Positions 1-33,135 of a stretch of 33,135 nucleotides of DNA are shown in pieces. Every line of letters starts with the position of its first letter. Positions within the stretch are counted from its first letter, which is position 1. Under the pieces are notes generated by a model. That model did no database searches. It was not told the origin of the DNA and worked only from the letters and a program-made list of their open reading frames with translations. Source of the DNA: Fibrobacterota bacterium (GTDB lineage Bacteria > Fibrobacterota > Fibrobacteria > UBA11236). The stretch spans positions 1 to 33,135 of the forward strand of contig JAEKLQ010000070.1 of the NCBI GenBank assembly GCA_019509785.1. Direction: 5' to 3'. Position numbers and translations under genes: made by a program.

Positions 1-3000
1 GTTACCCATCGCAATCCCAAGACCTGCGCGGATGCCTTGGATCAAGGGAAGATCGACTTCGATCAGAACGGGGCGGTCCGCATCCTGTGGGCGCACAATA
101 TCACTATCGATGGGATCGCGGTGGACGCCGGGGGCGCGGCGCCATTCAACAATCCCAACGTCTGGGGCGACGGGGTGACCTGCAATGGCCAACTCTATCC
201 CCTCTTCCACGGCAATGCGGGCATTGCCATCTATATCTCCGGCGCGGTTACCATCCGCCGTTGCGAAATCAGTAACGGTTACTTCGGGATCGCCGTGAAG
301 GATCGCAACCAGGGCGGCGCCTTCGCCAATTTCAATCCGGCCGATCTCGCGAAGAACAACATCGTGCCCTTGTCCGGATTCGGCCGGGTCGGAAACCATA
401 TCTTCGAGCGGAACCGCATCCACAACAATAGCTGGGGATTCTTTTCCGAATCGGATTGGGATTTGGGGAACACCGTGCGCTACAACCTGATCTACGAGAA
501 CCATCATGCCACCGCGGCCGCGGCCGCGGCAGTAAAGGCTCTGAGCTCGGAGGGCGCCAACCAGCCGGGTGGGGCGTTCATGTTCAAAGACGTGATGCTC
601 ACCCCGTGGGCGATCTACAACAACACCTTTTGGCATAACAACACGATCTTCGCGGGCGGCTATAGGCCGGGCGCGCAACACCTCATCTTCAACAATATCT
701 TCGCCACCCCGGCCGAATACTGGTCTGCCAACGTAGCGTTCCCCAACTCTTTCATGGAAATGACGCCCTTCTTCGTCAACCGGATGCATAACAGCCTCTT
801 CGCGGCGCAAATCGACCCGCCCAAACTGGATAGCCAAAAGGTGCAGGCGCAGCAATACGACCAGGCCACGCAAAAGCAAGTGGTGGCGGATTCAACGCCC
901 AAGTTCTACCGTACGCTCCGGATCATGAACCAAATGGGCGAGCCGGCCAAGGCGGACATCACCATCAATCTCACCTTGAACATGTCCACCGGTCCGGTCG
1001 TCGTGCCCCAGACCCTCACAGGCGCGATCCTGCCCGGCGCCCAGATCATAAGCGCGACCGATGCCTTTCCGGCTTCGGCCAACGTGCGATGGTACGAAAT
1101 CAAGTTCAAGTCCACCGATCCCGCCAGTCCCGACTTCCTCTCGCCGGATTGGGATGATCCTGACGTGAAGAAATTCGTGATGAATGCAGGTTGGCCCGAG
1201 GCCGGCATCTACAATTCTGATGGGCAGATCGCGGACATTGGGGCGATTCCCTCCGTCTCGCGTCACACTGCGGACGTCATCATCCGTCCGCTTTCCCCTG
1301 CCCTCCTGACCGGCACCAACGGCATCCTGAGCTTCGATCTCCAATCGGTGAACGGCGATCTGTCCGGCCTCAAGGTGAAGCACATCGCCCTGGTGAGGAA
1401 GCTTCCCGTCCTTCTGACTGGCTTCGGAGGTGCTACGGCCTTGGTCGTTCCCCCGTCGATCCCCCTTACCGTGGCGGATCCCAGCCTGAAGATGGGTTCC
1501 AATACCTTGACCATCGCGGGCTTGCCCGCGCAAATCGATACCTCCACTTACGCCTTCGTCGAAATCATCGCGGAGGGAACGGCGTCAAACGGAAAACTGG
1601 CGACGACGAACGTGGGATTCATCCCGTACCGCAAGCTCGATTACAAGTTCCTGGTCGAAGTGCTCGATGTGAACACCGCGGCCAAAATCAGCAGCGTGAA
1701 GGTGGGAGAGACGGCGGGCTTGCGCATCACTCCGCAATCCCTGAACGGCCAGCTATTCAATAATACGGTTTCACCGGTGGAAGTGCATCTCGCCTCCGGA
1801 TCCGACTTGCTCACCCCTCCCTATCCTCCGGCCACGAAGATCGTGGTGGATCAGGTCGTTGGCGTAACGACCAAGCAAATCCTGTTCACCAAGGTTCCCG
1901 CCGGAAACATCGAATACGTGGCCGTCTCGGGCATTTGGAAGCAAGGGGATAAAACCGTAGCCTTCTACGGCATCTCCCAAGGCGTGACGATCCTGCCCGG
2001 AGATCCAGCCAAGATCGCCTTCCAAAATCCGCCTTCGAAGATCACTTCCCCCGGCGCCGCGCCGGTGATCGACCCTGGTACGCTCTATCCGGTCACCGTC
2101 GAAGTGCGCGATATCTTCGACAACCCGGTGGGCGGGTCCGCGACCGTGACCATCAAGAGCAACAATCCCACCATCGGCGATATCGATGGCCCGACCACGG
2201 CGGTCACCGATTCCAATGGCGTCGCCAAGTTCAACGCCAAGGTGACGACGGGCGACTTGAACCAAACCTTCGAATTGGAAGCGTCCATCCCGAACAAACC
2301 TTCGGACAAAGCGGATCTGAAAGTGGGCAAGGCCCGTGATCGCTTGTGGATCCTGTATGGGGATGCGGCGAAGTACGATGCCAACGCCGAATTACGCGGC
2401 GCCGCGGGCCAGCGCTTGGCGGTGACCATCCGCGCGGGCAAGGATCCGGACACAAAGCTTACCGACCGCCAGACCGACGTCGTCGTCACGGGTTCGACCG
2501 GACTGGCCATCTATGCGGGAGCCAACGATGCGAATCCTTCTTCCGCCTTCAAGCTTACGAACGGCGAAGTGGTGATTTATGTTACGGGCCTCCGGGCCGT
2601 GGACAACGGGTACCTGAACGTCGACCCGGCCACCACCGACAATACCATCCTCGGCGGAACCCGCTCTAAGATCTATTTCACCTTCACCCCCGGCGCGGTC
2701 CTATCCGCTTCCTTCCATGCCGACAATGGCCAAGCCGCCGTGGATAGGGTCGAGATCACGTTCCGCGCCGATCTCAAACGGGCGCCTGATTCAATCGCCC
2801 TGTCCTGGCCCTCCGCGGGCGCCAATGCGAAGGTGGAAAAAACGGGAATCACCTGGAACGCGGCCTCTCCGCGCCAGGTCACCGTTAAGCTCGCCGATCC
2901 TTTCCCGGCCGGACTCTCCGCGGGCACGGGCGCCGGGACGGTATATATCTTCGATCCCGCCACTCCGGAAATTCCCGTGCAGGCCATGGCCTTTACCGGA

Positions 3001-3909
3001 GCCGATTCCGTCGGGCCGTTATTGGACTCCGGCGTCGTGCTCGAGAAGCTGGTTACCACGGGCCAGGACACCCTGTTCATCGGATTCAACGAGAAGATCG
3101 ACGGTTCCCGTCTGACGGGCCAATCCCTGCAGCTCATCAAACCCGGAGCGGCGCCCATCGTTCTCACCATCCTTACCGCGGAAGAGATCCCTGGCAAGGG
3201 ATGGCGTATAACCTTGAACGATCTCGGCGCCCAGGCGCCGGCGGGCGGGGATTCCCTGAAGATCAATGCCTCGGGCCCCTTGACCGATGCGGTCGGCAAC
3301 CATGCCCATCCGCTCAACCGGCCCATCGCGCTCAAGCTCAAGAACAAACCCAGGCCGGCCCTGCTGACGGTCCGCTTTGATCAGCCCTACGAAAAGGTGA
3401 AGAGCGATCCGCAGTCCCCCGATTTCGTCATCCTCTCCGGAAACGCCGATTCTTCCTGGACGCCGGTCATGGGCAGCGTAGCGGGCCGCCCGGCGCAGGA
3501 TTGCCATCAGTTGGCGTGCGGCGGGCCCGTGCAAAGCGTCCCCGGGGCCGGGATTGATAGGCCGGCCATCACCCTCGAGACCGATCGAGCCGTCCAGTAC
3601 AGCGTAACCATCTTCGACAACCTGGGCGAGTTCGTGAACGGATTCACCGGCGAGATCACGAACGCCCAGCTCGGTTTGGACGACCGTAACCTACCGGTTA
3701 CGGGAGGGAGCCCTCTTTTCACCCGCGGGGCCCAGGGCAAATTCACGTTGAAGATCGGTTGGAACGCGAAGTCGACCACGGGTTCCCGGGCGGCGACGGG
3801 CGTCTACATCGCCAAGATCACGGCCGTGAGCACGGCTGAAGACGGGGATGGCAAGCCGACCCGCCTGGCGCAATCGCAAGCGGTCCGGTTCGGGCTGATG
3901 CGGAATTAA
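1..3909 (+). CDS. Large secreted beta-helix / Ig-like surface protein, 5' truncated
   Basis: The frame is open from base 1 to the TAA at 3907, so the true start lies upstream; the TTG at 37 has no ribosome site and the frame continues before it. About 1,300 residues are visible. The first ~250 resemble a right-handed parallel beta-helix (recurrent N-I-F / N-N-T-F rungs, as in pectate-lyase-like folds). Several beta-sandwich regions follow, including an invasin-like Ig module around residues 660-770 ('VEVRDIFDNPVGG', 'TDSNGVAKF'). The last ~110 residues resemble a FlgD-like or sorting-type C-terminal domain ('SVTIFDNLGEFV', 'ATGVYIAKI'). A poly-alanine stretch near residue 160 comes from three CCGCGG copies. 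I infer an exported, surface-attached protein; a carbohydrate-active role is possible but no catalytic residues were identified. It converges on the next gene with a 4-bp overlap. Confidence 0.85.
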   Translation, partial: VTHRNPKTCADALDQGKIDFDQNGAVRILWAHNITIDGIAVDAGGAAPFNNPNVWGDGVTCNGQLYPLFHGNAGIAIYISGAVTIRRCEISNGYFGIAVKDRNQGGAFANFNPADLAKNNIVPLSGFGRVGNHIFERNRIHNNSWGFFSESDWDLGNTVRYNLIYENHHATAAAAAAVKALSSEGANQPGGAFMFKDVMLTPWAIYNNTFWHNNTIFAGGYRPGAQHLIFNNIFATPAEYWSANVAFPNSFMEMTPFFVNRMHNSLFAAQIDPPKLDSQKVQAQQYDQATQKQVVADSTPKFYRTLRIMNQMGEPAKADITINLTLNMSTGPVVVPQTLTGAILPGAQIISATDAFPASANVRWYEIKFKSTDPASPDFLSPDWDDPDVKKFVMNAGWPEAGIYNSDGQIADIGAIPSVSRHTADVIIRPLSPALLTGTNGILSFDLQSVNGDLSGLKVKHIALVRKLPVLLTGFGGATALVVPPSIPLTVADPSLKMGSNTLTIAGLPAQIDTSTYAFVEIIAEGTASNGKLATTNVGFIPYRKLDYKFLVEVLDVNTAAKISSVKVGETAGLRITPQSLNGQLFNNTVSPVEVHLASGSDLLTPPYPPATKIVVDQVVGVTTKQILFTKVPAGNIEYVAVSGIWKQGDKTVAFYGISQGVTILPGDPAKIAFQNPPSKITSPGAAPVIDPGTLYPVTVEVRDIFDNPVGGSATVTIKSNNPTIGDIDGPTTAVTDSNGVAKFNAKVTTGDLNQTFELEASIPNKPSDKADLKVGKARDRLWILYGDAAKYDANAELRGAAGQRLAVTIRAGKDPDTKLTDRQTDVVVTGSTGLAIYAGANDANPSSAFKLTNGEVVIYVTGLRAVDNGYLNVDPATTDNTILGGTRSKIYFTFTPGAVLSASFHADNGQAAVDRVEITFRADLKRAPDSIALSWPSAGANAKVEKTGITWNAASPRQVTVKLADPFPAGLSAGTGAGTVYIFDPATPEIPVQAMAFTGADSVGPLLDSGVVLEKLVTTGQDTLFIGFNEKIDGSRLTGQSLQLIKPGAAPIVLTILTAEEIPGKGWRITLNDLGAQAPAGGDSLKINASGPLTDAVGNHAHPLNRPIALKLKNKPRPALLTVRFDQPYEKVKSDPQSPDFVILSGNADSSWTPVMGSVAGRPAQDCHQLACGGPVQSVPGAGIDRPAITLETDRAVQYSVTIFDNLGEFVNGFTGEITNAQLGLDDRNLPVTGGSPLFTRGAQGKFTLKIGWNAKSTTGSRAATGVYIAKITAVSTAEDGDGKPTRLAQSQAVRFGLMRN
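512..529 (+). repeat. Three tandem CCGCGG hexamers inside the beta-helix gene
   Basis: Three perfect head-to-tail copies of the palindromic hexamer CCGCGG lie in frame and encode part of an alanine run. A slippage-prone unit of 6 bp would change the protein by two residues at a time without shifting the frame. Confidence 0.8.
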
Positions 3910-5516
3910 GGCCGGTATCCCACCGTGAAGGATACGGTTTGGTGCTCGAAGTCGGTGAGGGTGCTCCCGGGCTTCAGGCCGTAATCCAAATCTGCCGGTG
4001 CGATGAATTCGGGCTGGATGCTGAAATTCGCTTTCAGTATATCCACGGACAAGGTCGAATCCATGCCCTCCAAGCTCCAATCAGCCGTCTTATTCCCCCA
4101 CACATCGCAAAGTTCGATGTCGAGCTGGTCTTGGAATTCCGTGTCTCGCTGGCGTAGGAAACCGGTTCCGGAGTTCCCGCTGATGATGGTATTGAGGATG
4201 CTTAATCCGGAATGGGGGACGCTCACGTTGATGCCATCGCCGCCGTTGTCGGCGATGGTGCAGTTCCGCATTCCCCCGTTCGGGATATTCATATCCAAGC
4301 CGGAGCCCGAATTGCGCGCCAGCAAGACGTTTTTCATCTTGAAGGTGACGGACTGGTCGTTCTTTCCCTGTATGAACGCGCCTTTGGCGTTTTGGATCAG
4401 GCGGCAATCCGTCAGGCTTACGTCGCTGTCGACCACCCTCAATCCATAGGAAGTGCTGCTGTCGAAGACGCATCTCAGGAACGTGATATTCTTGCAGGTC
4501 GCCACCAATTGCACGCCGCCGCGGAAGACGATGTCCTGGAATTGGATGTTTTGGTTGGCGCTGAGGATCATCGCGCTGCTCGAGTGGAAGGGTACGCGGA
4601 GCACGGTACGTTCGCCCGGATATCCCCGCACCACGATGGGATTTTCCGGAGTACCGGAATGGTTGAAGCGGAGATCGACCGAATAATCGCCCTTAGCGAT
4701 CAACAAGGTGTCCCCCGCCTGCGCCCCGGCGGTCCCGGCGAGTACCGAACCGGCGCTGTCCAAGGGCGGCTTATCGTGGGACTGCTTTACGAACCGGATG
4801 GAATCGTTGTAATCGGTTACCACTGCATTCGCCGCTTGCCGATCCAGGTTATAGGCCCCCACGGCCGCATTGCTATCCGCGACGGCGGCGTTCCCTTTGC
4901 CGATGCTGGCGCGTAACAGATCGAAGGATGTAATGTCCCGGGCGAAAGGCGCGAGCACCGAGTCGCTGAAATGCGTAGGGTAGATCGAGAGGGGAGAATG
5001 GTCCGCGTTGGCCGTGGCCATGAACGAGGTCACCGTGGCCATCTGGGCCTGCAGGTTGCTCCGCCCCACGTCGAAGCCGGCGTAAGGGCCGTAGGTCTTC
5101 AGGGTGTCCAGGAACACGAAAAATTGCAATGCGACGAGGGAATCCGGCGGCGCGGTAAGATTGCCGGACTCGGCGGCGGCGTTGTCCTTAACCCTCTGCG
5201 CGTTAATCGCCCGCTGCTTCGCGTTATTCGAAATGATATCCGCATTCCCTAGGGAATCCTTCCGGAATGCGTCGGCGAACCCCGCGATCATGGACGCGTA
5301 CCCTGAGTCCACGGCGGCCAAAGTTTTAAGCTGGGACTCTAGTTGTTTGCGGACGGTGCCGGCGGGGACGTCGCCCCCGTTCTCCGGATCGAAGGGATTC
5401 GTCCGTTCGATGCACGAAAGGGCCAGCGAGGCCGCGCACAATGCCGCGGAGGCGCGGAGTACGCCCGCAAGGAAGCCTCCGAGCCCCCGCCGATTCGGAA
5501 TGCCGATGCGGATCAT
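3906..5516 (-). CDS. Parallel beta-helix lipoprotein
   Basis: 536 residues from the ATG at 5516. A more upstream ATG at 5651 would put 45 non-signal-like residues in front and overlap the divergent gene, so 5516 is preferred. The N-terminus is a type II signal peptide ending in 'LALSC' (Cys35), followed by 'NPFDPE', a tether motif seen in lipoproteins of Fibrobacterota-like bacteria. Residues ~40-270 look helical and Ala/Asp-rich. Residues ~275-500 are parallel beta-helix rungs ('NIQFQDIVFRGG', 'NITFLRCVFDSS', 'MRNCTIADNGGDGI', 'ILNTIISGNSGTGF'), as in right-handed beta-helix repeat proteins. Location is probably the outer membrane or periplasm. No catalytic motif is recognisable. Its stop codon shares TTAA with the stop of the convergent beta-helix gene. 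A perfect TATAAT sits 7 bases before the ATG, with no Shine-Dalgarno sequence. Confidence 0.85.
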   Translation of the reverse strand: MIRIGIPNRRGLGGFLAGVLRASAALCAASLALSCIERTNPFDPENGGDVPAGTVRKQLESQLKTLAAVDSGYASMIAGFADAFRKDSLGNADIISNNAKQRAINAQRVKDNAAAESGNLTAPPDSLVALQFFVFLDTLKTYGPYAGFDVGRSNLQAQMATVTSFMATANADHSPLSIYPTHFSDSVLAPFARDITSFDLLRASIGKGNAAVADSNAAVGAYNLDRQAANAVVTDYNDSIRFVKQSHDKPPLDSAGSVLAGTAGAQAGDTLLIAKGDYSVDLRFNHSGTPENPIVVRGYPGERTVLRVPFHSSSAMILSANQNIQFQDIVFRGGVQLVATCKNITFLRCVFDSSTSYGLRVVDSDVSLTDCRLIQNAKGAFIQGKNDQSVTFKMKNVLLARNSGSGLDMNIPNGGMRNCTIADNGGDGINVSVPHSGLSILNTIISGNSGTGFLRQRDTEFQDQLDIELCDVWGNKTADWSLEGMDSTLSVDILKANFSIQPEFIAPADLDYGLKPGSTLTDFEHQTVSFTVGYRP

Positions 5517-5523
5517 GGGTATA

Positions 5524-5529
5524 ATTATA
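5524..5529 (-). promoter_or_regulatory. -10 element TATAAT placed for a leaderless mRNA
   Basis: On the minus strand TATAAT occupies 5529 to 5524, exactly 7 bases before the ATG at 5516. Transcription would then begin at or next to the start codon. No purine-rich ribosome site precedes the ATG, and no -35 hexamer is recognisable at the usual distance. Confidence 0.5.
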
Positions 5530-5592
5530 TCTAATCCCGCCCGTGGCCGGCCGGGGTCGCTATATTGTCGCCTACGGAGCGGAGTGAAGTCG

Positions 5593-6525
5593 ATGGAATC
5601 GCGGTGGGGAAGGATGATAATGGCGGCCCTTGGCCTCGCCTGCGCGGCCATTCCGCGCGCCGAGCAGGCTTCCGGGGCGCCCCTGTCGGAGTGCGCCTCC
5701 CCCAGTAAAACCCTTTTCTACACCCCGCGCGCCCGCTCCGAATCGCTCCTGCCCCCCGGATTCTCGGACAGCTTATGGTCGCAACTGGATGGACCCGTCC
5801 GGGAATTGGGCTATTGCCTGAAGGCCATGCCCATCGGGAAAGTCTCCGGCGATACCAGCCGGAACGGCGATAATCTTTTCCTGGAAGCCTGGGCCCGGGA
5901 CGAGGGCGGAGGGACCATATCGGTTTCCATAGCGGCCCTGCGTTTGCGGGAAGTAGCGGCAGGAAAGCTGCCCGAAGCGGAGGCGAGGCCGTTGGTGTAT
6001 TTCCGTTTCTCCCCGTTCGAGGCGGTCGGCATGTATAGCGTACTCGCCAAAAAAGTCGCCGAGAACCTGCGTAGCCAGTACGTCGCCGTGCTATTGATCC
6101 GATCGCATCCCGCGGGCGCGGTGGTGCATGCGGCCTCGGGATTGGAAGGCTCGACTCCGGTGGAATGGGTCGTGCCCTTAGGCGAACTGCCGATCACCGT
6201 CTCCATGCCCGGATATCTGGAAGCCCGGCGGAATCTCGATTTGGGAGTCCCCGGGCAGCACACCTATGACCTGCAATTGGCGAAACGCCGATTCTACAAT
6301 TCCAAGTTCATCTACCCTACCCTGGCGGCAGGCGCCGTGTCCGCGGCCGCCTTCGTCCTGGAGAACCATTATTACGGTATTTACCAGGCTTTAGGTCCGG
6401 CGGACAGCCGGGATAGGCCCGAGGCCTTCGGCCAAAACTTCCGGACCGCGAAAAACTACGAACGTATTGGGTATACCTCCCTGGCTTTGACCTGGCTGGG
6501 CCTCACCCTATGCTTCACCTTTTGA
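5593..6525 (+). CDS. Exported PEGA-domain protein with two C-terminal membrane helices
   Basis: 310 residues from the ATG at 5593, preceded by GGAG about 8 bases upstream; the frame stays open much further upstream but only antisense to the lipoprotein gene. The N-terminus (residues 1-28) looks like a signal peptide. Residues ~166-230 match a PEGA domain ('IRSHPAGAVVHA', 'LGELPITVSMPGYLEARR'), a small beta-sandwich common in envelope proteins. Residues ~239-257 and ~291-309 are hydrophobic and probably span a membrane. Residues 30-165 are not recognised. A second PEGA domain occurs in the FecR/TPR protein two genes downstream, so the two products may act in the same envelope process; that is inference. 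The gene is divergent from the beta-helix lipoprotein. Confidence 0.8.
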   Translation: MESRWGRMIMAALGLACAAIPRAEQASGAPLSECASPSKTLFYTPRARSESLLPPGFSDSLWSQLDGPVRELGYCLKAMPIGKVSGDTSRNGDNLFLEAWARDEGGGTISVSIAALRLREVAAGKLPEAEARPLVYFRFSPFEAVGMYSVLAKKVAENLRSQYVAVLLIRSHPAGAVVHAASGLEGSTPVEWVVPLGELPITVSMPGYLEARRNLDLGVPGQHTYDLQLAKRRFYNSKFIYPTLAAGAVSAAAFVLENHYYGIYQALGPADSRDRPEAFGQNFRTAKNYERIGYTSLALTWLGLTLCFTF

Positions 6526-6555
6526 CACGGGCGGCCTGTTCTCCAATGGTAAACG

Positions 6556-6584
6556 GCCGAATTCGGCAAATTTCCGAATATAAT
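6556..6584 (+). promoter_or_regulatory. Palindrome and -10 element upstream of the ECF sigma gene
   Basis: A perfect 12-bp palindrome GCCGAATTCGGC (6556-6567) overlaps a second inverted repeat, TTCGG-(7)-CCGAA (6562-6578). A perfect TATAAT follows directly at 6579-6584. No good -35 is seen 16-18 bases upstream. The arrangement suits an operator over a promoter and would leave a ~70-base leader before the ATG at 6664. Confidence 0.4.
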
Positions 6585-6663
6585 GCCGTTCCGACCTTTC
6601 CGCACGGTATTTATGAACTTTTCGCATGGGCTTTACACTAAGTAAATCGAGGGATGTAAGCGA

Positions 6664-7227
6664 ATGAGCAATCTGAGCGAACCCAGTAAGCAGCTCCTGA
6701 GCGAATGCAAAGCCGGCAACCAGGCGGCATTCAAGGAAATATTCCACATGTACCGGAGCTACGCCTACAACCTCGTCTATAAGATCACCGGGCCCGAAGG
6801 GGAACATGAGGATCTGGTGCAGGAAGCCTTCTTCCAAATGTACCTGTCCCTCAAGTCCTTCCAAGGCAACTCGTCATTCAAGACCTGGTTCCACCGGGTC
6901 ATCATCAATACCTGCACGGCGCGTTGGCGCTTCCAGGAAGCCGGCAAGCGCATCTCCGCCAAGAAAACCACCAGCTTGGAGAGCATGGATTACGAACTGC
7001 CGAGCCGGGACGAAGGCATCGCCAAAGAGGTGGAGCTGAAAAACCTGGTCGAGTTGGCCTTGGCCCAGCTGGACGATAAGTTGCGGATACCGGTGGTATT
7101 GAACATCTACTCGGATATGGATCTTTCGGAAATCGCCTTGGCCTTGGACATCCCCGAAGGCACCGTCAAATCGAGGCTCTTTACCGCGCGGCAGAAAATA
7201 AAGGAATATCTGGATACCCTGGAATAA
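6664..7227 (+). CDS. ECF-type RNA polymerase sigma factor
   Basis: 187 residues, the normal size for an extracytoplasmic-function sigma-70 factor. Region 2 spans ~22-90: 'FKEIFHMYRSYAYNLVYKI', then the core-binding 'EDLVQEAFFQMYLSL' and 'SSFKTWFHRVIINTC', which contacts the -10 element. Region 4 spans ~130-185, with the helix-turn-helix 'LSEIALALDIPEGTVKSRL' for -35 recognition. Region 3 is absent, as expected for the group. The start follows a GAGGGA-like site. The next gene begins 5 bases after the stop and encodes a membrane protein with a FecR domain, the usual arrangement of sigma factor and anti-sigma regulator. The regulon cannot be told from the window. Confidence 0.95.
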   Translation: MSNLSEPSKQLLSECKAGNQAAFKEIFHMYRSYAYNLVYKITGPEGEHEDLVQEAFFQMYLSLKSFQGNSSFKTWFHRVIINTCTARWRFQEAGKRISAKKTTSLESMDYELPSRDEGIAKEVELKNLVELALAQLDDKLRIPVVLNIYSDMDLSEIALALDIPEGTVKSRLFTARQKIKEYLDTLE

Positions 7228-7232
7228 GCATT

Positions 7233-9281
7233 ATGAACGCTCCCAACCACAACCCCGGCGCCCCTCGCGATCCCGACCATCGCTTGCGCCTCTTCGTGTC
7301 CCTGCTGAAGCAGGACGTGGAAGTCCCGCGCGACTTCTCGAAAATGGAGAAGGCGTTGCTGGAGCGCATACAGAAGGCCGATGCCCTGGGGCCCTTCGCC
7401 GTTCTCAAGGTCGAAGAGACGCCTCCTCCCGGCTTCTTCGATAAGGTGGAAGCCGATCTGATGACCCGCTTCCAAAACCATCGCGAGTACGAGCAACCCG
7501 TGAACGACGTGATCGCCGCTCCGGTCAAGCCCTCGGGCATGGAACTGCATCGCATCGAAAGCCGCCTGGATGAGCGTATCGACCTGGCCCGTCGTTTGGA
7601 ACCCTGGGAGCTGGTCGTCAAGGCCGGCGAAGTCTTGCCGCTGGGCCGCTGGGAAGCCATCGAAGAGTCGCTCTTCGCGCGCATCGAGCAGCACCGCAAA
7701 CTGGATTTGATCGCGCCCGCCCACACCTGGCTCGGCTTGGGCCTGTTCCGTTCGACCCCGCTCCGCATCGCGGCCGGCTTGGCCCTCGCGGCCGTCGCGT
7801 CCCTCGGGGCCTGGAAGTCCCTGCGCCGTCCGTCCGTCCCTTTGGAAACCCTTGTGTATCAGGCCCAGGGCGCCACCGCCAGCGAGATCGCCTCCGCCTT
7901 CCCCCAGGGCAGGCCCGACCTCCATGGCCGCGCGGATATCCTGTCCCGCGACGACGGGGCGATGACCTTGGTGAACCAGCGCGGTTTCGTGGAGATGCAT
8001 AACGGTTCGCGCTTGCAGATCGAGGAAGCCGATCAGAAGAAGATCCGCTATCGCGTCGCCTTCGCCGGCCACGGCCACGCGGCGCGCGGAAACGTCACCT
8101 TCTTCGTGAGCAAGCGGAAAGCCGGCGAGAAGTATCAAGTGGCCACGCCCGATTACCGTATCGACGTGGTGGGGACTTATTTCCGCGTGCGCCCGGATCT
8201 AGGGGGCCGCGTCGCCACCTCGGTGCTGGAGGGCAGCGTCAAAATCCATTCCGATGTCTATGGCGATTTCGAAGTGGCCGCCGGCCAAAGCCTGGTCTAC
8301 GATGCGGCCACGGAGCGCTATCGCGTGCAGGACGGCGGGGCCAGCGTGCGCCGCGAGGATATCGAGACCGTGCCCGGGGTGGACGAGCTGAGCCACTACG
8401 GCGTCGTGACCGTGACTTCGAACGAGCCTGGGGCCGAAGTGCGCGTGGATGATCGCTTCAAAGGCGCCACGCCCCTGGTAGTGCTGCTGCCGCCCGGCCG
8501 CCATTCCTTGCAATTGTCCAAGGACGGGCATCCCCCTTTGGATACGGCCGTGACCGTGGCGTTCGGAGGCACTCACCGCTTGGCCTTGGCCCTTCCCGAG
8601 GCCGCCAAGCACATCGCCAAAACCCTCCCGGCTCCCGCCCGCCCCTCCGCCGTCAATTACTCCCCGGCCCCCGCACCGGCGCCTCAACCCATCCAGGCCG
8701 CGCCTTCTCAAGCCGAGGAAGCCGACCTCATCTACCGTAAGGCGGAGCAAATCCAGTCCGCCGATTGGCAAGGCGCCATCCAACTCTATCGTCAGGTGCT
8801 GGAAAATCCGGACGCCCCTCCGTTACGTAAGGATGACGCGTTGTTTTCGGTAGCCCGCTTGCGTGCCGAGCACGAGAAGGATAAGACCCAAGCCCGCGAG
8901 GACTTCCTGCGCTATCTGGCCATGTACCCGGACGGCGCCTTCGCCGGCGAGTCATGGCTGCGGCTGGCCGAGCTCGAAGTGGGAAGGAACCAGGGCAAGG
9001 CCATCGAGTATTACCTGCGCAGCATGGAGAAGATGCCGCATCATCCCCGCATGTCCGAGATGCAGCACCGCGTGGGACTGCTATACTTGCAGAACAAGCG
9101 TTACGATGAGGCCATTGCCATGTTCCGGCAAAGCCTGGGCAATATCCTTTACGCCAACGAATCCGAGAAGCGTAAGATTTACCAGAGCCTGTACCGGGCT
9201 TTGGTCGCCAAAGGCGACAACCTCGCGGCCGGGGAAATCGCCAAGGAATACCGCTTCCAGGACGATAGCGCCGGGAAGTAA
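7233..9281 (+). CDS. Transmembrane FecR / PEGA / TPR protein, probable anti-sigma regulator
   Basis: 682 residues. Residues 1-170 are cytoplasmic and contain four degenerate repeats of ~35 residues with the pattern F/W/L-x2-(M/V/I)-E-x2-L-x2-R-(I/F); the glutamates fall at 39, 73, 109 and 144. A single membrane helix spans ~177-194. A FecR-type beta domain follows (~230-355; 'ATPDYRIDVVGTYFRV', 'VLEGSVKI'), then a PEGA domain (~390-455), a Pro/Ala linker (~465-492) and tetratricopeptide-like helices (~495-675; 'AIQLYRQVLENPD', 'YDEAIAMFRQSL'). Single-pass FecR proteins typically hold an ECF sigma factor at the membrane and respond to an envelope partner. Here the cytoplasmic anti-sigma part is not the zinc-binding zf-HC2 type; no Cys/His set is present. 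TPR repeats fused to the periplasmic end suggest a protein-protein sensor. The anti-sigma role is inferred from position. Confidence 0.88.
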   Translation: MNAPNHNPGAPRDPDHRLRLFVSLLKQDVEVPRDFSKMEKALLERIQKADALGPFAVLKVEETPPPGFFDKVEADLMTRFQNHREYEQPVNDVIAAPVKPSGMELHRIESRLDERIDLARRLEPWELVVKAGEVLPLGRWEAIEESLFARIEQHRKLDLIAPAHTWLGLGLFRSTPLRIAAGLALAAVASLGAWKSLRRPSVPLETLVYQAQGATASEIASAFPQGRPDLHGRADILSRDDGAMTLVNQRGFVEMHNGSRLQIEEADQKKIRYRVAFAGHGHAARGNVTFFVSKRKAGEKYQVATPDYRIDVVGTYFRVRPDLGGRVATSVLEGSVKIHSDVYGDFEVAAGQSLVYDAATERYRVQDGGASVRREDIETVPGVDELSHYGVVTVTSNEPGAEVRVDDRFKGATPLVVLLPPGRHSLQLSKDGHPPLDTAVTVAFGGTHRLALALPEAAKHIAKTLPAPARPSAVNYSPAPAPAPQPIQAAPSQAEEADLIYRKAEQIQSADWQGAIQLYRQVLENPDAPPLRKDDALFSVARLRAEHEKDKTQAREDFLRYLAMYPDGAFAGESWLRLAELEVGRNQGKAIEYYLRSMEKMPHHPRMSEMQHRVGLLYLQNKRYDEAIAMFRQSLGNILYANESEKRKIYQSLYRALVAKGDNLAAGEIAKEYRFQDDSAGK

Positions 9282-9287
9282 GGCTTT

Positions 9288-9304
9288 CCGCCCTGACCGG
9301 GCGG
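9288..9304 (+). terminator. Hairpin after the FecR/TPR gene
   Basis: CCGCCC-(5)-GGGCGG forms a perfect 6-bp GC stem 6 bases after the stop codon. There is no T-run behind it, so it is at best a weak or factor-dependent terminator or an mRNA 3'-end stabiliser. Confidence 0.35.
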
Positions 9305-9364
9305 CCCAATCTTCCCAAGGTCGCTTGCTTTAGGCGGCCGATTCCATTACCCTTTTGAATACCC

Positions 9365-9925
9365 ATGCAATACCTCATCATGCCCGGCATCGGCGATTCC
9401 GGCCCGCATCATTGGCAGACGCTTTGGGAAAAACGCGACCCGCGCTTTAAACGGGTGAAGCAGCGCGATTGGGATAATCCCGATCGCGTCGAATGGGTCG
9501 GCGCCCTCGGGCGCGCCATCGCGGATTACCCCGGGGATCTGATCCTGGTGGCGCATAGCCTGGCTTGCCTACTGGTTCCCCATTGGACCCTGACTTCCCA
9601 ACCCCGCATGCGCGGCCGCGTCCGCGCCGCGCTTCTGGTGGCGCCGCCCGATCCGGGCGGACCCGCATTTCCTGCGGCCGCGACGGGCTTCGCGCCGGTT
9701 CCCCTCTTCCCCCTGCCCTTCCCCAGCCTGGTGGTCGCGAGCACGAATGACCCTTATGCCAGCGTGGCTTATGCCGCAGGACTGGCCCAGGCGTGGGGCA
9801 GCCGGTGCGAAATCGCGGGGGCTAAAGGCCATCTCAATTCCGAAAGCGGATTGGGCGAGTGGCCGGAAGGCATGGAATTGCTGGAGAGCCTGGTGCGCCA
9901 GGCGATACCGAAGATGGATACATGA
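9365..9925 (+). CDS. RBBP9/YdeN-type small alpha/beta serine hydrolase
   Basis: 186 residues, the usual size of this single-domain alpha/beta hydrolase family (Ser_hydrolase). The N-terminus 'YLIMPGIGDSGPHHWQ' and 'RDWDNPD' are typical. The likely triad is Ser65 in 'LVAHSLAC' (a relaxed GxSxG elbow), Asp129 in 'STNDPY' and His156 in 'GAKGHLN'. No signal peptide, so cytoplasmic. The natural substrate of such proteins is generally unknown; a carboxyl-ester is a reasonable guess. It stands alone, 83 bases after the TPR gene and facing the tRNA-Lys gene on the other strand. Confidence 0.88.
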   Translation: MQYLIMPGIGDSGPHHWQTLWEKRDPRFKRVKQRDWDNPDRVEWVGALGRAIADYPGDLILVAHSLACLLVPHWTLTSQPRMRGRVRAALLVAPPDPGGPAFPAAATGFAPVPLFPLPFPSLVVASTNDPYASVAYAAGLAQAWGSRCEIAGAKGHLNSESGLGEWPEGMELLESLVRQAIPKMDT

Positions 9926-9929
9926 AAAT

Positions 9930-9980
9930 CCCCCTCCAAGCCCTTACGGTTCCATGTGGTTTCGCAGGTCTTGGAGGGGG
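9930..9980 (-). terminator. Terminator-like inverted repeat behind tRNA-Lys
   Basis: A perfect 11-bp inverted repeat (CCCCCTCCAAG / CTTGGAGGGGG, arms 9930-9940 and 9970-9980) encloses a 29-base loop. Read on the minus strand it starts 4 bases past the tRNA's CCA and is followed by ATTTTC, so it probably ends the tRNA transcript. The loop is long for a classical intrinsic terminator. On the plus strand no T-run follows it. Confidence 0.5.
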
Positions 9981-9984
9981 GAAG

Positions 9985-10060
<76 letters not shown>

Positions 10061-10070
10061 GAGGCGGATA

Positions 10071-10099
10071 AATATAATCCTAGGTTGTAATTTTTCCAA
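10071..10099 (-). promoter_or_regulatory. Sigma-70 type promoter of tRNA-Lys
   Basis: On the minus strand a -35 TTGGAA (10099-10094) and a -10 TATATT (10076-10071) are separated by exactly 17 bases. The predicted start is a few bases before the tRNA 5' end at 10060. On the plus strand TATAAT at 10073-10078 overlaps it and could serve as a -10 for the divergent xerD gene, so the two may compete. Confidence 0.6.
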
Positions 10100-10120
10100 A
10101 ACATTTCCGGCCCCGAATCC

Positions 10121-11038
10121 ATGAGCCCCGCAACCGCCCTCCCCAGCCCGCCCATTCCCGAAGAAGACGGATATCTGGCCCACCTTCGCTTGGAAAAACG
10201 GCTGAGCCCGGAGACGGTAGCGGCGTACCAGTCGGACTTGCGATTGTTCTTCCGGCAGGCGTCGGGATTGGAAGCCATGACGCTGGCCCATTTGCGCGCC
10301 TTCCTGCGCGGCGTAGCGGAGCTGGGCTTCGCGCCTGCCAGCATCTCCCGTTACCTTTCCGCCTTGAAGAGTTACTCCGCCTGGCTCGCCGAAGAAGGGC
10401 ATCTCGCGGTGGACCCCGCGCGCGTCCTGAAAGGCCCCAAGCAGCAGCGCTACAAGCCCTCCAGCCTGAGTCATGCGGAGATGGACGCCTTGTACGATTC
10501 CTTGGAAGCGAAAGCGGCGGAAGGGGGCCCGGCATCCTTACGCGATCTGTGCCTGATCGAATTGCTGTACGGCCTGGGGCTGCGGATTTCCGAAGGCATA
10601 GGATTGAAACTCGATCACGTGAACCTTACCGAGGCCGCCGTGCTGGTGCAGGGCAAGGGAAGCAAGCAACGCTTGGTGCCATTGGGCGGCAAGGTAAGCG
10701 GTAGCTTGCGTCGCTACCTGGAGATCTGGAACGGGACGGGACGCACCGACACCGTATTGCTCAACCGCTTCGGGCGTCCGCTCTCGCGCATGGGAGCGTG
10801 GAAAATCGTGCAGCGCATTTGCCTGGAAGCGGGCATTACGACGCCGGTTTCCCCGCATACCTTCCGGCATACCTTCGCGACCCATCTGATTATGGCAGGG
10901 GCCGATTTGCGCTCGGTGCAGGAGATGCTGGGCCATACCGATATCAGCACCACCCAGATTTACACCCACCTCGATCAAGACTACCTGCGCGAGGTGCATA
11001 AGAGTTTCCATCCGCGCAACCGGGGCGGAAAGCCCTAA
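10121..11038 (+). CDS. xerD: Tyrosine site-specific recombinase, XerD type
   Basis: 305 residues, matching chromosomal Xer recombinases, which resolve chromosome dimers at dif during division. The N-terminal SAM-like core-binding domain spans ~15-105 ('RLSPETVAAYQSDLRLF'). The catalytic domain spans ~115-300 with all expected residues: Arg155 ('GLGLRISE'), Lys179 ('QGKGSKQRLVPLG'), His246 and Arg249 ('SPHTFRHTFATH'), His272 ('MLGHTDISTTQIYTH') and nucleophile Tyr281. The end 'REVHKSFHPR' favours XerD over XerC. The tRNA beside it lies with its 5' end towards the gene, and no attachment-site repeat is seen, so this looks like the housekeeping enzyme rather than an island integrase. XerC remains possible. 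Confidence 0.88.
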   Translation: MSPATALPSPPIPEEDGYLAHLRLEKRLSPETVAAYQSDLRLFFRQASGLEAMTLAHLRAFLRGVAELGFAPASISRYLSALKSYSAWLAEEGHLAVDPARVLKGPKQQRYKPSSLSHAEMDALYDSLEAKAAEGGPASLRDLCLIELLYGLGLRISEGIGLKLDHVNLTEAAVLVQGKGSKQRLVPLGGKVSGSLRRYLEIWNGTGRTDTVLLNRFGRPLSRMGAWKIVQRICLEAGITTPVSPHTFRHTFATHLIMAGADLRSVQEMLGHTDISTTQIYTHLDQDYLREVHKSFHPRNRGGKP

Positions 11039-11039
11039 G

Positions 11040-11077
11040 CCCCCGCGCCAATCGGGGGTTGGGCGTAGACTTACGCC
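11040..11077 (+). terminator. Two consecutive hairpins after xerD
   Basis: The first, CCCCCG-(7)-CGGGGG (11040-11058), starts 2 bases after the xerD stop. The second, GGCGTA-(4)-TACGCC (11062-11077), follows after 3 bases. Neither has a strong T-run. Together they probably separate xerD from the kinase unit. Confidence 0.4.
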
Positions 11078-11179
11078 GCCTGCCGAAATCGCCGCTTCCG
11101 ATTGCCATAATGGCGGGCCCGCGCCAAAACCGGGCGTTTCTTGGGCCTGAATCGGAAACCAGGACTAGCCTCGGCATTG

Positions 11180-11196
11180 GAACGCTTATTGCGTTC
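11180..11196 (+). repeat. Hairpin GAACGC-TTATT-GCGTTC in the kinase leader
   Basis: A perfect 6-bp stem with a 5-base AT-rich loop lies about 50 bases before a strong ribosome site. It could be an operator half-site pair or an RNA hairpin in the leader of the peptide/kinase unit. The function is unknown. Confidence 0.3.
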
Positions 11197-11244
11197 TCTC
11201 CCCCATGTCCGACAATCGAGTCGAACCGAGAAGGAGTCGCAAAT

Positions 11245-11310
11245 ATGTTCGGCAAGAATGTCGCTCCCTGGGATAGGTGCAATCCGGATAACCGGGACCA
11301 CAAGGCTTAA
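11245..11310 (+). CDS. Possible 21-residue leader peptide before the histidine kinase
   Basis: A short frame, starting MFGKNVAPWDRC and ending DHKA, has a strong ribosome site (AAGGAG at 11231-11236, 8 bases before ATG), better than that of the kinase gene itself. It stops 10 bases before the kinase ATG, so ribosomes finishing it could reinitiate there. It has no membrane or signal character. It could be a translated leader, a small regulatory protein, or a chance match; only the ribosome site and spacing support it. Confidence 0.35.
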   Translation: MFGKNVAPWDRCNPDNRDHKA

Positions 11311-11320
11311 GGCGGAAGCG

Positions 11321-12547
11321 ATGGACACGCAAGGGGAAGAAGTACTCATCCTGGACGCGTTTACGCAGTCCGACTATGCGATCTGCATCACGGATCCGCA
11401 TGGAACCCTTCTGCGCGTCAACGACGCTTATCGCAGGCTGTACAAGTTCGGGCCGGAAGAAAGCGTGGTGGGCTCTCCCGCCTCGGTGATCCGATCCCCG
11501 CTCACCCCCGACCAAGTCTACCGATCGATGTGGAAGACCATTTCGGCGGGAGGGATCTGGCGCGGCGAACTGAGCAACCGCGCGCGGGACGGAAGCGAAG
11601 TGTATATCCATCTCACCATCTCCCCCGTCCGGCGGAAGGGGCGCATCGTAGGGTACATGGGTTTTTCGCTGGACCGCGCCCAGCAAGTGATCTTGGAAAA
11701 GCAATTGTTCCACGCCAACAAGCTGATGGTGATCGGGACCTTGGGTTCGGGCATTGCCCATGAGATGAATAATCCCCTGGCGAGCATCCTGCTGGATGCC
11801 GAATACCTGCGGGACAGGCTCGATGAGATCGTCGGGCACCCCGCCGTCGAGCAGGCCCGCCAGGCTTCCAATTCCATCATCCGCTGCGCGGAACGCATGC
11901 GGCGCGTGTTGGAGCATCTTCTCCAATACAGCAAACCGGAGAGCCTGCAAGCGCGCTCCACCATCACGGCCCCTTCCCTGCTCGAAGATTGCTTCATGTT
12001 CGTGGAAGGCCAGCTCCGGGGCCAGGGGATCGAGGTCTCCTTGGACGCTGATCCCGGCCTTTTCATCGTCGGCAACCGCTCCGAACTGGAGTCGGTCATC
12101 CACAATCTCATCGCGAATTCGCGCGACGCGTTCGCGGGTCAGACCAATAGCGACAAGCGCATCTGCGTTTCCGCCCGCGCGCTGCCCGAAAAAGGGCTCG
12201 TCAGCATAGAATTCAAGGACAATGCCGGAGGCGTGCCCCCGGAGGTCCAGTCCCATCTTTTCGAACCTTTCTTCACCACCAAGGGGGCCGCGGGCTCCGG
12301 ACTGGGGCTTTCCCTGAGCCGGCATATCCTGGCCGCCCATGGCGGGGAGATCCATTTCGAGTCCGGCGACGGGTGCACTACTTTCCGAATCCTGCTTCCC
12401 GCCTCCGGAGCCGGAGGGATATCCCTATCTTTTCCGGCGCCCGAAAACCGTAAGCAGGGAGCCGAGGGAAAGAATGGATATGCGACCAGGACGGGAAGGG
12501 GATTTTCCGCGCCTTTCGGCGACGGGTCCGATGTCGTTGGCGGATAA
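11321..12547 (+). CDS. Soluble PAS-domain sensor histidine kinase
   Basis: 408 residues from the ATG at 11321. A PAS domain fills residues ~12-115 ('SDYAICITDPHGTLLRVNDA', 'SPVRRKGRIVGYMGFS'). HisKA spans ~130-205 with phospho-acceptor His147 in 'GSGIAHEMNNPLASIL'. The HATPase domain spans ~215-362 with N-box Asn262/Asn266 ('VIHNLIANSRDAF'), 'DNAGG' (300-304), 'FEPFFTTK' and 'GSGLGLSLS'. This NtrB-like layout has no membrane helices, so it senses a cytoplasmic signal. No response regulator gene is adjacent, which makes it an orphan kinase here. After the ATPase domain the frame runs 43 low-complexity residues further, which are not part of the family; the end may be natural or reflect a lost fusion. 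A short peptide frame precedes it by 10 bases. Confidence 0.92.
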   Translation: MDTQGEEVLILDAFTQSDYAICITDPHGTLLRVNDAYRRLYKFGPEESVVGSPASVIRSPLTPDQVYRSMWKTISAGGIWRGELSNRARDGSEVYIHLTISPVRRKGRIVGYMGFSLDRAQQVILEKQLFHANKLMVIGTLGSGIAHEMNNPLASILLDAEYLRDRLDEIVGHPAVEQARQASNSIIRCAERMRRVLEHLLQYSKPESLQARSTITAPSLLEDCFMFVEGQLRGQGIEVSLDADPGLFIVGNRSELESVIHNLIANSRDAFAGQTNSDKRICVSARALPEKGLVSIEFKDNAGGVPPEVQSHLFEPFFTTKGAAGSGLGLSLSRHILAAHGGEIHFESGDGCTTFRILLPASGAGGISLSFPAPENRKQGAEGKNGYATRTGRGFSAPFGDGSDVVGG

Positions 12548-12583
12548 CGCCGCGACGGCGATCTCGCTTTACTGATTTCCGCT

Positions 12584-13804
12584 TCAATCCGGGGAAGCCA
12601 CGGGCGGCGGGAAACGATCCATCTTCCGCAACATCGGGAAGGCTTTCATCCAGGTTGCCGTAACGGCCAGGGTAGCCAGTCCGCCCAGTACCACCGACCT
12701 CTGCACCCCGAACCATCCCGCCGAAACCCCGCTCTCGAATTCCCCGAGTTCATTGGAAGCTCCGATGCAAACCGAACTGACCGCGGCCACGCGCCCGCGC
12801 AAGGCATCGGGCGTACCGCTTTGGATCAGGTATTGCCGCACGTAAACGCTGAGCATGTCCCCCGCCCCTAAGGACGCCAAGGCAAGCAAGGAGATCCAGG
12901 CGCGCGTGGCGAGGCCGAACACGATGGACGCGACGCCGAACCAGGCCACCCCGACGAACATCCAGGCGCCCACCCGGCGGCGTAACGGAAATCGGGCAAG
13001 CCACGCGGACATGGCCGCCGCGCCCACGGCGGGAGCCGCCCGCAGGAATCCCAAGGTGGATGGATCGGCCCCCAGTACGTCCTTGGCGATGGCGGGAAGC
13101 AGGGCGGTGCAGCCTCCGAATAGCACGGCGAACAGATCGAGGGACATCGCACCGAGCAAGGCCTTGCGCGACATCACGAAACGCAGGCCTACCAAGGCGC
13201 TGGCCCAGCCGATCGGAGACGGCGGCTCGTTGGCGCGGCGGACCCGTACCCTGGAGAGCAAGACGATGGAGGCCAGCATTCCCGTTCCCACCACAGCGTG
13301 CACGACGGCCGGGCCCAGCATGTAGAGAAAGCCGCCCAGGACGGGACCGGCCACGACCGCGATATGGAAGGTGCCCGTGAAGAGCGGCAGCGCCCGGGCG
13401 AACTGGTCGTCAGGGACGACGTTGCGGAGCAGGGCCTGGCTGGCCGGCATGGCGAAGGCGCGGGCGGCGCCCAGGAGGACGAGGACGGCGAAGATGGGAG
13501 CCACTGATCGCGTGCCATGCAAGGTGGCGACGAGCAAGGTCGTGGAACCGGCCAGGTAGGCGACGTTGCATGCGAGCAGGATATTACGGCGGGGGAAGCG
13601 ATCGGCGGCCTGCCCGCTCAAAGGGATCAGGGCGACGAAGGGCAGGAATTGCGCGAGCCCCACGTATCCCAAGTACGCCGCCTTTCCCGTCAAGGCGTAT
13701 ATCTGCCAGCCGATGGCGACGCTTTGCATGAGCATAGACGATGCGCTCAGGAAGCGGGAGGCGGCGAGGAAAAGGAAGGAGCGATTGCGGAGCACGGAGG
13801 GCAT
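12584..13804 (-). CDS. MFS transporter (MFS_3 / EntS-like)
   Basis: 406 residues from the ATG at 13804 ('MPSVLRNRSFLFLAASRFLS'), which puts the first helix near the N-terminus as in the family. Upstream starts at 13885 and 14002 would add basic, non-membrane residues and crowd or overlap the divergent gene. About 10-12 hydrophobic helices are visible. The signature loop 'SGQAADRFPRRNILLACN' between helices 2 and 3 matches the MFS G-x3-D-R-x-G/R-R motif. Its relatives (PF05977) are proton-driven exporters of siderophores or drugs; the substrate here is unknown. It converges with the kinase gene, 36 bases apart, and is divergent from the small HExxE protein gene. Confidence 0.85.
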   Translation of the reverse strand: MPSVLRNRSFLFLAASRFLSASSMLMQSVAIGWQIYALTGKAAYLGYVGLAQFLPFVALIPLSGQAADRFPRRNILLACNVAYLAGSTTLLVATLHGTRSVAPIFAVLVLLGAARAFAMPASQALLRNVVPDDQFARALPLFTGTFHIAVVAGPVLGGFLYMLGPAVVHAVVGTGMLASIVLLSRVRVRRANEPPSPIGWASALVGLRFVMSRKALLGAMSLDLFAVLFGGCTALLPAIAKDVLGADPSTLGFLRAAPAVGAAAMSAWLARFPLRRRVGAWMFVGVAWFGVASIVFGLATRAWISLLALASLGAGDMLSVYVRQYLIQSGTPDALRGRVAAVSSVCIGASNELGEFESGVSAGWFGVQRSVVLGGLATLAVTATWMKAFPMLRKMDRFPPPVASPD

Positions 13805-13898
13805 TTCCGCAATATAGGAAGCGATTCGCGCGCGAATCCGGCGCGCTTGCGCGCAACTTGCGATAAGGCCGCGCGCTTTTTTCATTGGTGATAAGCCT

Positions 13899-14324
13899 AT
13901 GTCCCGCACCCGCAATGCCCCGCGGCCGGCCCGCCCCAAGCCGAAGACCAAACGGTATAAGGGAACCAAAACCTTATTCCGTGAGTTGAGCGATTGCCGC
14001 ATTTACGTGGTGGACGGGACCACCATGCGACGCGAAGTGGATGACAATTTCATCATGGGATCCAACGCCAAAGCGAACGCGGAATACATCCCAGATGGGG
14101 AGATTTGGATCGAGCAAATGCTGACGCCCGCCGAACGCTTTTTCATCGCCTTGCACGAAACGGTCGAGTTCCGGCATATGGAAAAGGGGGCGAAGTACGA
14201 TCAGGCGCATCAGCTCGCCAGCAAGATGGAGCAGGGCTTACGCAAGAAATGGAAGGACTTCCCGTTCCTTTCCGACGATTGGCCCGTGAGCCCGGATTTA
14301 CCGGCTTTTTTCCCCAAACGCTGA
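13899..14324 (+). CDS. Small unrecognised protein with an HExxE...DxxH pattern
   Basis: 141 residues. I do not recognise the family by name. The first ~25 residues are basic and Pro-rich. The core is 'EIWIEQMLTPAERFFIALHE', then Glu90, then 'GAKYDQAHQLASKMEQGLRK'. His86, Glu87, Glu90, Asp101 and His104 lie on what look like two helices, an arrangement that resembles small zincin-like or metal-binding proteins found in phages and bacterial genomes. No signal peptide and no membrane segment. It is divergent from the MFS gene with only ~95 bases between the starts, so the two may share a control region. A peptidase role would be speculation. Confidence 0.7.
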   Translation: MSRTRNAPRPARPKPKTKRYKGTKTLFRELSDCRIYVVDGTTMRREVDDNFIMGSNAKANAEYIPDGEIWIEQMLTPAERFFIALHETVEFRHMEKGAKYDQAHQLASKMEQGLRKKWKDFPFLSDDWPVSPDLPAFFPKR

Positions 14325-14424
14325 TCTTCCCCTGCAGCCCCGCATTTCCACCTTGTACCGCGGGTCCGGCGGAATGTTTTTTCAATGCATCGCCTTCAAT
14401 GCTTCGCCATACGGGGTTCCGGTA

Positions 14425-15438
14425 ATGGAGCAACATAAGAACGGGGAAGTCGTGGTCATTACGGGAGGGACGGCCGGCGTTGGCCGCGCCGTCGCGCGCC
14501 GCTTCGCGGTTGCCGGCGCTTCGGTTGCCGTTATCGCGCGCGGAAAGGATCGGCTGGACGCAACCTTGGCCGAGCTGCAGGCCCTGGGAGTACGCGCCTT
14601 GGCCCTGCAGGCCGATGTCGCCGATGCCGCGGCGGTAGAGGCGGCCGCCGAACGCGTCGAAAAGGAATTGGGCCCCATTGATATCTGGGTGAACAACGCC
14701 ATGACTTCGGTATTCTCGCCGGTTTGGGAGATGAAGCCGGAGGAGTACGCGCGCGTGACGCAAGTGACCTACCTGGGATTCGTGCATGGGGCCCTCGCCG
14801 CCTTGCGGCGCATGCGGCCGCGCGACCGGGGAACCATAGTGCTGGTTGGGTCCGCCCTGGCCTACCGGGGGATACCGTTGCAATCGGCCTACTGCGCATC
14901 CAAGCATGCCATCCAAGGATTCATGGACTCCTTGCGCAGCGAGCTACTGCATGTGGGGAGCCGCGTCCACGTCTGCATGGTGAACTTGCCCGCCGTCAAT
15001 ACCCCGCAATTCGCCTGGGTCAAGTCGCGCCTGCCCAATAAGGCCCAGCCGGTGCCGCCCATCTACCAACCGGAAGTTCCCGCCGAAGCCATATACCGGG
15101 CCGCCCACTCGCGCCGCCGCGAATGGCTAATCGGATGGCCCACCTACCGGGCCATCTGGGGCAATTACATCGCGCCCGGCTTCGCCGATCGCGTCTTGGC
15201 CAAGATGGGATTCAGCTCCCAACAAGGCGGGCAAGCGGAAGATCCCGGCCGCCCGGACAACTTATGGTCGCCGCCTCCCGGCGATTACGGATGCCATGGG
15301 AGCTTCGATGCCCTGGCCCACGACCGGAGCCCTCTGCTTTGGCTGAGCCGGTTCCGGGCGCGTATCGGCCTGGGGCTGCTGGGAGCCGCCTCGGCGCTGG
15401 CATTGGCGATGGGCCGGCGCCGGAGGGCGGCCCGCTAA
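14425..15438 (+). CDS. SDR-family oxidoreductase with C-terminal membrane tail
   Basis: 337 residues from the ATG at 14425; the frame extends 24 codons further upstream but those residues precede the Rossmann strand without similarity. The fold is a classical short-chain dehydrogenase: 'VVITGGTAGVGRAVARRF' (NAD(P)-binding Gly motif, residues 10-27), 'NNA' at 90-92, Ser143, and Tyr156-x3-Lys160 ('SAYCASKHA'). It is longer than the usual ~250 residues. The extra C-terminus includes a Pro/Gly-rich stretch and ends in a hydrophobic helix followed by a basic run ('GLLGAASALALAMGRRRR'), suggesting membrane anchoring. The substrate is unknown. The BrkB-like gene follows after 23 bases, probably in the same transcript. 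Confidence 0.9.
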   Translation: MEQHKNGEVVVITGGTAGVGRAVARRFAVAGASVAVIARGKDRLDATLAELQALGVRALALQADVADAAAVEAAAERVEKELGPIDIWVNNAMTSVFSPVWEMKPEEYARVTQVTYLGFVHGALAALRRMRPRDRGTIVLVGSALAYRGIPLQSAYCASKHAIQGFMDSLRSELLHVGSRVHVCMVNLPAVNTPQFAWVKSRLPNKAQPVPPIYQPEVPAEAIYRAAHSRRREWLIGWPTYRAIWGNYIAPGFADRVLAKMGFSSQQGGQAEDPGRPDNLWSPPPGDYGCHGSFDALAHDRSPLLWLSRFRARIGLGLLGAASALALAMGRRRRAAR

Positions 15439-15461
15439 GGCGCCATGCGCCCGCGGATCCA

Positions 15462-16793
15462 ATGCGGTTGATCACCTCCATCCGGAAATTCCTCGCCCAA
15501 GACATCTGGGACATCCGCACGAGCCATCTTCCGGGCCCTAAGCGCATACCGCTCTCCGCCCTGAAACTGCTGCTGGCGACCGCGCGGGGTTTCCAGGAGG
15601 ATGCGGTGGCGTTGCGCGCCAATGCCTTGACCCTCAATTCCCTGCTGGCCATCGTCCCTGTGCTGGCCTTGCTGTTCGGCATCGCCAAAGGCTTCGGACT
15701 GGAAAAGCGCTTCCAAGGTTGGATCCTGTCGCAGTTCCCCGAACAGCAAACCGTACTCGGGCAGTCGCTGGTTTTCGCGCAACGGGCGCTCGCTTCGGCG
15801 CAAGGAGGCTTGGTGGCGGGAGCGGGAGTGATCTTCCTGCTCTATGCGGTGGTGCAAGTGATCGGCCAGGTGGAGCAGGCCATGAACCATATCTGGTCCA
15901 TCGCCCGGCCGCGCACCTTGAGCCGCAAGTTCAGCGATTACATCTCCCTCATCCTGGTCGGCCCCTTCCTGCTCCTGGGCGCGAGCAGCCTGAACGTATA
16001 CGTAACGACTTGGGTCCACACCGCGGCGGAGTCTTCCTCTTTCGCGCCGGTGCTGGGCCCCGCCGCGCGCGCGGCCATCCGTACCCTGCCTTACGTTCTG
16101 CTTTGGATGCTGTTCTCCTTCACCTACGTGTTCTTGCCCAACACCAAGGTGAAAATCGGATCCGGCCTCTTGGGCGGGGCCGCCGCCGCCCTGCTCTACC
16201 AGGCGGCCCAGAGCCTGTACTTGCGTTTGCAGATCGGGGTCTCGCGGGACAACGCCATCTACGGTAGCTTCGCGGCCCTGCCCCTCTTCATCATCTGGCT
16301 ACGCGTGAGCTGGAACATCGCCTTGTTCGGGGCGGAACTTACCCAACAGCACCAGAACTTTTCCGGAAACGAAAGCGCGGGACGCGAGGCCGAGCTCAGC
16401 TTCCGCGAAGTCAAACGCATCGCCCTGGACGTTTGCGCCTTCGTGCTCGGGCGGTTCGAGAAGGGACAGGTCCCGGCCTTGGCCAGGGAAATCGGAGAGG
16501 GACTGCGCGTGCCGATGAAGGCCTTGGGCACGGTCTTGAAACGATTGGTGGCCGCAGGGCTGCTGGTGGAAACCGAATCGCCGGGAGGGCAGAAGGACCC
16601 CGGGTACCTCCCCGCCCGCCCGCGGGAATCCCTCACGCCGATGATTATCGTGGACGCCTTGGAACGCCAAGGCGAGGAAGTCCCGCTGACGGAACCGCAT
16701 GCCACCGACCCGGGCGAATCGATCCTGGCGCGCTGGGAGGAAAGGCTGCGCGGCGGCGGCGATGAGCCATCCTTGCTCTCTCCCGCGCGATAG
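15462..16793 (+). CDS. YihY/BrkB-family membrane protein with C-terminal winged-helix-like domain
   Basis: 443 residues from the ATG at 15462; the longer upstream frame only overlaps the SDR gene. Residues ~35-300 hold about six membrane helices and the family pattern ('FQEDAVALRANALTLNSLLAIVP' region, 'QVEQAMNHIWSI', 'YVFLPNTKVKIGSGLLGGAA', 'NAIYGSFAALPLFIIWLRVSWNIALFGAEL'; quoted in pieces across the protein). This family was once called RNase BN, which is now known to be wrong; its function is unsettled. Residues ~315-373 form a helical, winged-helix-like region ('VPALAREIGEGLRVPMKALG'), seen in the longer members. It is co-directional with the SDR gene and the debranching enzyme gene, 30 bases upstream of the latter. 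Confidence 0.9.
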   Translation: MRLITSIRKFLAQDIWDIRTSHLPGPKRIPLSALKLLLATARGFQEDAVALRANALTLNSLLAIVPVLALLFGIAKGFGLEKRFQGWILSQFPEQQTVLGQSLVFAQRALASAQGGLVAGAGVIFLLYAVVQVIGQVEQAMNHIWSIARPRTLSRKFSDYISLILVGPFLLLGASSLNVYVTTWVHTAAESSSFAPVLGPAARAAIRTLPYVLLWMLFSFTYVFLPNTKVKIGSGLLGGAAAALLYQAAQSLYLRLQIGVSRDNAIYGSFAALPLFIIWLRVSWNIALFGAELTQQHQNFSGNESAGREAELSFREVKRIALDVCAFVLGRFEKGQVPALAREIGEGLRVPMKALGTVLKRLVAAGLLVETESPGGQKDPGYLPARPRESLTPMIIVDALERQGEEVPLTEPHATDPGESILARWEERLRGGGDEPSLLSPAR

Positions 16794-16823
16794 GGCAAAC
16801 GGGGAGAACGACGAGCTTCGCAA

Positions 16824-19145
16824 ATGGGAAAGCCAATCCGCAAACGATCCGCTTCGCGCGGCGGCCGGAAGGAACCGACCCCCGATCAAGTCAAGATCAA
16901 ACTCCTGACCCGGAAAAACCCGTCGGCGGCATCCGGCATCAGCGATGCGCCCGTCATCAAGGATGGGGATGTTTTCCTGGTTACGGAGAAAGACGGCTTG
17001 ATCCCCTTCTCCGGCAATCACGGCTTCGGGCTGTACTACCATGATTGCCGCTATTTGGACGGGTATCGCATTACCATCAACGGGGCCGCGATGGACTCGC
17101 TCTCCCTGACTACCCGGGATGGCTTCCTTTCCGCCTTCGAACTGACGAATCCATCCCTTCCTTATAAGCGGGCTTCTTCGAAAAAGCCTGCGCAGCAAAG
17201 GACGCGGGGATCTTCCGGAAATCGCGCGCGGAAGGAAGACCGCATCCACGAGCACTCCTTGGGGCTGCGGCTCACGCACTTGCTGTCCCGGGGCGAAGCA
17301 TCCATGCGGGATATCCTGGAGGTCCGCAATTTCGGCCCCGAGGCGATCGAACTGGAAGTCCGCATCGAATTGCGATCGCGATTCGACGATGTCTTCAACA
17401 TCCGCGGCTTGGACGACCGCAAGCCCGGCAAGGTCAGCCGACCCGCATGGTCGGGCCAGGTGCTCGCTTTCGCCTACCGGGGCGGGGACGGGATCGAGAG
17501 AAGCCTATCGGTCCGGTTCCAAGACTCCCTGCGCAAGGGGAAAGGCGCGGAGGCGCGCTTCGCGGTCAGGCTCAAGCCGGAAAAGACGCAACGCCTGGAG
17601 TGGGTATTCCTGATCCATGAGGACGGGGAACACGGTGCCGATACCCTCGTGCGCGCAGACGCCATCCCGAACGCCAAGGAGACCCATCGGCTCCAGGCCG
17701 AAGAGCGGAATGAGCATACTTCCCGGGGCGCGGAAATCGCGTGCGACCACGAATTGCTGAACCTATCCATCGGCCAAGCCCTTAAGGATCTCCGTTCCTT
17801 GCAAAGCGAATACGAGGGCCTGCGTTTCTTCTCGGCGGGGATTCCCTGGTTCGCGACCCTGTTCGGGCGTGATACCCTCACCGCCTGCCTGCAAACCTTG
17901 GCTTTCGATCAGGAGTCGAGCGCGGGGACCCTGCGATTGCTCGCGCGCATGCAGGGCAGGAAGATGAACCCTTGGACGGAGGAGCAGCCCGGGCGCATCC
18001 TGCATGAATTCCGCCGCGGCGAACTTGCCCGCGCGAACATGATCCCCTATAGCCCGTTCTACGGAACCGTGGATGCCACGGCCCTGTTCCTCATCCTCCT
18101 GGCCGAACATTCCCTTTGGAGCGGAAGCCTGGATCTTTTCCGGGAACTACGCGCCTCCGTTGATCTCGCCCTGGCCTGGATGGACCGTTACGGGGACGCC
18201 AACGGGGACGGCTACCTCGAGTACGCCTATCCCCGCGTGGGTTCGCAGATAAACCTGGGATGGAAGGATGCCGGGGATTCCATACCGAGCGGGGACGGAA
18301 GCCTGGCGAAATCACCTATTTCCTTGGTCGAAGTCCAGGCCTATGCCTATCGCGCCCGCATCGGGATCGCCCACCTCTTGCGCCGGAACGGCGAAGCGGT
18401 TTTGGCCGGGGAATTGGAGGCGGATGCCGCCGGCCTGCGCTCGCGCTTCCATCGCGACTATTGGATGGGGCAGAAGAAATTCTTCGCCATCGCGCTGCAC
18501 GGGCGCGGAGGCCAGGCGGACGTCGTGTCCAGCAATCCGGGCCAAGCCTTATGGGGCGGGATCGTGGAGCCCGCGAGGGCCGAGGCCGTGCGGGACCGGC
18601 TGATGGCGGAGGACTTGTTCACGGGCTGGGGCGTGCGCACCTTGTCTTCCGGAGAGAAACGCTATAACCCCACCAGCTACCACCTGGGAAGCGTTTGGCC
18701 CCACGACAATTCCTTCATCGCGGCCGGATTACGGGATTACGGTTTCGATTCCGAAGCCATGCGCCTCTTCGAAGGCATGTTGGACGCGGCCGATCATTTC
18801 CCGGAGCGTAGGCTGCCGGAATTGTTCTGCGGCTTCTCCCAGCGGGAATTCCCCGAGCCCGTGAAATATCCTATCGCTTGCCATCCCCAGGCCTGGGCCG
18901 CCGGAACGCTGCCCTACATGCTGACCACCCTGTTAGGGCTGCGGCCGGACGGGTTCCAACGCCGCCTGGCTATCGTACGTCCCATGCTGCCCGCTGGTTG
19001 CAATTGGCTCGAGTGGAAGCGCCTACGCGTTAGGGATGCGAAGGTGGATCTGCGTTTCGAGCGCGACGGGGAGCGCGTGCGGGTACGCGTGCTGAAGACG
19101 GAAGGGCAATTGGAAGTGGCGCATGCCCCGGCGCACCACGAGTGA
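16824..19145 (+). CDS. Glycogen-debranching-type glycoside hydrolase (amylo-alpha-1,6-glucosidase family)
   Basis: 773 residues. The start has a GGGGAGAA-like site ~18 bases upstream. Residues ~40-270 match the N-terminal beta domain of bacterial amylo-alpha-1,6-glucosidase-like proteins (GDE_N_bis: 'FLVTEKDGLIPFSGNHGFG', 'YYHDCRYLDGYRI'). Residues ~310-745 form the (alpha/alpha)6 barrel, with 'GIPWFATLFGRDTL' (~337-350), 'NLGWKDAGDSIPSGDG' (~475-490), where the acid residues around WKDAGDS are the likely catalytic site, and 'LGSVWPHDNSFIAAGLRDYG' (~624-643). No signal peptide, so cytoplasmic alpha-glucan turnover is likely. It differs from the eukaryotic bifunctional enzyme in lacking a transferase domain. 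It ends 64 bases before the respiratory operon; co-transcription is possible but no functional link is evident. Confidence 0.9.
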   Translation: MGKPIRKRSASRGGRKEPTPDQVKIKLLTRKNPSAASGISDAPVIKDGDVFLVTEKDGLIPFSGNHGFGLYYHDCRYLDGYRITINGAAMDSLSLTTRDGFLSAFELTNPSLPYKRASSKKPAQQRTRGSSGNRARKEDRIHEHSLGLRLTHLLSRGEASMRDILEVRNFGPEAIELEVRIELRSRFDDVFNIRGLDDRKPGKVSRPAWSGQVLAFAYRGGDGIERSLSVRFQDSLRKGKGAEARFAVRLKPEKTQRLEWVFLIHEDGEHGADTLVRADAIPNAKETHRLQAEERNEHTSRGAEIACDHELLNLSIGQALKDLRSLQSEYEGLRFFSAGIPWFATLFGRDTLTACLQTLAFDQESSAGTLRLLARMQGRKMNPWTEEQPGRILHEFRRGELARANMIPYSPFYGTVDATALFLILLAEHSLWSGSLDLFRELRASVDLALAWMDRYGDANGDGYLEYAYPRVGSQINLGWKDAGDSIPSGDGSLAKSPISLVEVQAYAYRARIGIAHLLRRNGEAVLAGELEADAAGLRSRFHRDYWMGQKKFFAIALHGRGGQADVVSSNPGQALWGGIVEPARAEAVRDRLMAEDLFTGWGVRTLSSGEKRYNPTSYHLGSVWPHDNSFIAAGLRDYGFDSEAMRLFEGMLDAADHFPERRLPELFCGFSQREFPEPVKYPIACHPQAWAAGTLPYMLTTLLGLRPDGFQRRLAIVRPMLPAGCNWLEWKRLRVRDAKVDLRFERDGERVRVRVLKTEGQLEVAHAPAHHE

Positions 19146-19209
19146 AAATACGCTTGCTTGAGGCCGGCGGAATGGATTGTTTGGAAAGGCCGTTGGAGAT
19201 GCTTGCACC

Positions 19210-19878
19210 ATGGCCCAATTATTCCCCCCCGCGGCCAATTCCGTCCTGAAATGGATCCTGCTCGGCGTGCCCCTCGGCGCGCTCGGCCTCGCGACCGCGA
19301 GAATCCTATGGGTGCGTACCCCTTGGGTGACCGGCGAGGGCAGGATGGCGGAGCAACCCCTGCAATTCAGCCATGCGCATCACGTGGGCGGATACGGCAT
19401 CGATTGCCGCTATTGCCATGCCTCGGTGGAACGATCGGGCTTCGCGGATATCCCTCCCACGGAAACCTGCATGAGCTGCCACTCCCAGGTTTGGACGGGA
19501 GCCGGGATGTTACGACCCGTACGCGCCAGCTTCGCATCCGGCCGGCCCCTGCGTTGGAATCGCGTGAATCAACTCCCGGATTTCACCTACTTCAACCATG
19601 GCATCCACATCGCCAAAGGCGTGGCTTGCGCGGAATGCCATGGCCGCGTGGATCGCATGCCGTTGATGGCGCAGGCGCGCGATCTGCAAATGTCCTTCTG
19701 CCTCGATTGCCATCGCGATCCGGCCCGGCGCCTTCGGCCGCCCGAAGGCGTTTTCGCCATGGACTGGCGGCCCCAACGGACGGATCCCGATTCGTCCCGG
19801 CGCATGGGAATGGAACTGATGCGCTTCTACCACGTACGCGCCGCCGGTCTGACCGATTGCGTAAGGTGCCATCGATGA
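19210..19878 (+). CDS. actA: Alternative complex III subunit ActA, pentahaem cytochrome c
   Basis: 222 residues from the ATG at 19210; 'MAQLFPPAANSV' is the standard beginning of ActA, so the earlier TTG at 19177 is rejected. One N-terminal membrane helix (~14-32) anchors a periplasmic domain with five CxxCH haem c sites at Cys66, 87, 140, 164 and 217. The last haem motif lies one residue from the C-terminus. Further His residues ('SHAHH', 'FNHGIH', 'FYHVR') can act as distal ligands. In alternative complex III, which oxidises quinol in place of cytochrome bc1, this subunit carries electrons towards the cytochrome c acceptor. It is the first gene of the operon; its stop overlaps the actB start (ATGA). 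Confidence 0.95.
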   Translation: MAQLFPPAANSVLKWILLGVPLGALGLATARILWVRTPWVTGEGRMAEQPLQFSHAHHVGGYGIDCRYCHASVERSGFADIPPTETCMSCHSQVWTGAGMLRPVRASFASGRPLRWNRVNQLPDFTYFNHGIHIAKGVACAECHGRVDRMPLMAQARDLQMSFCLDCHRDPARRLRPPEGVFAMDWRPQRTDPDSSRRMGMELMRFYHVRAAGLTDCVRCHR

Positions 19879-22800
19879 ATGCGGCACCGGGAAATGCCGG
19901 AGACAATGCGGATGGGCCGCTGCCGGGCTCGGCGCGCAGGGAAGGATATTTCCCGCGCGGGAAAGAACCTTGGACCTCACTGGAAGAATTCGCAAAGACG
20001 CCGGGCATTGACGATGCGATGCATGCGGAGTATCCGCCCCCGGCCGGCGCCGCGGATGGATGGAGCCGCCGCAGTTTCCTGCGTCTGATGGGCGCCTCGC
20101 TGGCCTTGGCCGGGGTAACGGGTTGCGGTCGAGGGGTGGGCCTGCCGAAGGGCCGATCGCGTTTGCTCCCGTACGTGCGCGCCCCGGAAGGCTTGGTGCC
20201 CGGTCGTCCGCGTTATTATGCCACCACCCTCTTGGCGGCCGGGGACATCGTCGGGGTATTGGGCGAGACCCATATGGGCAGGCCCACCAAGTTGGAAGGC
20301 AATCCCGATCATCCCGCTTCCCTGGGGGCCACGGATTTGTTCGCCCAGGCGGCGGTGCTGGATGTCTATGATCCCGCGCGATCGCGTACGGCTCTCGAAC
20401 ATGGGTTGCCGCGCGAATCGCTGGCCTTCCGCGACTTCCTGCTGGAACGCCGCGCGGCCCTGCTGCCGCGGAAGGGCGAGGGCCTTCGCTTGCTGACCGG
20501 TGAAATCCATTCCCCCTCCCTGCTAAGCCAAATCACCGCCCTGTTGGCCGAAATGCCCGCGGCCCGATGGCACGTTTTCGATCCGGTCGGAACCGCGAAT
20601 TCGCGACGCGGGGCGGAACTCGCTTTCGGGCGTCCCCTCCGCGCCGTACCGCATTTGGATCAGGCCGACGTGGTGGTTTGCATGGGAGCGGATCCCTTCG
20701 GTTGGGGACCGGAACGGGCGCGAATGATGCATGATTGGGCGGCACGTCGCGCATTACGGGAAATCCCCTCGGGGGGTAAGGGCATGAGCCGATGGTACGC
20801 GGCCGAAAGCCATCCTTCCCCCTCCGGAAACGCGGCGGATCATCGCTTGCAGGCGGCGCCTTCGCGCCTGCCGTTCCTGTTGCGCTGCCTCTCCGCCGGG
20901 ATAGGCACTGGGGGAGCCGAGCAGGCTGGTATCGTCCCGGACGCAGGAAATGCCCCGCAGGCGGCCGGCTTCCCGGAGGCTGGCCTTTCCCGGGAAGAGC
21001 GGGCCTGGATCGAGGCCGCCGCATCCGACCTACGCTCGGCGGGGGGCCGCGGACTAGTGCTCGTAGGCGAATCCCTGCCCCCGGAATCCCACCTGCAGGC
21101 CCATTTCCTCAACGGCCGCCTGGGTAACTCAGGCAATACCCTAACCTATGTGGAACCTATGGAGGGCGAATCCGGATCCGGGGATCTCGCATCGCTGGCC
21201 GCGGATATGCAAGCGGGCAAGGTGGACACCTTGATCATCATGGACGCGAATCCCGCCTACGCCGCGCCGCCGGAAACGGGTTGGAGCGAGGCGGTGGCCA
21301 AGGTCCCCCACTCCGCCTGCGTATCGTACTACTTGGATGAGACGTCGGCCGGTTGCGCATGGCATGCCCCGATGGCCCATGGATTGGAATCGTGGGGCGA
21401 TGCGCGTGCCTGGGACGGTACGCTTTCCTTGCAGCAACCCTTGATCGAACCTTTGGCGCCGGCCTGGACTCCGGCGACGGTGGTCGCGGCCCTGCGCGGC
21501 GATGCCAATCCGGATGCCCAGGCATTGGTGCGGGAGTATTGGCAATCTCGCCTGGGAGCGGATTTCGAAACTCGATGGCGGGAAACCTTGCGAAAGGGCG
21601 TGTTACCGCAGGATACATCGGCGGCCGCCGCTCCGACAGCGGCCGTTATGCCGGGGCCAGTCGCGGCGGCGGAAGGGAACGCGCAAGACGCATCGGGACT
21701 GGAAATCGAATTCCGTCCCGACCCTACCCTTTGGGATGGCCGATACGCCTTCAACCCTTGGCTCCAGGAAACCCCCAAACCCTTCACCAATGTCTCCTGG
21801 GGCAACGCCGCCTACCTCTCGCCGGCAACGGCCAAAGCCCTGGGCCTAGCTTCGCGGGACGAAGTCGAGCTTCGTTTCCGCGACCGATCGGTATTGGCTC
21901 CCGTCTGGATCTTACCCGGTCAATGCGACGGCGTGGCCACCGTGCACTTGGGGCACGGGCGCGCGTGGCCAGGACCGCGCCAATGGCTGGAAGGCACTGG
22001 CTCCTTGCCCGCCCCGGAGGACGATAAGCGGGAGGCCTTCGGCTTCAATGCCTACTCCCTGCGTTCGGGGGACGCCCTCTGGTACGGCAAAGGCCTGGAG
22101 ATCCGCAAGACCGGAAGGATCCTGCGGGTGGCCTGCCGTCAGGGGCAGGATGGCCTGGAGGGACGGCCCATCGTGCGCGCGGCGGATCTTTCCCGGCTGC
22201 GCGAGGATCCGGGATTCTGCGACGAGCCGGAACGGGAATCCCTCTATCCTCTGAGGCCCTACGCCGGACACGCCTGGGGGATGACCATCGACATGTCCCT
22301 CTGCACAGGATGTTCGGCTTGCGTGGTGGCCTGCCGAGCGGAGAACAACGTCCCCGTGGTGGGAAAGGAAGGCGTCCTGCGCCACCGGGACATGGCCTGG
22401 CTGCGCATCGATCGCTATTTCATCGGTCCCTCGGACAAGCCGGCGGCCTATTTCCAGCCCATGCTCTGCCAGCATTGCGAACAGGCGCCTTGCGAAGTGG
22501 TCTGCCCCGTGGAAGCCACCGTGCATGACGGCGAAGGGCTCAACCAGATGATCTACAACCGCTGCATCGGCACGCGGTACTGCTCGAACAATTGCCCGTA
22601 CAAGGTGCGGCGCTTCAACTTCTTCGATTACGCGCGCGCCCAGGACAAGGCGGCCGCGCCCCAACGTAACCCGGACGTTACGGTGCGCGGGCGGGGCGTG
22701 ATGGAAAAATGCACCTTCTGCGTGCAGCGCATCGCCCAGGCCCGCATCGCATCGGAAAAGGAAAGCCGGCCCATCCGCGACGGGGAGGCGATGACGGCGT

Positions 22801-23000
22801 GCATGCAGGCCTGCCCCACGGGTGCCATCGTTTTCGGCGACCTCAACGACGGTTCTTCGCGGGTCGCGATCTTGCGCAAGGTCCCCTGGAAATTCGCCGT
22901 GCTCGGGGAATTGAATGCCCGTCCGCGCATTCGCTATCTGGCCAAGATTTGGAACCAGCACCCCGCTTTGCCGGCGGACACCGCGAAGTCCATGGTATGA
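19875..23000 (+). CDS. actB: Alternative complex III subunit ActB, iron-sulfur / molybdopterin-like fusion
   Basis: 1041 residues starting in an ATGA overlap with actA. The twin-arginine-like segment '[17 protein letters not shown]' (residues 64-80) precedes Cys84; as in other ActB proteins it may be a Tat signal with lipid anchoring. Residues ~85-790 resemble the molybdopterin oxidoreductase fold, which in ActB does not bind the cofactor. The C-terminal part (~795-1020) is the ferredoxin-like module with four Cys groups: '[11 protein letters not shown]' from residue 810, '[13 protein letters not shown]', '[20 protein letters not shown]', and 'CTFCVQRI' with '[10 protein letters not shown]'. 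These would bind three [4Fe-4S] and one [3Fe-4S] cluster in known complexes. It conducts electrons between ActC and the haem subunits on the periplasmic side. Confidence 0.96.
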
Positions 23001-23083
23001 AAGTAACGGTGTGAAGAGCCCTGGGATGGAAAGCCACGGTATGCAAGGCCATGAGAGGAAAGGCCCGGTAATGGAAACCTCCG
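22994..23083 (+). repeat. Degenerate ~30-bp tandem repeat at the actB-actC junction
   Basis: Two adjacent 30-base blocks (22994-23023 and 23024-23053) match at about 21 of 30 positions, both carrying G-rich/ATG-containing phrases such as GGAAAG(C/G)CC and ACGGT(G/A)TG. A weaker third block reaches to 23083. The array fills the only sizeable gap within the act genes and contains several spare ATG codons. The actC ribosome site and start lie in the third block. Confidence 0.4.
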
Positions 23084-24432
23084 CTTCCCCGGCCCCGGTA
23101 GTCTTGGGACAACCGACCTATGCGGAGATCGGGGAGCAAATCGGTTCCATCCCCTTAACGCGGCGCCTGCTGCCCGGCTGGGTCCTGGCCTTCCTAGCGG
23201 CCTCCGTCCTTTTCATGGGCCTCATGTCGGCGGTGGGCTGGCTGCTGGCCCGGGGCGTGGGCATCTGGGGCATCGACATCCCCGTAGCTTGGGGCTTCGC
23301 CATCGTCAACTTCGTCTGGTGGATCGGCATCGGTCATGCGGGCACTTTCATCTCGGCCATCCTCCTATTGCTCCGCCAGCCCTGGCGTACCTCCATCAAC
23401 CGGCTCTCGGAAACCATGACCTTGTTCGCCGTGAGTTGCGCCGGCCTTTTTCCTTTGCTTCATCTGGGCCGGCCCTGGCTCTTCTATTACATGCTCCCCT
23501 ACCCCAACACCATGACGCTCTGGCCGCAGTTCCGCAGCGCGCTGGTATGGGACATATTCGCCGTTCTCACCTACCTGACCATCTCCATCCTGTTCTGGTA
23601 TACGGGCATGCTGCCGGATCTGGCTTCCATGCGGGACCATGCGCGCAATCCGCTGGTGAAACGCATCTATGCCGTCCTGTGCCTGGGCTGGCGCGGGTCG
23701 GCCCTGCATTGGCATCGCTGGGAAAGCGGTTACATCCTCATGGCCGGGCTTTCCACGCCCCTGGTGGTCTCCGTGCACAGCACGGTCAGCGCCGACTTCG
23801 CCACCGCCATCGTTCCCGGATGGCATTCCACCATCTTCCCGCCCTTCTTCGTGGCCGGCGCCATCTATTCCGGCTTCGCCATGGTGCTGACCTTGCTCAT
23901 CCCCATCCGCGCCTATTATCGCCTCCATTCCCTCATCACGGAACGGCATCTGGAGGCCATGGCCAAGATGCTGCTGGTGACGGGGTGGATCGTCATCTTC
24001 GGATACGTGGCGGAAAATTTCATCGCCTGGTACAGCGGCGATCCTTTCGAGATGTCCATCTTCTTCAAGCGCGCCACCGGATGGTACCGCGTATCCTTCG
24101 CGTTCATGATTTTCTGCAATGTGATCTCGGTGCAATCCCTATGGTCCGGATCCTTGCGGCGCAACGTCCTTTTCCTATGGGCCTTATCGCTCGTCATCAA
24201 CGTGGGCATGTGGTTCGAGCGCTTCGTGATCGTGGTAACGAGCCTTTCCCAAGACTACCTCCCGTCTTCTTGGGCCCCCTATAAGCCGACGTTCTGGGAT
24301 CTGCTCACATTCGCGGGCACCTTCGGCCTGTTCCTGGGAGGCATGGCCCTGTTCCTGCGCGTACTCCCCGCGATTTCCATGTCCGAAATGCGCGAACTCC
24401 TTGACCGGCAGGAGAGGGGGGAAACGGCATGA
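23071..24432 (+). CDS. actC: Alternative complex III subunit ActC, NrfD-like quinol-binding membrane protein
   Basis: 453 residues from the ATG at 23071, chosen because AGAGGAA lies 10 bases upstream; an in-frame ATG at 23026 would add 15 residues. About ten membrane helices are visible, from 'LLPGWVLAFLAASVLFMGL' to 'FAGTFGLFLGGMALFLRVLP', in the polysulfide-reductase NrfD/PsrC fold. Family motifs include 'VWWIGIGHAGTFISAILLLL', 'HLGRPWLFYYMLPYPN' and 'GMWFERFVIVV'. ActC holds a quinol site near the periplasmic face beside ActB. Overlaps actD by ATGA. Confidence 0.95.
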   Translation: METSASPAPVVLGQPTYAEIGEQIGSIPLTRRLLPGWVLAFLAASVLFMGLMSAVGWLLARGVGIWGIDIPVAWGFAIVNFVWWIGIGHAGTFISAILLLLRQPWRTSINRLSETMTLFAVSCAGLFPLLHLGRPWLFYYMLPYPNTMTLWPQFRSALVWDIFAVLTYLTISILFWYTGMLPDLASMRDHARNPLVKRIYAVLCLGWRGSALHWHRWESGYILMAGLSTPLVVSVHSTVSADFATAIVPGWHSTIFPPFFVAGAIYSGFAMVLTLLIPIRAYYRLHSLITERHLEAMAKMLLVTGWIVIFGYVAENFIAWYSGDPFEMSIFFKRATGWYRVSFAFMIFCNVISVQSLWSGSLRRNVLFLWALSLVINVGMWFERFVIVVTSLSQDYLPSSWAPYKPTFWDLLTFAGTFGLFLGGMALFLRVLPAISMSEMRELLDRQERGETA

Positions 24433-25007
24433 CCGCGGGGCGCGGGCCGGGATATGGGCCGGATGGGCGGGGCCTGGAGCCCGATCTGTATGGAGTCATG
24501 GCGGCCTTCGATTCGCCCGAAGCCATCGCCGCCGCCGCCCGGCGCGCGCGCGCGGAAGGCTATTCCTCTCTGGACGCCTTCACGCCATTTCCGGTAGCCG
24601 AACTCAAGGAGGCCTTGGGCCATCGCGATCGCAAGGTGCAGGGGACCATGCTGATGGGCGGAATCGCCGGCGGCCTTATCGGACTGGCCCTGCAAACCTA
24701 TGCCACCGTCCTCCATTATCCCCTCAATGTCGGGGGCCGTCCCGATTTCAGCTGGCCGGCCTATATCATCATCATCTTCGAACTGACGGTGCTGACCTCG
24801 GGGCTGTCCGGCCTGATCGCCATCCTCGCCTTCAATGGCTTGCCCAGGCCCCATCATCCCCTGTTCGCCGTACCCGGTTTCGAACGCGCCACGCGCGATC
24901 GTTTCTTCCTCCTGATCGAATCGCGCGATCCTCGCTTCGGGGCCGGCACCGCCCGATCCTTCCTATGGGAACTCGGGCCCGCGGAGGTGATCGATGTCGC
25001 GGCATAG
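24429..25007 (+). CDS. actD: Alternative complex III subunit ActD (DUF3341)
   Basis: 192 residues, starting in an ATGA overlap with actC. An N-terminal cytoplasmic part ('YGVMAAFDSPEAIAAAARRA', 'YSSLDAFTPFPVAELKEAL') precedes two membrane helices (~72-94 and ~109-135) and a C-terminal segment ('ERATRDRFFLLIES'), the standard DUF3341 layout. It carries no cofactor motif; in solved complexes ActD packs against the ActC/ActF membrane core and is structural. Its 3' end overlaps actE by 14 bases. Confidence 0.93.
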   Translation: MTAGRGPGYGPDGRGLEPDLYGVMAAFDSPEAIAAAARRARAEGYSSLDAFTPFPVAELKEALGHRDRKVQGTMLMGGIAGGLIGLALQTYATVLHYPLNVGGRPDFSWPAYIIIIFELTVLTSGLSGLIAILAFNGLPRPHHPLFAVPGFERATRDRFFLLIESRDPRFGAGTARSFLWELGPAEVIDVAA

Positions 25008-25569
25008 CATCAATATTCGCTTGCTGGCGGCCTCGGGACCCAAGGCGTTCTATCTCCTCGCGGGCTTATGCCTGGCGGCCTGCTCCAACCACGAGATGCA
25101 TCAACAAGTACGGTTCGATCCCCTGGAGCCCGCGCCCGCTTGGCCCGACAGCCAATCGGCCCTGAGCCCGCCCATAGGCGCGGTTCCGCGCGATAGCGAG
25201 GCCGTGGTCGCGGATACCTCCCGCTTCCCTGGCCCACCGGACCGGCAATTGCTCGAGCGCGGGCGCGAGCGCTATGTCATCTATTGCGCCCCCTGCCATG
25301 GAGCCTACGGCGACGGGGACGGGATGATTACGCGGCATGGCTTCCCCCATCCCCCTTCCTATCATGAGGCGCGGCTCCTGGCCGCCGCCCCGGGCCACTT
25401 CTATCGCGTCATCACCGACGGGTTCGGCATGATGTATTCCTATGGCTATCGCGTGCCGCCGCCGGACCGCTGGGCAATCATCGCTTATATACGCGCCTTG
25501 CAACTCAGCCGGCGGGCCACCCTCGGGGACGCTCCGGACGCGGAACGCCGGCGCTTGGAGGCGCTATGA
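24994..25569 (+). CDS. actE: Alternative complex III subunit ActE, monohaem cytochrome c lipoprotein
   Basis: 191 residues. A lipoprotein signal ends at 'LCLAAC' with Cys30 as the lipid-modified residue. 'NHEMHQQVRFDPLEP' follows, typical of ActE. One haem c site CAPCH (Cys98, Cys101, His102) with a probable Met ligand in 'GFGMMYSY' (147/148). It is membrane-tethered on the periplasmic side and is thought to hand electrons from ActA towards the oxidase. It overlaps actD by 14 bases and actF by ATGA. Confidence 0.95.
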   Translation: MSRHSINIRLLAASGPKAFYLLAGLCLAACSNHEMHQQVRFDPLEPAPAWPDSQSALSPPIGAVPRDSEAVVADTSRFPGPPDRQLLERGRERYVIYCAPCHGAYGDGDGMITRHGFPHPPSYHEARLLAAAPGHFYRVITDGFGMMYSYGYRVPPPDRWAIIAYIRALQLSRRATLGDAPDAERRRLEAL

Positions 25570-26711
25570 TGCGGACCGCGCGCGACGGCGCCTATGCGGC
25601 CTTGGCCCTCGGCCTGCTGGGTACCCTGGCCTGCGCGGCGGGGCTTTTTTTCGACTCCGCCCAGGCCCTGCGCTCCTGGCTTTTCGCCTTCATCTTCTGG
25701 CTGGAACCGGCCCTCGGATGCCTGGGCTTCCTGATGCTGCATAACCTGGTGGGAGGATCGTGGGGAAAGAAAGTACGGCCCTACTTGGGGGCGGGCGCCT
25801 TGACCTTGCCCTGGCTGGCCCTGATCTTCGTGCCCCTCGCTTTCGGCCTGCGCCACGTCTATCCCTGGGCCGCCCCCGATGCGATGGAAGATCCCCTTTT
25901 GCGGCATAAGCTTCCTTATCTGAACCTGCCTTTCTTCCTCATCCGCGCGGTCTTGTATTTCGTGATCTGGGGAGGGCTGGCTTGGCGGCTGGCCGGGCGG
26001 GCTTCCCGGACAGCGGAGCGCACGCTAGGAGACTCGAAGGCATCGGCCCGCGCCAATGCCTGGTCCGGGCCCGGCGTGGTTTTGCTCGCCTTCGCGGGCC
26101 AGTTCGCGTCCTATGACTGGACCATGTCCCTGGAGCCGCATTGGTATTCCACCATGTACGGATTCCTGTTCCTGGCCCAGGCCGCGCCCGCCACCTTGGC
26201 GCTATTGCTCTTGACGGCCGTCTTCGCGCGCAGGCGGGACGCGGCCGCGCCCGATCTCGATCCCGCCGGATTCCGCGATCTCGGTTCCCTATTACTAGCC
26301 TTCTTGGTGATCTGGATCTACGCATCCTTCTTCCAATACATGCTGATCTGGTTCGGCGATCTTCCCCATGAAATCTCCTGGTTCGTGAACCGCAATGCGG
26401 GGGCTTGGAGCTGGATCGCGCGCGCCTTCGTCGTCTTCTACTTCGCGGTCCCGTTCTTCTTGCTCCTGTTCCGCTCCAACCGCAGCAGCCCCAGGCGCCT
26501 GGCCTGGCTGGGCGGATGGCTGCTCTTCGCCCATTTGGCCTACATGTTCTGGTTCATCACCCCATCCTACCGGAAATCGGGATTCGGCATCAGCTGGCTG
26601 GATGCGGCGGCGTGGATCGCCGTAGGCGGATGGTGGCTGGGCGCGTATCTCTGGGGCCTGGCAGGCGTGCCGCATGCCGCCGTGGCGGAAAGTCCACATG
26701 ACACCCACTGA
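25566..26711 (+). CDS. actF: Alternative complex III subunit ActF, NrfD-like membrane protein
   Basis: 381 residues beginning in an ATGA overlap with actE. About ten hydrophobic helices are visible, including 'SWLFAFIFWLEPALGCLGFL', 'LPYLNLPFFLIRAVLYFVIW' and 'LGSLLLAFLVIWIYASFFQY'. The motifs 'QFASYDWTMSLEPHWYSTMY' and 'MLIWFGDLPHEISWFVNR' are characteristic of ActF, the second NrfD-type subunit, which has no quinol site and has been proposed to take part in proton movement. It ends 14 bases inside the next gene. Confidence 0.95.
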   Translation: MMRTARDGAYAALALGLLGTLACAAGLFFDSAQALRSWLFAFIFWLEPALGCLGFLMLHNLVGGSWGKKVRPYLGAGALTLPWLALIFVPLAFGLRHVYPWAAPDAMEDPLLRHKLPYLNLPFFLIRAVLYFVIWGGLAWRLAGRASRTAERTLGDSKASARANAWSGPGVVLLAFAGQFASYDWTMSLEPHWYSTMYGFLFLAQAAPATLALLLLTAVFARRRDAAAPDLDPAGFRDLGSLLLAFLVIWIYASFFQYMLIWFGDLPHEISWFVNRNAGAWSWIARAFVVFYFAVPFFLLLFRSNRSSPRRLAWLGGWLLFAHLAYMFWFITPSYRKSGFGISWLDAAAWIAVGGWWLGAYLWGLAGVPHAAVAESPHDTH

Positions 26712-27192
26712 TTCAGGCCCGTCGCAGCCTTCGTTGGAAGCCCAACGGGAGGTGAAGGACATGGGCCATTTCTGGGTGGCGGTTTTCGGAGGCGTTCTAT
26801 TCCTGGGCCTGATCACCTTGCTCGCGTTCCTGTGGGGATTGCAGCCCGTACTCGGTCGTCCTTCCGATCCGCCGGCCCTGCATCCCAACGCCATCGCGCA
26901 TGCCGGCGACAGCGCCACGGTAATGCGATTCAGCTCCCGCGCGCCCGGATTGTTCCCGGACCCTCCCGGCGATTTGCGCCGCTTCGGCGCGACCCAGGCG
27001 GCCCGGGCCCCGGCCTACGGCTGGGTGGATCGGCAATCGGGCATCATCAGCATTCCCGTGGACCAGGCGATGGATCGCATCGTCTCGGAGGGCTGGCCGA
27101 ATTGGGTTTTCCCCGGGGTGACGGGAGGGGCGGCGGCGCAACCGGTTACACCGGCGGAAGCGGAAGCCGCGGCGAAAGGAAACGCGCGATGA
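26698..27192 (+). CDS. Unnamed single-pass membrane protein between actF and sco
   Basis: 164 residues from the ATG at 26698, which overlaps the end of actF by 14 bases. One membrane helix (~25-48; 'FWVAVFGGVLFLGLITLLAF') is followed by a periplasmic part with the segment 'AYGWVDRQSGIISIPVDQAM' (~106-125) and an Ala/Glu-rich end. Proteins with a similar 'W-D-R/E-x-G-I-(I/V)-x-(I/L)-P-(I/V)-x-x-A-M' stretch are commonly found at this spot in ACIII-oxidase clusters, from family memory rather than a search. There is no haem or copper motif. A structural or assembly role linking the complex to Sco or the oxidase is an inference. It overlaps sco by ATGA. Confidence 0.8.
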   Translation: MTPTDSGPSQPSLEAQREVKDMGHFWVAVFGGVLFLGLITLLAFLWGLQPVLGRPSDPPALHPNAIAHAGDSATVMRFSSRAPGLFPDPPGDLRRFGATQAARAPAYGWVDRQSGIISIPVDQAMDRIVSEGWPNWVFPGVTGGAAAQPVTPAEAEAAAKGNAR

Positions 27193-28067
27193 GGAGAAGA
27201 TCCCTTTATTCGGCCATGCTGATTCTCACCGTCGCATCCGTTAGCGGTTCGGCGGAAAGTGGTGCTTCAGGAAACATCACTTCGGGAAAAATTGATCCCA
27301 GCCCCTACTCCCAAATCGGCTTGGATCAGAAGTTGGGCGCCCGGGTGGATCTCTCCTTGCCTTTTCGCGACGAAGCGGGGATTCCCATCAACCTCGCCCA
27401 CGTCGCGTCCGGTAAACCAATTCTATTGGTTCTCTCATATTACCGCTGCCCCATGCTCTGCACCTACGTGCTGACCGGGCTCGCCCAGGGGCTGGACGGC
27501 ATTTCCCTTCAGCCCGGACGCGATTACCGTGTGGCCGCCGTGAGCATCGATCCGCGTGAAGGCCCCTCCCTGGCGACCGCCAAGAAGAAGACCTATATGG
27601 CCCGCGTGGGGCGCGATGCGGGCGCGGCCGAGGGCTGGCGCTTCCTCACGGGCGAGCAGTCCTCCATAGCGGCCCTGGCTGCCTCGGTCGGATTCCGTTA
27701 TGCCTATGATAAAGCCGCCGGGGAATACGCCCATCCCGCCGCCGTCATCGTCCTGACCCCGGAGGGGCGGGTGTCCCGGTATTTCCCGGGGGTGGAATTC
27801 CCGCCCCGGGACCTTCGGCTTGGCCTGGTCGAGGCCTCGCAGGGCAAGCTCGGGAGCATTTCCGATCGGGTGTTCCTCGCCTGTTACCGTTACAACCCGG
27901 TTACCGGCAAATACGCCCCCTACCTCAACGGAAGCCTGCGCGCCCTTGGGGCTTTCCTCGTGCTCTCGCTGATCCTTTCCGCCGTAGCGCTGGAACGGAA
28001 AGGCCGCAAACGCGCGCGCGCTTTGGCCCGTCAGGCGGAAACGCAAAAGACATCGGCCCATGCGTAA
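27189..28067 (+). CDS. sco: SCO1/SenC copper chaperone for cytochrome oxidase
   Basis: 292 residues from the ATG at 27189 (ATGA overlap); the frame is open upstream only across the preceding gene. An N-terminal signal segment precedes a thioredoxin-like Sco domain with copper ligands Cys87 and Cys91 ('SYYRCPMLCTYVL') and His182 ('YAHPAAVIVLTPEG'). A C-terminal hydrophobic helix (~268-284) followed by Arg/Lys residues anchors it in the membrane. Sco proteins deliver copper to the CuA centre of subunit II and reduce its cysteines; coxB follows immediately with an 8-base overlap. Confidence 0.95.
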   Translation: MRRRSLYSAMLILTVASVSGSAESGASGNITSGKIDPSPYSQIGLDQKLGARVDLSLPFRDEAGIPINLAHVASGKPILLVLSYYRCPMLCTYVLTGLAQGLDGISLQPGRDYRVAAVSIDPREGPSLATAKKKTYMARVGRDAGAAEGWRFLTGEQSSIAALAASVGFRYAYDKAAGEYAHPAAVIVLTPEGRVSRYFPGVEFPPRDLRLGLVEASQGKLGSISDRVFLACYRYNPVTGKYAPYLNGSLRALGAFLVLSLILSAVALERKGRKRARALARQAETQKTSAHA

Positions 28068-29025
28068 TACCTTCTTCTCCCTCCCCCAGGCTTCGGCCAT
28101 CGCCGGCAAGGTGGATGGCCTGTTCCTGTTCCTGATCGGCCTCACGGGCCTGATCCTATTGGGAATTTCGTCGGCCATCGTCTTCCTGTCCTGGCGCTAC
28201 CACAAGTCGCGCGAACCCGATCGCAGCGCGCCCCCGCCCAGCCATCTTCTCCTGGAGGCCGCTTGGACCGGCATTCCCCTCGCGGTCTGCGCCGTCATCT
28301 TCATTTGGGGCACCAAGCTTTACCTCGACATGCATCCTTTGCGCGGGAAGGCGCGGGATGTCTACGTGGTCGGCATGCAATGGATGTGGAAGGTCCAGCA
28401 TCCCCAAGGCCCGCGCGAGATCAATTCCCTGCACGTGCCGGTCGGGGAGCGCATCCGCCTGGTGCTGACGTCCGAGGACGTCATCCACAGCTTCTACGTG
28501 CCCGCCTTCCGCATCAAGCAGGACGCCGTCCCGGGCATGTACACCTCCCTGGACTTCCAGGCGGTGCGCCCGGGAACTTACCATCTTTTCTGCGCCGAAT
28601 ATTGCGGAAGCCCCCATCATTCCATGGGCGGGGAGGTTGTCGTGATGGAACCGGCCGCCTTCGAGCATTGGCTGGCCACTGGAGGCGACCGGGGGCCGGG
28701 CGCCAGCGAAACCCTGGCCCAACGAGGCGCAGCAATCTTCCGAGCGCAAGGCTGCTCCGGCTGCCATGGCGTCTCCCCCACCGTCCGCGCGCCCGCGCTA
28801 GAGGGACTCTACGGCCGCAGCGTGCCTCTGCAAGAAGGAGGCCTAGTCCTCGCCGACGAAGCCTACCTCAGGGAATCGATCTATTTCCCGCAACGCAAAA
28901 TCGCCGCCGGATACGCGCCGGTGATGCCCTCCTTCCAGGGCCGCATCAATGAAGAAGACATGCTGGCCCTGATCGCCTATTTGCGTTCCCTCGGGGATGC
29001 GCGGAAAAACGGAGAGATACAATGA
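28060..29025 (+). CDS. coxB: Cytochrome c oxidase subunit II with fused cytochrome c (caa3 type)
   Basis: 321 residues. Two N-terminal helices (~20-44 and ~66-86) are followed by the cupredoxin domain. CuA ligands are complete: His143 ('DVIHSFYVP') and Cys178, Glu180, Cys182, His186, Met189 ('[12 protein letters not shown]'). The aromatic patch '[11 protein letters not shown]' (~105-114) is the usual electron entry. The C-terminal extension (~215-315) is a class I cytochrome c with CSGCH (Cys232, Cys235, His236), making this a caa3-type subunit that can accept electrons directly from alternative complex III. It overlaps sco by 8 bases and coxA by ATGA. Confidence 0.97.
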
Positions 29026-30584
29026 CCACCGCCACCGCGACGCTTGCGTCAGCCTCCCCTCCCCGCGTGCATTACCTAAACTCCGGCCATAGCCTGCGCT
29101 CCTGGCTCTTTTCCACCGATCATAAACGCATCGCCATCCTCTACCTGATCGTCCTGACCGCATTCTTCTTCCTGGGCGGCATCGCCGCCTTGCTCATGCG
29201 CCTGGAACTCATGACCCCCAAGGGCGATCTGGTCTCGGAGGAAACCTACGCCCGACTCTTCTCCATCCACGGCATCATCATGATCTGGTTCTTCCTGGTG
29301 CCCGTCATCCCTTCAGTGCTGGGCAATTTCCTGGTGCCGCTGATGGTGGGCGCGCGCGACATGGCCTTCCCGCGCCTCAACCTGGCCAGTTGGTACGTGT
29401 TCTCCTTCGGCGGCGTTTTCGGGATCGCCATGATCTTCGCGGGGGGCGTGGATACGGGCTGGACCTTCTATGCGCCCTACAGCAGCATCTATTCCAATTC
29501 CGCCGTGGGCCTGGCCGTGGCCGGCATCTTCATCACCGGCCTGGGATCCATGATGACCGCTATCAACATCATTGCCACCATCCATTCCATGCGCGCCCCC
29601 GGCCTCACCTGGTTCCGGCTGCCGCTCTTCCTCTGGTCCATGTACGCCACCAGCGTCATCATCATCCTCGCCACGCCGGTCCTGGCCGTAACCTTGACCT
29701 TGCTGGTCCTGGAACGCGTCTTCGGGGTCGGCTTCTTCAATCCCACCCTCGGCGGCGATCCCTTGCTTTTCCAACATATGTTCTGGTTCTACTCGCACCC
29801 CGCCGTCTACATCATGATCCTGCCAGGCATGGGGGTGATGAGCGAGTTGATGCCATGCTTCGCGCGCCGTCGCATCTTCGGCTACACCTTCGTAGCCTTC
29901 TCCAGCCTGGCCATCGCCCTCTTCGGCTTTCTGGTCTGGGGCCATCATATGTTCGTCAGCGGCCAATCGCCTTACGGCAGCATGGTCTTCTCGGCCCTAT
30001 CCTACCTGGTCGCCATCCCCTCCGCCATCAAGGTTTTCAACTGGACCGCCACCCTCTACAAGGGCCGCATCAGCCTGGACACGCCCATGCTCTACGCCTT
30101 GGGCTTCATCGGACTCTTCACCTTGGGCGGCATGACGGGCCTGTTCCTGGCGGCCCTCGGCATCGACGTACACGTAACCGATACCTATTTCGTAGTAGCC
30201 CATTTCCACTACATCATGGTCGGCGGCATGGTCATGATGTACCTGGGCGGCATCCACTTCTGGTGGCCTAAGATATCCGGGCGCATGTATCCAGAGGCCA
30301 TGGGACGGTTCTCCGCAATAACCACCTTTATTGGTTTTAATCTCACCTTCTTCCCCCAGTTCGTGCTCGGGTACTTAGGCATGCCGCGCCGCTACTACGC
30401 CTACGCCCCCGAGTTCCAGGCCCTCAACGTCATGTCCACCCTGGGCGCCGGCGTGCTGGGCATCGGATACGTGTTCCCCTTGATCTACCTGGGCTGGAGC
30501 CTCTGCGCCCCACAATTTCGAAACCGTGCCCATCGTGACGGAGGAAGCCTATGCCTACCCGCCCGACGGCCTTTGAACCCCTGA
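29022..30584 (+). CDS. coxA: Cytochrome c oxidase subunit I, A2 type, with out-of-frame C-terminal tail
   Basis: 520 residues. Twelve helices with all metal ligands: His83 and His396 (haem a), His394 (haem a3), and His259, His308, His309 (CuB). Tyr263 is the cross-linked tyrosine. '[16 protein letters not shown]' lacks the helix VI Glu of A1 oxidases and has the Tyr257-Ser258 motif of the A2 subfamily, as in the Rhodothermus caa3 enzyme. Helix XII ends at 'LIYLGWSL' (residue 494). From there the frame gives an Arg-rich 26-residue end with no similarity. The conserved tail '[19 protein letters not shown]' is present in the +1 frame from 30508 to a TGA at 30574. About 25 residues usually found before that tail are missing. 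The core should still fold and work. Either a real deletion or an assembly error. Confidence 0.95.
30508..30576 (+). pseudogene. coxA: Detached coxA C-terminal tail in the +1 frame
   Basis: Read in frame 1 relative to the window, this stretch encodes '[19 protein letters not shown]' plus DGL and a stop. It is the usual cytoplasmic C-terminus of caa3 subunit I, but the main coxA frame passes through it in another phase. The 'PHNFE..P.V.EE' wording is from knowledge of the family. It overlaps the first 26 bases of coxC. Confidence 0.75.
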
Positions 30585-31225
30585 TCCCGCGCGGAGTGGG
30601 ACGGGACCATCAATTCGAAACCGAGGAGCAGGAACGCAGCGCGGTGCGCATCGGCATGTGGGTTTTCCTGGCCTCCGAAGCCATGTTCTTCGGAGCCGCC
30701 ATCGGCGCGTACGTCATCTACCGGTTACTCTATCCCGAAGCCTACATGGCCGCCGCCGAGCGCTTGGATCGGGTCCTGGGAACGACCAACACCGCCATCC
30801 TCCTCATCACGAGCGGCCTGATGACCTTATCGAATCGATTGTACGTAGCCGGAAGGCGCATAGGGACTTCGGCTTGCCTGGTCGTAGCGGCAGTATTAGG
30901 ATGCGCCTTCCTGGTCATCAAGGGCAAGGAGTACATGCATGAAGCCGCGGAAGGATTGATCCCCTTCGCGAATTGGACCTTCACCTTCGCCGGCCCCGAT
31001 CCCGATCGCGCCCGCCTCTTCTTCACCCAGTATTTCTTCCTGACCGGCCTGCATGCCCTGCATTTGGCCATCGGAGTGGTGCTCGCCCTTTTCCTGGCCG
31101 TCCGCTGCGCCGCCCGGCCCGCCTGGAGGCCCACCCCGGCGGCCTTGGAGTTGGGCACCCTCTACTGGCATTTCGTCGACGGCGTCTGGATCTTCCTCTT
31201 CCCGTTATTATACCTGTCGCATTGA
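30551..31225 (+). CDS. coxC: Cytochrome c oxidase subunit III
   Basis: 224 residues. After a ~35-residue hydrophilic start come five membrane helices, the short form of subunit III ('[20 protein letters not shown]', '[20 protein letters not shown]', '[20 protein letters not shown]', '[18 protein letters not shown]'). The last phrase is the family signature. Subunit III has no redox centre; it stabilises subunit I and helps proton uptake. The start overlaps the current end of coxA by 34 bases. CoxD follows after 20 bases. Confidence 0.95.
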
Positions 31226-31245
31226 TCTCCTCGGAGGAAAGCGAA

Positions 31246-31584
31246 ATGGTAAAACCGGATCTGCGACACCTAGCCAAGCCCGTCCTAGCCGTCCTGGGCA
31301 TGCTCGTCCTGATGTCCCTCAACGTGGCCGTCTCGTGGGCCTGCCGCGGACATGCCTGGAGCGTCTTCGCCGTGCTGCCGTTGGCGATAGGCCAGGCGGC
31401 CCTATTGCTTTTCGCCTTGATGGAACTACGCACGCAAGGATCGGTACCCCGAGTGTATCTGGGGCTGGCCATCATCCTGCTGGCGGTAGCGGCCCTGAGC
31501 TTCACCGATTACATGACCCGCAGAAGCGCCCTCGAAGACGATTCGCCGCCGACTCCCGGCGATGAATCGGAGCCATCCCCTTAG
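31246..31584 (+). CDS. coxD: Cytochrome c oxidase subunit IV
   Basis: 112 residues from the ATG at 31246, with a strong GGAGG site 8 bases upstream (31233-31237). The frame is open upstream inside coxC but the ribosome site fixes the start. Three short hydrophobic helices ('AVLGMLVLMSLNVAVSWAC', 'VFAVLPLAIGQAALLLFALM', 'VYLGLAIILLAVAALSFTDY') match the small prokaryotic subunit IV that aids oxidase assembly or stability. The acidic, Pro-rich end 'EDDSPPTPGDESEPSP' is cytoplasmic or disordered. It is the last gene of the operon; only a weak short hairpin around 31583-31596 follows. Confidence 0.88.
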   Translation: MVKPDLRHLAKPVLAVLGMLVLMSLNVAVSWACRGHAWSVFAVLPLAIGQAALLLFALMELRTQGSVPRVYLGLAIILLAVAALSFTDYMTRRSALEDDSPPTPGDESEPSP

Positions 31585-31610
31585 GCATTTCGCCTCAAGC
31601 CGCTTATGCG

Positions 31611-32102
31611 CTATCGCTCCGCGCCGCCTTTTTGCAAGCGCCCCGAAGGAGGCGGGCGTGGCGACGCTGGCCGCAAGGTATCCTCCTGGGCCATGCGGAT
31701 GGATCGATCGAGGCTGTCCAACGAATCCTGCGCCCGGGCCCGCGCGACCTCCCAGGCGGTCGGATCCGTGGTATCCGCATACCCGAGCAAATCGAAAGCG
31801 AACTGGGTATGGTCCCGTCGCGTATGCGCCTGTCGCAACAGCCGCGAGTAGACGGTATCTTCCCCACCCCGGCTCAGCGCATTCCGCTCCAGGCTGTCCA
31901 GCTTGCGCGCGCTACGCGCATATCGATCGATTAATGCCTTATGCCGCACATTCCTATCCGGCGAAGAAGCGCCCGGATGGGTAATGGCGGGGATACCGGA
32001 ATGGTCCGCTGTCGGCTTCGGACTGGACGGAGCGGAGGCAATTCCCATAAAGCTCAAAGCCGCGGTGAATAGGGCAGCGGTCTTCGCATTCATCTTCTTC
32101 AT
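31611..32102 (-). CDS. Small exported protein of unknown function
   Basis: 163 residues. GAGG lies 7 bases before the ATG at 32102. A signal peptide is clear: 'MKKMNAKTAALFTAALSFMG' then 'IASA' with a likely cut after Ala24. The mature part begins with a Pro/Ser-rich stretch and continues as a charged, probably helical region rich in Arg, Asp and Leu ('LIDRYARSARKLDSLERNAL', 'ARAQDSLDSLDRSIRMAQ'), which could form a coiled coil. There are no Cys and no known motif. It is transcribed towards the oxidase operon and ends 26 bases from coxD. I cannot assign a role. Confidence 0.75.
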   Translation of the reverse strand: MKKMNAKTAALFTAALSFMGIASAPSSPKPTADHSGIPAITHPGASSPDRNVRHKALIDRYARSARKLDSLERNALSRGGEDTVYSRLLRQAHTRRDHTQFAFDLLGYADTTDPTAWEVARARAQDSLDSLDRSIRMAQEDTLRPASPRPPPSGRLQKGGAER

Positions 32103-32380
32103 GCGTCCGCCTCAGGGTTATGAATCCCTATTAGAGAAAATACCTGCGTGGGGTTACGGGCGCAATCCACGGCGATTTTGCCAACTTGGCGTGCCGGATA
32201 GTCCAACGGCCAATGCCAGGCCCAAGGCGATTTTAATCTCCCGTTTTAATGTCCCGTCTTCATGCCCACACCAAGGCCTTCCGCGATGTCGGGGCATTGT
32301 CCGTTCCGTTCCGGTTACCTATTTTCCTGGCGCCGTATGCTCAACGCAATCCGCTCCGTTCATCGTTCCGGGCACCCTGC
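32103..32380. other. Intergenic region between divergent genes
   Basis: 278 bases separate the start of the exported protein gene (minus) from the SGNH-like gene (plus), so promoters for both should lie here. Plus-strand frames crossing it have no recognisable protein character. The only structure I see is a short tandem repeat at 32231-32256. No confident -35/-10 pair was found. Confidence 0.5.
32231..32256. repeat. 13-bp tandem repeat in the divergent intergenic region
   Basis: TTTTAATCTCCCG is followed immediately by TTTTAATGTCCCG, 12 of 13 bases identical. It lies between two divergent starts and could be a pair of binding sites for a regulator, or chance. Confidence 0.45.
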
Positions 32381-33135
32381 ATGACCCCGGATCGCGCTAT
32401 AGCCAATCGCGCTTTCCGCGCCTTCCCCGCTTCCCTCCTGGCGGCAGGCATTGCCCTGGCCCTCAGCGCGTTATGCTGGGGAGGAGCGCGCCTACGCTTC
32501 CACGATCGACGCCCCCTGGTCTTCCTGCTGGGCGACTCCAACATCGGCAATTACCGATTGGACAAAGGCCAGCGCCTGGAAGACGACCTGCAAAGGATGG
32601 AGCCCGACGCGCGCGTGGAGAACTGGGCCGAACCCGGCGCCACGCCGCTGGACTTCTATCTACAATACTGCCGCGGCGTCCTGCTGGCCGGCCGCCCCAA
32701 GAAGGTGGTGATCGCGCTGGATCCTTCCAAGTTCCTTTGGATCTACTGCCCGCATCATCTCGACGAAGGCGGCACCAACCTGCGCTGGCTGCCCTTTACC
32801 CGCGGCGGCATGGCCCTATGGGCGCGGCTTTCCCCGCACGAGCGCAACATGGCCGTGGTGGAGATGGCCGGCCTCCCATTCTTCGCGCTCGCCGACGCGG
32901 TCCGCGGACTCTGGATGGAATGGGTCCAATTCCCCTGGGAGCGTAAGCGCATGCTGACTGCAGGTGCAGAGCGCCGTAAGCGCATCGAAGCCAAATCGGC
33001 TTCCCGGGCCGAGAAAGAGAAACAAGAGAGCATGCCCGATGATCAGGGCCTCGCCGCTCTTCCCCTCGCGCAGGACGCCGCCTTTCTGCTTGCGACCTTG
33101 CGCGCGGACAGGGTGGAGACTCGTGTTATGCTGAT
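32381..33135 (+). CDS. Membrane-anchored SGNH-hydrolase-like protein, cut by the window end
   Basis: 251 codons are visible from the ATG at 32381 and the frame is still open at base 33135. A short N-terminal region with one hydrophobic helix (~14-32; 'SLLAAGIALALSALCWGG') precedes 'RRPLVFLLGDSNIGNYRL', a GDS(N) block I of the SGNH/GDSL fold with Ser as the probable nucleophile, followed by 'WAEPGATPLDFYLQYC' and 'KKVVIALDPSKF', which fit blocks II and III. The remainder is charged and helical, with a basic stretch ('RKRMLTAGAERRKR'). Such anchored SGNH proteins often modify cell-surface polysaccharides (acetyl transfer or removal); that role is inference. No clear ribosome site precedes the ATG, so the start is uncertain. 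The distal catalytic Asp/His would lie beyond the window. Confidence 0.7.
   Translation, partial: MTPDRAIANRAFRAFPASLLAAGIALALSALCWGGARLRFHDRRPLVFLLGDSNIGNYRLDKGQRLEDDLQRMEPDARVENWAEPGATPLDFYLQYCRGVLLAGRPKKVVIALDPSKFLWIYCPHHLDEGGTNLRWLPFTRGGMALWARLSPHERNMAVVEMAGLPFFALADAVRGLWMEWVQFPWERKRMLTAGAERRKRIEAKSASRAEKEKQESMPDDQGLAALPLAQDAAFLLATLRADRVETRVML

Follow-up and report, generated by a model that had tools for sequence, protein, structure and literature searches.

A candidate FecR-type ECF sigma/anti-sigma switch for cellulose use in Fibrobacterota, predicted to be autoregulated and to work without a TonB transducer

Fibrobacterota include specialised plant-fibre degraders, and carbohydrate-binding modules belong to the layout of RsgI, a regulator that the system described here resembles in its logic. 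According to the part of PMC4711584 cited here, the SigI/RsgI systems of Clostridium thermocellum sense polysaccharides and control their own gene together with cellulase genes, and their promoters were first predicted by comparison. ECF42 sigma factors themselves carry fused tetratricopeptide repeats, and the cited portion of the account places no anti-sigma factor near (PMC6180224). For the FecR-like protein LIC_12756 of Leptospira, the cited section describes no TonB receptor with the expected N-terminal extension (PMC12155086), and a cultured cellulolytic member of the Chitinispirillaceae, ANBcel5, is described in the excerpt cited from PMC11700989. In searches of the open literature, which took in few subscription journals, we found neither a precedent for a FecR-PEGA-TPR protein or a report of the whole system, nor a sigma/anti-sigma regulator of Fibrobacterota cellulases.

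The stretch of DNA analysed here (the window, 33,135 nucleotides) encodes an ECF sigma factor followed, after a gap of 5 bases, by a protein with FecR, PEGA and TPR modules on one chain, an arrangement proposed in the initial annotation and on which open reading frames, coordinates and Pfam agree (Table 1). The 187-aa protein matched Sigma70_r2 (54.3 bits) and Sigma70_r4_2 (41.4 bits) above the curated Pfam cut-offs and the sigma70-ECF model TIGR02937 at 93.2 bits against a cut-off of 42.9, and with regions 2 and 4 and this model it falls into the ECF class. In the 682-aa protein, FecR (31.1 bits, residues 249-337), PEGA (50.1 bits, residues 390-456), TPR_6 (28.4 bits) and TPR_2 (27.6 bits) also exceeded the curated Pfam cut-offs, and no RsgI or CBM family was among its Pfam and NCBIfam matches. 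In the AlphaFold2 model of this protein (overall pTM 0.42, 19 sequences), most blocks of the FecR beta, PEGA and TPR modules had a pLDDT of 80-95, and the N-terminal arm was weak (block pLDDT 45-77). Foldseek matches of this sensor model included the putative anti-sigma factor 4m0h and the PupR cell-surface-signalling domain 6ovk, and a sequence profile placed 4m0n/4m0h on the FecR part. The gene just upstream, annotated earlier as another PEGA protein, indeed encodes an N-terminal leader, an alpha/beta domain, a PEGA domain (Pfam, 29.3 bits, above the curated cut-off) and then two long C-terminal helices, which are predicted to form a membrane hairpin.

Table 1. Features of the sigma/anti-sigma locus and its neighbours, in window coordinates
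Feature	Position	Strand	Basis or remark
ECF sigma factor, 187 aa, regions 2 + 4	6664..7227	+	Pfam
Transmembrane FecR-PEGA-TPR anti-sigma factor, 682 aa	7233..9281	+	Pfam, homologues, AlphaFold2 model
Cytoplasmic arm, ~4 tandem units of ~35 aa, predicted sigma-binding	7290..7688	+	Approximate boundaries
Single predicted transmembrane helix, residues 177-197	7761..7823	+	Hydropathy; model helix H177-197
FecR domain	7974..8243	+	Pfam, AlphaFold2 model, sequence profile, Foldseek
PEGA domain	8400..8600	+	Pfam, AlphaFold2 model
TPR array, helices 493-672	8709..9248	+	Pfam, NCBIfam, model, PDB profile
Predicted autoregulated ECF promoter GAAC-N17-CACTAA	6615..6641	+	Five-genome comparison, motif search
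Third conserved gene, upstream PEGA protein	5593..6525	+	Pfam PEGA, homologues
Main part of large beta-helix-like secreted protein, predicted regulon gene	1..3909	+	
Beta-helix protein, conserved neighbour	3906..5651	-	True start probably near 5516

The hydrophobic segment of the anti-sigma factor (about residues 177-197) leaves about 176 residues on its N side and FecR, PEGA and TPR on the other, and one transmembrane segment was called in 24 of 25 homologues, the exception being the protein of G091 (L109). Lysine plus arginine per 20 flanking residues was higher on the N side in 18 proteins, lower in 2 and the same on both sides in 4, including the window protein; since these counts are mixed, the N-inside topology rests also on general knowledge of FecR proteins. 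The FecR-PEGA-TPR part is predicted to lie outside the inner membrane, where the initial annotation had put the TPR part, and not in the cytoplasm.

The sigma/anti-sigma pair is not limited to the genus. Within it, sigma orthologues were 86-92% identical and FecR-PEGA-TPR orthologues 63-77% identical in four of the five other genomes, G002 being without the latter. The genome search for the fused architecture and its neighbours suggested earlier was carried out as a profile search (E<=1e-10); it returned relatives in 22 of the 167 genomes of the phylum, and wherever the upstream side is available (21 loci), the sigma gene comes immediately before. The match spanned all three modules in five genomes of family f1, eight of nine of f7, two of f11 and one of f12, a span taken from the profile search, with Pfam run on two of these proteins. 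A contig end truncates the f7 exception (G077), and likewise the proteins of G014 (f4) and G095 (f10); no PEGA match was obtained for f9 (2) and for G012 (f4). By HMM, the upstream PEGA gene was present in 10 of 21 loci (f1, f9, f11, f12) and in none of the nine f7 loci; a related protein in G012 was seen by eye and aligned. PEGA matches elsewhere in the genus, considered as paralogues, were set aside as kinase-like proteins by eye. Families f9, f11 and f12 also hold type II FecR-PEGA-TPR paralogues with an ECF gene of their own (L113-L117; for two of them, Pfam confirmed FecR, PEGA and TPR), the ECF gene standing before the paralogue in 5/5 and a PEGA gene being weakly detected in 2/5. These differ from the window pair in their short N-terminal arm, with 0-1 unit, and in the absence of the promoter motif before the sigma gene (5/5). 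RseP-like genes with HE[FL]GH were seen by eye in L031-L033.

The N-terminal arm is built of units with the pattern W..xLK...LP..xWE.iE..LF.RI, and the window arm has four stretches with ..xIExxLxxRI, at about residues 33, 67, 104 and 138. A unit HMM counted 4 units in the window protein and 3 in each of its four genus counterparts; outside the genus the counts were 4-6 for f7, 3-4 for f11/f12, 1-3 for f9, 1 for the single f4 protein read and 0-1 for the type II paralogues, with 1 domain in 500 shuffled arms; because it was built from the counted proteins, this HMM describes the units and is no test of them. In pairwise shuffles of the window units, the score was reached, per 2000, 0 times for b-d, 1 for a-b, 69 for c-d, 221 for a-c, 387 for a-d and 1792 for b-c, which supports kinship at the sequence level for the pairs a-b and b-d, not for all pairs. 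By analogy with other anti-sigma factors, the tandem units may bind the sigma factor. A multivalent anti-sigma factor is conceivable, in which each of one to six units would bind a sigma factor (or several would share one by avidity), so that cellulase induction would take its threshold and its sharpness from the number of units; the PEGA-TPR arm would then read not sugar but how far the cellulase machinery has been exported or assembled. We consider this scheme unlikely.

Of the DNA before the sigma genes of five genus genomes, only GAACYTT and CACTAA are conserved, 17-18 bases lying between GAAC and CACTAA, and the motif GAACY-N16/17-CACTAA was derived solely from this upstream DNA of the sigma gene in five genomes. 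The stricter pattern GAACYTTN13-15CACTAA occurred at one site per genome, at the sigma promoter, in all five pair genomes, and at none in G002; the reading it suggested, that sigma controls only itself, was dropped after the search with GAACYN16-17CACTAA. In 19 of 21 pair loci, spread over five families, the sigma gene is preceded by this element as GAACY...YACTA (four of the 19 end in ACTAT and needed a relaxed pattern), and no motif was found in the 450 bases before each of two f4 and five type II sigma genes. Genome-wide, the six genus genomes contained 35 exact sites against 75 of the reversed pattern (G000 4, G001 11, G003 10, G004 6, G005 4, G002 0), a one-mismatch search gave 20 against 68, two of the 20 in G002, and 14 other genomes held 103 against 125. 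None of these three counts exceeds the reversed pattern, and we therefore rejected genome-wide counts as proof; the case for a regulon rests on the positions of the sites, not on their number. In the motif search, of a kind advocated in the initial annotation, most sites other than those of the sigma gene stand before cellulose genes. The repeat units, the promoter and the regulon go beyond what that annotation had covered.

In the genus, 27 of the 35 exact sites lie in cellulose or sigma regions, and with one before a GH8 gene (G001:C31) and one before a GH16 gene (G003:C64), 29 of 35 go with cellulose or sigma genes; no cellulose gene was found downstream of the other six (G003:C23 and G001:C8, C48, C67, C184 and C213, of which C8 and C213 have the same sequence). 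When YACTAA was allowed, 29 distinct sites and 0 reversed-pattern sites were present in 238,594 distinct bases from five genomes, in regions that, like those of the other families, were chosen because of their sites. All 29 lie at most 300 bases before a gene: sigma (5), GH or CBM11-like (18: GH8 4, CBM11-like 5, GH9 3, CelD-GH9 2, GH5 1, GH1 3), sugar-ABC ATPase (3) or beta-helix-like (3). GH and ABC identities are from Pfam and those of the CBM11-like genes from alignment A3, whose family matches the CBM11 of endoglucanase H (PDB 1v0a, E 6.1e-5), some members also having CIA30 and T9SS-tail matches. The ABC and beta-helix-like genes would have a role in cellulose use, to judge from the company they keep. 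Eleven control loci showed no site, and several sites were noticed to be divergent pairs. The start of the beta-helix-like gene that opens the window (Pfam Beta_helix 21.4 bits, below the cut-off) is read elsewhere in this genome, on a second contig, with a promoter site before it at C85:174-201(-); the reading from the start codon after this site resembles the start of its G005 orthologue, and the end of C85 and the contig end that opens the window do not overlap. No site was found before the neighbouring beta-helix gene on the minus strand, whose product has, by eye, a lipoprotein-like start.

In the other families, 30 of the 31 sites in the regions examined precede a sigma gene (9), a GH8, GH9, CelD-GH9 or CBM11-like gene (17), a family-5 solute-binding gene placed after that of the anti-sigma factor in f11 and f12 (3), or a GH5 gene (1, G092); the thirty-first (G091) has no clear gene within 300 bases. 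These 31 belong to the 103 sites outside the genus, of which 6 more precede GH8 or CBM11-like genes by coordinates and 66 were left out. A relaxed pattern gave further sites before GH5 (G083) and GH9 (G096) and five without an identified cellulose gene. Among the matches listed, a GH8 subfamily (E<1e-200) occurs in 12 genomes, all of them among the 22 carriers of the pair (P about 1e-12, relatedness ignored), and a site stands before its gene in 11 of the 12, G005 being without; of the other GH8 genes, again among the matches listed, 1 of the 5 from carriers has a site (G064) and none of the 13 from non-carriers. The GH8 test is partly circular, since 9 GH8 rows (alignment A2) and 11 rows (A3) were picked by the motif; with 9 of the 12 GH8 rows and the G100 locus so picked, only G076 (site) and G005 (no site) are free cases. 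For CBM11-like genes among the matches listed, sites were found in carriers before 11 of 12 motif-chosen and 3 of 4 unchosen genes, and in non-carriers before 2 of 14 (two of the 14 without usable upstream DNA), of which that of G069 lies 600 bases inside the frame. In G082 the CBM11-like genes have no site before them, and in G080 none of the strict form. Both searches scored a few candidates per genome.

At the level of sequence, layout, conservation, shared promoter and co-occurrence are established, and the explanation we favour, with good confidence, is an autoregulated, FecR-type ECF sigma/anti-sigma switch for cellulose use in Fibrobacterota that works without a TonB transducer. At rest, the repeated cytoplasmic units of the FecR-PEGA-TPR protein would hold the sigma factor, as in ECF/anti-sigma pairs generally, and the periplasmic arm, perhaps with the upstream PEGA protein, would sense a signal, for which there are three candidates: cellulose, a cello-oligosaccharide, or the state of the cellulase machinery after its export. 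The signal would free the sigma factor, probably via intramembrane proteolysis as in other FecR proteins, and the freed sigma factor would read GAACY-N15/18-YACTAA promoters, for which the sequence evidence is strong, before its own gene, cellulases and accessory genes. With its own and the cellulase promoters read together, cellulose digestion would rise along with the switch.

Ordinary FecI/FecR/TonB signalling with a distant transducer would fit the FecR domain and fold and the presence of Plug matches in all 22 carrier genomes. No TonB Plug, receptor or STN match was obtained (Pfam) among the 24 ORFs scanned in the window, however, as the initial annotation had it, and the own genome has a single FecR match in total and four STN matches, all within three secretins, so that no FecA-kind transducer with an STN domain was found in either. 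STN matches occur in other genus genomes as well. No Plug lies within 20 kb of a pair among the matches listed, and the Pfam domains FecR_N and FecR_C gave no match in the 682-aa protein at E<=0.1. As far as these matches go, homologues are not always beside TonB receptors, and the earlier view that the system does not serve siderophore uptake has held up; for the own genome, these results support the conclusion that no TonB transducer takes part, and a distant one is highly improbable. A TonB-receptor-looking ORF in G003 (L024 18026-19900) was discarded, having no Pfam match at E 0.001; genes that by eye look like ExbB/ExbD stand beside it.

A second alternative is that another regulator, or an ECF sigma factor of like specificity, reads the sites and that the pair controls only itself or envelope stress. 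The site counts would be in keeping with this, as would G075, which has a well-placed site before its CBM11-like gene and no detected pair, and the 22 sigma-like candidates scored in a first loose look at G000, of which one passed E 1e-20. The motif stands, nevertheless, before the pair's own sigma gene in most loci of five families, G002 lacks the pair, exact sites and GH8 gene alike, and in four genomes of the genus the operon lies on one contig with cellulase genes, so that we regard this alternative as quite improbable. The remaining question is one of signal and is compatible with the favoured switch: the PEGA-TPR arm might report Tol-Pal, secretion or peptidoglycan state, with cellulases rising from surface contact or export load. 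The models nearest to the TPR arm in NCBIfam (YbgF, the nearest of all, Tgl, CpoB and T9SS PorW, all below cut-off), the CpoB PDB profile match, the upstream PEGA protein with its Foldseek matches (TolB/PelC-like and weak only) and T9SS tails above cut-off in two regulon proteins (a CBM11-like protein, L150, and a GH9, L153; others below) lean this way. The fold and family links are all weak, however, and none of the 29 genus sites stands before a recognised Tol-Pal or peptidoglycan gene; we consider such an envelope sensor unlikely. The earlier suggestion of cell-wall state as the signal is not supported: the promoter-defined regulon is one of cellulose digestion, which makes the three candidate signals named above the more likely input; the TPR arm may also sense protein-protein contacts. 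The result would be a candidate cellulase switch with a promoter and a target list across several Fibrobacterota families and, if the favoured switch is real, FecR signalling without a TonB partner and an anti-sigma arm made of a repeat array.

The locus resembles FecI/FecR/FecA systems, PupR included, in that its ECF gene is immediately followed by the gene of a single-pass anti-sigma factor with a FecR domain, and PupR also in the 6ovk match; unlike them, it has no transducer that we could find, PEGA and TPR follow FecR, the N-terminal arm is a repeat array and the predicted targets are cellulases. With ECF42, as portrayed in the part of the paper cited above, it shares tetratricopeptide repeats as the control module of an ECF system, whereas here the repeats are on the anti-sigma factor and on the far side of the membrane. 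With SigI/RsgI, within what the cited part covers, it shares a cellulase regulon and autoregulation, here by promoter motif only, while its sigma factor is an ECF and not a sigma-I, FecR-PEGA-TPR takes the place of RsgI, the phylum is another, and its promoters read GAAC/YACTAA in contrast to CNNAAA/CGAA for sigma-I6 (PMC4711584). In its logic the system is like SigI/RsgI, and in its parts it is a FecI/FecR system that lacks the transducer.

Outside the main cluster, sites of the predicted ECF promoter motif preceded one GH16 gene and one further GH8 gene, and these sites perhaps indicate a regulon covering beta-glucan more widely. A well-placed site was also found before a CBM11-like gene in genome G075 (contig C208, locus L206), a 97% complete assembly of 490 contigs that yielded no FecR-PEGA-TPR/ECF pair; the pair may have been missed or lost, or a different sigma factor may act there. 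Families f9, f11 and f12 hold a second such pair (type II; L113-L117), and the motif was absent upstream of the type II sigma genes at these loci.

Coordinates of features (L, fetched loci with their own numbering)
Feature	Location	Remark
Motif site	L158 4298-4325	Precedes GH16 or further GH8
Motif site	L160 4516-4543	Precedes GH16 or further GH8
PEGA-bearing kinase-like protein	L027 7806-9725	
PEGA-bearing kinase-like protein	L028 1419-3416	
PEGA-bearing kinase-like protein	L030 9212-11116	
PEGA-bearing kinase-like protein	L031 9298-11271	
PEGA-bearing kinase-like protein	L033 9555-11669	
tRNA-Lys(CTT)	window 9985-10060	(-)
Tyrosine recombinase gene	window 10121-11038	

Five of the six genus genomes, G002 among them, encode proteins that begin like a kinase and have PEGA matches within their frames; the kinase resemblance was judged by eye, as was the VgrG-like appearance of the adjoining genes. 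The lineage appears to respire aerobically, since alternative complex III genes (NrfD, ActD, cytochrome c) and the cytochrome oxidase genes COX1, COX2 and COX3 are encoded at 22915-31225 of the window. The tyrosine recombinase gene of the window is immediately preceded by the tRNA gene, a layout known from integration sites, although the enzyme may be of the XerC/D-like kind.
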